From positions 1-64,000 of the forward strand of contig NZ_QRBZ01000026.1 of NCBI RefSeq assembly GCF_009833085.1: DNA of 64,000 bases, read 5' to 3'. The position numbers were made by a program, and so were the translations under genes. The notes under the pieces are model-generated. The model searched no databases. It was given only the letters and a program-made list of their open reading frames with translations, and was not told the origin of the DNA. Within the stretch, counting starts at the first letter, position 1. Each line of letters opens with the position of its first letter. Positions 1-64,000 of the stretch are shown here, in pieces. The DNA is from Nitrosomonas oligotropha (GTDB taxonomy: Bacteria > Pseudomonadota > Gammaproteobacteria > Burkholderiales > Nitrosomonadaceae).

Positions 1-6
1 CTCAGG

Positions 7-45
7 CTAGTCGACCTTACCCCTCAAAGTCAAGTCATTTGTCAT
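7..45 (-). other. 12-codon reading frame with a strong ribosome binding site at the window edge
   Basis: On the minus strand an AGGAG sits four bases before an ATG (45-43), followed by twelve codons (MTNDLTLRGKVD) and a TAG at 9-7. The good Shine-Dalgarno spacing suggests real initiation, but so short a product is unusual. It could be a leader peptide, or the first codons of a gene broken by a stop and continuing beyond the window. The rest of 1-220 shows no gene. Confidence 0.2.
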
Positions 46-220
46 AAAATCTCCTACCCAACCCCAGGGATTTTCATAGACAACTCGCCCGATTCTACTT
101 AACAGACAAAGACTAAGAAATCATTCTTCAAGTATATTCAAAATAAATTCATTCTTCATATTAAGCTCAATAGAAGACGAAAATACATTTTTACTACTTA
201 CCATACCTAAATCACACCAC

Positions 221-616
221 TTAATTTTGCTGCAAAGTATGGTTGCGTATTATGCTCAATAAACCCTCTGCGGTAAATGGTTTAGTCAGGTAATCGTTCG
301 ATCCTGCCATCCTGCCCCGTGCTTTATCAAATAATCCATCTTTGCTCGATAACATAATCACCGGCGTAGATTGATAAATCGGATTATTTTTTATTAACTT
401 ACACGCTTGATAACCATCCAGGCGCGGCATTGTGATATCCACAAAAATAATATCAGGCTGATTCTCAACAATCTTGGACATCGCATCGAAACCATCTTCT
501 GCCAAGATGACTTCGCACCCAAAAGGTCTTAAAAAAATTTCGGCACTCTTCCGAATTGTGTTGCTGTCATCGATCACCATGACTTTAATACCTTTCAATA
601 CACCGGTATTATCCAC
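221..616 (-). CDS. Single-domain response regulator, PilG/CheY type
   Basis: A free-standing receiver domain of 131 residues with no output domain. The acidic pair (VIDDSN, around residues 15-17), the phospho-acceptor aspartate in FVDITMPRLDG (about 56), the switch serine/threonine in IMLSSKDG and the invariant lysine in YLTKPF (about 113) are all visible. The sequence is closest in style to PilG-like regulators of twitching motility, which act by protein-protein contact downstream of a chemosensory kinase. The start is GTG 616 with AAGGAG five bases upstream. No kinase or pil gene lies in the window, so the partner is unknown. The function beyond phosphoryl acceptance is inference. Confidence 0.88.
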   Translation of the reverse strand: MDNTGVLKGIKVMVIDDSNTIRKSAEIFLRPFGCEVILAEDGFDAMSKIVENQPDIIFVDITMPRLDGYQACKLIKNNPIYQSTPVIMLSSKDGLFDKARGRMAGSNDYLTKPFTAEGLLSIIRNHTLQQN

Positions 617-673
617 CCGGACTCCTTATGAGAATTGACATATATTTATAAACCCAGCCGATCATCATGAATT

Positions 674-2131
674 TTATTTCCGCCAGAATGCGGGCGTAAA
701 TATAGCAAGCACCGTAAAAAATTCCAATCTACCCAGCAACATGGCAAAGCTGCATATCCACGTCTGAAAATCCGTCAGCGATGCATAAGTGGTGGCCGGT
801 CCAATTTCCCCAAGACCTGGTCCTAGATTATTGATGCAAGCCACTGCGGCGGAAAAGGCCGTAATGACATCCAATCCGCTCAATGTGAGCATCAGCATCA
901 TCAGCACAATACTCGCCGTATACACAAACAGAAATACCAAGACTGCGAGAATGACCCGGCTTGCCAGCACACTTCTCCCCAGTTTCGCGGGCATCACCGC
1001 ATTCGGATGCATAATCGTAATGATTTCACGATAAACCTGCTGATAGAGAATACGGGCTCGTATCATCTTAATGCCACCGCCGGTGGAACCTGAAGAGGTG
1101 CAGAATCCGGATAAAAATAACATCCATAAAGGAACGAATATCGGCCACAGATTATAATCGGTGTTACTGTAGCCGGTCGTCGTGGCCACGGAGACGATAT
1201 TGAAAGCGGCATAGCGCAAGGCTATCAGCGGTTCGGAATAGACACCGGTTGACCAAAGATAGAACGCCAATCCGGCGCAACTGAGAAAAAGGATTATGAC
1301 GTACCAACTGACTTCGGAATCGTAGCGATAAGGCGTTACACTTTTTGCGCGCCAAGCCAGAAAATGGGTCGCAAAATTTATCCCGGCAATCAGCATAAAG
1401 ACAATCGCAACCGATTCTATGAGCGGAGAATCCCAGTAGCCAAAGCTCGCGTCGTGCGATGAAAAGCCGCCCAATCCCAAAGTCGTAAAAGCGTGCATGA
1501 CCGCATCAAACCAATCCATGCCCGCCCACTTGTAAGCAAAAACACACGCCAAGGTCAGACTCGCGTAGATCGACCACAACCCTTTGGCCGTCTCGGCGAT
1601 GCGCGGCGTCAGTTTGTTCTCTTTCATGGGCCCCGGTATTTCGGCATTCAGCAATTGACGGCCGCCGACACCCAGCAGCGGCAAGATCGCTACCGCCAGC
1701 ACAATCAGACCCATACCGCCAAGCCACACGATTTCACCGCGCCATAAGTTGATGGACGGCGGCAACGCATCCAGCCCCGACAATACCGTACCGCCGGTAG
1801 CGGTTAATCCCGAAACAGCCTCGAAATAAGCCATGCTGAGATTGAGTTCGGGCAAATACAGCAATAATGGCAGCATGGCAAAAGCGGGCAACCCGGACCA
1901 CACCAATACCACCAGCAAAAAACCATCGCGTGTCTGCAATTCACGTTGATAGCGGCGTGTCGCTAGCCACATGACCAAACCGCAACCCAAGGTAATCAAA
2001 ATAGATTCGCCAAAAACAAAACGCGCACCGTCATCGATCCATAGCGCCAAACCGAATGGAATCAGCATGGTCAGGCCGAATACCAGCACCATCTTGCCCA
2101 GCACATTAACAACCGTAAGCAACCGATTCAT
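674..2131 (-). CDS. trkH: Trk system potassium uptake protein TrkH
   Basis: Integral inner-membrane K+ translocating subunit of 485 residues, the usual length for TrkH. Four pore-loop signatures of the family are visible: TATGG (110-114), TLGLGGFSS, ATTTGYSN and NNLGPGLGEIGP. The protein is hydrophobic throughout. It follows trkA by 11 bases on the same strand, so gate and regulator are probably co-transcribed. K+ import here is driven by the membrane gradient and controlled by TrkA bound on the cytoplasmic face. The start ATG at 2131 leaves no overlap with trkA. Confidence 0.96.
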   Translation of the reverse strand: MNRLLTVVNVLGKMVLVFGLTMLIPFGLALWIDDGARFVFGESILITLGCGLVMWLATRRYQRELQTRDGFLLVVLVWSGLPAFAMLPLLLYLPELNLSMAYFEAVSGLTATGGTVLSGLDALPPSINLWRGEIVWLGGMGLIVLAVAILPLLGVGGRQLLNAEIPGPMKENKLTPRIAETAKGLWSIYASLTLACVFAYKWAGMDWFDAVMHAFTTLGLGGFSSHDASFGYWDSPLIESVAIVFMLIAGINFATHFLAWRAKSVTPYRYDSEVSWYVIILFLSCAGLAFYLWSTGVYSEPLIALRYAAFNIVSVATTTGYSNTDYNLWPIFVPLWMLFLSGFCTSSGSTGGGIKMIRARILYQQVYREIITIMHPNAVMPAKLGRSVLASRVILAVLVFLFVYTASIVLMMLMLTLSGLDVITAFSAAVACINNLGPGLGEIGPATTYASLTDFQTWICSFAMLLGRLEFFTVLAIFTPAFWRK

Positions 2132-2142
2132 GGAATGATGCG

Positions 2143-3591
2143 CTACAGAAAACCAACATTAACCTGAAACAGCTTTTCCACTTCGCGGATCATTTTTCTA
2201 TTGACCACAAATAAAATCACATGATCTTCCGATTCGATAATCGTGTCGTGGTGCGCAATGATGACTTGTACCGGTCTAGCCGGTTCAGCCGATTCCTCAT
2301 CCCCGGACAGCAAATTTCCGCCAAATAATCCATCAGACCGGGGCAAACCGCGCACAATTGCACCAATCGTCGCACCTTTGGGCAGTTTGATTTCTTCAAT
2401 TTTCCGCCCGACGACGTGCGATGACCTGGCGTCGCCATGCGCGACCAGTTCCAATGCTTCCGCCGCGCCGCGCCGCAGACTGTGCACCGCAACAACATCG
2501 CCGTGACGGACGTAAGCCAATAATGAACCGATCGTCACCTGCGCTGGCGAGATCGCGATATCGATACGGCTGCCTTGCACCAGATCCACATACGCACGGC
2601 GATTGATCAGCGCGATCACTTTATGCGCCCCCATTCGTTTCGCCAGTAGGGCCGACATAATATTGTTCTCTTCGTCATTCGTCAGCGCGCAAAACATATC
2701 CATCTCGGCGATATTCTCACTTTCCAGCAGCGCTTCATCGGTGGCATCTCCATGCAAGACCAGCGCATCACTCAACTCCTCCGCTAGGCGCTCACTGACC
2801 TGATAATTATGCTCAATGATTTTGACTTGATAGTCTTTTTCCAACGTGATGCCGAGACGTCTGCCGATTTTCCCGCCGCCGGCAATCATGACATGCTTGA
2901 CCGGCTTATCCATTTTCCGCAGTTCGCGCATAACGGTACGGATATCTTCAGTCGCAGCAATAAAAAACACCTCGTCTTCTACCTCGATCACCGTATCGCC
3001 CTCGGGTATGATCGGACGGTCTTTACGGAAAATAGCTGCCACACGCGTATCGACATTGGGGACATGCCTGCGCAATTCCTGCAATTGCTGCCCGACCAGC
3101 GAACCGCCTTCCAATGCGCGCACCGCCACCAGACTCACCTTGCCCGAGGCAAAATCCAGCACCTGCAAAGCCTCGGGAAACTCGATCAATTTCTCGATAT
3201 ATTCGGTCAGTATCTGTTCCGGAGAAATGGCAAAATCGACACAGAAATTCTCGGTCGAGAAAATTTCCGGATGCGTCAAATACTCCGTGGAGCGGATCCG
3301 GGCAATTTTCGTCGGGGTGTTGAATAGTGTGGCGGCAAGTTTACACGCCACCAAATTGGTCTCATCATGCTCGGTAACCGCCAATATCATATCTGCATCA
3401 TGCGCTCCGGCATTCACCAGCACCGATGGATGCGATGCGTTGCCGACAACGGTGCGCAAATCCAGGCGATCCTGTAATAACGCCAAACGTTTGGGATCGA
3501 CATCGACCATCGTGATGTCGTTGGCCTCGCTGACCAAGCTTTCAGCCACCGATGAACCGACTTGCCCCGCACCCAGAATGATAATTTTCAC
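2143..3591 (-). CDS. trkA: Trk system potassium transporter regulatory subunit TrkA
   Basis: Peripheral cytoplasmic NAD(H)-binding gating subunit of the Trk K+ channel. It has two tandem RCK units, each with a Rossmann nucleotide site (GAGQVG at residues 7-12; AGGGKIGRRLG around 237-247) and a TrkA_C domain. GTG (3591) is the likely start. At 482 residues it is about 25 longer than the usual ~458. The extra material is a Gly/Glu/Pro-rich stretch after GAIVRG in the last TrkA_C domain, with no sign of a frameshift because the fold resumes at VIIAHHDT. It lies between the IMPase gene and trkH in one tight minus-strand run. Confidence 0.95.
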   Translation of the reverse strand: MKIIILGAGQVGSSVAESLVSEANDITMVDVDPKRLALLQDRLDLRTVVGNASHPSVLVNAGAHDADMILAVTEHDETNLVACKLAATLFNTPTKIARIRSTEYLTHPEIFSTENFCVDFAISPEQILTEYIEKLIEFPEALQVLDFASGKVSLVAVRALEGGSLVGQQLQELRRHVPNVDTRVAAIFRKDRPIIPEGDTVIEVEDEVFFIAATEDIRTVMRELRKMDKPVKHVMIAGGGKIGRRLGITLEKDYQVKIIEHNYQVSERLAEELSDALVLHGDATDEALLESENIAEMDMFCALTNDEENNIMSALLAKRMGAHKVIALINRRAYVDLVQGSRIDIAISPAQVTIGSLLAYVRHGDVVAVHSLRRGAAEALELVAHGDARSSHVVGRKIEEIKLPKGATIGAIVRGLPRSDGLFGGNLLSGDEESAEPARPVQVIIAHHDTIIESEDHVILFVVNRKMIREVEKLFQVNVGFL

Positions 3592-3600
3592 TTGAACAAC

Positions 3601-4389
3601 CTACCCTTTCCGGTTCTCGCGCACCCAGTCGCGCCATTGCGCAAATAGCCCGGGATCCAGCGCCGCTATCACGGATCGCGTCCACGGCGATCCCGCCCAG
3701 TAATCATCCTGCTCAAAGCCGCACATATGTCCGCCCGCTTCGGCAAGAATCAACGAACCCGCACCGTAATCCCATGGCTTCTGTCCGCCGTGCAGATATA
3801 AATCAAAATAACCGGCGGCGGTATAACACCATTCCAGCGCGCACGCACCGAAGTTACGCTGCGAAGCAAATGGAGGAAATGCAGCCACTCTGGCCGCGAA
3901 TTTCCGGTCCAGACGCTTTAAATCGACATTGGCCATGGCGCCCGATAATGCCGGTGTATACGTCTTCAGTGGCAACGCAACGCCATTCAAGAAAGCGCCG
4001 CCGCCTTTAGTGGCATAAAACATCTCGTCCGTCGCCGGATTGTAGATCACGCCCAGCACACTCTTGCCTTGCTCCATGAACGCCACCGAAATGGCGAAGT
4101 ACGGTAATCCATTGAGAAAATTCGATGTGCCATCGATCGGATCGATACTCCACAAACCGGATTGCCCCTCGATCCACTGCACTTCCTGCTCTTGTTTTGT
4201 CATCTCCTCGCCCATCGCGGCGGCTGGATGAATTTTTTGCAGCTTCTCCAGCAACGCATTCTGTGCCGCGACATCCGCTTCGGTAAAAAAACTGCCGTCC
4301 GCTTTAATTTGACGGTCGACTTGCAGGTAGCGCGGCATAACGACTTGCTGCGCGACTTCTCTTACCGCCGCAATCACTTCCTCTAACAC
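3601..4389 (-). CDS. Inositol monophosphatase family protein
   Basis: Mg2+/Li+-sensitive phosphatase family of 262 residues. Metal-binding motifs are GEEM, the DPIDGTSNF signature and WDYGAGSLILAEAGG near the C-terminus, which together form the two-metal active site. The real start is probably GTG 4389-4387: GGAG lies five bases upstream and the thioredoxin-like gene ends just before (TAA 4394-4392). Longer in-frame extensions would run back through that gene and look unlike the family. The enzyme could be a SuhB-like inositol phosphatase or a 3'-phosphoadenosine phosphatase (CysQ-like). The sequence alone does not decide the substrate. Confidence 0.88.
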   Translation of the reverse strand: MLEEVIAAVREVAQQVVMPRYLQVDRQIKADGSFFTEADVAAQNALLEKLQKIHPAAAMGEEMTKQEQEVQWIEGQSGLWSIDPIDGTSNFLNGLPYFAISVAFMEQGKSVLGVIYNPATDEMFYATKGGGAFLNGVALPLKTYTPALSGAMANVDLKRLDRKFAARVAAFPPFASQRNFGACALEWCYTAAGYFDLYLHGGQKPWDYGAGSLILAEAGGHMCGFEQDDYWAGSPWTRSVIAALDPGLFAQWRDWVRENRKG

Positions 4390-4391
4390 GT

Positions 4392-4949
4392 TTACTCCGA
4401 CCGCCACTTGATCGAACAGCCGATACTGGGGATTTGTTCCGCCGGACCGCGGCCGGTTTTGGCGACTTGCAACATTCCCTCGAACAAATCCCGGCGTACA
4501 TCGGCCGGCGCGGCTTCTTTGCGCGATGCATCCAAACGGCCGCGATACTGCAATTCCAGTTTGCTGTTGAATCCGAAGAAATCCGGTGTGCACACCGCGC
4601 CATAGCGTTTGGCTATTTCCTGTGTTTCATCCCACACGTATGGAAAAGGATAATTTAATTGTTTCGCCACCAGCGCCATGTTTTCAAATGAATCTTCCGG
4701 GTAATCGGCCGGGTCATTAGACATGATCGCGATGGCATTAATGCCGTGCGATTTCAACTCGTTCACATCGCGAATGATGCGATCCTGCACCGCTTTCACA
4801 TACGGGCAATGATTGCAGATAAACATCACCAGCAGACCGTTCTCCCCTTTTGCGGAAGCCAGGTTATGGCGCTTGCCGTCAACGCCCAACAAATCAAAAT
4901 CAACCGCCTTCCAGCCAAAATCACAAACCGGTGTCTCCAAACTTGCCAT
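4392..4949 (-). CDS. Thioredoxin-family protein (AhpC/TlpA-like)
   Basis: A 185-residue thioredoxin-fold protein with a redox-type CNHC motif at 45-48, followed by the family-typical PYVKAVQDR segment. There is no signal peptide, so it is cytoplasmic, unlike TlpA or ResA. Proteins of this type are usually annotated as thioredoxin-family or peroxiredoxin-like. The reductant and substrate are unknown. It is the first gene of the minus-strand run leading to the IMPase and trkAH, with a two-base gap to the IMPase start that suggests translational coupling. Confidence 0.85.
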   Translation of the reverse strand: MASLETPVCDFGWKAVDFDLLGVDGKRHNLASAKGENGLLVMFICNHCPYVKAVQDRIIRDVNELKSHGINAIAIMSNDPADYPEDSFENMALVAKQLNYPFPYVWDETQEIAKRYGAVCTPDFFGFNSKLELQYRGRLDASRKEAAPADVRRDLFEGMLQVAKTGRGPAEQIPSIGCSIKWRSE

Positions 4950-5113
4950 ATTCTTTTTCTCCTACTATCGATAATAATCTTGAAAACCGCTTCTCCAGCC
5001 TGCCGCGCTCCCCCATTGAAACAGCGGTCAGACAATGAATGCCGGATAAATAACGTGCTATATTATCATGAGTCCATTTATCGAATTGCTACTTACCCAG
5101 GTCAGCCCCCATC

Positions 5114-5860
5114 ATGCATGCGCGCTTCTACCATCCCGAAGAAATCACTGCTGGAACGGTCATCGAATTATCGACCGAGAACAAACATCATGCCGCGCGG
5201 GTATTGCGTTTGAAAGAAGGCAATACGGTCACGCTGTTCAATGGACAGGGCGGTGAATTCTCCGCGCACATCACCAGCATCACCAAATCCAGCACGACCG
5301 TCCGGGTCGACACCTATCACGCGATGGATCGGGAATCGCCGCTGTCGATCGAGCTGGCCCAAGCCGTCTGTGTCAATGAAAAAATGGATTGGATCATACA
5401 AAAAGCGGTGGAATTGGGCGTGACGCGCATTCAACCCGTGACCACGGCGCGCAGTATCGTGCACTTGTCCGGTGAGCGCGCCGACAAACGCCAGCAACAC
5501 TGGCAAAAAATCGTCATTTCCGCGTGCGAGCAATGCGGCAGAAATTACGTGCCGCAAGTATTGCCGTTGATTTCGCTATTGGAGTGGCTGAGCCGGAAAA
5601 AAACTGACCGGTCGCCTCATGATGGTTGCTTTATATTATCCACGACAGCCACGCAAAGTTTAAAAGAGATTGCCAAGCCATCCGCCGATGCCAATCTGGC
5701 GCTCGTGATCGGACCGGAAGGCGGATTTACGCCGGAAGAGGAAGCGGCTGTTTTACAAACCGGTTTCGTTCCGGTGCGTCTGGGAAAACGCATCCTGCGC
5801 ACCGAAAGCGCGGCTTTGACGGCTATTGCCGCATTACAAACCCTGTGGGGTGATTTTTAA
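5114..5860 (+). CDS. rsmE: 16S rRNA (uracil-1498-N3)-methyltransferase RsmE
   Basis: SPOUT-class RNA methyltransferase of 248 residues. It carries an N-terminal PUA-like RNA-binding domain and a C-terminal trefoil knot with the SAM-binding sequence VIGPEGGFTPEE (from residue 198) and LGKRILRTESA (223-233). It methylates N3 of U1498 in 16S rRNA of the assembled 30S subunit. The length and both knot motifs match RsmE. It is transcribed with argA, whose start lies eight bases downstream, and is divergent from the thioredoxin-like gene. Confidence 0.95.
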   Translation: MHARFYHPEEITAGTVIELSTENKHHAARVLRLKEGNTVTLFNGQGGEFSAHITSITKSSTTVRVDTYHAMDRESPLSIELAQAVCVNEKMDWIIQKAVELGVTRIQPVTTARSIVHLSGERADKRQQHWQKIVISACEQCGRNYVPQVLPLISLLEWLSRKKTDRSPHDGCFILSTTATQSLKEIAKPSADANLALVIGPEGGFTPEEEAAVLQTGFVPVRLGKRILRTESAALTAIAALQTLWGDF

Positions 5861-5868
5861 CCGATCGC

Positions 5869-7215
5869 ATGAACAAAAATCCGCTATCTTCACAGACCAT
5901 GAATACACCTGCCGAATTTGTCGCCTGGTTCCGCTCGGTTGCTCCCTATATCAACGCATTCAGGGGTAAAACCTTCGTCATTGGCTTCAGCGGCGAAATG
6001 GTCACGAACGCCACCTTTGTCGATTTCATTCACGACGTCAATCTGCTCGCCAGCCTCGGCGTCCGGCTGGTCCTGGTGCACGGCGCACGTCCGCAAATAC
6101 AACTGCGCCTGGATGAATCGCAACTGGAAACGCAAACCGTCATGGGCATGCGCGTCACCGACCCGGCCGCGTTGCAGTGCGTCAAGGAATCGGTCGGGCG
6201 CGTGCACCACGAGATTGCCGCCTTGCTGTCGATGGGTTTGCCCAATTCACCGATGGCCAATGCCGCCATCCGCGTGACCAGCGGGAATTTCGTCACCGCT
6301 TGCCCATACGGCGTCATTCAGGGCATCGACCTGATGCATACCGGCAAAGTGCGCAAAATCAACGCACCGGCGATTCACTCGCGCCTGGAACAAGGCGATG
6401 TGGTGCTGATTTCGCCGCTGGGCTACTCGCCTACCGGTGAGATTTTTAACTTGACGATGGAAAATGTGACGTCTGAGACCGCCATCGCGCTCCACGCCGA
6501 AAAATTGATTCTTCTGCTGGACAACGCCAATACCGCAGCACTGCCGCGCGAACTCACCTTACCGGAAAGCAAATTGCTGCTGGAAAACAAAACACCGGCA
6601 ACAGCAGCGCCGATACCGGATGCGATCCGGTCATCGCTGCAATACGCAACCAAAGCTTGTGAATTGGGTGTGACGCGCGCGCACCTGGTCAGTCGGCATA
6701 TCGACGGCGCCATCATCCAAGAACTGTTTACGCACGACGGCATCGGCTGCATGATTTCGCAGGAAACGCTGCAGGCGCTGCGCAAAGCACGCATCGACGA
6801 TGTCGGCGGCATTCTGCAGCTGATCGAACCGCTCGAAGCCGAAGGCATTCTGGTGCGGCGCGGGCGTGAATTGCTGGAAATCGAAATCGACCGGTTTACC
6901 GTATTCGAGCACGACGGCATCATCCTCGGCTGCGCCGCGCTGTATCCCTTTCCCGAAGAACACGCGTGCGAACTCGCCTGTTTGGCGATTCACCCGGATT
7001 ACCGCGATCAGGGACACGGCGAACGCTTGCTCAAGCACATCGAAAATAAAACCATCGCGCAAGGCATCCACAAACTGTTCGTACTCACCACGCATGCCAC
7101 GCATTGGTTCATCGAACACGGCTTCAATCCAGCCACTCCGGCTGAGTTACCCAAAGCCAAACAGAATTTATACAATTATCAGCGCCGTTCGAAAGTGCTG
7201 ATCAAGCACTTGTAA
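5869..7215 (+). CDS. argA: Amino-acid N-acetyltransferase (N-acetylglutamate synthase) ArgA
   Basis: First enzyme of arginine biosynthesis, making N-acetylglutamate from acetyl-CoA and glutamate. An N-terminal amino-acid-kinase-like domain (FVIGFSGE, VLVHGARPQI) that normally carries arginine feedback inhibition is followed by a C-terminal GNAT domain (about 295-440), with the acetyl-CoA loop near LAIHPDYRDQGHGERLL. At 448 residues it has the classical ArgA length rather than the short form. An alternative ATG at 5899 gives 438 residues; neither start has a clear Shine-Dalgarno sequence. It follows rsmE closely. Confidence 0.94.
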   Translation: MNKNPLSSQTMNTPAEFVAWFRSVAPYINAFRGKTFVIGFSGEMVTNATFVDFIHDVNLLASLGVRLVLVHGARPQIQLRLDESQLETQTVMGMRVTDPAALQCVKESVGRVHHEIAALLSMGLPNSPMANAAIRVTSGNFVTACPYGVIQGIDLMHTGKVRKINAPAIHSRLEQGDVVLISPLGYSPTGEIFNLTMENVTSETAIALHAEKLILLLDNANTAALPRELTLPESKLLLENKTPATAAPIPDAIRSSLQYATKACELGVTRAHLVSRHIDGAIIQELFTHDGIGCMISQETLQALRKARIDDVGGILQLIEPLEAEGILVRRGRELLEIEIDRFTVFEHDGIILGCAALYPFPEEHACELACLAIHPDYRDQGHGERLLKHIENKTIAQGIHKLFVLTTHATHWFIEHGFNPATPAELPKAKQNLYNYQRRSKVLIKHL

Positions 7216-7250
7216 TTTTTCATACAAAATACGCCCCGGCTGTTTACTCA

Positions 7251-7268
7251 ATGAAACGAACGTTTCAT
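7251..7268. repeat. Perfect 8+8 inverted repeat with 2-base spacer
   Basis: ATGAAACG and CGTTTCAT flank AA in the argA-yggX gap. There is no T-run on either strand, so it is not a classical terminator. It may be an operator-like site for yggX or a chance palindrome. Confidence 0.4.
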
Positions 7269-7303
7269 AATGCCGGACTTTCCTCAACAGGAAACTCTGA
7301 CCA

Positions 7304-7331
7304 TGTCCTTCGACAAGCTCAGGACAAACGG
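7304..7331. repeat. REP-like extragenic palindromic element
   Basis: The core GTCCTTCGACAAGCTCAGGAC followed by AAACGG matches, from memory, the REP-type sequence found in many copies in diverse proteobacterial genomes, often seen as PELVEG when translated on the opposite strand. It forms a GTCCT/AGGAC stem. Such elements are moved by RAYT transposases, none of which is in this window. Confidence 0.6.
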
Positions 7332-7390
7332 CAACATGTGGTTCAGAGAATTCCCAATACTCTTTTACTGACTTGGAGCAAGGATACCAA

Positions 7391-7663
7391 ATGGCAAGAA
7401 TGGTGAAATGCATCAAACTAGGCCGCGAAGCCGAAGGCCTGGATTTTCAAACCTACCCCGGCGAACTGGGCAAACGAATTTTTGAGAATGTCTCCAAGGA
7501 AGCCTGGAGCCAGTGGATCAAACACCAAACTACGCTGGTCAACGAAAACCGTTTAAATCTCTCAGACGCCAAAGCGCGGAAATATCTAGCGGAACAAATG
7601 GAAGCACATTTTTTTGGGGAGGGAGCGGAACAGGCAGCGGGGTATGTGCCGCCTAAGAATTAA
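7391..7663 (+). CDS. yggX: Probable Fe(2+)-trafficking protein YggX
   Basis: Small cytoplasmic protein of 90 residues in the oxidative-damage-protection family, linked to protection of Fe-S clusters and iron handling. The family pattern is clear: conserved Cys7 in the N-terminal segment, then [21 protein letters not shown], then the Asn-rich [16 protein letters not shown] helix. The start is ATG 7391, preceded by AGCAAGGA; an in-frame ATG at 7373 is upstream of that site and unlikely. It stands alone after a 175-base gap holding a REP-like element and a palindrome. Confidence 0.93.
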
Positions 7664-7746
7664 TCTTAATTTTTGACATATACCTAAAACATAACATTCA
7701 AATCACAGGTACCCCCTTATCACACAGCGCCGTGTGGAATGGCTGG

Positions 7747-8592
7747 TTATAAAGATTCTATTTCCTTAAGAGTCTTTCCGTTTTTATCTTTCCATGCGGT
7801 GAGTCCATTTGCATGCCCGCCATGAATCACCGCTGCTGCCGAACTCGGACTTGTAAATTCCGCATCTCTTGTAAATACCAATGTATCGTCTTTGGTCTCT
7901 AATACCCCCTCATCTTTTAAGCACTGCCTCATATTCATCGTCCATGGCCACTTTTGTGCTGAAGCTCGATCGTTCAAAATAGCTTGGGAACCCTTAAGCA
8001 CCACAAAACCATTGGGCGCCAAATGACCCTCTGCTTTAATCCCTTTAATCTCGCAGAACAGTCTCTTATGTTCGGATTCTGTGACGGCTTTTGCTGCGGT
8101 TGGCACGAGGAGCTCGACCCCAAGAACTGGCAATAGTTGGTTAATCTTTTCTAAAAATATTTCCATATCCTCTCGGTCAGATTCAGGCAATCGAGCTCTG
8201 CTACTTTGGCCGTTTGTAACCACGGCTCGCCCAGATTTGCGCGCCTGATCTATTAGCTTTCCTTCAAGAAAACGGATATGCGCCTTAGTTAAGTTCTCGT
8301 CTTTACTAATAAAAAAGATGATTTGATTCTAAAAATCTTTCTCCAAGTGAGCTTTGATTCGATCACGAATGCTCTCAGCTTCACCAATATAGAGTGCTGG
8401 TTTTCCGGACTCAGGATCGGAGCCCGTCAAAAAATAGACTCCCGCACCGCCTGATTCTTCACGAGAGAAGACTCCTTCAAACTCGCTTCTGGGACCGGCG
8501 ACAGCCTTTCCAGTCCAATTCGACAATTCCGCAGTACGAAGCCGTTTAGGATCTCCGTAAACCAGGAATATTTTGATTGTTGCACTAGGCAC
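7747..8592 (-). pseudogene. GIY-YIG nuclease/DUF4357 protein gene interrupted by an amber codon
   Basis: Codons 1-87 (GTG 8592) encode a GIY-YIG-type domain with GVYFLTG and ALYIGEAESIRDRIKAHL. TAG at 8331-8329 then stops translation. The same frame continues without any other stop through NQIIFFISKDENLTKAHIRF to a C-terminal DUF4357-like domain, ending at 7747 (281 residues if read through). The stop falls directly after KDF, where relatives have Trp as I recall them, so a single TGG-to-TAG change explains it. The second half could still be translated from a GTG at 8223. No frameshift is needed. The catalytic competence of either fragment is doubtful. Confidence 0.85.
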
Positions 8593-8633
8593 GTGTGAGG
8601 AAAGAAAAAACTACTACAGTTTTCTAACTTGAA

Positions 8634-8674
8634 TTCCATGATTGATAATGCAAACCGCACAATCAATCATGGAA
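8634..8674 (-). repeat. 13-bp perfect inverted repeat after fba
   Basis: TTCCATGATTGAT (8634-8646) pairs perfectly with ATCAATCATGGAA (8662-8674) across a 15-base loop, 26 bases after the fba stop on the minus strand. No T-run follows, so it may act as a 3' mRNA-stabilising stem or Rho-assisted end for the carbon cluster. Confidence 0.6.
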
Positions 8675-8699
8675 ACATTGAATACTACTGAACTTTGAC

Positions 8700-9764
8700 T
8701 TACTTAATAACCGCGTTCAATTCGCCTTTAGCATAGCGATTTGCCATACTTTCCAGGGAAATTGGTTTGATTTTTCCGGCTTGTCCGGCGCAGCCGAAGG
8801 CTTCGAAGCGTGCTTTACAAATATCTTTAGCCGCTGCGGTTGCTTCTTTCAGGAATTTGCGCGGGTCGAAATTGCTTTTGTCTTTTTCCAGGCTACGGCG
8901 GATCGCGCCGGTCATCGCCAGACGGATATCCGTGTCGATATTGACTTTACGCACGCCATACTTGATCCCTTGTTGAATTTCTTCGACCGGAACACCGTAG
9001 GTTTCTTTGATGTCACCGCCGAATTGACGGATGATTTCCAGCCATTCTTGCGGTACTGAGCTGGAGCCGTGCATGACCAAATGCGTGTTGGGGATACGTG
9101 CATGGATTTCCTTGATGCGTTGAATCGCCAGAATATCGCCGGTGGGTTTGCGGGTGAATTTGTACGCGCCGTGCGATGTTCCGATAGCAATCGCCAGTGC
9201 ATCCACGCCGGTTTTGCGCACAAAGTCGGCGGCTTCTTCCGGGTCGGTCAGCAGTTGATCGTGCGATAACACGCCTTCCGCGCCGTGACCGTCTTCGGCT
9301 TCACCCATGCCGGATTCCAGAGATCCCAGGCAACCCAGTTCGCCTTCGACGGAAACACCGACAGAGTGCGCGATGTTAACGACATCGGCTGTGACATTAA
9401 CGTTATATTCGTACGAAGACGGTGTTTTGGCGTCTGCTTGCAACGAGCCGTCCATCATGACGCTTGAGAAACCGCTACGAATCGCATTGACACAAACGGA
9501 AGGAGAAGCACCATGATCCTGATGCATCACAATCGGGATATGCGGATAAGATTCAACAGCTGCTTCAATCAAATGACGTAAAAACGCTTCACCGGCATAT
9601 TTTCTCGCACCGGCGGAACCTTGCATGATGACCGGGCTGTTGCATTCGTCCGCGGCTTGCATGATCGCCTGGATCTGTTCCAGATTGTTGACGTTAAAAG
9701 CGGGCAAGCCGTAACCATTTTCCGCTGCGTGATCGAGTAGTTGTCTTAATGATACGAGTGCCAT
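8700..9764 (-). CDS. fba: Class II fructose-bisphosphate aldolase, Calvin-cycle type
   Basis: Zinc-dependent aldolase of 354 residues. It condenses dihydroxyacetone phosphate with glyceraldehyde-3-phosphate (and, in the Calvin cycle, with erythrose-4-phosphate). The Zn/catalytic segment HQDHG is at 81-85; the further conserved blocks [26 protein letters not shown] and [10 protein letters not shown] are typical of the CbbA-like subtype. It is the last gene of the tkt-gap-pgk-pyk-fba run, which supports a role in carbon fixation as well as gluconeogenesis. In autotroph nomenclature it would be cbbA. Confidence 0.96.
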
Positions 9765-9819
9765 CTAGATCTCCTTATTGATTATCTTAATAAAATTGTA
9801 TACCAGTATAAGCATATTC

Positions 9820-9903
9820 TTAATGAATACCTTTTGATTCTTTCCACTGCCGTTCGCGTTGCTCCAATGCCAGATTCGCATCCGCAGACAGTTTATTTTG
9901 CAT
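9820..9903 (-). CDS. Possible 27-residue small protein between pyk and fba
   Basis: ATG 9903 lies five bases after an AAGG, overlaps the last codons of pyk by 11 bases and runs 27 codons to TAA. The peptide is highly charged and helical-looking (LALEQREREQW-like composition, read here as LALEQRERQWKESK). No family is recognised. Overlap with pyk and the Shine-Dalgarno spacing favour translation, but a frame this short can occur by chance. It might instead serve only to carry ribosomes across the pyk-fba gap. Confidence 0.3.
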   Translation of the reverse strand: MQNKLSADANLALEQRERQWKESKGIH

Positions 9904-11344
9904 CAATACCTTGTCTTGTTTTCCATTCGCCGACTCTGATGATCTTCATCGTATTGGTGCCACCGGTTTTACCCACCGGCTCGCCGATCGTCATCACCAT
10001 GATATCACCGCTGCGCACCACACCGCGATTGAGTAATTCCTGTTCGGCCAGATTCAGAATTTCTTCCGGATCGTTCAATCCCGCGCCGAATTCCACCGGA
10101 TATACACCTCTGAACAATGTCACCCTTCTGCGCGTTTCTTCATTCGGACTCAGCGCAAAAATAGGGACTTTGGAACTCCGGCGCGACATCAACAACGCGG
10201 TCACACCGCTTTGCGTTAATGCCGCAATGGCACGGATCTGCAAGCCGCTGGCGGTATACATTGTAGCGCGGGCAATGGCTTCCTCTATAGTGGCCGGATT
10301 AATATTCTGCATCCGCCGGTCGGTGTTGACCAGATATTCCTTTTCCGCTTCCAGGCAAACTCTGGCCATCGCTTCGACCGCTTCCACCGGATATTCCCCG
10401 GCAGCGGATTCCGCCGACAGCATGACCGCATCGGTGCCATCCAGCACCGCGTTAGCCACGTCCGACACTTCTGCACGTGTTGGAATCGGATTGGTAATCA
10501 TCGACTCCATCATTTGCGTGGCGGTTACCACAGTTTTATTGTTGGCGCGCGCGGAGCGGATCATTCGTTTTTGCAACGCCGGAACGGCGGCATCGCCGAC
10601 TTCAACCGCCAGATCACCGCGCGCTACCATGATGGCATCCGAGGCTTCGAGAATATCGTCCAAAGCAAGAATGGCCTCGGAGCGTTCGATCTTGGCCATG
10701 ATCATGCCTCTGCCGCCCGCCTCTTGAAATAACGCGCGCGCTTGGCGGATATCGTCGCCTGAGCGGACAAACGATACGGCTAAGTAATCCGCGCCCAGTT
10801 CGGCTGCTGTTTTGATATCTTCCAGATCCTTGCTGGTCAGCGCTGGTGCGCCGAGTCCGCCACCTTTACGGTTAATACCTTTATTATTGGACAGTATTCC
10901 GCCCTGCTCAACCACGCAGAATACTTGATGACCTTTCACATGCGATACACCGAGTACAATCCGGCCATCGTCCAGCATCAGCGTAGCGCCGGTTTCCAGA
11001 TCATTTGGCAATTCCTTATAATCCAGACCGACTCTTTCTTGATTGCCTAATTCACAATTGGCATCCAGAATGAACTGATCACCGACTTCGAGCCTGATCT
11101 TGCCGTGCTCGAATCTGCCGACACGTATTTTCGGCCCTTGCAAATCGGCCAGTACGCCAACTGTAAGACCAGCAGCCCGCGCCAGCGACCGTGTCGTCTC
11201 GGCGAATTCGATATGCTGTTCGCGCGTGCCGTGCGAAAAATTGATCCGGACAACATCAACACCGGCCCGGATTAAACGATCCAAAATTTTTGGATTGTTA
11301 CAGGCGGGACCCAGGGTCGCTACAATTTTTGTTCTTCGGATCAT
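9893..11344 (-). CDS. pyk: Pyruvate kinase
   Basis: Converts phosphoenolpyruvate and ADP to pyruvate and ATP in the cytoplasm. The N-terminal RRTKIVATLGPA, the active-site signature MIMAKIERSEA with its catalytic lysine and glutamate, and the K+/Mg2+-binding MVARGDLAVE are visible. The C-terminal allosteric domain follows from about residue 360, and the total of 483 residues is normal. It begins 15 bases after the pgk stop on the same strand. In an autotroph it links triose phosphates from the Calvin cycle to pyruvate. Confidence 0.96.
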   Translation of the reverse strand: MIRRTKIVATLGPACNNPKILDRLIRAGVDVVRINFSHGTREQHIEFAETTRSLARAAGLTVGVLADLQGPKIRVGRFEHGKIRLEVGDQFILDANCELGNQERVGLDYKELPNDLETGATLMLDDGRIVLGVSHVKGHQVFCVVEQGGILSNNKGINRKGGGLGAPALTSKDLEDIKTAAELGADYLAVSFVRSGDDIRQARALFQEAGGRGMIMAKIERSEAILALDDILEASDAIMVARGDLAVEVGDAAVPALQKRMIRSARANNKTVVTATQMMESMITNPIPTRAEVSDVANAVLDGTDAVMLSAESAAGEYPVEAVEAMARVCLEAEKEYLVNTDRRMQNINPATIEEAIARATMYTASGLQIRAIAALTQSGVTALLMSRRSSKVPIFALSPNEETRRRVTLFRGVYPVEFGAGLNDPEEILNLAEQELLNRGVVRSGDIMVMTIGEPVGKTGGTNTMKIIRVGEWKTRQGIDAK

Positions 11345-11359
11345 GATTTTTCTGGTTGA

Positions 11360-12538
11360 TTATTTGGCACGCGTCTCCAATATTTCTACTGCCGGGAGTT
11401 TTTTACCTTCCAGGAACTCCAGGAATGCGCCACCTGCGGTTGAAATATAGGAAACTTTGTCGTAAATATCGTACTTTTGAATAGCCGCAATGGTATCACC
11501 GCCGCCTGCTAACGTGAAAGCCTTCGTTTCCGCAATTGCACGCGCGATTTTTTCGGTTCCGGCGCCAAATTGATCTAACTCAAACACACCGACCGGGCCG
11601 TTCCATACCACCGTACCGGCTTTCATGATGATATCCACCAGCTCTTGCGCGCTTTTCGGACCGATATCAAAAATCATGTCATCGTCCGCCACAGCGCCGG
11701 CATCTTTCAATACCGCCGGTTCATTGGCATCGAATTTTTTACCGGTCACTACGTCGACCGCGATTGGAATCGAGGCATTGCGTTTCGCCATTTTATCCAT
11801 CAAGGCCTTGGCTGTTGGAACCAAATCATCTTCACACAGTGATTTACCGACATTTTTACCGGTCGCTTTCAGGAAGGTATTGGCAATCCCGCCACCCACA
11901 ACCAGTTGATCGACTTTCTCGGACAATGACTCCAGCACGGTCAGCTTGGTTGAAACTTTTGAGCCGCCGACAATCGCCACCATCGGGCGCGCTGGGCTCA
12001 ACAGCGCTTTGGTCAGCGCATCCAGTTCTTCTGTCAGCAGGATACCGGCGCAAGCCACCGGCGCATATTTAGCGACACCGTGGGTTGAAGCTTCCGCGCG
12101 GTGCGCGGTGCCGAATGCGTCCATGACAAAAACATCGCACAGTTTTGCGTATTTTTGCGCGGTCTCTTCAACATTTTTCTTTTCGCCTTTATTGATGCGG
12201 CAATTTTCCAGCACGACCAGTTCTCCAGCCGCAACATCAAATCCGCCATCAACCCAGTCCTTGATTAAACGCACCGGTTTTCCCAGACGGCTGGCAATAT
12301 TATCAGCCACCGGTTTCAGAGAATTCTCTTCAGTCCACACGCCTTCTTCAGGGCGGCCCAAGTGCGAGGTCACCATGACTTTCGCGCCTTGTTTGATGCA
12401 GTGATTAATGGTCGCCATCGAGGCGGTAATGCGTGCATCCGAGGTCACTTTTCCATCTTTTACAGGGACATTCAGATCAGCGCGAATAAATACACGTTTA
12501 CCTTTAAGGTCAAGGTCAACTAGTTTAATAACGGACAC
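11360..12538 (-). CDS. pgk: Phosphoglycerate kinase
   Basis: Interconverts 3-phosphoglycerate and 1,3-bisphosphoglycerate with ATP, serving both the Calvin cycle and glycolysis. The substrate-binding [10 protein letters not shown] and the C-terminal nucleotide loop GGGDTIAAI are clear. The best start is GTG 12538, with GGAG six bases upstream, giving 392 residues as in most bacterial Pgk proteins. A longer in-frame extension to 12565 would include the ribosome binding site and is rejected. A stem-loop lies in its leader. Confidence 0.96.
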
Positions 12539-12570
12539 AATAAGCTCCAGAAATGTCTTTAACAAAATAT

Positions 12571-12593
12571 AAAGGATAGCAGCGCTACCCTTT
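12571..12593 (-). promoter_or_regulatory. Stem-loop in the pgk leader
   Basis: AAAGGATAGC and GCTACCCTTT form a ten-pair stem with one mismatch and a three-base loop. On the minus strand it is followed by the U-rich ATATTTTGTT, so it may act as a weak intercistronic terminator or processing site just upstream of pgk. Confidence 0.45.
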
Positions 12594-12621
12594 ATGTCTT
12601 AATAAATTAACTATTTAATCA

Positions 12622-12656
12622 GATAGCAATCAAAACACTCTAGTTTGATTGCTATC
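12622..12656 (-). promoter_or_regulatory. 13-bp perfect stem-loop between gap and pgk
   Basis: GATAGCAATCAAA (12622-12634) and TTTGATTGCTATC (12644-12656) flank a nine-base loop, 14 bases after the gap stop codon. There is no T-run directly after it. Such stems protect upstream message from 3' decay and could raise gap expression relative to pgk. Confidence 0.6.
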
Positions 12657-12669
12657 CGAGCATGTAAAA

Positions 12670-13731
<1,062 letters not shown>

Positions 13732-13747
13732 TTAATCATATATTCGA

Positions 13748-15763
13748 TCAGAGAATGCCTTTCACTGTTTTAACAACATTCTCGACAGTAAAACCAAAAT
13801 GTTTGAATAACACATCCGCAGGCGCTGATTCACCAAAGGTATCCATACCGACTACCGCGCCATCCAGTCCAACATACTTACGCCAGAAATCAGTTACCCC
13901 GGCTTCCACCGCGACGCGTTTGACACCCTTCAGCAAGACACTGTCTTTATAGGATGGTTCCTGACGGTCAAATACATTCGTGCACGGCATGGAAACCACG
14001 CGCACATGAATGCCTTCTTCCGCCAGCGCTTTTTGCGCATTCATGGCCAGTCCCACTTCGGAGCCTGTCGCGATCAAAATTGCTTGCGGCTTGCCATTAC
14101 CGGCTTCGGATAATATATAGCCGCCTTTATCGATCAGCTTAATGGTAGTGGCATCGCGTTTTTGGAATGGCAGATTCTGACGGCTGAATATCAATGTCGA
14201 CGGGCCGTTTTTACGTTCGATGGCACGTGCCCATGACACGGTCGATTCAACCGTATCGCAAGGACGCCATACATCCATGTTAGGGATTAAACGCAAGGTT
14301 GCGGTTTGTTCTACCGGCTGATGCGTCGGACCATCTTCACCCAGACCGATGGAGTCGTGTGTAAAGACAAAAATATTGCGAATTTTCATCAGTGCGGCCA
14401 TACGCAATGCATTACGCGCATATTCGGAGAACATCAGGAAAGTGGCGCCGTAAGGAATCAAGCCGCCGTGCAACGACAAGCCATTCATCATGGCACTCAT
14501 GCCAAATTCGCGCACACCGTAATACACGTAGTTACCGCCGTTTTGCTTGCTGACTCCTTTGGAACCCGACCACAGCGTCAAATTGGATCCGGCCAGATCA
14601 GCGGAACCACCGAGCAATTCAGGCAGAACTGGTGCCAAACCTTCGATCGCATTTTGCGAAGCTTTACGGCTAGCAATGGTTTCCGCTTTTGCGTTAACTT
14701 GATTGATAACGCCGTCGACATGGCTACGCCAGTTCGCAGGTAACTCACCAGCGGTGCGACGATTGAATTCAGCTGCTTCAGCCGGATATTTTTCCGCGTA
14801 TTCGGTAAATTTCTGATTCCATTCCGTTTCCAGTGCTTGCCCTTTCGCTCTTGCGTCCCAGGCACTGTACACTTCTTGCGGAATTTCAAAAGGCGGATGA
14901 TGCCAGCCGATGTGCGGACGAGTAGCGGCGATTTCCGCGTCACCGAGTGCCGCACCGTGCACCGAGTGGGTATTGGCCATATTGGGTGATCCCAGTCCGA
15001 TAACTGTTTTGCAGCAGATCATTGTTGGCTTGTCACTGACTTTTTTAGCGGCTTCAATCGCTGCTTCTATGGCCACCGGGTCGTGCCCGTTGACGTTAGG
15101 CACCACGTGCCAGCCATAAGATTCAAACCGTTTCGGCGTGTCATCGGTAAACCAGCCTTCCACATGACCATCGATGGAAATACCGTTATCATCGTAAAAA
15201 CAAATCAATTTCCCTAAACCTAAGGTACCCGCCAAGGAACAAGCTTCGTGCGAAATGCCTTCCATCAGACAGCCATCGCCCAGGAAAACGTAGGTATGGT
15301 GATCGACAATGTTATAACCGGGACGATTAAATTCTGCGGCGAGTATTTTTTCCGCCAGCGCCATGCCCACGGCGTTGGTAATACCCTGGCCTAACGGGCC
15401 GGTTGTGGTTTCCACACCCGGTGTGTAGCCATATTCCGGATGGCCGGGTGTCTTGGAATGAAATTGCCGGAATTTCTTAATTTCTTCCATCGGCAGATCG
15501 TAGCCGGTCAGATGCAATAAAGCATAAATCAGCATCGATCCATGCCCGTTGGACAGAATGAACCGGTCACGATCAACCCATCCCGGATTGCCAGGATTAT
15601 GACGCAGATGATGAATCCACAGTACTTCAGCGATTTCCGCCATTCCCATCGGCATACCGGGGTGACCGGAATTGGCTTTTTGCACAGCATCCATCGCCAA
15701 TGCACGAATTGCGCTGGTTAAATCCTTAAACACCGGCGCGTCAAAATCCTTGAATGTCCCCAT
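13748..15763 (-). CDS. tkt: Transketolase
   Basis: Thiamine-diphosphate enzyme of about 671 residues that transfers two-carbon ketol units in the Calvin and pentose-phosphate cycles. Visible blocks are [17 protein letters not shown] near the N-terminus, the ThDP/metal segment [30 protein letters not shown] and a C-terminal regulatory-type domain. ATG 15763 is chosen, with GGGAG about nine bases upstream; an in-frame GTG six bases earlier is possible but too close to that site. It is first in the tkt-gap-pgk-pyk-fba run (cbbT in autotroph nomenclature). Confidence 0.96.
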
Positions 15764-15862
15764 TAACACTAACTCCCTAATATTTTAAACGAATAGAAAA
15801 GATCGAACTGTGCGCTAATTGAATAGGAACACATCGTATCGGCAAATAAATAAATGCGATAT

Positions 15863-15883
15863 TATCCCCTAAGATAGGGGATA
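15863..15883 (-). terminator. Stem-loop between ntrX and tkt
   Basis: TATCCCCTA and TAGGGGATA form a perfect nine-pair GC-containing stem with the triloop AGA. On the minus strand it lies 68 bases after the ntrX stop and precedes an AT-rich stretch (ATATCGCATTTATTTATTT). It probably ends the ntrYX transcript or lies in the tkt leader. The T-run is interrupted, so termination is only likely. Confidence 0.45.
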
Positions 15884-15951
15884 CGACAACTAGAGACCTT
15901 CATTTTTTGCGCCTAAAACCAATCCGGTAGCAGCGGAATTTCTTTAAAAAA

Positions 15952-17223
15952 TCAGTTGCCCCGTAGTTTAATTCCCAATAATTTTATTTTGCGGTACAGG
16001 TGAGTCCGCTCTAATCCAGCGCGTTCCGCGACTCGCGTCATGTTGCCATTTTCTTGGTCGATCAATCTTTCAAAGTAAGTTTTTTCAAACAAATCGCGCG
16101 CTTCGCGCAGGGAAAGATCGAGAGGAATCTCCGGCGAAACCGATGACGAGGCCGATTCCGGGAAAACCATCGCCTGCTGCACGGCTTCGACCGAAATCTC
16201 ATCAGACGTGCAAGTCAGCGCCAGCGAATGCACCACGCCGGTTAATTGCGTCAGGTTGCCGGGCCAGTCGTAATTGCGCAGGCAATTTAACGCTGCGGTA
16301 CTGAATTGTAACGTGGACGAAGCTTCTCCCGATTCAACGAAACGCGACAAGATTTGACCGGCCAGCTCGGGAATGTCCTCCCGGTGCGCCCGCAATGCCG
16401 GAATACCGATGCTGAGACTGCTCAATATCTCGTATAGCTTGGGATGATAAGCGCCCTGCGCAGTCAACTCCGCCAACGGTTGCGATGTAGCGCAAACCAG
16501 CCGGACGTTATACTTCTCCAACTTACTCAACAATAACAGCAAACCTTTCTGCGCCAGTTTACTGATCTCACCGACATCCTTAAGAAATAACAGCCCGTCA
16601 CGTGCATGCTCCAGCAAATCCAGCGGTGATTCGGCCAATCCCGTCAACGTCTCGGGCTCCACCCACGGTGTACCCGAACGATGCATAAAACGCGCGCAGA
16701 TCTCCGCGCCCGCGCCCGGCTCACCCATCAGCAGCACGGGTGTTTTCAAGTTCACCACTTGTTCCAGCTTTTTTCTCAGATCAAGAATCAAAGCGCCCTT
16801 ACCCAGACTGGCCAGTGACAGTGCCGATTGCTGTTTATTCTGCGCCCCGCGCAAAGCCTTGGTGACCGTGCTCAACAGCTTTTGTAACGGTATCGGCTTT
16901 TCCAGATAACCGAATGCGCCAATGCGGGTGGCCTCCACCGCCGTATCAATCGTGCCGTGTCCGGACATCATAATCACCGGCATCGTCAGCAGGCCATTGC
17001 TCGCCCACTCTTTCAGCAGCGTAATACCATCGGTATCGGGCATCCAGATATCCAGCAGCACCAGATCGGGGCGCGTTTGCGCGCGCCAGACCCGGGCTTG
17101 CTCGGCATTTTCGGCCAACGCCACGCGATATCCTTCATCCCGCAAAATTTCAGACAGCAATTCGCGGATGCCAATTTCGTCATCAACAACCAGTATTGTA
17201 TTGTTCGTTATCATTGATATCAT
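15952..17223 (-). CDS. ntrX: NtrX-like response regulator with degenerate AAA+ domain
   Basis: Partner regulator of NtrY, 423 residues. The receiver domain has acidic residues at 14-15, the phospho-acceptor Asp58 and Lys109. The central domain has the shape of a sigma-54 activator, but its Walker A is GEPGAGAE (167-174), lacking the usual Lys/Thr, and no GAFTGA loop is present. The C-terminus is a Fis-type helix-turn-helix (NMTRVAERAGLERTHLYRKIK). It therefore probably binds DNA but may not hydrolyse ATP or remodel sigma-54 polymerase. The start ATG 17223 has GGAG about ten bases upstream. Confidence 0.88.
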   Translation of the reverse strand: MISMITNNTILVVDDEIGIRELLSEILRDEGYRVALAENAEQARVWRAQTRPDLVLLDIWMPDTDGITLLKEWASNGLLTMPVIMMSGHGTIDTAVEATRIGAFGYLEKPIPLQKLLSTVTKALRGAQNKQQSALSLASLGKGALILDLRKKLEQVVNLKTPVLLMGEPGAGAEICARFMHRSGTPWVEPETLTGLAESPLDLLEHARDGLLFLKDVGEISKLAQKGLLLLLSKLEKYNVRLVCATSQPLAELTAQGAYHPKLYEILSSLSIGIPALRAHREDIPELAGQILSRFVESGEASSTLQFSTAALNCLRNYDWPGNLTQLTGVVHSLALTCTSDEISVEAVQQAMVFPESASSSVSPEIPLDLSLREARDLFEKTYFERLIDQENGNMTRVAERAGLERTHLYRKIKLLGIKLRGN

Positions 17224-17366
17224 TGAGTGTTATCTCCACTACTGAAATCTAATCAGCTTAGCCACAACTGTCAAATTTCACGATCATTATGGATTCCAAG
17301 TTTTTTGATTGACGGATATCTTGCCAGGAAAAATTCATTCCTCTGTTCTGCATCACCGATTGTTCT

Positions 17367-19544
17367 CTAATGAACCGCCAGCCGGTTATCGTGGGTGGAT
17401 GCGCTTTTCTCCACCGCTGGCAGGATAATTGAAATTTGCGCGCCCTGCGGTTTAATATTTTCGATATGGATAATCCCTTCATGTTCTTCAACAATTTTCT
17501 TCACAATCGGCAATCCCAATCCGGTTCCCTTGGCCTTGGTGGTGACATAAGGCTCAAAAACCCTCGCTCTGATCTCATCCGAAAAACCGCAACCGTTATC
17601 ACGCACACTGAGTTGCACTCCGCCATGCACTTTTTCGGTTTTTACCTCGATCACGGGTTGCGGCGTATCAATCAGCGCGTCTTGCGCATTTTGCAGCAAA
17701 TTATGCAGCACTTGGCGCAATTGCGCCGAATCGCCTTTGATCAGCGGCAAATCATCCGCCAATAGCTGCTGGATTTGCACATGCTTGCTATTCTCAGCCG
17801 CCATATTCGCGGTTTCATAAAGCGACAATACCTCGCGCACCAGCCGGTTAAAATCGAGTTGATGCAATTGCAGCTCAGGCACGCGCGCATACTGATTAAA
17901 TTCATTCACCATCCGCTTCAGGGCTTCCACCTGATTGACAATGGTTTCGGTAGAACGCCGCAATATCTTGGCATCTTCTTCATTGAGCTTATTGATCAAT
18001 TTGTGCTGCACGCGCTCGGCGGACAGTTGAATCGGTGTAAGCGGATTTTTAATTTCGTGCGCCAGCCGGCGTGCAACCTCACCCCAGGCAACCGCGCGCT
18101 GCACTTGCAATAGATTGGTGATGTCATCAAAAACCACCACACCGCCACCACCGGATATCTTGGGCAAGCGTGTCCCTCGCAGCAACAAGACCTGATTACG
18201 GCCATCTTCCGAACGCGTCAATTGGCGCTGCCAAACACCGGTTTCCCCGGAATTAAATCCCGCTTTGATCTCGACAATCAAGGTATCCAGTTGCGGTTCA
18301 TTGCTCACACAGCCTTCGATAATCGATCCGTCCAAACTGATCAGCGGTATTTGCAGGATCTGCTCGGCGCTGCGATTGGCCTTGGATAATACCAATTGAT
18401 CGTCGAATACCAGCACGCCCGATGACAAATTCGCCAGAATACTTTCCAAGTGCGCGCGCGCGCTCTCGACCGCCTGCTGATTATGCAGCGCCGCTGCGCG
18501 GGCTTCCTCCAATTGTTGTGTCATCAAGTTGAAGGACTCCGTCAACACACCCAATTCGTCACTACTTTGCACCAGGTGTCTGCGGCTGTAGTCGCCTTGC
18601 GCAATCGCCCGCGTGCCTTCCGCCAGCATGCCCAGCGGCGCGCTCAGTTTTTCACTGAGCAATGAAGCCGTGGCCAATGCCGAAAACAACGATAACAACA
18701 AAGCCAGCGTCAAGGTAACGCTATACAGCCGGGTCAATCCGTGACGCGACAAGGAAAGTTCCTGGTAATCCTGATAACCCGCTTGCACCCGTTCGGCGTC
18801 TTTTGCCAATTGCAGTGGAACCGGCTGCAGCAACTGAAGCATCCGGATATCCTCTTTCAAGCTCAGCACATTAACCGGAGCGACCACACGCAAATACAAA
18901 CCTTTACCGGCAATCGACTCAATCGCGCCATACGCTTTCTGCATCCGGATATAGCGCATGACGACGGCATTCGGCATCCCAGGAAATAACGCCAGATTAC
19001 TCTCGCTGGAAAAAGCAATGACTTTGCCATCCTGATTAAACAAAGTCGCTTCTTCCACCTGCGATTGCAGCAGTAATTCATTCAGCACCAACAAAGGCGG
19101 ATTGGCCGGATCGGACAATACTAACGCCGTCGACTGCGCTTTGCGCTGCAACTCCTCCAGCAGATTATCCAGCATGGTATGGCCCAGATTCAAGCCGCCC
19201 TCCAGGGCTCGATCCACTTTAACGTCAAACCAGGACTCGATACTCTTCTCAAGAAACTGAACGGACACGGCATACACCAAAACACCGGGAAGTGTCGCCA
19301 TCATGGAAAAAACCAGCATCAACCGTAACGCCAGCCGGGATCCGAAAACACCCGATTTGAGGCGGCGTCTGAACCGCCACAGCAGAAATCCCAGGATCGC
19401 CATGAGAAAGATCACAAAGGCGATATTGATGCCCAGCAATAAGCGGTACTTCCGTTCAAAAAACTCGGTATTGGCGCCCGCGGTAGCCAGCAGAAAGAGC
19501 ATCACAGCCCCCACACCGGCACCCACAATGAGCACGTATTTCAT
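17367..19544 (-). CDS. ntrY: NtrY-like membrane sensor histidine kinase
   Basis: Membrane kinase of 725 residues. Two N-terminal membrane helices and a third hydrophobic segment precede a periplasmic region of about 170 residues; a further helix leads to a HAMP domain (SEKLSAPLGMLAEGTRAIAQGDY), a PAS-like domain, the phospho-accepting H-box RRLAHEIKNPLTP, and an ATPase domain with NALQNAQ-like N-box (NLLQNAQDAL), DNGCGF and TKAKGTGLGLPI. NtrY/NtrX pairs are linked to nitrogen, redox and envelope responses in proteobacteria. ATG 19544 overlaps the stop of the DUF4390 gene by one base (TGATG). Confidence 0.92.
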   Translation of the reverse strand: MKYVLIVGAGVGAVMLFLLATAGANTEFFERKYRLLLGINIAFVIFLMAILGFLLWRFRRRLKSGVFGSRLALRLMLVFSMMATLPGVLVYAVSVQFLEKSIESWFDVKVDRALEGGLNLGHTMLDNLLEELQRKAQSTALVLSDPANPPLLVLNELLLQSQVEEATLFNQDGKVIAFSSESNLALFPGMPNAVVMRYIRMQKAYGAIESIAGKGLYLRVVAPVNVLSLKEDIRMLQLLQPVPLQLAKDAERVQAGYQDYQELSLSRHGLTRLYSVTLTLALLLSLFSALATASLLSEKLSAPLGMLAEGTRAIAQGDYSRRHLVQSSDELGVLTESFNLMTQQLEEARAAALHNQQAVESARAHLESILANLSSGVLVFDDQLVLSKANRSAEQILQIPLISLDGSIIEGCVSNEPQLDTLIVEIKAGFNSGETGVWQRQLTRSEDGRNQVLLLRGTRLPKISGGGGVVVFDDITNLLQVQRAVAWGEVARRLAHEIKNPLTPIQLSAERVQHKLINKLNEEDAKILRRSTETIVNQVEALKRMVNEFNQYARVPELQLHQLDFNRLVREVLSLYETANMAAENSKHVQIQQLLADDLPLIKGDSAQLRQVLHNLLQNAQDALIDTPQPVIEVKTEKVHGGVQLSVRDNGCGFSDEIRARVFEPYVTTKAKGTGLGLPIVKKIVEEHEGIIHIENIKPQGAQISIILPAVEKSASTHDNRLAVH

Positions 19545-20143
19545 CAATGACCTTTAATCTGCGCCGGTTCCCCGGGTACTGGCAGCTTCAGGTGCCATTC
19601 CAGTTTATCCGAACTCAAATTCCACTGGCTGGAACCCAATGTTTCAACTTGGAACGGCTTTGGCATCCGCGTCAGATCGAGCCAGACTCGCAACGACGCC
19701 ACATAATCGGCGTCCGGTTTTAATCCGGCTTTAGCCGTCAGGGGCAGATCGCGTATCCGCCCCAATGCCTGCAATGCTTCGTTTAATGAAGAATAACTTT
19801 GTGAGAACACCGGATGATTCAGGTGATATTGCCGTGTTAGCGCATAATAGCGCAAGCCGACCACAAACTTACTGCGCGCCACTTCCTCATTCAGCTTATA
19901 CCAGCGCGCATCCAGCAAGCCGAATTTAGTGACGAAATACAGCACGATACCTTTTTCCAGCGCCTGCTCCAGAGTCTCGTTCAGCGTAATCTCGGAATCC
20001 ATGCTGATGGTATAACCTTGCTCGGTTGCCGCCAGACTGACAGACTTAATCCGGATACCTTCCGCCTGCACAACAGACATGGGCAATAACAAAATCAGTA
20101 ACAAAAGTACAAGATTGAGGGAGGGTCGCTTTATTTGGCGCAC
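19544..20143 (-). CDS. DUF4390 domain-containing exported protein
   Basis: A protein of about 199 residues with a signal peptide (NLVLLLLILLLPMSVVQA), then a compact domain of unknown function. The likely start is GTG 20143, eight bases past the rsmB stop. Longer in-frame starts would read back through rsmB and remove the signal peptide from the N-terminus. Betaproteobacteria commonly keep this gene between rsmB and ntrY, so it may influence the signal that NtrY senses in the periplasm. That is an inference from context only. Confidence 0.85.
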   Translation of the reverse strand: MRQIKRPSLNLVLLLLILLLPMSVVQAEGIRIKSVSLAATEQGYTISMDSEITLNETLEQALEKGIVLYFVTKFGLLDARWYKLNEEVARSKFVVGLRYYALTRQYHLNHPVFSQSYSSLNEALQALGRIRDLPLTAKAGLKPDADYVASLRVWLDLTRMPKPFQVETLGSSQWNLSSDKLEWHLKLPVPGEPAQIKGH

Positions 20144-20150
20144 TTGCGGA

Positions 20151-21428
20151 TCAGGCTTTTTGCAGTAAGGTATAGAAGAAGCCATCATGTCGAATATCGG
20201 GTAACAGTTGTCCATCCGCCATTGCCGCTGCGGAAAGCGGTAGTAAGCTTGCATCGGGGTGATGGTTAAGGAATTTTTCAATCTGCATGGTATTTTCTTC
20301 AGCAAACACTGAACAAGTCACATACAGCAACTTACCACCCTTGCTCAAAATTTTCCACAAGGCATGCAAAATTGCTTGTTGAATTTCTGCAAATTTGACC
20401 AGATCGCTTTCACGCCGCAACCATTTGATATCCGGATGCCGGCAAACCACTCCGGATGCCGAGCAAGGCACATCCGCCAGAATACGGTCATAGCAACGGC
20501 CATCCCACCAGGCAGCGGGATCCGACGCATCGCCGCACACCACCTTTTCCGCCGTCATATCCAAGCGCAGCAAATTCTGTTGCACCTGAGCCAATCTTGC
20601 CGCTTCATTATCCAGGATCGTCAATGCGACATCGGCCAATTCCAGCACATGCGTGCTTTTCCCTCCCGGAGCCGCGCACGCATCCAACACTCGCATGCCA
20701 TCATGCACATCCAGGAATGTTGCGGCAAGCTGCGCGCCGGCATCTTGCACCGTCACCAGCCCGGTGCTGAAACCGGGCAGATACTCCACCGCGACCGGCT
20801 GACTCAGTTGCAGCGCGCCTGACCCGAGCAATTCCGCTGGCATCGCTTGTTCCGCCAATAAGTCACAATAAGCCGCCACGCTTATTTTGCGTTGATTCAC
20901 CCGTAACGTCATCGGAGGGCGTTTATTACCGGCTTGCAGTATCGTGTGGAATTTTTCCGGATATTGCTGCCGCAATTTGTCAATCCACCACTGCGGATAT
21001 GAGTACAGTCCGTCCTCATGAGCGGCCGCCTGTTGCAACAAACGCTCACGCTGGCGGATGAAATTACGCAAAACGGCATTCACCAGCCCCTGCATTCCTT
21101 GACCATGCGCCAAGGAGCGCGAAGCAGATACGGCTTGATCCACTACCGTATACGGGGATGCTTTACTGTACTGCAATTGATACAAGCTCACGAGCAACAG
21201 CTGTTGCAAACTTTTATCGCGCAACGGTTTTTTCAGTAACAACGCGAGAATCGCTTGCAATTGGCCGTAAAAACGCAGGACGCCATAACTTAGATCCTGA
21301 ATGGCGCCTTTTTGTTGTTTCGATAACATCGGATCGGCGCGCCAGACATCCTGCAGCACGCCGGTCAGGCTTGATCCCGTCAACACTTTACCGATCGCGG
21401 AAGCTGCCGCCAGCTGCGCCTTAATCAT
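20151..21428 (-). CDS. rsmB: 16S rRNA (cytosine-967-C5)-methyltransferase RsmB
   Basis: SAM-dependent rRNA methyltransferase of 425 residues. An N-terminal NusB-like RNA-binding helical domain (about 1-140) is followed by the catalytic Rossmann domain. SAM-binding CAAPGGKSTH, the DVPCSASGVVCRHPDIKW block and the catalytic cysteine in VTCSVFAEEN are visible. It modifies C967 of 16S rRNA. The first eight bases overlap the end of fmt, the usual fmt-rsmB coupling. Confidence 0.96.
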   Translation of the reverse strand: MIKAQLAAASAIGKVLTGSSLTGVLQDVWRADPMLSKQQKGAIQDLSYGVLRFYGQLQAILALLLKKPLRDKSLQQLLLVSLYQLQYSKASPYTVVDQAVSASRSLAHGQGMQGLVNAVLRNFIRQRERLLQQAAAHEDGLYSYPQWWIDKLRQQYPEKFHTILQAGNKRPPMTLRVNQRKISVAAYCDLLAEQAMPAELLGSGALQLSQPVAVEYLPGFSTGLVTVQDAGAQLAATFLDVHDGMRVLDACAAPGGKSTHVLELADVALTILDNEAARLAQVQQNLLRLDMTAEKVVCGDASDPAAWWDGRCYDRILADVPCSASGVVCRHPDIKWLRRESDLVKFAEIQQAILHALWKILSKGGKLLYVTCSVFAEENTMQIEKFLNHHPDASLLPLSAAAMADGQLLPDIRHDGFFYTLLQKA

Positions 21429-22377
21429 GCGATGCTGCAGGCTGATGCGCTGTCATGAAATACTCGCCAGGTTCTATCGGATTGCCGGCAAGAAAATCCG
21501 CCGCGCTCATTTTTTTGCCGCCAGGTTTCTGCACCATTGCAATCCGTAACAAACCCGAGCCGCAGGCGACCGTGATACCCGCACGATCCACCGCAACGAT
21601 TTCTCCCGGCTTTCCTGCATTTCCGTCCAGCGCTTCAGCTTGCCAGATCTTCAGCGCCATATCCCGGAAATGCGCATAGGCGCCCGGACTCGGATTGAAT
21701 GTCCGCACCGTCCGGTCTAGCTGCCGCGCGCTGTGCCGCCAATCAATTTCCGCCTCGGCTTTGGTTATCTTGGCTGCATAGCAGGCTTGCGCCGCATCTT
21801 GCAGCACGGGAACCAGTTTTTTCTGAGATAGCAGCGTCAGCGCCTCAACGATGCTTTGCGCGCCGCACGCACTTAATTTATCGTGCAGCGATTGCGTGGT
21901 ATCGTCCGGCGTGATCGCCACGCGATGGATTAACAAAATGGCGCCGGTATCCAATCCGGCATCCATCTGCATGATGGTGATGCCGGTCTCACGATCACCG
22001 GCCAGAATGGCGCGTTGAATCGGCGCGGCGCCACGCCAGCGCGGCAAGAGCGAAGCGTGAATATTCAAACACCCCAGACGGGGAATATCCAGCACCGCTT
22101 GTGGCAAAATCAATCCATACGCCGCCACAACCATCACATCCGCATGCAATGCCTGCAATTGCTGTTGTATGGCGGCAGTTTTCAGGGTCAAGGGCTGCAA
22201 TAATGCCAGATGATGTTGTTCGGCCAGCAATTTAACGGCGCTGGCTGCGGCTTTCATTCCTCTGCCCGCAGGGCGGTCCGGCTGGGTCAACACCATGACG
22301 ATTTCATGCCCTGCCTGAATCAGCGCATCCAGCGCCGTCGCGGCAAAGACAGGGGTTCCAGCAAATATGATTTTCAT
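21421..22377 (-). CDS. fmt: Methionyl-tRNA formyltransferase
   Basis: Formylates initiator Met-tRNA using 10-formyl-tetrahydrofolate, the step that peptide deformylase later reverses on the nascent chain. The protein has 318 residues. The catalytic segment NIHASLLPRWRGAAPIQ and the downstream MDAGLDTG are present, followed by the C-terminal OB-fold domain that contacts tRNA. It lies 121 bases downstream of def and overlaps rsmB by eight bases. All are on the minus strand, a common bacterial order (def-fmt-rsmB). Confidence 0.96.
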   Translation of the reverse strand: MKIIFAGTPVFAATALDALIQAGHEIVMVLTQPDRPAGRGMKAAASAVKLLAEQHHLALLQPLTLKTAAIQQQLQALHADVMVVAAYGLILPQAVLDIPRLGCLNIHASLLPRWRGAAPIQRAILAGDRETGITIMQMDAGLDTGAILLIHRVAITPDDTTQSLHDKLSACGAQSIVEALTLLSQKKLVPVLQDAAQACYAAKITKAEAEIDWRHSARQLDRTVRTFNPSPGAYAHFRDMALKIWQAEALDGNAGKPGEIVAVDRAGITVACGSGLLRIAMVQKPGGKKMSAADFLAGNPIEPGEYFMTAHQPAASHD

Positions 22378-22498
22378 GCTAGCGCATCGATTACTTGTTA
22401 ATTGGGATAGCGGGATTCAATCGTACCAATGGACCGGATTATTTATTCAGAAGATCCGGATGCAGCACACAGCACGATCTTATGCCAACATGCGCCTG

Positions 22499-23002
22499 CT
22501 ACATGGTGCTGCGCTGTTTTTTCTTTAATTTAGCCAACGTGCGCGTTTGCTTGAGCTTTGACCAGTATTCCACAAACACTTTTCCCGCCAAGTGATCCAT
22601 TTCGTGTTGAATACAGACTGCCAATAATCCATCAGCATCCAGAACAAAAGATTCGCCTTGCGCATTCAAAGCTTTCACAGTGACCGATTCGGCGCGCCGC
22701 ACTTTCCCATAGATACCGGGTACTGACAAACAACCTTCCTCATAATCCGATAGGCCGCTACTGGCGATAATCTCCGGATTGATCAACACGAGCAACTCAT
22801 CGCGCGCTTCCGAAGTATCGATCACAATGATGCGCTCGTGCACATCCACCTGGGTTGCAGCCAGCCCGATACCGGGCGCAGCGTACATCGTCTCGGTCAT
22901 ATCGCTGACCAGCGAACGGATTTCATCCGTGACTTGTGCTACGGGAACCGCTACAGTATGTAGCCTTTCATCCGGGTATTGTAGTATTTTTAGAATAGCC
23001 AT
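22499..23002 (-). CDS. def: Peptide deformylase
   Basis: Metal-dependent hydrolase that removes the formyl group from new proteins. All three family motifs are intact: [17 protein letters not shown] and the metal-binding HEMDH. The start ATG 23002 ([14 protein letters not shown]) gives 167 residues, the standard length; the in-frame extension to 23053 is not family-like. It diverges from the LysM gene and heads the def-fmt-rsmB-DUF4390-ntrYX series. Confidence 0.96.
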
Positions 23003-23098
23003 GAAAAAAATGTGTAGTTTAATAAACCCAATTCCGCATTTAGACCGTATCATTAACCAATCATTCTGTATGCATTATCACTGCCTGTGAGATCATCC

Positions 23099-24136
23099 AT
23101 GCGAAAGCCTATTATAACTATGATTTTATTTCTGGGCCTGCTTTCCGTCACGTCAACAAAGGCTCAAGAGATCGAGTTGCAGAGTGACACGCCCGATCAT
23201 CATGTGGTCGTACCGGGCGATACGCTATGGGGAATCGCTTCCCGGTTTCTGAAAGATCCTTGGCGCTGGCCGGAAATTTGGGGGCTCAATCGCGCGCAGG
23301 TAAAAAATCCGCACAAGATTTACCCCGGCGATGTTGTGATACTGGAAAAATCACTGCACGGAATCCGTTTACGCCTTTCGGAGGACGATGAATACGGTGT
23401 AAAAACCGTTAAATTATCACCGAAAATCCGCACGGAACAATCGGGCACTTCGGCAATCCCCAGCATCCCGGCAGCGGCAATCGAACCTTTCCTGAGCCAG
23501 CCGCTGGTCATCGAAAAAGACGGTCTCGACAATGCACCGTATATATTAGGCTCGAGCGAGGGCCGGGTCGCTTTGAGCACGGGCAATATCGCTTATGTCA
23601 GTGAACTGCCTAAAGACAAGGGCTCGGCCTGGCAAATTTTCCGTCCCGGCAAAGCACTGAAAGACCCCGATCAAAAAGGCGCCGTTCTCGGTTTTGAAGC
23701 GACTTACCTGGGCAATGCCAAAGTGAATGCTTTTTCGGATGTCAGCACGGTCATCATCACGCACGCTTCGGAAGAGATTCTGAAAGGCGACCGTTTGGTT
23801 CCGGCGCCCGATACGATCTTCAATAACTACGCTCCGCATGCGCCGGATTTTTCGCTCAAGGGCAGGATTATCTCGGTTTATGGTGGTGTCACCGAGATCG
23901 GCAGAGGCGATATCGTCACACTCAATAAAGGCGGGTTAGATGGCCTGGAAATGGGTCATGTTCTGGCAATCTACCGCAGAAGCCAGGCCAAGTCGCTCAA
24001 AGGGCAAATGGTGCAATTACCTGATGAAAGAACCGGATTGGTATTCATCTTCCGCGTCTTTGAGAAAATATCCTATGCACTGGTCGTACAAAGCACGCAA
24101 GCCATCAAAGTATTGGACGCCGTCAAAACGCCCTGA
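23099..24136 (+). CDS. LysM peptidoglycan-binding exported protein
   Basis: A 345-residue protein with a signal peptide (MILFLGLLSVTSTKA) and an N-terminal LysM domain (HHVVVPGDTLWGIASRFLK to IYPGDVVIL, about residues 35-85) that binds cell-wall glycan. The remaining 250 residues have no family I recognise beyond a general resemblance to proteins found at this locus. ATG 23099 is preferred, placing the signal peptide at the N-terminus. It is 17 bases before dprA, in the usual betaproteobacterial neighbourhood of def and dprA. Confidence 0.88.
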   Translation: MRKPIITMILFLGLLSVTSTKAQEIELQSDTPDHHVVVPGDTLWGIASRFLKDPWRWPEIWGLNRAQVKNPHKIYPGDVVILEKSLHGIRLRLSEDDEYGVKTVKLSPKIRTEQSGTSAIPSIPAAAIEPFLSQPLVIEKDGLDNAPYILGSSEGRVALSTGNIAYVSELPKDKGSAWQIFRPGKALKDPDQKGAVLGFEATYLGNAKVNAFSDVSTVIITHASEEILKGDRLVPAPDTIFNNYAPHAPDFSLKGRIISVYGGVTEIGRGDIVTLNKGGLDGLEMGHVLAIYRRSQAKSLKGQMVQLPDERTGLVFIFRVFEKISYALVVQSTQAIKVLDAVKTP

Positions 24137-24153
24137 AATTAACGCGTATCGTC

Positions 24154-25260
24154 ATGAAACATGCACCGGATCTTGAAGCATGGCTGAGTCTTAATCTGAT
24201 CGACGGTCTGGGTGGCGAATCCATCCGCAGACTTCTGATCGCTTTTGGCAATCCCGCGGCCATCCTGTCATCGCATATCAGCGCCTTGGAGCGCATCGTA
24301 AAAAAACCCATCGCGCAGCGCATCTCGCAAGGCGCCGATCCACATAAAATCGCAGCCGTACTCCGCTGGCTGGAGGATCCGGTCAACGCGGTCATCACTT
24401 TGGCCGATTCCGATTACCCGGCGCAGCTACTCAATATTGACGCCCCGCCCCCGCTGCTGTATTTCAAAGGCCGGCGGGAGCTGTTGCAGCATCCGGCGCT
24501 GGCCGTGGTCGGCAGCCGCAATGCCACGCCGCAGGGTTTATCGAATGCGGAAGCCTTTTCCGAAGCCGCCAGCAACGCCGGATTGTGCATCATCAGCGGC
24601 ATGGCGCTGGGTATCGATACCGCCGCGCACCACGGCGGTTTGCGCGGCTTAGCCTCCAGCATTGCCGTTGTCGGCACTGGCTTGGATATCGTTTATCCGG
24701 CAAAGAATCACCCGCTCGCGCACAAGCTGGCCAAAGATGGGGCATTAATCTCCGAATTTCCACTGGGTACCCCTGCCATCGGCAGGAACTTTCCGCGCAG
24801 AAATCGTATCATCAGCGGTATGAGTCATGGATGCCTGGTGGTGGAAGCGGCATTACAAAGCGGGTCATTGATCACAGCCCGGCAAGCATTGGAGCAAGGA
24901 CGCGAAGTCATGGCAATTCCGGGTTCGATACATTCACCCCTCTCAAAAGGCTGTCATGCATTGATTAAACAAGGCGCCAAATTGGTTGAAAATACCCAAG
25001 ACATCTTGGATGAATTGAATTATTTACCCTTAACCCGGCATGAGAGTAGCGCCGTAGAAAAAGAATTTTCCGCCACAAAGCCAGCCGAAAACACGGTATT
25101 ACTCAAACACCTAGGTTATGATGTCGTTGATATTGATACGCTCTGTTCGCGCAGCGGCTTGACGGCTGAGGTTGTATCAGCCATGCTATTAACGCTCGAG
25201 CTTGACGGTCAGATCAGCAGTTTGCCGGGAGGATGTTACCAGCGGATTCAATCGATGTGA
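24154..25260 (+). CDS. dprA: DNA-processing protein DprA
   Basis: Loads RecA onto incoming single-stranded DNA during natural transformation. The 368-residue protein has an N-terminal SAM-like helical region, the central Rossmann-like domain with VVGSRNATPQG, SGMALGIDTAAHHG and GTGLDIVYPAKN, the conserved FPRRNRIISG segment, and a C-terminal winged-helix DML1-like domain (about 300-368). It is co-oriented with the LysM gene and smg. No other competence gene is in the window. Confidence 0.95.
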   Translation: MKHAPDLEAWLSLNLIDGLGGESIRRLLIAFGNPAAILSSHISALERIVKKPIAQRISQGADPHKIAAVLRWLEDPVNAVITLADSDYPAQLLNIDAPPPLLYFKGRRELLQHPALAVVGSRNATPQGLSNAEAFSEAASNAGLCIISGMALGIDTAAHHGGLRGLASSIAVVGTGLDIVYPAKNHPLAHKLAKDGALISEFPLGTPAIGRNFPRRNRIISGMSHGCLVVEAALQSGSLITARQALEQGREVMAIPGSIHSPLSKGCHALIKQGAKLVENTQDILDELNYLPLTRHESSAVEKEFSATKPAENTVLLKHLGYDVVDIDTLCSRSGLTAEVVSAMLLTLELDGQISSLPGGCYQRIQSM

Positions 25261-25315
25261 TGGCATTAACCGGAAGCACTGATCTGTAAACATACTCGCT
25301 TTTTTAGACACAATT

Positions 25316-25774
25316 ATGTTCGATATACTCGTTTATTTATTTGAAAATTTCTTTGACTCGGGCAGCTATCCGGATTCTGCGACACTGACGCGCAAACTGA
25401 CCATGGCCGGATTCGCCGACGAGGATATCCATGAGACCCTGAACTGGCTCTCGGAACTCGAACGCCATGATATTGGCAGTTATCCCGCCAGTTTCGCCGA
25501 AAACGATTCTTTCCGCTGCTATACCGAATATGAGATGGAAAGAATCGACACCGAAGGACGGGGATTTATTTTCTTCCTGGAACAAGCCCGCATCATTAAC
25601 CCGCTGCAACGCGAATTGTTAATCGACCGTGTATTGGCCATGGATGAAAATTCCTCCAGTCTGGAAAAAATAAAACTGATTGTTTTAACCGAACTATGGA
25701 TTCAAAATCAGCTGACTGATGATGCTGTTCTTGAGAAATTGCTGATCGTCAGCGACTCGCATTACCGGCACTAA
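25316..25774 (+). CDS. smg: Smg (DUF494) family protein
   Basis: A 152-residue cytoplasmic acidic protein that begins MFDILVYLFENFFD, a start typical of the DUF494/Smg family, whose biochemical function is unknown. The fixed position between dprA and a topoisomerase gene is shared by many beta- and gammaproteobacteria. The start ATG 25316 follows a 55-base gap after dprA. The assignment rests on the N-terminal pattern, length and context. Confidence 0.9.
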   Translation: MFDILVYLFENFFDSGSYPDSATLTRKLTMAGFADEDIHETLNWLSELERHDIGSYPASFAENDSFRCYTEYEMERIDTEGRGFIFFLEQARIINPLQRELLIDRVLAMDENSSSLEKIKLIVLTELWIQNQLTDDAVLEKLLIVSDSHYRH

Positions 25775-25939
25775 GAAAAAATCCATTTCATATTAAGCCG
25801 CATCTAAAACAATGGCTGCCGGAGTGAATACCTCCACAATACACGCATTAAATTCTGACCATGTTTGCAACCCTGATATATCAAGTAACCCAAAGGCTGG
25901 GAAACACAGTGCCGATGAATGATTTCTGTTGGGAAATTA

Positions 25940-28456
25940 ATGAGTAAAACGCTGATTATTGCAGAAAAACCTTCTGTTGCAGCGGATATCGCGCGGGCAT
26001 TGGGCGGCTTTACCAAACACACGGATTACTTCGAAAGCGATCAATACGTGGTTTCTTCCGCGGTAGGTCATCTGCTTGAGCTTGTCATTCCGGAAGAATA
26101 CGAAGTCAAACGCGGCAAATGGAGTTTTGCCAATTTGCCGGTTATTCCGCCGCATTTTGATTTGAATCCGATCGAGAAAACCTCCGCGCGGCTGAAACTG
26201 CTCAGCAAACTCATCAAACGCAAGGATATCGAAACGCTCATCAATGCCTGTGACGCGGGACGCGAAGGCGAATTGATCTTTTATTATATTCTGCGCCATG
26301 TTGGCGCAAGCAAGCCGGTAAAGCGCCTGTGGCTGCAATCGATGACACCCGATGCCATACGCGATGGATTCACCCGGTTACTGGATAATTCAGCCGTGGA
26401 ATCGCTGGCAGAAGCAGCGGTCAGCCGGTCGGAATCGGATTGGCTGGTCGGCATTAACGGTACGCGCGCCATGACTGCGTTCAACTCGCAGGAAGGCGGA
26501 TTCCACAAAACCACTGTGGGGCGGGTACAAACGCCTACGTTGGCAATCCTGGTCGAGCGCGAAGAAAAAATTAAAAAATTCCGCCCGCAGAATTATTGGG
26601 AGATTCACGGTACGTTTGAAGCCAGCAATGGCATTTACACCGGCCGGTGGTTTGATGAAAAATTCAACAAGGATAAAGCCGCTCAGGAAGCAAAACCGGA
26701 ACGGCTATGGGAACAAAAGCAAGCTGAAGCCATTCGCGACAAATGCCAGGGAAAACCGGGGCACGTCAGCGAAGAGAGCAAACCCAGCAAAGAAATCTGT
26801 CCGTTGCTCTACGACCTGACCAGCTTGCAACGCGATGCTAACAGCCGTTTCGGTTTTTCCGCCAAAACGACTCTGGGGCTGGCACAGGCCTTGTATGAGA
26901 AACACAAGGTGCTGACTTATCCGCGTACGGATTCGCGCGCATTGCCGGAAGATTATATCGCCACTGTCAAAGACACTTTGCTCAGCCTGGAAAATACCGA
27001 TTATGGCAAGTTTGCCCGGCAAGTTCTGGCGTCCAACTGGGTTGTGCCGAACAAACGCATCTTCAACAACGCCAAGATCTCGGATCACTTTGCCATCATT
27101 CCGACCTCGTTAAATCCGACTAAGTTAAACGAAATCGAAGCCAAGCTATACGATTTGGTCACCAAGCGTTTCCTGGCTATTTTCTTTCCCGCTGCTGAAT
27201 TTCTGGTCACTACCCGCATCACCCGGGTTGAAAGTGAACCGTTCAAAACGGAAGGCAAAGTCATGGTCAATCCGGGCTGGCAAGCGGTTTACGGCAAGTC
27301 TGTCAAACCGGATGACCAGGAAGAAGATACAACGCTTGTCGCGATTACACCCGGTGAATCCGTCACCACTCAAGCGATCGAAATTATCGCCAATCAAACC
27401 CGCCCACCGGCACGCTTCAATGAAGCGACACTACTTTCCGCGATGGAAGGTGCAGGCAAACTGGTAGAGGATGAAGAATTGCGTGCGGCGATGAACACCA
27501 AAGGATTGGGAACTCCGGCAACCCGGGCAGCGATTATCGAGGGATTGGTATTTGAAAACTATATCCAGCGCATTGGCCGTGAACTGCATCCGACGGCCAA
27601 AGCCTTTTCATTGATCACGCTATTGCGCGGCCTCAAGATCCCTGAATTGATTTCACCCGAGCTAACCGGTAATTGGGAATTCCAGTTGCGCCAAATTGAA
27701 CAGGGTCATCTTAAACGCGCCGCATTCATGGAAAAAATCGCCGAAATGACGCGGCATATCGTGGAGCAAGCCAAAACGCATCGCGGCGAAACCATTGCGG
27801 GAGACTTTGCGACACTCCAATCCCCCTGCCCAAAATGTGGCGGAACCGTGCACGAAACCTATAAAAAGTTTCAATGCCAGAAATGCGATTTCGCACTATG
27901 GAAAATTCTGGCGGGCCGTCAGTTTGAAGTGGAAGAGATGGAAACGCTCATCACCCAGCGGGAAGTCGGTCCGCTACAAGGCTTCCGGAGCAAAATGGGG
28001 CAGTCGTTCAACGCCATGATCAAACTCACCGACACGTTCGAGATGAAATTTGATTTTGGCAACAACAATGACAATCAAGAAGAAGTCGATTTCAGCGGCC
28101 AGGTATCCTTGGGCAAGTGTCCGAAATGCAGTCATTCGGTGTATGAACACGGCTTACAGTATGTCTGCGAGAAATCTACCGGTACTAACCGTACCTGCGA
28201 TTTCAAAACCGGCAAAATCATCCTTGAACGCCCGATAGAACACGAACAAATCACCAAATTGCTGGAAACCGGAAAAACTGATCTGCTGACCAAATTCATT
28301 TCCAAGAAAGGCAAGCCTTTCTCAGCTTATCTGGTCAGAAATGCGGATGGAAAAATCGGTTTTGAGTTTGAGCAGAAAGCGCCAAAGAAAGCAGCCGGAA
28401 CAAAATCTAAAACGAAGCAAGCAGAAGCACCAGCAGCCGACAGTACTACTTCATGA
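25940..28456 (+). CDS. topB: DNA topoisomerase III
   Basis: Type IA topoisomerase of 838 residues that passes single strands and resolves replication or recombination intermediates. It has the N-terminal Toprim domain (TLIIAEKPSVAADIA; acidic DAGREGE), the catalytic tyrosine in LTYPRTDSRALP, and two C-terminal zinc-ribbon-like Cys clusters (CPKCGGTVHE...CQKC; CPKCSHSVYE...C). A Lys/Ala-rich tail closes the protein. The start at ATG 25940 (MSKTLIIAEKP) is preferred over 25919. It follows smg by 165 bases. Confidence 0.95.
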   Translation: MSKTLIIAEKPSVAADIARALGGFTKHTDYFESDQYVVSSAVGHLLELVIPEEYEVKRGKWSFANLPVIPPHFDLNPIEKTSARLKLLSKLIKRKDIETLINACDAGREGELIFYYILRHVGASKPVKRLWLQSMTPDAIRDGFTRLLDNSAVESLAEAAVSRSESDWLVGINGTRAMTAFNSQEGGFHKTTVGRVQTPTLAILVEREEKIKKFRPQNYWEIHGTFEASNGIYTGRWFDEKFNKDKAAQEAKPERLWEQKQAEAIRDKCQGKPGHVSEESKPSKEICPLLYDLTSLQRDANSRFGFSAKTTLGLAQALYEKHKVLTYPRTDSRALPEDYIATVKDTLLSLENTDYGKFARQVLASNWVVPNKRIFNNAKISDHFAIIPTSLNPTKLNEIEAKLYDLVTKRFLAIFFPAAEFLVTTRITRVESEPFKTEGKVMVNPGWQAVYGKSVKPDDQEEDTTLVAITPGESVTTQAIEIIANQTRPPARFNEATLLSAMEGAGKLVEDEELRAAMNTKGLGTPATRAAIIEGLVFENYIQRIGRELHPTAKAFSLITLLRGLKIPELISPELTGNWEFQLRQIEQGHLKRAAFMEKIAEMTRHIVEQAKTHRGETIAGDFATLQSPCPKCGGTVHETYKKFQCQKCDFALWKILAGRQFEVEEMETLITQREVGPLQGFRSKMGQSFNAMIKLTDTFEMKFDFGNNNDNQEEVDFSGQVSLGKCPKCSHSVYEHGLQYVCEKSTGTNRTCDFKTGKIILERPIEHEQITKLLETGKTDLLTKFISKKGKPFSAYLVRNADGKIGFEFEQKAPKKAAGTKSKTKQAEAPAADSTTS

Positions 28457-28518
28457 TCTATACATTACGCAGCGCTGGCTTCATGTCAGCCCGACGGTAA
28501 CAGCCAAATTGCAAGTGA

Positions 28519-28557
28519 CAAAAAATTTCCGGGCATCAGCCTGCGCTCATGCCCGGA
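28519..28557 (-). terminator. Intrinsic terminator, possibly bidirectional
   Basis: TCCGGGCAT (28528-28536) pairs with ATGCCCGGA (28549-28557). On the minus strand it is followed by AAATTTTTTG, so it ends the small membrane-protein gene that stops at 28580; it may also slow readthrough from topB. Confidence 0.75.
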
Positions 28558-28579
28558 CAGTTAATACTGAATACGGTTT

Positions 28580-28828
28580 TTATGTATTATAAAAATTAAG
28601 GACGTACTTGAGCACACCGCTGGAGCCCATGATAATCATGATGAGTCCGCCTACAATCGCCGTACCCTCAAGAATAATCGACCCGAACGCCCGCGCGGTA
28701 TTCTCAAATTCCTCCTCACCCAATTCATTTCTGCGTTTCTCTCTACGATTCTTCACCCACAACTGCAACCAGATAGCCGCTGGGATCATCAGCAAAGAAA
28801 ACATTAAAACAATTTCTGCATCTTCCAT
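28580..28828 (-). CDS. Small two-helix membrane protein, unknown
   Basis: 82 residues: a first membrane segment (about 6-25), a charged Arg/Glu-rich linker (NRREKRRNELGEEEFENTARAF), and a second hydrophobic stretch (about 50-75). No family is recognised. It is supported as a gene by hydrophobic-charged-hydrophobic architecture, by a terminator placed correctly 23 bases after its stop, and by the lack of any competing gene. It lies alone between topB and aroA, on the opposite strand to both. Confidence 0.65.
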   Translation of the reverse strand: MEDAEIVLMFSLLMIPAAIWLQLWVKNRREKRRNELGEEEFENTARAFGSIILEGTAIVGGLIMIIMGSSGVLKYVLNFYNT

Positions 28829-29029
28829 TCATCAACCTCTTTTAATAAAGTGTCTTTTTTGTAAAAAAGATAGATTACCTCAAACGCGATAGTTTAATAA
28901 AGATTTTTCCAAATGCAATAAATCTATGCACACAATTTCCATGGAACCGGCACTTCCCGGGAATCAATAAAATTACGCTTTCAATATCTTTATGGGATAT
29001 CATCTTACAATTTTTCACCTGCATATACC

Positions 29030-30337
29030 ATGAAATGGCTTGACCTCCCGTTTGCCAAGAATGCTCAGGGCACTGTGCAATTACCCGGATCAAAGAGTAT
29101 CTCGAATCGCATTCTTTTGCTTGCCGCATTGGCGGAAGGCGCTACGGAAATTCATGATCTATTGGCTTCCGACGACACCGCCCGCATGCTGGATGCACTG
29201 ACCCGCTTGGGTGTGCCCATCACGCACACCGGCAATAATGATTATACGATCACCGGCGGGGAAGGTGTATTTCCGGTCAAAGATGCCGACCTATTTCTCG
29301 GCAATGCCGGCACTGCTTTCCGTCCTTTGGTGGCGGTATTATCCTTGCTGCGCGGGCATTATCGTTTATCCGGCGTAGCGCGCATGCATGAGCGGCCGAT
29401 TGCGGACTTGGTCGATGCATTGCGGCAATTGGGCGCGGATATCAGCTATCTGGGCAATCCCGGCCTTCCTCCCGTAGAGATCAAACCGGCTGCATTGCTA
29501 GACCAGGCCGGCATTCAAACCGTGACCGTCAAAGGCGATGTTTCCAGTCAGTTTCTCACCGGATTGCTGATGGCACTGCCATTAAGTGGAAAAAAATCCA
29601 TCATCAATGTATCCGGCACGCTCATTTCCCAGCCCTATATCGAATTAACACTGGCGCAAATGCGCCATTTCGGCGTGCAAGTCGAACATTCCGGCTGGCA
29701 GCAATTCATCATACCGGCGCAACAAAAATACCGCAGCCCCGGCCACATTTTTGTCGAAGGCGATGCATCGTCCGCTTCGTATTTCCTCGCAGCCGGTGCG
29801 ATCGGACATGGCCCGGTTCGCGTTCAAGGCGTGGGTCGCGACAGTACGCAAGGCGATATCCGCTTTGCCGCAGCACTCGAACAGATGGGTGCAGACATAT
29901 CGATGGGGGAAAATTGGCTTGAAGCCAGCAACAACGGAAAACTGCTCCGCGCGATCGATCTGGATTGCAACCATATTCCCGATGCGGCCATGACACTGGC
30001 CGTCACGGCGTTATTCGCCGAAGGCGCCAGCACGTTACGCAATATTGCCAGCTGGCGCTTGAAAGAAACGGATCGTCTCGCCGCCATGTCAACGGAATTG
30101 CGCAAACTAGGCGCAATTGTGGAGGAAGGCACGGATTATCTGCGCATCACGCCGCCCGCGCATGGCTTAATTCCCCATGCCGCCATCGATACCTATGACG
30201 ATCACCGCATGGCCATGTGCTTTGCCTTGGCGTCCTTGGGAGCACCGGTGCGGATTAACGATCCTGATTGCGTCGCCAAAACATTTCCTGATTATTTTGA
30301 GAAATTTTCACAAATAATTCACCCCGAAATGAAATAA
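29030..30337 (+). CDS. aroA: 3-phosphoshikimate 1-carboxyvinyltransferase (EPSP synthase)
   Basis: Sixth step of the shikimate pathway: transfers enolpyruvate from PEP to shikimate-3-phosphate. 435 residues in two alpha/beta domains. The substrate loops [17 protein letters not shown] near the N-terminus, [13 protein letters not shown] and [14 protein letters not shown] are intact, as is the C-terminal [12 protein letters not shown] with its catalytic acid. It is followed by cmk 39 bases on, beginning the common aroA-cmk-rpsA-ihfB series. Confidence 0.96.
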
Positions 30338-30376
30338 TCTGCACCCCGCCCATTTAATTCATAACAAAACTGCTGC

Positions 30377-31057
30377 ATGCAAACGAATAAGATTCCCGTC
30401 ATCGCCATCGATGGCCCATCCGCATCCGGTAAAGGCACTGTCGCTCAGCTGGTTGCCCGCAAGCTTGGTTTCCATTACCTCGACAGCGGCGCGCTTTACC
30501 GTCTGGTCGCATTGAAAACGATACAATTGCATGCGGATACTCAAAATCCCGGCGCAGCCGCGGAAATTGCCATCCATCTGAATGTCTTTTTCAAGGACGA
30601 GCACATTTACCTGGACGATATCATTGTCACGGACGCTATCCGTACCGAGCAATGCGGCATCGTGGCTTCCCAGCTGGCCGCTTACCCGCAAGTTCGCGCC
30701 GCGCTTACCGAGCGGCAGCGCGCATTTCGTCAGCTGCCCGGGCTGGTGGCGGATGGACGTGATATGGGTTCCGTTATCTTTCCCGATGCCGTTCTTAAAA
30801 TTTATTTAACCGCCAGTGCGGAAGTACGTGCGCAAAGACGGCATAAGCAGTTGATAGAGAAAGGAATGAGTGCTAATATCGCCGACTTATTGCAGGATAT
30901 CCAAAAACGGGATGAACGCGATAGCAATCGCAGTATCGCGCCTTTGCAACAAGGGATTGATGCCAAATTGCTGGATACGACTTCATTGACCATATCCCAG
31001 GCGCAAGATGCAGTGCTCTCCTGGTATAATGACGTCCTTGCAAAAACCCGCGTTTGA
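30377..31057 (+). CDS. cmk: Cytidylate kinase
   Basis: Phosphorylates CMP and dCMP with ATP. The P-loop IDGPSASGKGTVAQ is at about residues 11-24, the CMP-binding DSGALYR follows, and the VADGRDMGSVIFP and KIYLTASAEVRAQRR segments match the Cmk family. The length of 226 residues is typical. It sits between aroA and rpsA, as in many proteobacteria. Confidence 0.96.
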   Translation: MQTNKIPVIAIDGPSASGKGTVAQLVARKLGFHYLDSGALYRLVALKTIQLHADTQNPGAAAEIAIHLNVFFKDEHIYLDDIIVTDAIRTEQCGIVASQLAAYPQVRAALTERQRAFRQLPGLVADGRDMGSVIFPDAVLKIYLTASAEVRAQRRHKQLIEKGMSANIADLLQDIQKRDERDSNRSIAPLQQGIDAKLLDTTSLTISQAQDAVLSWYNDVLAKTRV

Positions 31058-31192
31058 ACACGAAATAAAGCCGCTTTTCTTAACTTTCCCGTGCAGAAAA
31101 GAAAATGGAGTGATTGTTTCAAACATTTTTATTAACCAACCCAATCCGCAGGATACCAGTCCAGGCGGAATGATAAATCAGGTATTTTTATA

Positions 31193-32905
31193 ATGACTAA
31201 AGCTTCTACTGCAAACCAGAACTCTCCCGATAGTTTCGCCGCACTTTTTGAAGAAAGCCTCTCGCGCCAGGAAATGCGTATCGGCGAAGTAATCACCGCC
31301 GAAGTAGTTCGTGTTGACTACAACATCGTCGTTGTTAACGCCGGCCTCAAATCCGAAAGTTTTATCCCGGTCGAAGAATTTAAAAACGATCGCGGCGAAA
31401 TCGAAGTTAAACCGGGCGATTTTATCAGTGTTGCCATCGAGTCTCTCGAAGACGGTTATGGAGAAACACGGCTTTCCCGTGACAAAGCCAAGCGCCTGAC
31501 CGCCTGGCATGATCTGGAAGAAGCCATGGAAAGCGGTAAGATAGTGACCGGTATGGTCAACGGTAAAGTGAAAGGTGGTTTGACCGCCATGATCAACGGT
31601 ATCCGCGCCTTTTTGCCCGGCTCTCTGGTGGATATCCGTCCGGTCAAAGACACCACGCCTTATGAAAATAAGGAAATGGAATTCAAAGTTATTAAACTGG
31701 ACCGCAAACGCAATAACGTGGTGGTATCACGCCGCGCGGTATTGGAAGCGACACAAGGCGCCGATCGCGAAACCTTGTTGTCCAATCTGCAGGAAGGTTC
31801 GGTTGTTAATGGTATCGTTAAAAATATTACCGACTACGGCGCATTCGTCGATCTGGGCGGCATAGACGGTCTGCTGCATATTACCGATCTGGCATGGCGC
31901 CGCGTCAAACATCCTTCCGAAGTCGTCAATATCGGTGATGAAGTCACTGCCAAGGTTCTCAAATTCGATCAGGAAAAAAATCGTGTTTCACTGGGTATGA
32001 AACAGCTGAGCGAAGATCCGTGGGTTGGTTTGTCACGGCGCTATCCGGCACGTACCCGCCTGTTCGGCAAAGTCACCAACCTGACCGATTACGGCGCTTT
32101 CATTGAAATCGAACAAGGCATTGAAGGATTGGTGCATGTCTCGGAAATGGATTGGACCAACAAAAATGTTTATCCTTCCAAGATTGTGCAGTTAGGTGAT
32201 GAAGTTGAAGTCATGATTCTTGAGATCGATGAAGAACGCCGCCGTATATCACTCGGCATGAAGCAATGTCAAACCAACCCATGGGAAGAATTCGCTGCAA
32301 CCCATGAAAAAGGCGACAAAGTTAACGGTCAAATCAAATCCATCACCGACTTTGGCGTATTTATCGGCTTGCCAGGCAATATTGACGGACTGGTGCATCT
32401 GTCCGATCTATCCTGGAACCAACCCGGTGAAGAAGCGGTGCTCAATTACAAGAAGGGAGATGAAGTTGAGGCGATTATTCTTTCCATCGATGTCGAACGC
32501 GAGCGTATTTCTCTCGGTATCAAACAAATGGAAGGCGATCCTTTCACCAGTTTTGTCGCTGAACACGATAAAAACAGTATCATCGAAGGCACTGTAAAAG
32601 CCATCGATGCGAAAGGCGCTGTCATAGCTCTGACAAACGATGTGGAAGGCTATTTGCGCGCTTCCGAAGTATCGCGTGATCGCGTTGAAGATATTCGCAC
32701 CCATTTGAAAGAAGGCGACAAGGTCGAAACCATGATTATCAATGTCGACCGTAAAAACCGCACCATCAATCTTTCAATCAAGGCGAAAGATAAATCGGAT
32801 GAATCCACTGCTATGCAAAAAATCAAAACACCGGCCAACGCTGGAACTACCAGCCTGGGTGCTTTGCTGAAAGCCAAAATGGATAGCAAGAATACAGAGC
32901 AATAA
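31193..32905 (+). CDS. rpsA: 30S ribosomal protein S1
   Basis: RNA-binding ribosomal protein of 570 residues with six S1 (OB-fold) repeats. The family-typical segments [49 protein letters not shown] and [25 protein letters not shown] mark repeats 3 to 5. It recruits mRNAs with structured or weak leaders to the ribosome. Its own leader (31058-31192) lacks a clear Shine-Dalgarno sequence, consistent with the autogenous control known for rpsA in other bacteria. ihfB follows by nine bases. Confidence 0.97.
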
Positions 32906-32914
32906 GGAAAATTC

Positions 32915-33205
32915 ATGACAAAATCTGAATTAATTACTCGACTTGCGGCACGATTTCCGCAATTGGTTACCAAGGATGCCGAACTCTCAGTCAAAATGAT
33001 TATTGATGCCATGGCCAAAAGCCTGGCAAAAGGTCAGCGTATTGAGATTCGCGGCTTTGGCAGCTTTGACCTGAATTACAGGCCACCGCGGATTGGACGG
33101 AATCCGAAATCGGGTGAGAAAGTTAAGGTACCGGAAAAATATGTTCCGCATTTCAAAGCAGGAAAAGAAATGCGCGAGCGTGTTGATTATAAAGAAAGGA
33201 AATAA
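32915..33205 (+). CDS. ihfB: Integration host factor subunit beta
   Basis: DNA-bending nucleoid protein of 96 residues that forms a heterodimer with IhfA. The N-terminal [15 protein letters not shown] and the beta-arm region [22 protein letters not shown], containing the proline-tipped [12 protein letters not shown]-like signature, are clear. AAGGA lies six bases before ATG 32915. IHF would bend DNA at promoters such as those of sigma-54 or phage sites. It is coupled to rpsA by a short gap. Confidence 0.96.
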
Positions 33206-33215
33206 AAGATAGCAT

Positions 33216-33280
33216 GGAGAGCGCTGCTGAATTTTTGGTGCGCTCTCCCAAAAAAGCGCCAGAATTTCTTCTGGCAAGTT
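33216..33280 (+). repeat. Two consecutive hairpins after ihfB
   Basis: GGAGAGCGC/GCGCTCTCC (33216-33224 and 33240-33248) and then GCCAGAA/TTCTGGC around 33258-33275. Neither is followed by a T-run on the plus strand, so they are more likely mRNA-stabilising or attenuating stems than classical terminators. Confidence 0.5.
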
Positions 33281-33343
33281 GTGAATCAGCTTTCTTGTCA
33301 GTTCAATAATTAAGACATCTATCAACTCGTAGGCAAACTCATC

Positions 33344-33556
33344 ATGATCAATCTAATTACCTGGCTTTTGCGTATCGCAGTCTTTGTTGTTCTTGCCATA
33401 TTTGCTTCAAAAAACTCTCAGCCTGTCGTGCTTCAATATTATCTGGATCCAGCGCAATCCATTGAGCTTCCCTTGAGCGTAGCACTGTTGATTTTCTTTG
33501 CGGTGGGTGTACTCATCACTGCTGTGTTTGTTCGATGCCGCTGCCATAATCAATAA
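33344..33556 (+). CDS. lapA: Short LapA-domain (DUF1049) membrane protein
   Basis: 70 residues with two membrane helices (about 4-22 and 42-62) around NSQPVVLQYYLDP, the pattern of LapA/YciS proteins. LapA normally is about 100 residues with a cytoplasmic coiled tail; here that tail is missing and the protein ends in RCRCHNQ. LapB (YciM), its usual partner in controlling LPS synthesis, is not next to it: pyrF follows after five bases. A natural short form or a C-terminal truncation are both possible. Confidence 0.8.
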   Translation: MINLITWLLRIAVFVVLAIFASKNSQPVVLQYYLDPAQSIELPLSVALLIFFAVGVLITAVFVRCRCHNQ

Positions 33557-33561
33557 TCCCT

Positions 33562-34269
33562 ATGCATGATCCTCGCATTATTGTGGCACTGGATTTTCCC
33601 AGTGCTGAAGATGCGCTCCTCCTGGTAAAAAAATTAAATCCTGATTTGTGCCGCTTGAAAGTAGGTAAGGAGCTTTTTACTGCGGTTGGGCCGCAGCTCA
33701 TTGAGAAGCTCACGCATCAAGGATTTGAAGTATTCCTGGACCTCAAGTTTCACGATATCCCCAATACCGTTGCCAGCGCTTGCAAAGCAGCGGCTAATCT
33801 AGGCGCATGGATGATCAACGTTCATGCACTGGGCGGCCGGAAAATGCTAACGGCAGCGCGTGAAGCTATTCCGCATGGATCTGCAACTAAGCTTATCGCG
33901 GTCACTTTACTGACGAGCATGGATCAGAGTGATATTATGGATATTGGATTACAAGGCAAACCGGAACAAATTGTCGAACGCTTGGCGAGACTCGCAAATG
34001 ATTGCGAACTTGATGGCGTTGTGTGTTCAGCCCTCGAAGCAAGCCGCTTACGCCAGCAGCTGGGAAATGATTTTTGTCTAGTAACGCCGGGAATCCGGCC
34101 TGCCGATTGTCAGTCCGATGATCAAAAACGAACTACTACTCCTAAGCAAGGCATCCTCAATGGCTCACATTATCTGGTAATCGGTAGACCAATCACGCAA
34201 GCAAAAAACCCAGTTTCAGTATGTCAACAAATTAATTCCGAAATTGCTAAACTGGCCTCGAATCACTGA
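33562..34269 (+). CDS. pyrF: Orotidine 5'-phosphate decarboxylase
   Basis: Last step of UMP synthesis, decarboxylating OMP. It is a TIM barrel of 235 residues with the catalytic Asp-Lys-Asp core in FLDLKFHDIPNTV and the phosphate-binding end VTPGIRPA and YLVIGRPIT. The start ATG is five bases from the end of lapA, so the two are probably co-transcribed. The gene ends seven bases from the end of the convergent methyltransferase gene. Confidence 0.95.
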   Translation: MHDPRIIVALDFPSAEDALLLVKKLNPDLCRLKVGKELFTAVGPQLIEKLTHQGFEVFLDLKFHDIPNTVASACKAAANLGAWMINVHALGGRKMLTAAREAIPHGSATKLIAVTLLTSMDQSDIMDIGLQGKPEQIVERLARLANDCELDGVVCSALEASRLRQQLGNDFCLVTPGIRPADCQSDDQKRTTTPKQGILNGSHYLVIGRPITQAKNPVSVCQQINSEIAKLASNH

Positions 34270-34276
34270 ATGATTC

Positions 34277-35812
34277 TCACGCAATTTGCAGTGCTTTCAA
34301 AATAGGCAAGCGCTTTTCCGAGAACTCCAGCGCTTGGTGCGTTAATTCAGTGATATTTTCTTCGGATGTTGAAAGACTTTTGCCCTCTTTGGTAAGCCGC
34401 TGATTCATAATCTCCAAATGCTGCCAGACAAACTTAGCCCATTCTTGCGGGTGCTTGATGCCTTGATTACGAGCTAGCAAAAATAATTGTTGAAAACGGT
34501 TAACAGAAATACCGCCACCGGTAATGGGACTTGCAAGGTAAGCAATATCGTTACTGCTGCGGCTCTTATTCAGTAAATTAAGATTCAGCTTGTCAGTAGC
34601 TCGCTTTGCTTTATTGATGACTATATCTTCTTGCACAAGCCCCAAGTCGCCTTTACCTGCCAATATCATAACTGCTTGCAGCACTTGCGCAAACACCAGT
34701 CCTTCATTCTTCATTTCATGCTCGATTTGACCTAGACTACGCGGTTTATAATCTGCCAGTATGTTCAGAATGGGGCGGTAAACATTCTCATTGAGCGTCG
34801 CTTCGCCTCGAGCGCCGCCAACTTTGAATTCAACAGATGCGCTCTCCGACGCCAACATCACCCGTTGCGCGCGAAGTTGCTCGCCACGTTCAAATGCTCC
34901 CAGCTGCCGTCCACCCTTAACCCAATAATCGCGGCGGAATTGTGTATTGCACATAAAATCCCGAACTGATTGACGAAACGTAACATCTGACAGCTCTTGC
35001 AATAAAACTTGCTGATCGTTACTAAGATTGACTGCATCAACGTGGTCAGTATAGTGTGCAGAACATGTGAAATCGAGTTTTGCGGCTGATAACCATTCTG
35101 ACAATCTGTTGAATGACATCGGATGCCAGTCCTGATTGAAATACTCATGCGCCAAATAATGGCGACTTTGTTCTTTCATACGCTTGACACGTTCTACAAC
35201 TTGGGGATTAATCTTGGTATAAAGCGGCTCGGCGGCAAACAATCGCTCAGCGAAATCCAAAGCAGCATCAATGCGATTAATGATTCCTTGACCGCTAGCG
35301 CCCATGACATCTATATGTGAGCTGAGCAATTCACGCATTGGCACCATAGGTGCCCAGCCCGGTTGCGTGTTATAGCTGATGTAGAGCACTCCGCCTATTT
35401 TCAATTTCCGCCGCAGGAAATCGGTGATAACCCGGCGATTCTGATCGTTGATCCAACTCCATATACCGTGCAAGCCAATGTAATCAAATTCCGGCAAATC
35501 CGGACGAAGACAGAATTCTTCAAACGATTCATCAAATACTGATGCATCCGCACCAGCAGCTGCTGTAATTTCTCTTGCAAAACTTGCTTGTGCAGGATTA
35601 AAGTCAGTTCCATACCATGTTATTTGAGAAGCCGCAGCATGGATAGCGATACTCATTCCTTGGCCAAAGCCAAGCTCACATGCTGTCTTTACTTCAGGCA
35701 ATACCTGCCCACTTGCAAGAAATGGCAATTTGAGCCGCTGCGGATTCAATTCAGTATAATAACCATACGTGTAGCCGATATCAGCCACATACCCTGCAGT
35801 CCAGTTGCTCAT
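34277..35812 (-). CDS. SAM-dependent methyltransferase with C-terminal regulatory domain
   Basis: 511 residues. An N-terminal class I methyltransferase domain (motif I ACELGFGQGMSIAIHA at about 41-56) is followed by the helical regulatory region seen in MethyTransf_Reg proteins (roughly residues 210-500). The substrate is unknown. The gene lies directly downstream of the RTX/S-layer-like gene on the same strand, but past a strong terminator. It could methylate that surface protein or the glycan made by the neighbouring export cluster; the sequence does not decide. Confidence 0.85.
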   Translation of the reverse strand: MSNWTAGYVADIGYTYGYYTELNPQRLKLPFLASGQVLPEVKTACELGFGQGMSIAIHAAASQITWYGTDFNPAQASFAREITAAAGADASVFDESFEEFCLRPDLPEFDYIGLHGIWSWINDQNRRVITDFLRRKLKIGGVLYISYNTQPGWAPMVPMRELLSSHIDVMGASGQGIINRIDAALDFAERLFAAEPLYTKINPQVVERVKRMKEQSRHYLAHEYFNQDWHPMSFNRLSEWLSAAKLDFTCSAHYTDHVDAVNLSNDQQVLLQELSDVTFRQSVRDFMCNTQFRRDYWVKGGRQLGAFERGEQLRAQRVMLASESASVEFKVGGARGEATLNENVYRPILNILADYKPRSLGQIEHEMKNEGLVFAQVLQAVMILAGKGDLGLVQEDIVINKAKRATDKLNLNLLNKSRSSNDIAYLASPITGGGISVNRFQQLFLLARNQGIKHPQEWAKFVWQHLEIMNQRLTKEGKSLSTSEENITELTHQALEFSEKRLPILKALQIA

Positions 35813-35861
35813 CGCTATTCCCTTTATCTAAACGATTCTTTTTAACAAGATTTATACTGCC

Positions 35862-35898
35862 AAAAAAAACCCCGCCCCTTTAACAGGAGGCGGGGTTT
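35862..35898 (-). terminator. Strong intrinsic terminator of the S-layer-like gene
   Basis: Stem AAACCCCGCC/GGCGGGGTTT with a 12-base loop (arms 35867-35876 and 35889-35898), followed on the minus strand by eight consecutive T. It lies 39 bases past the stop at 35937 and ends a highly expressed message before the methyltransferase gene. Confidence 0.92.
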
Positions 35899-35936
35899 AT
35901 TAAACTATGATCAAACTTGAATAATTCTTGGCGCTA

Positions 35937-38582
35937 TTAGAAGTTGATCATGGTTTCGGATACGCTAGTAACACCCGCCAGCTCTACTACTAAATCATCA
36001 GCCGCTGTGAAATTACCATCTTTATTGGCATCGACAAACACATAACTATTACCGCCGAAGCTTGTGTATGCCACACCGCGATCGCCAGCCGGAGAGTCGA
36101 ATAGATCGATAATGCTTGTTAAATCAGTCGTTCCATCAACAGATCCAGATACGTCTACAACCGCCCGCTGAGTACCGCTAAAGCCGAAGTTGGTCAAATC
36201 CAAACGATCGGATGTATTTGCTACTGGAGTTGGATCACCAACAGAGTCGAAGTTTGTAACGACATCAAATCCAGTATCGGCACCCAAAGTAATTTGGGCA
36301 TCTTTACTGGTGTCGGTTACTTGAGAATCGGTAGCTGCTTTCAGAACAAAGGTGTCACGTACTGCGCCTGCAGCACCTGCTTTAGCATCAAGTGTAACCA
36401 CATCGGCACCTTTACCGGTGTAGATGATGTCACCTTTTGTACCCGCAGTATATGTATCCACCCCATCGGAACCGGTATAAGCGACACTTTTAGCGTGTGT
36501 TGAAAAATCGATCTTAACATCTCCTGTCGAGCCACTGGCATTTACCTTCGTTACCGCACCAATAGTGGTTACACTGCTAAGATCAACGGATGCATCACCG
36601 GTAACAGTCAGGGTTTCAGCTTCGGTTGCAACAACCTTAGCGGTCAGTGTATGTTTCGAAGCTGTCAATGCATCACTACCACCATCCAGTGTACCGGCTT
36701 TAGCTTGGATCGTTAAATTCTCAACACCTGCTACAGTCACTGTTTGTGCGTTGATATCCCCATCTGCTGCGTTATCTTTGTTGCCATCATTAATCGTAGC
36801 AACCAGTGTAAATGACTCGGCAGTTCCCTTAGCAGTAGTACCGGTGTAATCCTTGCCAGTTACAGTAATGTTTTTCGCAACATCGAAGTTTGCGTCAGTT
36901 TCCGCTTCACTCGCAATGTTCAACACAAAAGTATCCGGAGCATTTTTGAAATTGATATCACCAGCCAATGCACCGGCAATAGCTTCATCAATCTGCACAG
37001 TAGCAAAACTATTCAATGAAACGTCGTAGTCACTTGCTGCAGCACCAGACACATCCAAAGTTTCAAAGTTTGTGATGTACTTAGCGGTAGTGGAAGTCAA
37101 CGTTGAACCGTCGGTAATATTGATAATATCTGTACCATCACCGCCATTCGCTCCCTTGTCGAAGGCCGCTAAATTGGCACCCACGAAAAGCGTATCATTA
37201 CCGCCGCCCAAGTTTGCTGAAGAACCCGCTGTCGCAATCGCATCACCATCAATTACATCGTCACCACCACCGGTCGTAATGGTGACGGCTTTAGCAGCCT
37301 GGGTAAGCTCGGCCGAAACAGCGCCTGTCGAACCGGAAGCATCAAAAGTTGTAACTGCAGCCAGTGCTTTACCTGTCAGATCCACCGCACCGCTACCGGT
37401 AATAGTAACGCTAGTAAGTGTTGCGGCGCTGTCTTCAAATGTCAGAACGTTAGTACCAGCCGCAGCAATTGATGCAGTTTTAAATACATCCGGATTAGTC
37501 GAATTAACATCGACATATGCATTATTTGCCGTGATGTTGGCAGTAGTCGCTTTGCTGGCGTTATCAACACCCAAATCCAAGATAATATTCGTTCCATCGG
37601 CGCCAACCGTATTCAGATCCAGAGCCAGCGTGGTAGCAGTACCTGCAGTACCACCGATGTTGACATCTTGTTTTTGATTCTTGATAGCCAAAGATGCGAT
37701 ATCACCGATATTGTTCACAGCACCAGCAGTTGTGCTGTCGGCAACTGTCACCGTGGTTGCTCCGGTAGTATTGGCCAAATCCAATTTGGCACCGCCATCA
37801 GCAAACCGCACATTGATCTTCTCGATATTCTTGATCGTTGCAGCTACGGTGGCTGCTTGAGCCAATGTCGCATTCAGAGAATCAATGCCTGCACCACCAT
37901 CGATCGAGTCAACACTCTGGAGTGTATTGGTAAGAGTACCAGAAACATTTTGAGCCGCCGCCTCGAAGATATCAACACCCGCAGTACCAACAAAAGCCGT
38001 GCCGCTATCCTGATTGACAGTAAGCGTAAAGGTTTTTCCAATACCACCCGAGCCATCCAGTATCGCCTGGACATCTTCCGCTGTATAAGGCGCCGTACCC
38101 GTTACTTTACTTAAAGTTTGTTGAAGCGTACTAAAATCGGTTGAAGTGCTTACTTTAGAAAAAGCATCGGCAACTTTGGCTTTATTTTCCAACAAGGTTT
38201 TAGCTTCGGCAAATGCAGCATCGGTCGTTGTCGACAAAAAGGTTATCGCATTATAGACGATATCACCGAAGCTATCTCCCGCTTCAAGGCGCGCATGAAA
38301 ATAGTCATGCGCTTGAGAACCCGCACTAGCAGGATCAGAATCTGCAGTAACACCGAAGTGGCTCATCAGAACATCGACTTGATCCTCAAATGTTACTTTT
38401 CCAGCCAGAACGTTTGTGGTAAATATCGGGTTGGCAGCTAATCCATTGGATAATTGCTGAATGGTTCCACCACTCGATACAAAATTTGCCAATTCAGTCA
38501 GATAGATCCCGCCTGGCGCTGCATTGAACAACCCTGCAACAACCTTCAAAATTTCTGTTTTCTGTGTCTCATTTATAGCCAT
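35937..38582 (-). CDS. RTX/S-layer-like secreted surface protein
   Basis: 881 residues, rich in Ala, Thr, Asp and Gly, with no Sec signal and no Cys apparent. The N-terminal 130 residues are helical (FEDQVDVLMSHFGV, AHDYFHARLEAGDSFGDIVYNAI), and the rest is beta-repeat material. RTX-type Ca-binding turns include GGGDDVIDGDA, GGGNDTLF and GADVVTLDA. Near the C-terminus is DANKDGNFTAADD, an EF-hand-like loop, and the end (SETMINF) fits a type I secretion signal. It resembles S-layer proteins of the RsaA kind. AGGGAG precedes ATG 38582 and a strong terminator follows. No type I secretion genes lie in the window. Confidence 0.85.
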   Translation of the reverse strand: MAINETQKTEILKVVAGLFNAAPGGIYLTELANFVSSGGTIQQLSNGLAANPIFTTNVLAGKVTFEDQVDVLMSHFGVTADSDPASAGSQAHDYFHARLEAGDSFGDIVYNAITFLSTTTDAAFAEAKTLLENKAKVADAFSKVSTSTDFSTLQQTLSKVTGTAPYTAEDVQAILDGSGGIGKTFTLTVNQDSGTAFVGTAGVDIFEAAAQNVSGTLTNTLQSVDSIDGGAGIDSLNATLAQAATVAATIKNIEKINVRFADGGAKLDLANTTGATTVTVADSTTAGAVNNIGDIASLAIKNQKQDVNIGGTAGTATTLALDLNTVGADGTNIILDLGVDNASKATTANITANNAYVDVNSTNPDVFKTASIAAAGTNVLTFEDSAATLTSVTITGSGAVDLTGKALAAVTTFDASGSTGAVSAELTQAAKAVTITTGGGDDVIDGDAIATAGSSANLGGGNDTLFVGANLAAFDKGANGGDGTDIINITDGSTLTSTTAKYITNFETLDVSGAAASDYDVSLNSFATVQIDEAIAGALAGDINFKNAPDTFVLNIASEAETDANFDVAKNITVTGKDYTGTTAKGTAESFTLVATINDGNKDNAADGDINAQTVTVAGVENLTIQAKAGTLDGGSDALTASKHTLTAKVVATEAETLTVTGDASVDLSSVTTIGAVTKVNASGSTGDVKIDFSTHAKSVAYTGSDGVDTYTAGTKGDIIYTGKGADVVTLDAKAGAAGAVRDTFVLKAATDSQVTDTSKDAQITLGADTGFDVVTNFDSVGDPTPVANTSDRLDLTNFGFSGTQRAVVDVSGSVDGTTDLTSIIDLFDSPAGDRGVAYTSFGGNSYVFVDANKDGNFTAADDLVVELAGVTSVSETMINF

Positions 38583-39128
38583 GGGAGCTCCCTTGATAAG
38601 AAATTAAAAATAGTTACGAAAGTAAATTACTTGCAAGTTTTTCACTTTTCACTTTGTCTCTATGCGGCTTCTATGCAGCCAATATATCTACCAGAAGATA
38701 CCACAAAAGCCAAGTTAAAGTACATTCTGCCGAAAACAAAACCGCTTTGCAAGTATGCGATGGAAGTTTACATTGAATATGTTGCTTATTTGCAACAATA
38801 TTGAATATTTAATACCTTAACAGAATACTTTGACATTCTAAATTTAAAATAAGAGGCAAAATGTGCTTTTTCTCACACTGACTCACATATTACTTGTAAA
38901 AACAACTGCAAAATAATATGGCGCATACAGCCATTAAAACGCTCGATGCGGAGCAGAGTATACGATACTGACAAATAAGCGCTTAAATTATTAGCGAATT
39001 TGGATGCAATCCGCTTCAGAATGCCTTGAAGAGATTAACCAAGTTAAATCATCCCATTTCTATCCGATATTTTGTTAATTTTTCTGCGATAATACGCCCG
39101 TCAATTTCACTGTTGTCCATCCAAATTC
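38583..39128. other. 546-base divergent intergenic region
   Basis: AT-rich spacer between the S-layer-like gene and wzm, which point away from each other, so it must hold both promoters. On the minus strand TTGCAA (38634-38629) is followed after 18 bases by TATTTT, a possible promoter for the surface protein; this is weak evidence. No tRNA, gene or repeat was seen. Confidence 0.5.
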
Positions 39129-39962
39129 TTGCATTTGCTCAATACTACTTTTTTTAATAGCTTTCTTACTTTACGGCAGCACTATCCACTCATCCTGCAA
39201 ATGGCCAAGCGGGAAGTAATTAGCCGGTATCGCGGTTCATTTCTGGGTTTGCTATGGACATTCATCAATCCCATTTTAATGCTGTCTATCTATACGTTTG
39301 TTTTTAGTGTGGTGTTTAAGATACGGCTGGATTCGCACAACGGCCCTGCGATACATGATGATGAATTTGCATTTGCCTTGCTGCTATTTACCGGATTAAT
39401 TCTATTCAACTTATTTTCCGAATGTCTTGCTCGCGCTCCCGGATTGATATTGGCCAATATTAATTATGTCAAGAAAATCATTTTCCCCCTTGAGATTCTG
39501 CCTTTGATTTCTTTATGCTCTGCACTGTTTCATGCCGGGATTAGTTTTTTAGTATTATTTTCTTTTTTATTGATCACCAGTCATCCTATTGAATGGACAA
39601 TTATTTTTCTCCCGGTGATTTTGCTGCCGCTCGTTTTGCTTACCCTGGGATTATCCTGGATACTGGCTTCAATCGGAGTTTTTGTTCGTGATATCGGCCA
39701 ATTTATTGGCCTGGTCTTAACCATGCTGCTATTTCTTAGCCCTATTTTTTATCCTGCTTCCGCGTTGCCGGAGTCTGTTCGTGATTACCTGTTCCTTAAC
39801 CCGCTGACTCTAATCATCGAGCAAGCGCGAGCAGTCATTCTGTACGGGCAATTGCCGGACTGGAGCAGCTTGATTCTGTACTATCTCTTCGCTTTGCTCA
39901 TTGCCTGGACTGGTCTGCTGTGGTTTAACAAAACGCGCAAAGGATTTGCTGATGTTCTTTAG
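39129..39962 (+). CDS. wzm: ABC-2 type polysaccharide export permease (Wzm-like)
   Basis: Inner-membrane permease of about 277 residues with the MAKREVISRYRGSFLGLLW start of the ABC-2 domain and some six membrane helices. It belongs to the family that exports O-antigen or capsule on lipid carrier. The initiator appears to be TTG 39129; no strong Shine-Dalgarno sequence is visible, and ATG 39201 would lose little of the domain. The last codons overlap wzt, so both subunits are coupled. Confidence 0.88.
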   Translation: MHLLNTTFFNSFLTLRQHYPLILQMAKREVISRYRGSFLGLLWTFINPILMLSIYTFVFSVVFKIRLDSHNGPAIHDDEFAFALLLFTGLILFNLFSECLARAPGLILANINYVKKIIFPLEILPLISLCSALFHAGISFLVLFSFLLITSHPIEWTIIFLPVILLPLVLLTLGLSWILASIGVFVRDIGQFIGLVLTMLLFLSPIFYPASALPESVRDYLFLNPLTLIIEQARAVILYGQLPDWSSLILYYLFALLIAWTGLLWFNKTRKGFADVL

Positions 39963-41226
39963 TACCGCAAATTCTGAATCCGCTATTGCAGCACTCAATC
40001 TCTCCAAATGCTATCAACTGTACGAACACCCAACGGATCGTCTCAAACAATTCTTATGGCCGCACCGCTGGCTAGGTGCGCGGCAATACTATCGTGAACT
40101 GTGGGCGTTACACGATATCAATTTAACGATCATGCCCGGGGAAGTAGTCGGTATCGTAGGCCAAAATGGCTCCGGAAAATCGACGCTGCTGCAACTGGTT
40201 TGCGGCACCTTAACACCAACGCGCGGCAATGTTCGAGTCAATGGCCGGATAGCCGCCTTGCTAGAACTCGGCGCCGGATTCAATCCCGAGTTCACCGGAC
40301 GCGAAAATGTTCTCATGAGCGCGGCGATCATGGGGCTCAGTCAATCCGAAATTGCTGATCGCCTTGAACACATTATTGATTTCTCCGGTGTGCGCGACTT
40401 CATCGATCAACCGGTCAAAACTTATTCCAGCGGCATGTATGTTCGTCTGGCATTTTCCGTTGCGATTAATGTAGACCCCGATATTCTGGTGATCGACGAG
40501 GCTTTGTCCGTCGGCGATGGCGCTTTTGCCCGAAAATCATTCGATCGTATCATGCGGATGCGCGATGCCGGAAAAACGATATTGTTTTGCTCACATTCGC
40601 TCTTTCAAGTTGAATCCTTGTGCGCACGCGCCATTTGGATCAATAAAGGCGAGATCGTATTGGATGGTGAATCAGCGCAAGTGGTATCCGCTTATCAAAC
40701 ATTTCTGGATACAAACGCTTGGAATGCAACGCTTGAAACTCCCGCCTCCGCTCGCACTGAACCGGCAGCAAATACACCACATGGAACCGGTAGCGCGCGT
40801 CTGGAAGGAATTAAATTACATGTCGATGATATGCCTGTTCAACAGGCTATAATCACAAGCGGCGAGTCTCGCATGATACTGGAAGTGGCGTTTACTTCCG
40901 ATCCCGCGCTGCCCTGTCCCACCATCGCCATGACAATACAAGCAAAGGATGGACGCACGATCACCAGTGCAGCAACATGGGAAGATCAATTTGCTCTGCA
41001 GCGTGCGCCATCTGGTGCAGGACAGGTTTGCCTCGGATTGGATCAGTTGCCGCTGCTTAAAGGCGAATATCTGATTAATGTATATTTGCTGTGTGAACGC
41101 GGTTTGCATCTTTATGATGCAGCCGAAGCTGTAGCAAACTTGCAAGTCAAACAAGCGGGGCGCTTACAAGGATATTTTTCAATTCCTCATCAATGGGAAA
41201 ATAACGCAGTTCCCCATAATGACTAA
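39952..41226 (+). CDS. wzt: Polysaccharide export ATP-binding protein with cargo domain (Wzt-like)
   Basis: 424 residues. The N-terminal ATPase has Walker A GQNGSGKST (70-78), signature YSSGMYVRLAFSVA and Walker B ILVIDEALSVGD. A linker at about 250-280 precedes a beta-sandwich C-terminal domain (about 285-410), as in Wzt proteins that recognise the modified end of the glycan before export. ATG 39952 overlaps the wzm stop by 11 bases. The C-terminal domain predicts a chain-terminated O-polysaccharide rather than a Wzx/Wzy product. Confidence 0.9.
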   Translation: MFFSTANSESAIAALNLSKCYQLYEHPTDRLKQFLWPHRWLGARQYYRELWALHDINLTIMPGEVVGIVGQNGSGKSTLLQLVCGTLTPTRGNVRVNGRIAALLELGAGFNPEFTGRENVLMSAAIMGLSQSEIADRLEHIIDFSGVRDFIDQPVKTYSSGMYVRLAFSVAINVDPDILVIDEALSVGDGAFARKSFDRIMRMRDAGKTILFCSHSLFQVESLCARAIWINKGEIVLDGESAQVVSAYQTFLDTNAWNATLETPASARTEPAANTPHGTGSARLEGIKLHVDDMPVQQAIITSGESRMILEVAFTSDPALPCPTIAMTIQAKDGRTITSAATWEDQFALQRAPSGAGQVCLGLDQLPLLKGEYLINVYLLCERGLHLYDAAEAVANLQVKQAGRLQGYFSIPHQWENNAVPHND

Positions 41227-43042
41227 GTCAATTAATCATCATCCGCTACCAGACACTCAGCACTACCGGCAGGCCGACACCTTTGCCGCTGCGGGCATGT
41301 CTACACCATCCTCCCCCTTTAGAGATTTGACATTTCCGGCGAATGTCTATGCCCATGCCCTGTCATTACAGGAAGATAAAGCCGTCTATCTGCATTATGG
41401 ATTATTTGAGAATGACAAAACCAGCTTAACCGCCGCACAGCAATTCTCCACCAATCTGCTGATGGCGCGGCTGCCGCTCCCTCCGTGCCGTATTCTGCAA
41501 GTCGACGTTGGCCTTGGCGCCACCTTTTCTTTACTTCGCCAGCACGGTTATGATGTGCATGGCATCACTGCCGATATCCAACAACTAAAATACATTCAGA
41601 AATCATTGGGGCCGGAAGCTTCCGTCAGCCACCATTCTTTGGAGGCATTCACAGCCGGACCCGGCAGCTTCGATGCCGTATTATTCCAGGAATCGGCGCA
41701 ATACATCGAACCGCTATTGATTTTCAAGAAAGCGATGAATCTGCTCACCTTATCGGGTGACTTAATCATTATCGATGAATTCGCGCTTAAGTATGATAGC
41801 GTCGGGATTAGCAGACTCCATCTGTTGCAGGACATCATAGAACTGGCCGGGCGGTTTGGATTCGAACTGCTTGAACACTTGGATCTATCCACGATGGCCG
41901 CTCCTACATTGGATCACCTGCTCCGGATGACCACGATCCACCGGAGAAATCTGCTGCAAGACCTTGCTCTGAACAACGAGCAACTGCAACAGCTGGACGA
42001 ATCTAACCGGAATTATCGCAATAAATATGCGAGCGGCCATCGTGGCTACGCTTTGCTGCATTTCAGAAAAAAATCACCCCCCAAATGGCGCTTGCAGCTT
42101 CTGGGCAAAAACCATATCCCGGCAATGCTCGGATTGTTCAAAGATACCTTTCATCATGACATGACGCCGGCTATCTGGCAGTGGAAATACGGCTCCAATT
42201 TAAGTCATCAAGTGGGCGCGTGGCGGGGCGATAAACTGATCGCTCATTATGGCGGCGTAGGCCGGAAAATTCTGTTCTTCGGCCAGACGCAAATGGCTGT
42301 GCAGATTTGCGATGTCATGGTTGATACCAGTGAACGCGGCATACTCACCCGTAAGGGGCCATTTTTCCTGACAACGGCGACTTTTCTGGAACGCTTCATC
42401 GGCTATGGCAAACCCTATCTGGTCGGTTTTGGCTTTCCGAACGAACGCCACATGAAAATTGCGGAGCGACATGGATTATATGCAGCAGTCGGGCGCATGA
42501 CTGAATTCTCATGGAGCACACGATCACGTTTCCCATTGTGGGGAACCCGTTTGCACCTGCTTAGCCACGATCAAACCAGCCTTACAAAAGCCACGGTTAA
42601 TCAATGCTGGCAACGTATGGCCAAAGATCTGCACGGCGCGATTGTCGGTGTGCGCGATTGGGAATATGTGCTGCACCGATACCTTAATCATCCGCAGCAA
42701 CGCTACCAGGTGATACTGGTAAAAAGCCGTTTCAGCCCGCGCGCGCGCGGCATCCTGGTACTGCGTTTCGATCCCGAAGGTTGTGAAATCCTTGATTTGA
42801 TTGCGCCCTTGGCTGAAATCCCGCTATTGATCACTCATGCCAGAAGGCTGGCTGGCCTGCGGGGTGCCGCAAGAGTGTTCTGCCGGATTACAGAGAATTT
42901 CGCCCGCCACTTTGCCGTTACCGGCGGCACTCAACAGGCAGTGAACATCCATATACCCGCAAACACCTGGAGCGATGGTCCCCTCCCGGAGACACTGAAA
43001 GATCATTGGTGGCTAATGAGCGGCGATAAAGATTTCCGTTGA
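41219..43042 (+). CDS. Methyltransferase-GNAT acyltransferase fusion
   Basis: 607 residues with two parts. Residues about 60-285 form a class I methyltransferase (RILQVDVGLGATFSLL as motif I). Residues about 295-600 resemble a GNAT-type acyltransferase: GAWRGDKLIAHYGGVGRKI, QICDVMVDTSERG, VGFGFPNERHMKIAERHGLY. ATG 41219 overlaps the wzt stop by eight bases, strong evidence for the same operon. By analogy with chain-terminating methyltransferases that cooperate with Wzt C-terminal domains, it is a candidate for modifying the non-reducing end of the exported glycan. That role is inference. Confidence 0.75.
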   Translation: MTKSINHHPLPDTQHYRQADTFAAAGMSTPSSPFRDLTFPANVYAHALSLQEDKAVYLHYGLFENDKTSLTAAQQFSTNLLMARLPLPPCRILQVDVGLGATFSLLRQHGYDVHGITADIQQLKYIQKSLGPEASVSHHSLEAFTAGPGSFDAVLFQESAQYIEPLLIFKKAMNLLTLSGDLIIIDEFALKYDSVGISRLHLLQDIIELAGRFGFELLEHLDLSTMAAPTLDHLLRMTTIHRRNLLQDLALNNEQLQQLDESNRNYRNKYASGHRGYALLHFRKKSPPKWRLQLLGKNHIPAMLGLFKDTFHHDMTPAIWQWKYGSNLSHQVGAWRGDKLIAHYGGVGRKILFFGQTQMAVQICDVMVDTSERGILTRKGPFFLTTATFLERFIGYGKPYLVGFGFPNERHMKIAERHGLYAAVGRMTEFSWSTRSRFPLWGTRLHLLSHDQTSLTKATVNQCWQRMAKDLHGAIVGVRDWEYVLHRYLNHPQQRYQVILVKSRFSPRARGILVLRFDPEGCEILDLIAPLAEIPLLITHARRLAGLRGAARVFCRITENFARHFAVTGGTQQAVNIHIPANTWSDGPLPETLKDHWWLMSGDKDFR

Positions 43043-43171
43043 ACCGGAAAGAACCCGGCAGAGCGGGGAAAAACTGCCAGTACGAGTTCTACATTACTGA
43101 AATAACCGCACGTTCCAATTGGCTGTCATCGCAGCCAGCCGCTGTTCCAAATCGCCGCAAAAAAGATTGAA

Positions 43172-43831
43172 TCAATTGTTTTCAGCAGCCTTTTGAATCC
43201 GGGTAACCGTCAAATCTTCCAACCGATACTGATAACTCTCGACCAAATTTTCAGTCGTTACATTGGAAATACCCGTCAGCAACTCCAGCTCACCCAGCTT
43301 CTGAAAAAAACCTTTCTTCTGATACTTATTCAACAATTCCTGATTAATCTCAACCAGATTGGTATTATTCGCAGTGCATACATTGATCCATTGCTCGCGC
43401 TCCTGCACCGCAGCTACCAATAGCTGATTATCGTTTTGAATCTGACGGGCCTGGTCAATAATTTTCTGTTGTTTCTTTAATTGTTTCTGCGCTCGCTTCT
43501 GCGCTTTTTCCAAATCAGACTCCAGCTTACCTTTAAGACCCTGAAGGTTTTCCGTGCTGGCGCGATAACGATCAATCTCTTGTTGCAACGGCTGCAATCG
43601 TTTGACTTCCGCTTCCAGATTTTTAACCTGCTGCAACAGTTCGGATTTCTCCGCTTCCAGCGCCGCTTTCTCCTGACCTATCTGCCGCAACATGCCTTGC
43701 GCTTTTCTTAACGCTTGATCCCCGGCATTACTCTGCTTAGGCGCTTGCGCATGAATTACTGGCGCGTTCAATACTAGCAAGCAAAACAGCAAGGATGTTA
43801 AAACAGCTGATCCTGTTTCTTTTATTCTCAT
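43172..43831 (-). CDS. Exported coiled-coil protein, last gene of the TPS/TonB cluster
   Basis: 219 residues: a signal peptide (AVLTSLLFCLLVLNAPVIHA), then a long heptad-rich coiled coil (about 35-150; KAALEAEKSELLQQVKNLEAEVKRL, QKRAQKQLKKQQKIIDQ) and a C-terminal conserved-looking end (FFQKLGELELLTGISNVTTENLVE). No enzyme motif. It starts 17 bases after the porin stop. It probably forms a periplasmic or outer-membrane-linked rod that cooperates with the porin or with the surface filament; the exact role is unknown. Confidence 0.75.
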   Translation of the reverse strand: MRIKETGSAVLTSLLFCLLVLNAPVIHAQAPKQSNAGDQALRKAQGMLRQIGQEKAALEAEKSELLQQVKNLEAEVKRLQPLQQEIDRYRASTENLQGLKGKLESDLEKAQKRAQKQLKKQQKIIDQARQIQNDNQLLVAAVQEREQWINVCTANNTNLVEINQELLNKYQKKGFFQKLGELELLTGISNVTTENLVESYQYRLEDLTVTRIQKAAENN

Positions 43832-43848
43832 TAATCCAGGCCTCTCAT

Positions 43849-45714
43849 CTAAAAACGCACATTCAGATCCAGCAACAGCGAATCCACGTTGAGTGTCGGT
43901 CCATGAATAGCGGAAGCGCTCATCCAGCGGAGGTTAACCCAAGTGTTATTGGCAATGCCATAATTACCCCCGATCCACCAGCCTTGCGCATTGGTGCCGC
44001 CCAGATGAAATACCGAATCTGTAAAGGCATCCAGAACAGCGTCACGTTCGATATAGCGGTAAGCAAAGAATGCGTTCCAGTTCTTGAACTTCAGCGCATC
44101 ACGGTCACCCACGTCCATACGGAATTGATACGCGGTCGTTTTACTGCGATTATCGAGCAGGCGATTATTGAATTCGTTCTGGATACGATTGGCGTTATAG
44201 CCAAAGTTCTTTGTAAAATCAAAAGTAAACATCACATTAACTGGTGCAAAACCAGCATAATCGTATAACGCGGTAAAGTTGAAGATATCGAAACCGGATG
44301 CCAGTCCATACAAGCAACCTTGCCCCACGAAGCTTTGCATATTGGTACAACGGCTATTGATCGGCGTACCGTCAAGTTCATTCCCTTCATTCACGTTAAT
44401 TGGCACCATGGTATTGCCCCACTGCACAAATTGCGGCGCTGTCCAATCGTTGGTGAAGCTATTGCTCGCATTGGCGCGGGCGCGGATATTTTGGAAGTGA
44501 TAAAAACTGGCCGCCATTTTGAAGCGGGATTGATCTTGCACCAGCCAATCCACACCGACTTGTCCGCCGAAAAGCCATTTATCCCTTTCCGACAGATTGA
44601 CTTCCTGAATCGGGAAAACGCCCACGGTCGCATACAATGTATTCGGTGTTTGCGGCCCCATATTAATACCGAAGCGGCCGCCCAAATCCACCAGTGCAGG
44701 CGGTTTATAGTTTTTGATATTAGGTGCATCTTCGTTGAAACGTTGCCGGAAAGTGGCCGCGAATCCCTCGAAACTCAAATCGGAATCGTACATCACGTCG
44801 GTGGAGAAGAACGGATTGCGGAAACGGCCGCCGTACACACTGAACCGATCTTTGCCTTTTTCGTCGCGATAATCGTATTGCAAGAATCCTCGATCGATTG
44901 CAAGCTCGTAGCTCTGCCCGGTAACCCCCAAATTCTGATCATTAGAAACCGGGTTTCGCATATTACTGGTCGCCAAACGCACACCTGCTTTGAGGCTATC
45001 GGTAATATCCATTTCAAAACCGGCACGGAAACGCTGACTGAAAGCCAAACGATCTTGCTGTGTATTTAAAAATTCCGCATTGTTCTGAAACGCCGGGATA
45101 TGACCGCCTTCACGGTTAATCGCCAGATAATCGAGATAAGGGGAATTGCCGTTTCCGAAGAAATCATGAGAACCTCGCAAACGCATGTCGAAAGTAAATC
45201 TCGTTCTGTTAAGCCATTCCGGCAAAGCAGCGGGAACACCCCATGCCTCTTTCTTCGCATTGGCCTTCACTTCCTGAACAACTTCATCTTTAAGATCCGC
45301 GCGGACCTGCTGGCGTATCTCATCCTTGACGAATTCCGGCACATAACCCACGAAAACCGGCCCCTTTCCTTTTACTTTCTCGCCAGCCGGTTTATCCGGC
45401 GCCGTACTTTTTACAACTTTCGGCTCCGCCACCTGTTTTTCTTCGGCGCGTTCTTTCGCTATTTGATCTTTGGCTTCTTGCGCTGCTTTCTTTTTCGCCG
45501 CATTCACTAGCACCTTGGCTTTCTCTTTGTCCAATAACCCTTGCTCAACAAACAATTCGATCAAATTGGTGGTGGTATTCTTGAGTTCCAGAAGCTCCTC
45601 GCGCTCGTTAGCGATTTTTTCCTTGAGCTTGAGCAATTCGCTCTTCTCATCGGCCATGACCGGCACCGGTATCATGCTGGCCAGTAAAACGGCGATGATC
45701 GTTCTCGAAATCAT
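43849..45714 (-). CDS. Putative porin with N-terminal coiled coil
   Basis: About 621 residues. ATG 45714 gives a clean signal peptide ending VMADEK. The mature protein begins with a coiled coil (KSELLKLKEKIANEREELLELKN) and a Lys/Ala/Glu-rich stretch (about 60-150), then an outer-membrane beta-barrel from RTRFTFDMRLRGSHDFFG to a terminal LNVRF, with final Phe typical of barrel proteins. The coiled coil could reach through the periplasm. It lies between tonB and the coiled-coil gene in one operon-like run, so it may be the client or pore of this TonB system. Confidence 0.85.
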   Translation of the reverse strand: MISRTIIAVLLASMIPVPVMADEKSELLKLKEKIANEREELLELKNTTTNLIELFVEQGLLDKEKAKVLVNAAKKKAAQEAKDQIAKERAEEKQVAEPKVVKSTAPDKPAGEKVKGKGPVFVGYVPEFVKDEIRQQVRADLKDEVVQEVKANAKKEAWGVPAALPEWLNRTRFTFDMRLRGSHDFFGNGNSPYLDYLAINREGGHIPAFQNNAEFLNTQQDRLAFSQRFRAGFEMDITDSLKAGVRLATSNMRNPVSNDQNLGVTGQSYELAIDRGFLQYDYRDEKGKDRFSVYGGRFRNPFFSTDVMYDSDLSFEGFAATFRQRFNEDAPNIKNYKPPALVDLGGRFGINMGPQTPNTLYATVGVFPIQEVNLSERDKWLFGGQVGVDWLVQDQSRFKMAASFYHFQNIRARANASNSFTNDWTAPQFVQWGNTMVPINVNEGNELDGTPINSRCTNMQSFVGQGCLYGLASGFDIFNFTALYDYAGFAPVNVMFTFDFTKNFGYNANRIQNEFNNRLLDNRSKTTAYQFRMDVGDRDALKFKNWNAFFAYRYIERDAVLDAFTDSVFHLGGTNAQGWWIGGNYGIANNTWVNLRWMSASAIHGPTLNVDSLLLDLNVRF

Positions 45715-45781
45715 GATGTTTCTCTTGAAAAGAGAAGGTTTCAGGTTAGCGGTAAATAAAGTCATCATTTGCTTCGTCACG

Positions 45782-46456
45782 TTAAATCCTTGATATCAGT
45801 TTTATTTTTAGCGGTTGCGGCATATTTTGCGGTGGCGCTTTACCGATCGCGATGCGCAGCTTGGGCAATGCCGCCTGGATGCTCTGATCGACATCTTTCT
45901 TACCACTAGAGCCGATCAGTTCCGCGCGGCCAATACGTCCATCGGGATTGATCCAGATATTCAGCAACACGCTATATCTTTCTTTCCGTGCGCCGCTGTC
46001 AGCCAGCAGCGTTTGTAATTCTTCTTCTAAACTTTGCTTGACCTGGTTGCCGTACCACAAAATGGCATTTCCACCGCCTCCGCCCAGCAAACCGCGCCCG
46101 CCCTTTTTACCGAGCAAACCGAAGCTATCGCTCCCGGCAGCGCCTTCCGCGTCCAGTCCCAGCTCATCACCGGCAGGTGCGTCCGCATCAGAATCGTCCG
46201 GCGACGGTTCCGGCTCACTTTCAGGCTCAGGCTCCTCGATGGGTTGCGGCTCCGGTTCAGGAATCTTTTCCTCGGGTGGAGGCGGTGGCGGAGGTGGAGG
46301 CGGCTGGATAACCGTAATCTGCTGGACTGGTTTTTTAGTCTGCACCGGTTTATCGAACTGGCTTTGGATGTAATAAATGACCGCCACAATACTGACAGCC
46401 AGTATCACTCCGATAATGATGGGCAGGCGGCGTAGCCAGTGCTCGTTCTTTTTCAC
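45782..46456 (-). CDS. tonB: TonB-family energy transducer
   Basis: 224 residues: one N-terminal membrane helix (about 10-30), a Pro/Glu-rich periplasm-spanning linker with nine consecutive prolines, Gly-rich region, and a C-terminal TonB domain (VLLNIWINPDGRIGRAELIGSSG). Such proteins carry proton-motive energy from an ExbB/ExbD motor to outer-membrane proteins. It starts 12 bases after exbD. No TonB-dependent receptor accompanies it, so its outer-membrane partner must lie elsewhere or be the porin or TpsB of this cluster. Confidence 0.93.
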   Translation of the reverse strand: MKKNEHWLRRLPIIIGVILAVSIVAVIYYIQSQFDKPVQTKKPVQQITVIQPPPPPPPPPPEEKIPEPEPQPIEEPEPESEPEPSPDDSDADAPAGDELGLDAEGAAGSDSFGLLGKKGGRGLLGGGGGNAILWYGNQVKQSLEEELQTLLADSGARKERYSVLLNIWINPDGRIGRAELIGSSGKKDVDQSIQAALPKLRIAIGKAPPQNMPQPLKIKLISRI

Positions 46457-46468
46457 TTCGGACGAACC

Positions 46469-46873
46469 CTACTTCACCAGTTTCTGTGTAACCAAGCCCA
46501 GCTGGCTAATCTCAAGCCGCGACACCACATCGAGCACTTCAATGACCTTTTCGTATTGAATCGTGGCATCCGCCTTGAGTATCACCGGCAAATCCGGATT
46601 GGCCGCTTTGTATTGACCCAAGCGGGTTTCCAGGTCGGCAATTGATACCGGATAGGTATCCAAATAGATCGTGCCGTCCTGAGTAATCGAAATGGCCTTG
46701 GTTTTGGGTTTGCTTAATGACGGTGTGCTGCTGGCCTTCGGCAAGTTGACCGCGATCCCTTCCACTGACGCGGTGGTCATGATGATAAAAACGATCACCA
46801 ATACATAAGCCACGTCCAGCATTGGGGTAATGTTAATATCGTCATAAATTTTGTCGTCCTCTCCAACTTTCAT
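46469..46873 (-). CDS. exbD: ExbD/TolR-family proton-channel subunit
   Basis: 134 residues with the family arrangement: short cytoplasmic tail DDINITPMLDVAYVLVIVFIIMT containing the membrane helix and the proton-carrying aspartate, then a periplasmic domain ending FVTQKLVK-like (LGLVTQKLVK). ATG 46873 overlaps the stop of the ExbB-like gene by four bases (ATGA), so stoichiometric synthesis is likely. It completes the TonB motor with the fused ExbB upstream and tonB downstream. Confidence 0.94.
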   Translation of the reverse strand: MKVGEDDKIYDDINITPMLDVAYVLVIVFIIMTTASVEGIAVNLPKASSTPSLSKPKTKAISITQDGTIYLDTYPVSIADLETRLGQYKAANPDLPVILKADATIQYEKVIEVLDVVSRLEISQLGLVTQKLVK

Positions 46874-48693
46874 GACTCACTCCTTTTTTGTCTTTCGGCG
46901 ATACGTTCGGAAACCACGGCCAGAAACTCATCGGTGAATACATGCATATCAGCCGTGATATCTTTGATTTGCACCAGCAAATAGTTGTAGGCAAACAAGG
47001 TCGGAATGGCCACGGCAAGACCGGCAACGGTTGCGGCCAATGCCGCGGAAATACCGGGGGCGATTGAATTGATATTAACGTCGCCGGTTGCGGCGATCAC
47101 TGCAAAGGTAATCATCACACCCATGACCGTGCCCAGCAGCCCGAGGAATGGGCCGCCGGAAATCGAGATTGTCAGCAACACCATATTCTTGTTGAGTTTT
47201 TGATGTTCCCGGACAACTGCGGCATCCAGCCGGGCGCGAATCACGTTCAATGCTTCGGAACTCAGTGCGGTCTGGTTGCCATTGATCCGCTTGCGTAATT
47301 CTTGTACGCCGACATGATAAACACGATAGATCGGAGAACCCTGGAAGTGGTCGTGCTTGCCAAACATCGCCAGAAAATCGGAATCCTCGGCCGGTTGATC
47401 CGCTTCGTTGTCGTCTTGATCCAATGAATCCAAGTTGGAGACATTAATATTCCGGTATTGATGCAGAAACGCGGCGTTTTCCTTTCTCGCCTGGTTCAAA
47501 GTGACACCCTTGCCAATCATGACCATCAGACCGACGACCAGCATCACACCGCACAACGCGATCACGACCCAACCGTCGACCGTCAGGTTCTCCAGAATAA
47601 TCCGGCCATAACTGACACTGGCGCCGCCTTCCGCCGATTCGTCGGAACCGAAATTGATCACGGTAAAATCGGGGCTCTGGCTGCGGAATTGCAATTTAAT
47701 CCAATCCGGACTGCGCGCAATCTTGGCGATTTGCACTTCATCCAGCCAACCGGTCAGATGCGCCCCTGTTTCGGATGAGCCGATTAAAAGTGCCGGTGAA
47801 AATGGTTTCAATGCAATCGGCGCATTAGCCACCTGTACGCCATCGAGATAAAGCAGCAAATTGTTTTTCTCAACCACCAGCGCCAGATGCTGCCACTGTC
47901 CCGGCGTCAAGCTGATTGCACCAGTTTGGTTCGCGCTGCCGCTGCCGTTTTGATAACTGGCTTGTACAAATGCGCCCTGTAACTTGATTTCCAGCTGCGC
48001 AGTAGCGTCCTTGGCCTGCAGAATCGTGGCATTCTGCTCCTGCTCGGTTCTAATCCAGGTGCTGAATGTCCAGCCATTTTCCGGATCGATCTCCAGCGCC
48101 GGCTGCGCGCCTGTTTTAATTCCGCCTTGCCCTTCAAAGCGCGCAGCAGCGGCGATATATCCATTCGGATCGATAATGGCTTTGGAATCGTTTGCGTGCA
48201 GTAAATAAGCCGTCGCATCCTGAGGCAGCGCTTCGCCTTCCTTGAAATGGTAGGTCAGCACTTGATTGACATCGTAAATGCCTTGGGGATCGGAACCGTT
48301 TGCCGCATTGGCATTGCCGTAATACATAGTGAAATTGTCACTACTGATACCGCCACGAACCACGGGTAATTTGACCCAGACCAATCCAAGCTCTACCAAT
48401 GAATCGATCTTCTCCACATCATGCTTCAGCGCGGTTTTATCCTGCTGCATAAAGCGCAGATCTTTACCGTTTTCCGCCAGATCGAGAAAAAAACCAAAAT
48501 TACCGCTGTGCAGGCGCACCAGTACCGGAAAATCCTGCACGGTACCCTGTATATCAGCCCCGGTGATGCTCGCATCAACCGTCAATTGTTTGCGTGAAGG
48601 CCATGCATCGTTCCACCAGGCACGACCCTCCACAGACACTAATGTCAGTATCAACAGCAATATAAAACGATGCATAAACAAAAATTTCTTCAT
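46870..48693 (-). CDS. DUF2341-LamG-ExbB fusion (MotA/TolQ/ExbB proton channel)
   Basis: 607 residues. A signal peptide (RFILLLILTLVSVEGRA) leads an extracytoplasmic part: DUF2341 (about 25-130, WWNDAWPSRKQLTV, MYYGNANA) and a LamG-like jelly roll (about 175-345, GWTFSTWIRTE, WQHLALVVEKNNLLLYLDG). A membrane helix (about 370-395) and then the ExbB channel (ISGGPFLGLLGTVMGVM and AATVAGLAVAIPTLFAYN) follow. Free-standing ExbB is about 240 residues, so half of this one is sensor- or ligand-like. It may bind a carbohydrate or the TpsA filament. Confidence 0.9.
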   Translation of the reverse strand: MKKFLFMHRFILLLILTLVSVEGRAWWNDAWPSRKQLTVDASITGADIQGTVQDFPVLVRLHSGNFGFFLDLAENGKDLRFMQQDKTALKHDVEKIDSLVELGLVWVKLPVVRGGISSDNFTMYYGNANAANGSDPQGIYDVNQVLTYHFKEGEALPQDATAYLLHANDSKAIIDPNGYIAAAARFEGQGGIKTGAQPALEIDPENGWTFSTWIRTEQEQNATILQAKDATAQLEIKLQGAFVQASYQNGSGSANQTGAISLTPGQWQHLALVVEKNNLLLYLDGVQVANAPIALKPFSPALLIGSSETGAHLTGWLDEVQIAKIARSPDWIKLQFRSQSPDFTVINFGSDESAEGGASVSYGRIILENLTVDGWVVIALCGVMLVVGLMVMIGKGVTLNQARKENAAFLHQYRNINVSNLDSLDQDDNEADQPAEDSDFLAMFGKHDHFQGSPIYRVYHVGVQELRKRINGNQTALSSEALNVIRARLDAAVVREHQKLNKNMVLLTISISGGPFLGLLGTVMGVMITFAVIAATGDVNINSIAPGISAALAATVAGLAVAIPTLFAYNYLLVQIKDITADMHVFTDEFLAVVSERIAERQKRSES

Positions 48694-48732
48694 TAACCAA
48701 CGATTCCCATATCAAAAATAAATACCGTGCGT

Positions 48733-51700
48733 TTAATCACCGCAACCTTTCTTTCCTTCCTTGATGTCTTTCACACTGCAATCGCCATAACTCACCACAT
48801 CAGTGCTCAACATGCTGACTCCCTTCTGTTTATTCTTGTCATCCTGATCGCGCCCGGAGCCTCCACGCGACGCGGATTGCGATGCCGATTGCGCCGCGCT
48901 GGCAGCAGCGCCATCCGCCCCGGCCACGCCGGTCGGCGCGACAACACTGGTTGGCACACCCACCGTGCCGCCCGAAGCTTGAATATTGGAAGCGCCAATC
49001 ACCGCCGTTGCTGCGATCACAATTTGACTGCCGCTGATACCCGCTTCACCGGCATCCACCACCCCCACCGGTGCGGCCAGTACCACATTTCCCTTACCGA
49101 CCGCTTGTATGCCGCTGCCGGACACGATCGGCGGGAAAATGGTGACGATGTTGCCGCGTTCGTCTACCACGCTGACTGGCGGCGGTGCGGAGATCGCTGA
49201 TTTAGCGCCTTTACCGGCATCGATACTGCCTTCGGACGACCACACGAGAATGTCTCCACCGAGTAAGGTAAAGACGCGAGACTGATTGACATTGAAATTG
49301 TCATTGACTACAGCACTGAGATTACCCTTCTGCTGCACGACCAGACCCAGTTGTTCCGGGGTTTTACGAATCCCCGCCAATTGTCCGGCCAGACCGACAT
49401 CGACATTACCCCCAGGCACCGCCAGATTGATGTCGCCACCGTCCAGCGTTTTAATCTGACTGAATACCAAGCCGAGATTTCCGCTATAGGATTCATCCGG
49501 GAAAAGCGTTTTGATCGCTTCAAAGCCGCGTTCGTAAAGATCCTTGCGTTTTGATTCGGGCGCAGCCGCCGCAGCCGATGCGGATTCTTTGATTTCATTG
49601 TAAAAAACATTCAACAACGTACCCAGATGCTGTCGTTGTTCGGCTTCCGGCAAATCGGCAAGCCCTTGCAGGATTTTTCGGTATTTGTCGGTATTCTCAT
49701 AACGCTTGATAAAACCGGTCAAATCCATTTTCCCGGCTAAACCGGTCAGAATCGTAATCGCCGCGCCGCCTTCGTCGCTCAACGTGCGGTTGAATAAATT
49801 ACCGATGGTTTGAATGCCGTTAGAGCTGCCGAGATTGATGCTTTCCCCAGCCAGCACTTGCAATTGACCTGGCCCGCCAAGCTCCAGCTTTCTGATATTG
49901 GAAAGAATATTTCCATCGTTATTGATGATCGTGTCGTACAGGATATTTCGTCCCGCCTGTACGCGAGTAATATCATCAGCCGCCAGATTCTGGCCTTTTA
50001 GGGTCAGATTCTTGATGTCCCGGCCAGCAACAAACTCGGCAGCTTTGGGTAAATAAAAGGTCGCTTCCTTATCGGTGGCGAATGCGATGTCACCCAGATG
50101 CGCAATGACCGCAGGTTTGCTGGCGTTGCCCAAATGCACCGGGACCGGCGCATTGATAAGGAGCGGATCCGGCGTGGTCAGATTAAGACGTTCGCGCGCG
50201 CGGATAATACCGCTGACCAAATTACCTTCGACTTGCTGCGCGGGTGACGCGATACCTGGCAGCAATGAAATATCCGTATTGGACATGCCGATATTAAAGA
50301 ACTGCGCGGCGCTTCTATCTGCGGATATATTTCTCTGCGCCAGCAACTCAAATTGACCTTGGGATGACGGAAACAATGTCATCGAATTATTGACACGAAT
50401 GTCGCCGGAGTACGCAACCGTTTTCAAAGTGCCGGGATACACGCTGAAACCGAATCCCGGTTCGGCGCTGTTATTCAGGACTACGCTGCCGCCGGTTGTC
50501 GAAAGTGCAATTGCACTGCGATCACTGTAAGTAAAGAAGCGCGAATCGGTACCGCCGGAACCGGCCGGTAAAGAATCCTGGCCGCGTATCGTGGGATTAT
50601 CCACCGATGCCACAACCAGGTCATTGCGCGCACTGACATTGACCTGCGCATCGCCCAGATGAAGTGCGGTGCCTGCTTCCGCCGATGCGGAATAACTGCC
50701 ACCCGCGGTTATATTGGCTTGTCCCTTGCCGACATAATATTCACCACCGGCGATGTTATTGCCCGCCGTAACCGACAATGCGCCACCGCCATTAATCACC
50801 GTACCGTTAGCGCTCCAAGTGGTGGAAAAACCGGAAATGGCGTTAATCGTCCCGAGCGGCTTACCCGTGGTAGGCAGCATTGCGGATAAATTGCGGATAT
50901 CGCCACCGGCTTCAATCGTAACTTCACCGCCGCCAAGCGCCCCGACATTCTGGTTAAATGTTCTAACGCCGCGGCTATTGAAAGTATCGCCGCTGATATT
51001 GATACCCCAGGCAGTGGGCCTGTGATTCACATCCCAAACACCGCTGCGCACCAGCCAGTCACTGATTTTTTGGCCGGTAGCAATGCCTTGTATGTCACCC
51101 CCGGCATGGATCGAGATATCGCCGCCTTGCGTCGGGTAATCCGCCACAACAAACTGCGTGCCCAGCAAAACCTCATTGGCAAAACCATACCGCAACACGC
51201 TGTTTAACCACGCCGGATCGAGCCGGTTCAAATAATTGGCGTCAGACTCGCCGGAAAAACGCGCAGGAGCGCCAGGGATACTGCCCGCTAATAACTGACC
51301 GCGCGTGTACTGTGCGGGGGTACCCATGGTATACATCGCTGCCGCGGCTTTTGCATCGTCGGGATTACTCAAGTAGCGCACATCATTTCCCGCTTCCACA
51401 TCGATACTGCCGGTACCTGTCCGGACAACCACCTGGGCCGGGCTTGATCGAGTATCGGTTGCTGCCAGATTGATATCGCCGCCTGCATATAGACCATAAC
51501 TCCAGGATAAGCCTGGCTGTATCATGTCAGGGAAACGGTTTTCCGGTTTCTGGCCTACGATGGGGGTTCTCGCGAAGGCGTCGGTTAATGAAGCATTGAT
51601 ATTGAGATTGTTATTGGCTCTCAGAGTGAGAAAGCCCGGCAATGTTTTTTGTCCGTCCGAAGCCGAATAGCGCCAGTTGGAATCCCAGCTCAGCGTTTTT

Positions 51701-54700
51701 TCATTCCACGCACCTTCCATGAAATCCCAGCGATCTTGCAGCGTCAAATCACCTTTGCTTTGTATTTCTATGCCCGGCAAAAATTGCAGAGCCGTTCCGG
51801 AAAGATTCGCCAGCGACGGCCTGTTCGCCATGAATGCAGCGGTGTCGGCTTTCCACGCTTGAATGGCATCACTCGTAATCACCGATTGACCGGAATAAAC
51901 CCGGGCCGCTTCGAGCACAGCGTGATTCGGATCAGCGCCGGTAATGCGCGTATTGATCGCTGTAACGTTAACGGCATGATTCGTATCCCTGCCGGTGCGT
52001 AAATGGACATCCCCGCCAGCGCCGCCACTACCGCCGGAAACATCGATCGTTGCGCCGGAAGCGGATAAATCCAGCAAGCCGCTGCCAGTATCCTGCCGGT
52101 GCACGGTATCCAAGGTCACGCTGCCGCCTTGTGCGCCATTCGCACTTGCTTTAGCCGCAATTACGCCGGTGGAGCCCAACGCGATGCCATTAGCGCCATA
52201 GATATTGACTGAACCGGCAGCATCGCCCCCGGCATCGATCCGGCCTGCAATAGTGACTTTCCCTTGATCGGCAGTCAGATTGAATTGATCGGCTTTGATC
52301 GTATCAGCCGCAGCGATTGCGATATCGCCATGACGCTGGCGCAGGCTCAATTCCTGATTAAATCCCGCTTCCGCTAATTTGGCATTCAACGCCGACAAAC
52401 CATCCGCGCCAAAATTATCCGCATCCAAGCGGATGCTTCCGCCTCGGGTGTTTGCAGAAGCCGATGCATCAATGTCGCCATGCCAATTGAACTGACCTTT
52501 GGGAACTTGAACGTGCAACGTACCGGCCTTGCTGGCATGCTCAATCTGATTGGCTGCGCTACCCGCCGCACCGGCAAGACGGATGTTCGCATCGCTTTCA
52601 AAATTAATATTCCCGGCATCGGCCGACAATACAACGCGCCCCGCTGGCGCATATCGAGTCAGTTCTGCGAATGGCACGGCACGGCCCGAAACATCGATCT
52701 GCGCACCGTTATTCAGATTGATATCACCGGCCAGCGCATGTAACTCAAGAATACCCCCCGGCAGATCAAAGAAACCATTACCGGCAATTGCATTGGCTGT
52801 TAGCGACCATGCCGATCCCAGCCCTGCCGATCTTCCCGGCACAGTGCTGCCCAGCCGGTTAAAGTTGATTTGGTGACCACTGGCATCAATACGCGTAGTG
52901 GAACCGGAATTACCGGCAAAATAAGCGGCATTCAAATTCAGGTCTCCGGCTACGCTTAACGAACCTGGCTTGGCCAAAGTGCTATTGCCGGTTTGCGCAT
53001 CCTGCATTAACCCCAATCCGGTAATCGCATTGGACACATTGAAGGTGGCGTTACCGAAACCGGAAATGGCATAGTCGCCTTCCGCCAGCAGAATATTTTT
53101 CGCATTCAGCGTTAACGCGCCTGTGCCCGTGCCGGTCCGAGCGGAATTGAAGCCCGGATTTCTGAAAGTAACGCTATCCGCATTGATCTGCGCACCGAGA
53201 CCCGCATTATTGAAGCCATTGATTCGCGCCGCATTGATATCAAGCTGCTTCGATTGCAAAACGACATCGCCGTACAAATCGAAATCGGATGTACTGATCA
53301 ACTTCAGCTCAGTGAGATTCAAGGGAATATTCTTCAGCACCAGCCCTTCGGTGCCAAGCGGCGCGGCGCCCGCGCTGATGCGACTGGATTTCAACGCCAG
53401 CGAACCACCATTCATATCGATAAGACCGTCGAATACCGTATTTCTGGTGGAATCGAGCGCCATTGAAGCATCCGCTTTCAGCCGCGCGCCTTCTTCAATG
53501 GTCAAAACACCGGTACTGCCGGTAACACTGCGGTCACGGTTCAACCCTACTTGATTGAAGGAAGAAACCCGCAACAATGCACCATCGCTATTGGTTGCCC
53601 CGCTGTTCTCGATAAACAGATCCGCTGCCGTGCCGCTGCCATCTTTTTTGCTTTCGATCAGCGCACCGGAAGAAACTCTCACTTCATCACGCGCCGCGAG
53701 AATAACTTCCTGGCCCTGCAAATGACTATTTCCATCGATATTCAGGTTTTGTGCGGTTACCGTTACCCGCTGCCCTCTCGTATCTTTTCCACGCACCCCG
53801 CCGAGCAGCAGGCTGGGTGCATTTAAGCGATTCAGATCGTCAGCCAGCAATTTGACTGTGCCGGGAACCGGCGCGAGCAAATCCTCCTGGCGGCCTACAA
53901 TGGCTAAGCGGTCGGCACTGATATCCACTTGCCCGCCCCTGCCGTTTTTGGCTGGAGACGCCGCCAGATCGGCTGCCAGCGTCAGATGCTCACGTGTGGT
54001 GATTGCCAGACTGCCCGCATCCTCGGGCAACTGTGGACGGGCGATGCCCTTTTGCTCTGCTGCTTTGGCAAAAAACTGATTGGCAGAATAATTGGTGTAC
54101 TCGGAGAAGACTCTCGCCTGTGTTCCCGGCGCCACCGAGAAACCTTGCGTGCGGGGATTTTGAATATCGGCGGCGGCTGTGCCATAGTGCCCGGAAACGA
54201 TCGTTGCACCGGTAAAATCAGTAAAGCGCTGGCTCGGTGTAATGTCCGGAATGTCCGGTCTTGGTGTGACCAGATACGCGCCGGGCAACAAGGCGTAGTG
54301 TGCGGGCAGTAAGGCATACCAGCCTTCTTTCAAGGCGGAACCGGCGCTCAGATACACGCTATCGCCAACATGCAAATTCGCTGATGAAAACTCCAGCGGA
54401 TCGATCGGCGTCAGAGCCGGATTGAAACCTGGCAGCACTGCGAATTTAGGAACATAACCGGCAACACGCGAATCCAGAATATCGCGTGATCCGCCCGGAC
54501 CCGGAATGAATTCGTAGGCATACAAATCGCCACCGCCCGACAAATCAAGCTTGGCGCCTTGCTGTAACTCAATGTTGGTGCCCGTCAGCACCAGCCGTTT
54601 TTCCGGCGGCGACGAAATCAGCCGGTTAATTGCGCCATCGGCTGTCATCGGGTACAACCAATTAATACCCGCCGCACCGCGGCCGAACGGTACGGTTAAG

Positions 54701-57700
54701 CTGTTGCCCGATACCGAAGTATAACTGCCGGGCGCCAATTCCAAATAATTGCCGGCATTCAGATTGATACTACCGAATGGAACCTTGATGGTGCCTTGCT
54801 GCTTAATGTTCGGCGCGTTGATCGTCAGACTGCCGCCTGCGGAGAGCACAGGTGCTTGTGCACCGGCGCCTTGCTGAATGGTCAGTGTTTCCTGGCCTGT
54901 ACCGCCGAGCGCAAAGGTATAGTCGGTCAATGTCGCGGTATACAATTGCGAGGCGGTTATCGCCAAATCGCCCGCAAATTTGAATGTGCCGAGAAAGTTT
55001 TTCGTGTCCGGTCTTATCTGAATGCCCACGGCACGCACATCGCCTTCGCTGAACAATTCAGCCTGGCCAAAACCGTTAAAACTCAGGCCGCCAACCAAAT
55101 CAATCCCTTTCGCCGCCACCGAAAACCGCCCTGCACCGCCTGCTGCATTCGGCGCCAGCCGGGAATCGAATAAGCCTTGCGATAATTGCGTATCGATACG
55201 GCTTTGCGTGGATCCCAGCGCTGCATAGGTCGTGTTCAGACTGACCTGGCTACCGGAAGTCTCGATACTCGGCGTATCCAGAATGATTTCCTTATGTGCT
55301 GCCAGCTGCATATCGCCATTAAAACGAATGCTTCCGCGATATTGCCCATCGCCGCCAAGCACATCGGTTTTAAGCTGTAATGCGTTGAATCCCGAGTGGC
55401 TTAATTGATCATTGTTGAAAAAAGCCAAGCCATTGTAGCGTTCCGTATTGATATTACCGCCCAGCGATAAATCGCCCGGTATCACAGAGTCTGACGCGGC
55501 TGAAATGACAATGCTGCGCGGTCTATTGGTAAGCGCGGTCACATCGTCCGGGAAAAAGCCGCCGCCCACGGGAAATTCGGGTTTATCGCGCAGCCCTTTG
55601 TTGATTTCGGCGGACAGTGTGCCGCCGCCGGAAGCCGTGCCGCCATCCGCCTTGAAGGTACCGTCGATTAGCATTCCTTCGCCCGCTTTCAAAGTGACTT
55701 GACCGCCAAACGAAGGAATATCGCGCGAGACCGGCACAAATGCATTGCCGCTTTGATCCGGTTCACGAAAATCAACGCGCTCGCGCGTACCGCTCACATC
55801 GATTAAAGAGCCGGCATAACTGACGATGTAGCCCCTGTTGGCGATGAGATCGATATGCCCGCCCGGCAAAACATCGCCCATGTGCAAGCCATAAGGATTC
55901 AACTGTTCTTTGAAAACACCCCGTGCATTCAGACTGCTGTTTGCACCCAGCCAGATGCCTTGCGCGTTATAAAAACCGGTGTCGCCACGCGCTGGCGGAT
56001 CGATGGTTGCGCTGATTGTTCCGGCGGGTGCATCGATGCTGCCTTCGATCAGGATAGAAGTTGCCGAATTCATCTCAACCCGGCCGCCGATATCGGTTTT
56101 AATCGATGCGCCTGCGCCAATTTTCAATTGCTCCTGGCGATTCTGCGCGATCGACGGCGCGACTGAAAGATGCAGATTGGTGGGCTGGCGGATGGCTTCC
56201 GGTAATGTCACGATCGAACTGAATGCCGTCAAATCAGCGCCGGTAGGCTGGGTAGCAGCATTGGTCGACAAATAAAAATTCTGCTGAACGGGACGGACGC
56301 TGACATTATCGGCCACTTTCAGTCCGTAAAGATTCGCGCTCAAACTAAAATCGGAGAAACCGCCTTGCTGGAAAAATTCCGGCGCCAGCACCAAAGGCTG
56401 GACAGCCGAAGCGGAACGCGCGGGCACATCCGCGGCGCTGCCAATAACCACTTCATTGGAAGCCAAATGCAGCTTACCGCCTTGATTGAGCGCGAAGGCC
56501 GATAACTCGCCATCGAGTATCAAGCTGGATGATTTACCGCCGGGCTCGACAGTGGCCGCTTCAAGATGAATCGATCCGCCGCGTCCCGCCCGGGTGCCGC
56601 CAATGATTTGCAACCAAGCGCCGCCATTGGCATTGATCAGGCTGCCATCATTTAACCGCAAATCCCCCTGTTCGCTGATCAGCGTGACCGAGCCGCCATC
56701 AACCGATACCGAAGCCAATGGCAAGCCCGAACGGATGTTTTGCTGATCATTCACCCAACGCCCGCTGACATCGATTTGTGAATGCGCGCCCAAGGTTATG
56801 GGGTTCGGCAGCAACTGATCGCTATTGACGACCACCGGCTTGAAAGTGATTTCTCCGGACGGTGCTGTCAGCGATCCTTGAATTTCGCTACCGCTCGCCG
56901 CTACCGTCAACTTGCCGCCTATCGGCAACTCAAGTTGCACATCCGGGCCGATGGTAACCGAACCGTTGGTCGTGACACTGACGTTCCGCACTCCGGATTT
57001 TTTCAGATTTTCCGCATCGATATTCAGTGCGATGGGTTCTTTTTTATTAGCCTCGCGCGGTATTGGCGCATTCGGTTTCAGTGCCGGTACCGGCGGATCC
57101 ATGTTCTGGCTGAATACGACGTTTTGTTTACCGAACAGGTTGTTCTGGCTTAAATCGATCGACAGATTGCTGCCATCGGCGCGCTGAGCTTGTTGTCTTT
57201 GCAAGGAACCATCGACAGTCGTGCCATCCAGAACACCATTGAGCATCGCTTCATAGGTATTAATCGCCAGATTACCGCCTGCTTTACCTTCGATATAGCC
57301 GTGCTCAAAGTGCTTGAGCGCCATGCCGGAAATCGTCCAGCTTTCGGTAATGCCCCATTTCGGATGAAATTTAGTGAATTGATTCAGGATGGCGTCATAA
57401 GGACGGTTGGGATCGGCGTGTGCAATATCGGAAACAAAGCCGCCGGAAACTACTTTAGTGGTTTCGATATAGCCATCGCGATAGGCAACCGTACCACCGG
57501 AGAAATCTATCTTGCTGCCTGCTTGCGTAATGACATCGCCGCTGGAAGTCAAATTGATGGAACCGCCCGCTGTGCTGCGCTCATCGATATTCCGTTCAAT
57601 ACGATCAACCGCACCCTTGATATCGGCGATCGGAATGGTGGCGCTGGTCAGTACGCCGGTATTCGGGTCATAAACCAGCGTTGCATCGCGCAAATCAACC

Positions 57701-59121
57701 GATACTTTCTCGGCAAATAAAACGCCATTGCGTTGAAAAGGGGCATCGCGCAATTCGTTCTTGCGCAACTCGACTTGCACCACATTACGTTCCATCGGTA
57801 ACACGACGTTCTTGACCCCGGATGCATCGATTATGCTGCCGGTTTCAAGATAGATGCGGGCGCTTCCTTTAATGGACGCATCGGCCAGATTATCCAATGC
57901 CTTGACATCGATAATCCCGGACTTTGCTTCGAGCACGGAGCGTTCTTTCAAATGAACTTCGTGTGCGCTGATTTCAATTCTGGAGGATTCCTGCGGCTGC
58001 GCATCGATGGCCTTCGCCGTCTTATCGGCATCCAGGTCAACGCTGGTGCGGCTGCCTTCGGCCAGCGTCACGGTAGCGCTTTTGCCTAAACCATCATCCT
58101 TTTCAGTTCTGCGTGTTGTAACACTGCCTGTTAATTTACCGCCCGTGCCGCTCGGATCCTGAATGCCTTCACGCGCCAGCAGCCGGACTGATCCGTCCAA
58201 TTGCACCGACGTAGTCGCCGACGCAATGCCTTCCTGATTCACGGCAAAGCCGATCAAACTGGCATTGCCGCGCTCCGCCAGAATCTTACCGATATTGTTG
58301 ACTTCACCGCCGGTTCCGACTTCGACCAAAAGCCCGCGAATATCGGATTTGGTGCCGGCCTCCTGCAAATACACTTTATCTTGCGCCCCGGCGAGAATGG
58401 TCTGTCCGCCCGGTGTTTGAATCGTACCGGCATTGGTGACCACAGGCGCCGCCAGTATCACACGGCCGCTATCACCGCTGGTTTTAATCTGCGCGCCGGG
58501 TTCGACAAAAATCTGAATCTTTATTTTTTCGCCATTCGGATCCAGGATGAACTGCCCCAGCTCGTTCTTCAGATAAATTTCATTTTTGCCTTGCAAGGCT
58601 GCGGCATTATTGATATCGAAAACCTTGGTGATACCACGCTGGAATGTTTCTTCGCTGATACCCAAGGTAGTGGCTACCAAGGCATTCACATTGACTTGCG
58701 AATCCTTACCGAAAAGAAAGCCGTTTTGATTGACCAGATAGACTTGGCCATTGGCCGTCAAGGAACCGAGAATACGGCTGGGATCGGCCTGGTGAATATT
58801 GTTTAATGAAATAGCCGTTGCGGAAGGCTGATCAAATCTGACACTGTTATGTTCACCGATATTGAAGCTCTGCCACTCCAGCGTCGCCCGGTCCGAGATC
58901 TGTTTAATAATCATGTTGTCACCGGAAATACTGGCGGCAGCTTGCCCATGCGATGCGAGTGCGGCAGAATCAACCGGCACCGGCAATTCGGCGCGGACAT
59001 CGTAACTGTTGCTTATCAAGGTGATGCTACCGGCCAATAGAGTGCGTATCGCCAAAAACAATGGTTTTAGCTGGAAACTATCATTCGCGTATGTTGATTG
59101 TTTGTTCTTGTTCTTGTTCAT
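48733..59121 (-). CDS. Giant filamentous-haemagglutinin-like exoprotein (TpsA)
   Basis: About 3462 residues. A long N-terminal export signal (to about residue 45, ending YDVRAE) precedes a TPS secretion domain (roughly 45-300) with VYLVNQNGFLFGKDSQVNVNALVATT. The rest is parallel beta-helix repeat material, with a C-terminal FHA-family region ending in VSMLSTDVVSYGDCSVKDIKEGKKGCGD-type sequence. By eye the only two cysteines are those near the end (12 residues apart), suggesting a disulphide-tethered anchor as in HMW1-type proteins. GAGG lies six bases before ATG 59121; the in-frame TTG at 59127 is less likely. It follows its transporter by 34 bases. Confidence 0.93.
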   Translation of the reverse strand: MNKNKNKQSTYANDSFQLKPLFLAIRTLLAGSITLISNSYDVRAELPVPVDSAALASHGQAAASISGDNMIIKQISDRATLEWQSFNIGEHNSVRFDQPSATAISLNNIHQADPSRILGSLTANGQVYLVNQNGFLFGKDSQVNVNALVATTLGISEETFQRGITKVFDINNAAALQGKNEIYLKNELGQFILDPNGEKIKIQIFVEPGAQIKTSGDSGRVILAAPVVTNAGTIQTPGGQTILAGAQDKVYLQEAGTKSDIRGLLVEVGTGGEVNNIGKILAERGNASLIGFAVNQEGIASATTSVQLDGSVRLLAREGIQDPSGTGGKLTGSVTTRRTEKDDGLGKSATVTLAEGSRTSVDLDADKTAKAIDAQPQESSRIEISAHEVHLKERSVLEAKSGIIDVKALDNLADASIKGSARIYLETGSIIDASGVKNVVLPMERNVVQVELRKNELRDAPFQRNGVLFAEKVSVDLRDATLVYDPNTGVLTSATIPIADIKGAVDRIERNIDERSTAGGSINLTSSGDVITQAGSKIDFSGGTVAYRDGYIETTKVVSGGFVSDIAHADPNRPYDAILNQFTKFHPKWGITESWTISGMALKHFEHGYIEGKAGGNLAINTYEAMLNGVLDGTTVDGSLQRQQAQRADGSNLSIDLSQNNLFGKQNVVFSQNMDPPVPALKPNAPIPREANKKEPIALNIDAENLKKSGVRNVSVTTNGSVTIGPDVQLELPIGGKLTVAASGSEIQGSLTAPSGEITFKPVVVNSDQLLPNPITLGAHSQIDVSGRWVNDQQNIRSGLPLASVSVDGGSVTLISEQGDLRLNDGSLINANGGAWLQIIGGTRAGRGGSIHLEAATVEPGGKSSSLILDGELSAFALNQGGKLHLASNEVVIGSAADVPARSASAVQPLVLAPEFFQQGGFSDFSLSANLYGLKVADNVSVRPVQQNFYLSTNAATQPTGADLTAFSSIVTLPEAIRQPTNLHLSVAPSIAQNRQEQLKIGAGASIKTDIGGRVEMNSATSILIEGSIDAPAGTISATIDPPARGDTGFYNAQGIWLGANSSLNARGVFKEQLNPYGLHMGDVLPGGHIDLIANRGYIVSYAGSLIDVSGTRERVDFREPDQSGNAFVPVSRDIPSFGGQVTLKAGEGMLIDGTFKADGGTASGGGTLSAEINKGLRDKPEFPVGGGFFPDDVTALTNRPRSIVISAASDSVIPGDLSLGGNINTERYNGLAFFNNDQLSHSGFNALQLKTDVLGGDGQYRGSIRFNGDMQLAAHKEIILDTPSIETSGSQVSLNTTYAALGSTQSRIDTQLSQGLFDSRLAPNAAGGAGRFSVAAKGIDLVGGLSFNGFGQAELFSEGDVRAVGIQIRPDTKNFLGTFKFAGDLAITASQLYTATLTDYTFALGGTGQETLTIQQGAGAQAPVLSAGGSLTINAPNIKQQGTIKVPFGSINLNAGNYLELAPGSYTSVSGNSLTVPFGRGAAGINWLYPMTADGAINRLISSPPEKRLVLTGTNIELQQGAKLDLSGGGDLYAYEFIPGPGGSRDILDSRVAGYVPKFAVLPGFNPALTPIDPLEFSSANLHVGDSVYLSAGSALKEGWYALLPAHYALLPGAYLVTPRPDIPDITPSQRFTDFTGATIVSGHYGTAAADIQNPRTQGFSVAPGTQARVFSEYTNYSANQFFAKAAEQKGIARPQLPEDAGSLAITTREHLTLAADLAASPAKNGRGGQVDISADRLAIVGRQEDLLAPVPGTVKLLADDLNRLNAPSLLLGGVRGKDTRGQRVTVTAQNLNIDGNSHLQGQEVILAARDEVRVSSGALIESKKDGSGTAADLFIENSGATNSDGALLRVSSFNQVGLNRDRSVTGSTGVLTIEEGARLKADASMALDSTRNTVFDGLIDMNGGSLALKSSRISAGAAPLGTEGLVLKNIPLNLTELKLISTSDFDLYGDVVLQSKQLDINAARINGFNNAGLGAQINADSVTFRNPGFNSARTGTGTGALTLNAKNILLAEGDYAISGFGNATFNVSNAITGLGLMQDAQTGNSTLAKPGSLSVAGDLNLNAAYFAGNSGSTTRIDASGHQINFNRLGSTVPGRSAGLGSAWSLTANAIAGNGFFDLPGGILELHALAGDINLNNGAQIDVSGRAVPFAELTRYAPAGRVVLSADAGNINFESDANIRLAGAAGSAANQIEHASKAGTLHVQVPKGQFNWHGDIDASASANTRGGSIRLDADNFGADGLSALNAKLAEAGFNQELSLRQRHGDIAIAAADTIKADQFNLTADQGKVTIAGRIDAGGDAAGSVNIYGANGIALGSTGVIAAKASANGAQGGSVTLDTVHRQDTGSGLLDLSASGATIDVSGGSGGAGGDVHLRTGRDTNHAVNVTAINTRITGADPNHAVLEAARVYSGQSVITSDAIQAWKADTAAFMANRPSLANLSGTALQFLPGIEIQSKGDLTLQDRWDFMEGAWNEKTLSWDSNWRYSASDGQKTLPGFLTLRANNNLNINASLTDAFARTPIVGQKPENRFPDMIQPGLSWSYGLYAGGDINLAATDTRSSPAQVVVRTGTGSIDVEAGNDVRYLSNPDDAKAAAAMYTMGTPAQYTRGQLLAGSIPGAPARFSGESDANYLNRLDPAWLNSVLRYGFANEVLLGTQFVVADYPTQGGDISIHAGGDIQGIATGQKISDWLVRSGVWDVNHRPTAWGINISGDTFNSRGVRTFNQNVGALGGGEVTIEAGGDIRNLSAMLPTTGKPLGTINAISGFSTTWSANGTVINGGGALSVTAGNNIAGGEYYVGKGQANITAGGSYSASAEAGTALHLGDAQVNVSARNDLVVASVDNPTIRGQDSLPAGSGGTDSRFFTYSDRSAIALSTTGGSVVLNNSAEPGFGFSVYPGTLKTVAYSGDIRVNNSMTLFPSSQGQFELLAQRNISADRSAAQFFNIGMSNTDISLLPGIASPAQQVEGNLVSGIIRARERLNLTTPDPLLINAPVPVHLGNASKPAVIAHLGDIAFATDKEATFYLPKAAEFVAGRDIKNLTLKGQNLAADDITRVQAGRNILYDTIINNDGNILSNIRKLELGGPGQLQVLAGESINLGSSNGIQTIGNLFNRTLSDEGGAAITILTGLAGKMDLTGFIKRYENTDKYRKILQGLADLPEAEQRQHLGTLLNVFYNEIKESASAAAAAPESKRKDLYERGFEAIKTLFPDESYSGNLGLVFSQIKTLDGGDINLAVPGGNVDVGLAGQLAGIRKTPEQLGLVVQQKGNLSAVVNDNFNVNQSRVFTLLGGDILVWSSEGSIDAGKGAKSAISAPPPVSVVDERGNIVTIFPPIVSGSGIQAVGKGNVVLAAPVGVVDAGEAGISGSQIVIAATAVIGASNIQASGGTVGVPTSVVAPTGVAGADGAAASAAQSASQSASRGGSGRDQDDKNKQKGVSMLSTDVVSYGDCSVKDIKEGKKGCGD

Positions 59122-59155
59122 ACTCAACCTCTATTTGATAGGCGCTCAGAAAAAT

Positions 59156-60766
59156 CTAAAACTCGTAATTCAACCGGAAGTCAAAGCGCTGATCGCCCAC
59201 ATCGACTTTTCCTTGCCGGTACAGCGGGTAAGCCCAGTCAAACTCGCCACTTAAGAATTTGTGCAATTGCATTCTGAAGCCTGCACCAGCGCCTGCCAGT
59301 TTGTAGAAATCAGGATTCCGGGGGAGCGGCTCTTTAATCCATAAAGCCGCATAATCGAAAAATATGTGCGGACGGAAACTGCGAATGATTTCCCAGTTGG
59401 TCGGTTGAAGCATCGGGCTCTGCAATTCAATCGAAAAATTAACGCCGTGATCGCCCAATTGCTGCGTCATGTGGTAACCGCGCACGCTCTGATGACCTCC
59501 GACAGAGAATTGCTCATTACTGATGAGCGGTGTATTCGTGACTTGGCCTCTTGTCCGTACGGCCACTCTGAAGTCGCCCGGCAGCTCTTGCAAATGCCTG
59601 GCCCCTAAAGTCAGATAAGCATAATTGGCTTGCGCCTTGAAGCGCCGGTCTTCAAATTCCTGCGTTTCATTTCCCAAGCCGCGTACCGCAAAATTGACAG
59701 CAGCATTAATAGATGTCACAGCTTTGTTGTAACGCCAATTTCCGTCATAGCCCAATTGAAATGCCGTGTACGAAATGGGAGTGGAATTCTCGTCTTGCCC
59801 CTGAACGGTAATGGCTTGGTTAAAATTTTTGTAGTCAAAACCGAGAACCAGATTATGGTTGTATGTTTCCCGGGTAGCCAAAGGCTTGGTCAAACGCGCG
59901 CCATAGATCGTACCGGCGCCGACAACGGTCAATCCGCCGATGGGTGTTCCCAATTTGGTATTCGAGTCAATGCCGATACCATACATCGCCAGGCGGGTAT
60001 CGGAAAAACCGGTCGGCATCACATAAGTGCCCGACCACACCTGAATCTCGCTGGGATTTTCCGGTGTTACTTGATATTGAAAAGATGCGCTATGGAAACG
60101 CTGCCATAAGTTGTCATACCTTAGTGTGCCAACCAGGCGCGGACGCGTTGTTCCTTCCGGATTATTGCCGTGAATTTCCAAACTGCCGTGCAGTGGAAAT
60201 GTGTCGGCAACCCGCAATTCAACTTCGGTTTTACCGGGTGTGGAACCCGCCCGGAATATCGGCGTGACTTGACGGTCACCCGATTGCTTGCCCAATGCGG
60301 CCACTTGTTCTTGAACATCCGGCATATGCGGCACTTGTCCCGCAGCCAATGCGGGCACTTGTTCACGGATTTTCCCCAAAGAAAAATAGCGCGACCCGGT
60401 AATCTTCAGACGTTCGATAGTGCCTTCCATGACTTGCAACCGAACCTGCCCTTCCACCACATCCTGCTCGGGGATTTCAACCAGCACGGTAGGATAGCCT
60501 TGCTCTTTATAAACCGCTTCCAGGGCTTGGCGGGCGCTTTCAACATCGTCGATGGATTTGTCGTAACCCAGAAATGGATATACCGTTTTCTCGATTAATT
60601 GTTGTTCCAGGATGGTATTTCCATCTACTTGCAGCACCAGCAAATCGAATTTTGGCTGTGTTTGCCCGGCATGCACCTGTTCCGATGATTTTTGATCTCC
60701 CCACGCAGGCATGGATAGACAAGACGCAAGCAGTGAAATTAATAGAGGCAGTATCATCTGGAACAT
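59156..60766 (-). CDS. TpsB outer-membrane transporter (ShlB/FhaC/HecB family)
   Basis: 536 residues: signal peptide (SLLASCLSMPAWG), two POTRA domains (about 38-115 and 116-200), and a 16-strand-type barrel. The loop-6 motif VRGY is present in SVGGHQSVRGY, and the barrel ends LNYEF with terminal Phe. It secretes TpsA across the outer membrane through its POTRA domains and pore. The tpsA gene begins 34 bases downstream. No clear Shine-Dalgarno sequence precedes ATG 60766; ATG 60757 is an alternative. Confidence 0.94.
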   Translation of the reverse strand: MFQMILPLLISLLASCLSMPAWGDQKSSEQVHAGQTQPKFDLLVLQVDGNTILEQQLIEKTVYPFLGYDKSIDDVESARQALEAVYKEQGYPTVLVEIPEQDVVEGQVRLQVMEGTIERLKITGSRYFSLGKIREQVPALAAGQVPHMPDVQEQVAALGKQSGDRQVTPIFRAGSTPGKTEVELRVADTFPLHGSLEIHGNNPEGTTRPRLVGTLRYDNLWQRFHSASFQYQVTPENPSEIQVWSGTYVMPTGFSDTRLAMYGIGIDSNTKLGTPIGGLTVVGAGTIYGARLTKPLATRETYNHNLVLGFDYKNFNQAITVQGQDENSTPISYTAFQLGYDGNWRYNKAVTSINAAVNFAVRGLGNETQEFEDRRFKAQANYAYLTLGARHLQELPGDFRVAVRTRGQVTNTPLISNEQFSVGGHQSVRGYHMTQQLGDHGVNFSIELQSPMLQPTNWEIIRSFRPHIFFDYAALWIKEPLPRNPDFYKLAGAGAGFRMQLHKFLSGEFDWAYPLYRQGKVDVGDQRFDFRLNYEF

Positions 60767-60919
60767 GTAATTAGCAATTCATTAAAAGTAATGAAACAAC
60801 GCGAACAAAATAACGAAGCATTATTTAGGCAAAGAAAGTGCATGTGCTCAATGCACAACTCTCATTTATATTTCTTTATAGATTGATTAGTAAAAGAAAA
60901 TAACCGGATTCTTCAAAAG

Positions 60920-60950
60920 CGTTCGCTATGCCCCAAAAGAGGCATAGCGA
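60920..60950 (-). terminator. Hairpin between the binding-protein gene and tpsB
   Basis: TCGCTATGCC (60923-60932) pairs with GGCATAGCGA (60941-60950) over an eight-base loop. On the minus strand it is followed by ACGCTTTTG, a short T-run. It lies 26 bases after the 60976 stop and would end or attenuate transcription before tpsB. Confidence 0.6.
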
Positions 60951-60975
60951 GTCAACTTATCAAATGTCCTGGAAT

Positions 60976-62673
60976 TTATTTCAACTCAAATTCCGTCACA
61001 CTGGGATCCGCAACCGGTGCAACTTCCAGACTTGGATATGGGAAAGCTTTAGGCGTGCCACCCACACTCAAATGTGTATAAGGAACGACAGGATTGTTTT
61101 CGTTGAATGGAACCGCACCCCTGAAACCGCGAGGATCTTTTGTGGTAGCAAAAATTCCGGAGCGGCCGAAGGTCAGATTGGAATTCGCATTTGCAGCAGC
61201 AGCCACGGTCGGGCTACCCAAGTCTTGTGCAAAAGCGATCAATGCACGCGCTTTAATGGCCCAATCGGGATCCCATGGTTTTTCGATTTTCCCCAGAACC
61301 ACGCCTTCCGCCCAGTAGGGATAGGTGCCGGCAGCTACGTTAGCGATGGTCGGTGCATAGCCATCGATTTTGATATAACGCCAGCCTTGACCGCCGGTGC
61401 CTTCAACCGTTGCTCCCGCGTTGCGGTCACCGGACTGGAATGCTATTCCCCAGCGTTTGGCAAAACCGGCGCCATCCGAGACATTGTTCCATCCGGTGCT
61501 GTTTGTGCCATTTTGCCAATCTTTCAGCAAATCATCGGTCGGTCTTGCACCACCCGGAGCCTTGACAATAGGTAAAGTCGATTCTTCTTCAAATTCCCCA
61601 TCGGGAGTAACCGGTGCGGGTGGATTTGATCCCTTGGCAAAAGGATAATTGAGCAACTTGGCATGACCTACAGCCCCGATTGCCGCGCCTCTGTTACGGC
61701 GGCTGATGGCGACCGGTGTTAATTGACTGCCCGTTACCGATTCTTTGGCCGGTGCATCGACACCCGCATCGGAAAGAATCTCTGAATCGGTCAAGCTTCT
61801 GACTTGATTGCCATGGAGCTTATCAACAATCTTCACTTGATCCCACGCCGATATTTTTCCTGCGAATAACGAAGCCAGGAAAGTACGGTTCAGCGATGGC
61901 AAGCTTTTATCGTCATAACGGCCGATGACTGTGTCGCTCGGCAATTCTCCGGACCGGATTTGCGCAGCCTGCAAAACACGGTACAGATCTTCGGTGACAC
62001 TAATGCCATACACCAGACCGCCGGTTGATAGTGCTGCAAAAGTATCCGGGAAACGATCGATATTAGTCGGCCAGTCGGCTTCAAACTGACCGGAAATCAA
62101 TTCTTTAACTTGCTCGGGATAGTTCTCGGTGCCCGGTTTCAACAGAATGTCGGGGTCGACGCCAAGAAAACCAGCATCTGAAGGTACCTTGGCTAGGTAG
62201 GTGCTGGCATTGGCGCCGGTGATGGTTGCAACCCAGCGTTTGGCTCCGTCCGCTGTCCAGGCGGTTTGCGGCAAGCCTTGGATATTCAAGTGTTCAAGGG
62301 GAATACCCCGGCCATCATTGGCCACCAGAGGGATAACCCCGTAACCGGCCGCACCGTAGGACCGTTTCTCAAACAGAATTTTCCGTCCTGCCAGACCTTC
62401 ACCTAACGTTGATTTGCCAATAAAGTAATAAGCGCGCCAGCGGCCACCGATAGAACCGGTTGATGTTTTATCACTAAACCAGTCATCGGTTCCCGGTTCA
62501 ACCAAGGAACTTACAACCGCCAAATCGATCGCTCTGTCCTGTGCAGCGCCACCGGATGTGTAGATTACGATATCAGGCGGACCATCATTCCATGGCGTCA
62601 ACGCATGCGCCATATTCGAGCCAGCTAGCAGAGACAGTGCTGCCGCAAGACTTTTTAGTTTGTTTATTTTCAT
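60976..62673 (-). CDS. PstS-like periplasmic substrate-binding protein
   Basis: 565 residues with a Sec signal peptide ending NMAHAL. DIVIYTSGGAAQDRAIDLAV resembles the ligand-binding start of phosphate-type (PBP-like) binding proteins, and the later SRRNRGAAIG and the repeated periplasmic-binding fold segments fit that superfamily. It is much longer than PstS (about 340), with Pro/Gly-rich insertions. AAGGA lies eight bases before ATG 62673. No PstCAB transporter is adjacent; instead TpsB/TpsA follow. The ligand (phosphate or another oxyanion) is inferred, not shown. Confidence 0.7.
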   Translation of the reverse strand: MKINKLKSLAAALSLLAGSNMAHALTPWNDGPPDIVIYTSGGAAQDRAIDLAVVSSLVEPGTDDWFSDKTSTGSIGGRWRAYYFIGKSTLGEGLAGRKILFEKRSYGAAGYGVIPLVANDGRGIPLEHLNIQGLPQTAWTADGAKRWVATITGANASTYLAKVPSDAGFLGVDPDILLKPGTENYPEQVKELISGQFEADWPTNIDRFPDTFAALSTGGLVYGISVTEDLYRVLQAAQIRSGELPSDTVIGRYDDKSLPSLNRTFLASLFAGKISAWDQVKIVDKLHGNQVRSLTDSEILSDAGVDAPAKESVTGSQLTPVAISRRNRGAAIGAVGHAKLLNYPFAKGSNPPAPVTPDGEFEEESTLPIVKAPGGARPTDDLLKDWQNGTNSTGWNNVSDGAGFAKRWGIAFQSGDRNAGATVEGTGGQGWRYIKIDGYAPTIANVAAGTYPYWAEGVVLGKIEKPWDPDWAIKARALIAFAQDLGSPTVAAAANANSNLTFGRSGIFATTKDPRGFRGAVPFNENNPVVPYTHLSVGGTPKAFPYPSLEVAPVADPSVTEFELK

Positions 62674-62828
62674 GGTGTAATCCTTACTGTAACAATAAGA
62701 GGAGAATAAGGGCTTGATGCTCAGTGGCTATACAACCAGCCCCGCAGAGCATTAATGGTGCATTGCAAATACCATATTCATAGTGATACTTGACTCTCGT
62801 GACCAATCCAATCCGATCACTTGCGCGC

Positions 62829-62834
62829 ATTATA
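62829..62834 (-). promoter_or_regulatory. Possible -10 element for the binding-protein gene
   Basis: A perfect TATAAT on the minus strand 156 bases upstream of ATG 62673. The matching -35 region is poor, which would fit an activator-dependent promoter, but a lone hexamer is weak evidence. Confidence 0.25.
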
Positions 62835-62874
62835 AGATTGAGTTTCTATATAAGAGAAATAATATATAAATATA

Positions 62875-62901
62875 TTCTTATATTCTTTTAGAATATAAGA
62901 A
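62875..62901. repeat. 11-bp perfect palindrome upstream of the binding-protein gene
   Basis: TTCTTATATTC and GAATATAAGAA flank TTTTA, about 40 bases upstream of the TATAAT on the minus strand. The position is right for an activator or repressor site, or for a transcript end in either direction. Confidence 0.45.
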
Positions 62902-63189
62902 AGGCTTCCTTACCAAAATTAACTGCAAGAAATTACCTCTAAGAAGCACTACCGACGCCAATCAACGCATTGGTTGCACGTTGCCTGACAGCATTGCGAG
63001 AATAAAAACAGAAGACCGGAAATGGGGCGCTGTATCGATGTCAAAGCGCAATCCGCACGTCCGTGATGGAGAATTGCAAGTTAAAACAATAAATGCGAAC
63101 ATTGCCACCATAGACTTTCAAGACATGAATATCCGCACCACTTGAGAGCCGGATTGATAATCTAAAGTAAGAACTTTTAGCGAGAAACA

Positions 63190-64000
63190 TTGGAAAACAC
63201 ACTCATTCCCTACCAAGCTGTTAGAACAATCCCTGGTAATTGCGCACTCGTATTTGCTCCTCACCCCGACGATGAAGTATTCGGTTGTGGCGGAGCCATT
63301 ATGCGCCACGTTGAACAAGGCATTCCTGTTCACGTTATCGTAGTATCCGATGGCGCTTATGGTGCAAGCGAAGAGACAAAAGCTGAATACATTCTGCAAC
63401 GTCAACAGGAGAGTGTGGCCGCAGCTGAGATACTTGGCTATGGCGCACCGGTTTTCTGGCAACACCAGGATCGGCAAGTCTGCTATGGCGAGAAACTGAT
63501 TCAGGAAATTCTAACCGCCATCCGTGAAACCGGCGCCGATCTGGTTTATGTCCCATCGGTTTTTGAAATGCACCCGGATCATCGCGCGCTGAGTATGGCA
63601 GTCATTGAAGCTGTCAGACGCATTGGCGATACCGTCAATATCGCGTTGTACGAAGTCGGCATTCCATTGCCCCCCAATCGGTTACTCGATATCAGCGATT
63701 TGGTTGCACGTAAGGCCGCCGCAATGGCCTGCTTTATTTCACAGAATACAAAGCAGCGTTACGATCAGCATATTGCGTCGCTGAATCACTACCGCACTTA
63801 TACGCTGCCGGCCGATGTCACCGCGGCAGAAGCCTACATACTCCTTTCCGCGCAAGAGTTAGCGAACGATCCGCTCAAACTCTATCAATCCGAGCACACC
63901 CGCCAAAAATCACTGGGACTTCCGCTGGATGGCAGCGATCTGCCACTGGTCAGCGTCATTATCCGCAGCATGGATCGGCCCACGTTGTCCGATGCACTGG
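63190..64000 (+). CDS. PIG-L deacetylase fused to a glycosyltransferase (partial)
   Basis: The frame is open from TTG 63190 to the window end (270 codons). It has a PIG-L/LmbE-type deacetylase domain with the metal-binding PHPDDE (24-29) and a later HPDH, followed near residue 255 by LPLVSVIIRSMDRPTLSDAL, the start of a GT2-type glycosyltransferase. A stop lies four codons upstream, so TTG is the only reasonable start; the ribosome site is weak. It likely acts in surface glycan synthesis. It is divergent from the binding-protein gene, and the 3' end is outside the window. Confidence 0.82.
   Translation, partial: MENTLIPYQAVRTIPGNCALVFAPHPDDEVFGCGGAIMRHVEQGIPVHVIVVSDGAYGASEETKAEYILQRQQESVAAAEILGYGAPVFWQHQDRQVCYGEKLIQEILTAIRETGADLVYVPSVFEMHPDHRALSMAVIEAVRRIGDTVNIALYEVGIPLPPNRLLDISDLVARKAAAMACFISQNTKQRYDQHIASLNHYRTYTLPADVTAAEAYILLSAQELANDPLKLYQSEHTRQKSLGLPLDGSDLPLVSVIIRSMDRPTLSDAL

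Follow-up and report, generated by a model that had tools for sequence, protein, structure and literature searches.

A DUF2341-LamG-ExbB fusion protein of Nitrosomonas oligotropha and a putative Ton motor associated with two-partner secretion

The window considered here is a stretch of 64,000 nucleotides of Nitrosomonas oligotropha DNA, and all of the features described in it lie on the minus strand. An open reading frame running from an ATG at 48693 to 46870 encodes a 607-residue ExbB-type protein with N-terminal DUF2341 and LamG domains (46870-48693), and the three Pfam families concerned, PF10102, PF13385 and PF01618, all score above their curated cut-offs. Residues 1-25 (48619-48693) are predicted from hydropathy to be a signal peptide that is cleaved before WWND, and the WW directly after the signal peptide is common to 26 of 26 full-length relatives. 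A DUF2341 beta-sandwich region follows at residues 26-142 (48268-48618; Pfam match at residues 75-140, E 3e-11), and then a LamG/concanavalin-like jelly-roll at residues 143-340 (47674-48267; Laminin_G_3 at residues 190-333, E 7e-20). The three-helix channel (46945-47589) begins with TM1 at about residue 369, and TM2 and TM3 make up the MotA_ExbB core (residues 477-583, E 6e-27, 94.3 bits against a curated cut-off of 22.9). Besides the signal peptide, hydrophobic segments are found at about residues 369-400, 504-541 and 543-574, and none was detected by hydropathy within residues 26-360; hydropathy predicts the same arrangement, an exported N-terminus followed by three TM helices, for the window protein and its relatives. 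The sequence-only reading had proposed an ExbB in which a signal peptide, DUF2341 and a jelly-roll precede the channel, and Pfam and hydropathy agree with it. The extension is large, as was claimed, and the figure of about 350 residues is corrected to about 340 mature residues.

The N-terminus of ExbB homologues is periplasmic. Together with the Sec signal and TM1, this topology places residues 26-365 in the periplasm, and the DUF2341-LamG extension is thus predicted to be a periplasmic domain tethered to TM1. The earlier term extracytoplasmic is right in that the domain is exported, and can be narrowed to a predicted periplasmic site. The fusion is a single open reading frame in more than 50 loci, therefore it is neither a chance join nor an assembly artefact, and wherever sequence covers the N-terminal region of an ExbB locus, the fusion is present. 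The predicted topology and the constancy of the fusion are in keeping with an N-terminal domain that is neither cytoplasmic nor a separate protein.

AlphaFold2 modelling of the full-length protein with 18 sequences gave a mean pLDDT of 62.5, with a good LamG part and a poor DUF2341 and channel, so that structural reading is limited to a model of residues 26-345 alone (pLDDT 81, pTM 0.79). In this model a DUF2341 beta-sandwich, with a pLDDT of about 75 over most of its length, is joined to a LamG jelly-roll. The best match of the LamG part in a fold search is domain 4 of AbnA (Z 23, rmsd 2.3 over 188 residues, 20% identity). Functional kinship to AbnA domain 4 or to the clostridial neurotoxin binding domains, which together fill the top of the fold-search lists, was considered and rejected, as only the LamG/concanavalin jelly-roll is shared, at 11-20% identity. 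Because hits to the LamG part take up these lists, DUF2341 itself could not be matched to a solved fold. Mean pairwise identity among relatives is 49% for DUF2341, 35% for LamG and 73% for TM2-TM3, and the invariant core of DUF2341 includes R60-L61-H62, N65-F66, F69, D78, W106 and Y124. The better conservation of DUF2341 makes this domain a likelier functional contact than LamG.

These results bear on what the extension does. In the earlier suggestion, the LamG/DUF2341 part is a glycan- or filament-binding domain through which an external or periplasmic cue gates the proton channel. The solved structure of AbnA domain 4 contains a bound arabino-oligosaccharide and the extension is tethered straight to TM1, both of which would suit such a role; however, LamG is a generic fold and is among the less conserved parts of the protein. 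An external cue is unlikely, because DUF2341-LamG is predicted to sit in the periplasm, a location that would rule out direct contact with such a cue. Ligand or filament binding with channel gating is not supported by the present results, and we consider it quite unlikely. Another explanation is that the extension is a mere structural spacer or lineage ornament and that the ExbB core does everything. According to a 2025 mBio survey (PMC12505986), non-flagellar homologues often carry large appendages, which may have been acquired repeatedly, but a spacer would hardly be expected to retain the invariant core of DUF2341 or to occur in every complete locus, and this explanation appears the most improbable of those considered here. 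The survey reports large appendages on ExbB homologues, and the remark that ExbB proteins are usually little more than three helices therefore understates their diversity.

The channel core resembles those of known systems. Against PDB chains, it matches TolQ (1.6e-15) and ExbB (8e-12). Like E. coli ExbB-ExbD-TonB and TolQ-TolR-TolA, the window system has the channel core, ExbD and TonB partners and the TM threonines, T522 in TM2 and T555 in TM3 being invariant in 54 of 54 fused proteins. It differs from E. coli ExbB-ExbD-TonB in the 340-residue extension and in having A, G or S in place of the TM3 glutamate, E176 of E. coli ExbB. Glutamate is absent from this position in the 54 fused proteins (A in 35, G in 17 and S in 2). 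This loss was rejected as a unique trait, since several paralogues in the same genome, including a MotA-like one, also have no glutamate there; it is thus a channel variant and does not disqualify the protein from the superfamily. The protein scores below the equivalog cut-offs of both TIGR02796 (TolQ; 117.7 against 221) and TIGR02797 (ExbB; 58.5 against 206.2), hence the name ExbB-type and not canonical ExbB or TolQ. At the level of sequence, membership of the MotA/TolQ/ExbB superfamily is confirmed by the domain, the helices and the paired B subunit, and proton conduction is predicted.

The genes on either side of exbB fall into two groups. Downstream, exbD (46469-46873; PF02472, E 4e-29) overlaps the exbB stop by 4 bases, and its product has ITPMLDV at the TM start, with the membrane aspartate of the B subunit (ExbD/TolR). 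It is followed by a TonB-like energy transducer (45782-46456) with one TM helix by hydropathy, a Pro-rich stretch and TonB_2 (PF13103, E 1e-7), by a Porin_5 outer-membrane protein (43849-45780; PF16930, E 4e-177) with an N-terminal helical extension, whose true start is possibly further in, and by a secreted coiled-coil protein (43172-43831) with a hydrophobic N-terminus, in the gene position of PA0697 and with homologues at the same position elsewhere. Upstream are a 3464-residue TpsA (48733-59127) with a TPS secretion domain (PF05860) and a C-terminal DUF3739 (PF12545), and a TpsB transporter (59156-60766) with POTRA_2 (PF08479) and a ShlB barrel (PF03865). These neighbours agree with the earlier observation that the extended ExbB adjoins TpsA and TpsB genes. 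With the TPS domain in TpsA and POTRA and barrel in TpsB, the locus is by its domain content a two-partner secretion (type Vb) locus. Short gaps separate the successive genes from tpsB onwards, and exbB and exbD overlap, therefore one transcript is likely. Beyond tpsB lies a gene for a 565-residue protein (60976-62673) that appears to have a signal peptide and for which Pfam, NCBIfam and PDB searches gave no match; homologues of it occur near the module in four other loci (L014, L038, L086 and L090). No TonB-dependent receptor gene was found within the locus, and no sigma factor or FecR genes were seen adjoining it.

A similar locus exists in Pseudomonas aeruginosa. PA0690-PA0697 comprises tpsA/pdtA, tpsB/pdtB, exbB2, exbD2, tonB4, PA0696 and PA0697, and this PUMA3/pdt locus is under the control of the sigma factor VreI and PhoB, with pdtB, exbB2D2, tonB4, PA0696 and PA0697 co-regulated; PA0696 has been described as a putative outer-membrane porin, and as of a 2020 description exbB2-exbD2-tonB4 was an uncharacterised putative TonB system (PMC2729926, PMC4971064, PMC7035377). 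Compared by gene order, the window shares the gene types and the order pdtB-exbB2-exbD2-tonB4-PA0696-PA0697, and differs in that its tpsA sits between tpsB and exbB. The window thus fits a pdt/PUMA3-type order of exbB-exbD-tonB-porin-coiled coil beside TPS genes. In view of the phosphate control seen in P. aeruginosa, a Pho box was sought upstream of the window operon, and the matches were no better than chance. A Klebsiella quasipneumoniae plasmid locus (L040) has the PUMA3/pdt order plus sigma factor, FecR-like, YbjN, PPIase and LysR genes; DUF2341 and LamG are present on its ExbB and DUF3739 on its TpsA, and the porin belongs to Porin_5. FHA-type systems (FhaB/FhaC) share the TPS domain and a ShlB-type transporter with POTRA, whereas the window adds the Ton motor, Porin_5 and the coiled-coil protein, and its TpsA ends in DUF3739.

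The DUF2341-ExbB architecture itself is already known. NCBI gene names already cover DUF2341-ExbB-type fusions, and the 2025 mBio survey names DUF2341, with function unknown, and DUF3450 among the large N-terminal appendages of MotA/ExbB homologues (PMC12505986). The window protein is like the GIT-clade homologues of that survey in having an N-terminal appendage on an ExbB-type channel; its passages on these appendages give no gene context, and the LamG part and the linkage to TPS are added here (PMC12505986). A literature search of open-licence papers found none tying DUF2341-ExbB to two-partner secretion.

The conserved module consists of TpsB, TpsA with DUF3739, ExbB, ExbD, TonB, Porin_5 and the coiled-coil protein. 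A scan of genome contigs gave 22 loci, including one in a Nitrosomonas MAG at 98%, methanotroph loci (Methylovulum, Methylobacter) mostly at 63-67% and two gammaproteobacterial MAGs, one of Oleiphilus, at 40-41%. The downstream genes are the same in nearly all of them, and TpsA is present where the contig extends that far. The module ExbB is also found in plasmid records from Burkholderia, Cupriavidus, Variovorax, Aquabacterium, Methylosinus and Klebsiella; no viral contigs matched the DUF2341-LamG profile. In a hand count of 61 fused ExbB loci, a few of them near-identical, drawn from the stretches around matches and from further stretches of the window's own family, ExbD and TonB lie beside the fused ExbB in 60, the remaining one being at a contig end. 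Porin_5 is present at 54 of the 61. Among the seven others, L018 and L091 are at contig ends, L034, L083, L096 and L097 have none in the stretch covered, and in L072 about 27 kb of the contig separates the fused ExbB from the porin, TpsA and the coiled coil. The Methylomagnum ishizawai plasmid locus L034 (11602-15341) is an ExbB-ExbD-TonB-coiled coil set with no porin or TPS genes nearby; alkaline phosphatase genes lie within a few kb of it. A tandem exbD pair is seen in the module at L038 (17685-18501) and L123 (7178-8128). L126 (genome G415) is a decayed locus that keeps a DUF3739 remnant.

The same association is seen when genomes are counted. DUF2341 occurs in 30 of the 369 genomes of the class and the fused ExbB in 22, all 22 of which have a full-length Porin_5 and 21 of which have DUF3739. 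Full-length Porin_5 is found in 24 of the 369 genomes and strong DUF3739 in 23, the reverse exceptions being G200, which is 64% complete, and G101, in which a contig end truncates exbB immediately ahead of the porin. The Fisher p for co-occurrence is about 1e-30, a figure that is inflated by shared ancestry. A near-obligate association of the fused ExbB with a DUF3739 TpsA, Porin_5 and the coiled-coil protein is strongly implied.

The module porins have a feature of their own. An alignment of 45 of them has a YVPxxVKxxIR motif in the N-terminal extension (45313-45345 in the window), with Y in 96% of the rows, P in 93%, V in 89%, I in 89% and R in 91%; the helical stretch upstream of it is poorly conserved. 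The motif is apparently confined to module porins. Most other Porin_5 matches cover part of the profile, from about position 100-155 onwards, and so lack the N-terminal extension. We hypothesise that TonB, or else a different periplasmic partner, makes contact at the motif.

How might these parts work together? We give roughly even chances to a dedicated Ton motor, driven by the proton motive force, that belongs to the TPS module and serves an outer-membrane partner of it, most likely the porin. ExbB would be the channel subunit of the ExbB-ExbD-TonB motor, and proton flow through the ExbB pentamer would drive TonB. TonB in turn may act on Porin_5 through the conserved N-terminal segment, TpsB or TpsA being less likely targets. 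With its five DUF2341-LamG units, each motor would have a collar in the periplasm at which a partner specific to the module docks; the cell-wall glycan, the coiled-coil protein and the porin extension are candidates, and the motor could be placed or restrained in this way. The overall role may be assembly, release or energised passage tied to the giant TpsA. Every step beyond the export and assembly of the motor is one that we infer. The model is supported by the domains and predicted topology, by the constancy of the fusion, by the linkage to ExbD, TonB and Porin_5 in loci and genomes, by the co-regulation in P. aeruginosa and by L126, where the broken exbB coincides with no match for exbD, tonB or the porin. 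Several points count against it. YVPxxVKxxIR is no classical TonB box, the literature describes type V secretion as independent of an energy source (PMC5422565), and insertions in P. aeruginosa tpsA, tpsB, the tonB homologue or PA0696 left virulence in zebrafish embryos unaltered. In L083, L096, L097 and L034, ExbB-ExbD-TonB occurs with no porin close by, and the partner may thus not be the porin in all loci.

Alternatively, the motor may power two-partner secretion itself, with TonB pulling or opening TpsB or acting on a periplasmic part of TpsA (DUF3739), and the giant TpsA would be exported or released at the cost of proton motive force. The constant linkage to a DUF3739 TpsA is consistent with this, as is the frequent position of exbB immediately after tpsB or tpsA. 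However, TPS has been reconstituted without energy input (PMC5422565), which argues against it, the equally strict porin linkage would be left unexplained and certain ExbB-ExbD-TonB copies lack TPS genes in the stretch covered; we regard it as unlikely. A further reading, in which proton-motive-force-powered TPS or TpsA release has the Ton motor, the ExbB docking collar and the dedicated porin acting at the outer-membrane stage, is possible but doubtful.

In a tree of ExbB sequences, the window copy clusters with Methylococcaceae (100/98) and apart from another genus of Nitrosomonadaceae. The loci tied to this Nitrosomonas/Methylococcaceae grouping are the window gene (46870-48693), L010-L030, L124 and L125. 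The grouping suggests, from the gene tree, horizontal transfer of exbB between methanotrophs and Nitrosomonas, in either direction.

Two-partner secretion is held to need no energy source. With a Ton motor and a porin joined to one class of TPS, the claim that such secretion is energy-free becomes directly testable. The module also links the DUF2341-LamG appendage, whose function is unknown, to one defined system, and it supplies a likely context for the uncharacterised TonB system of P. aeruginosa.
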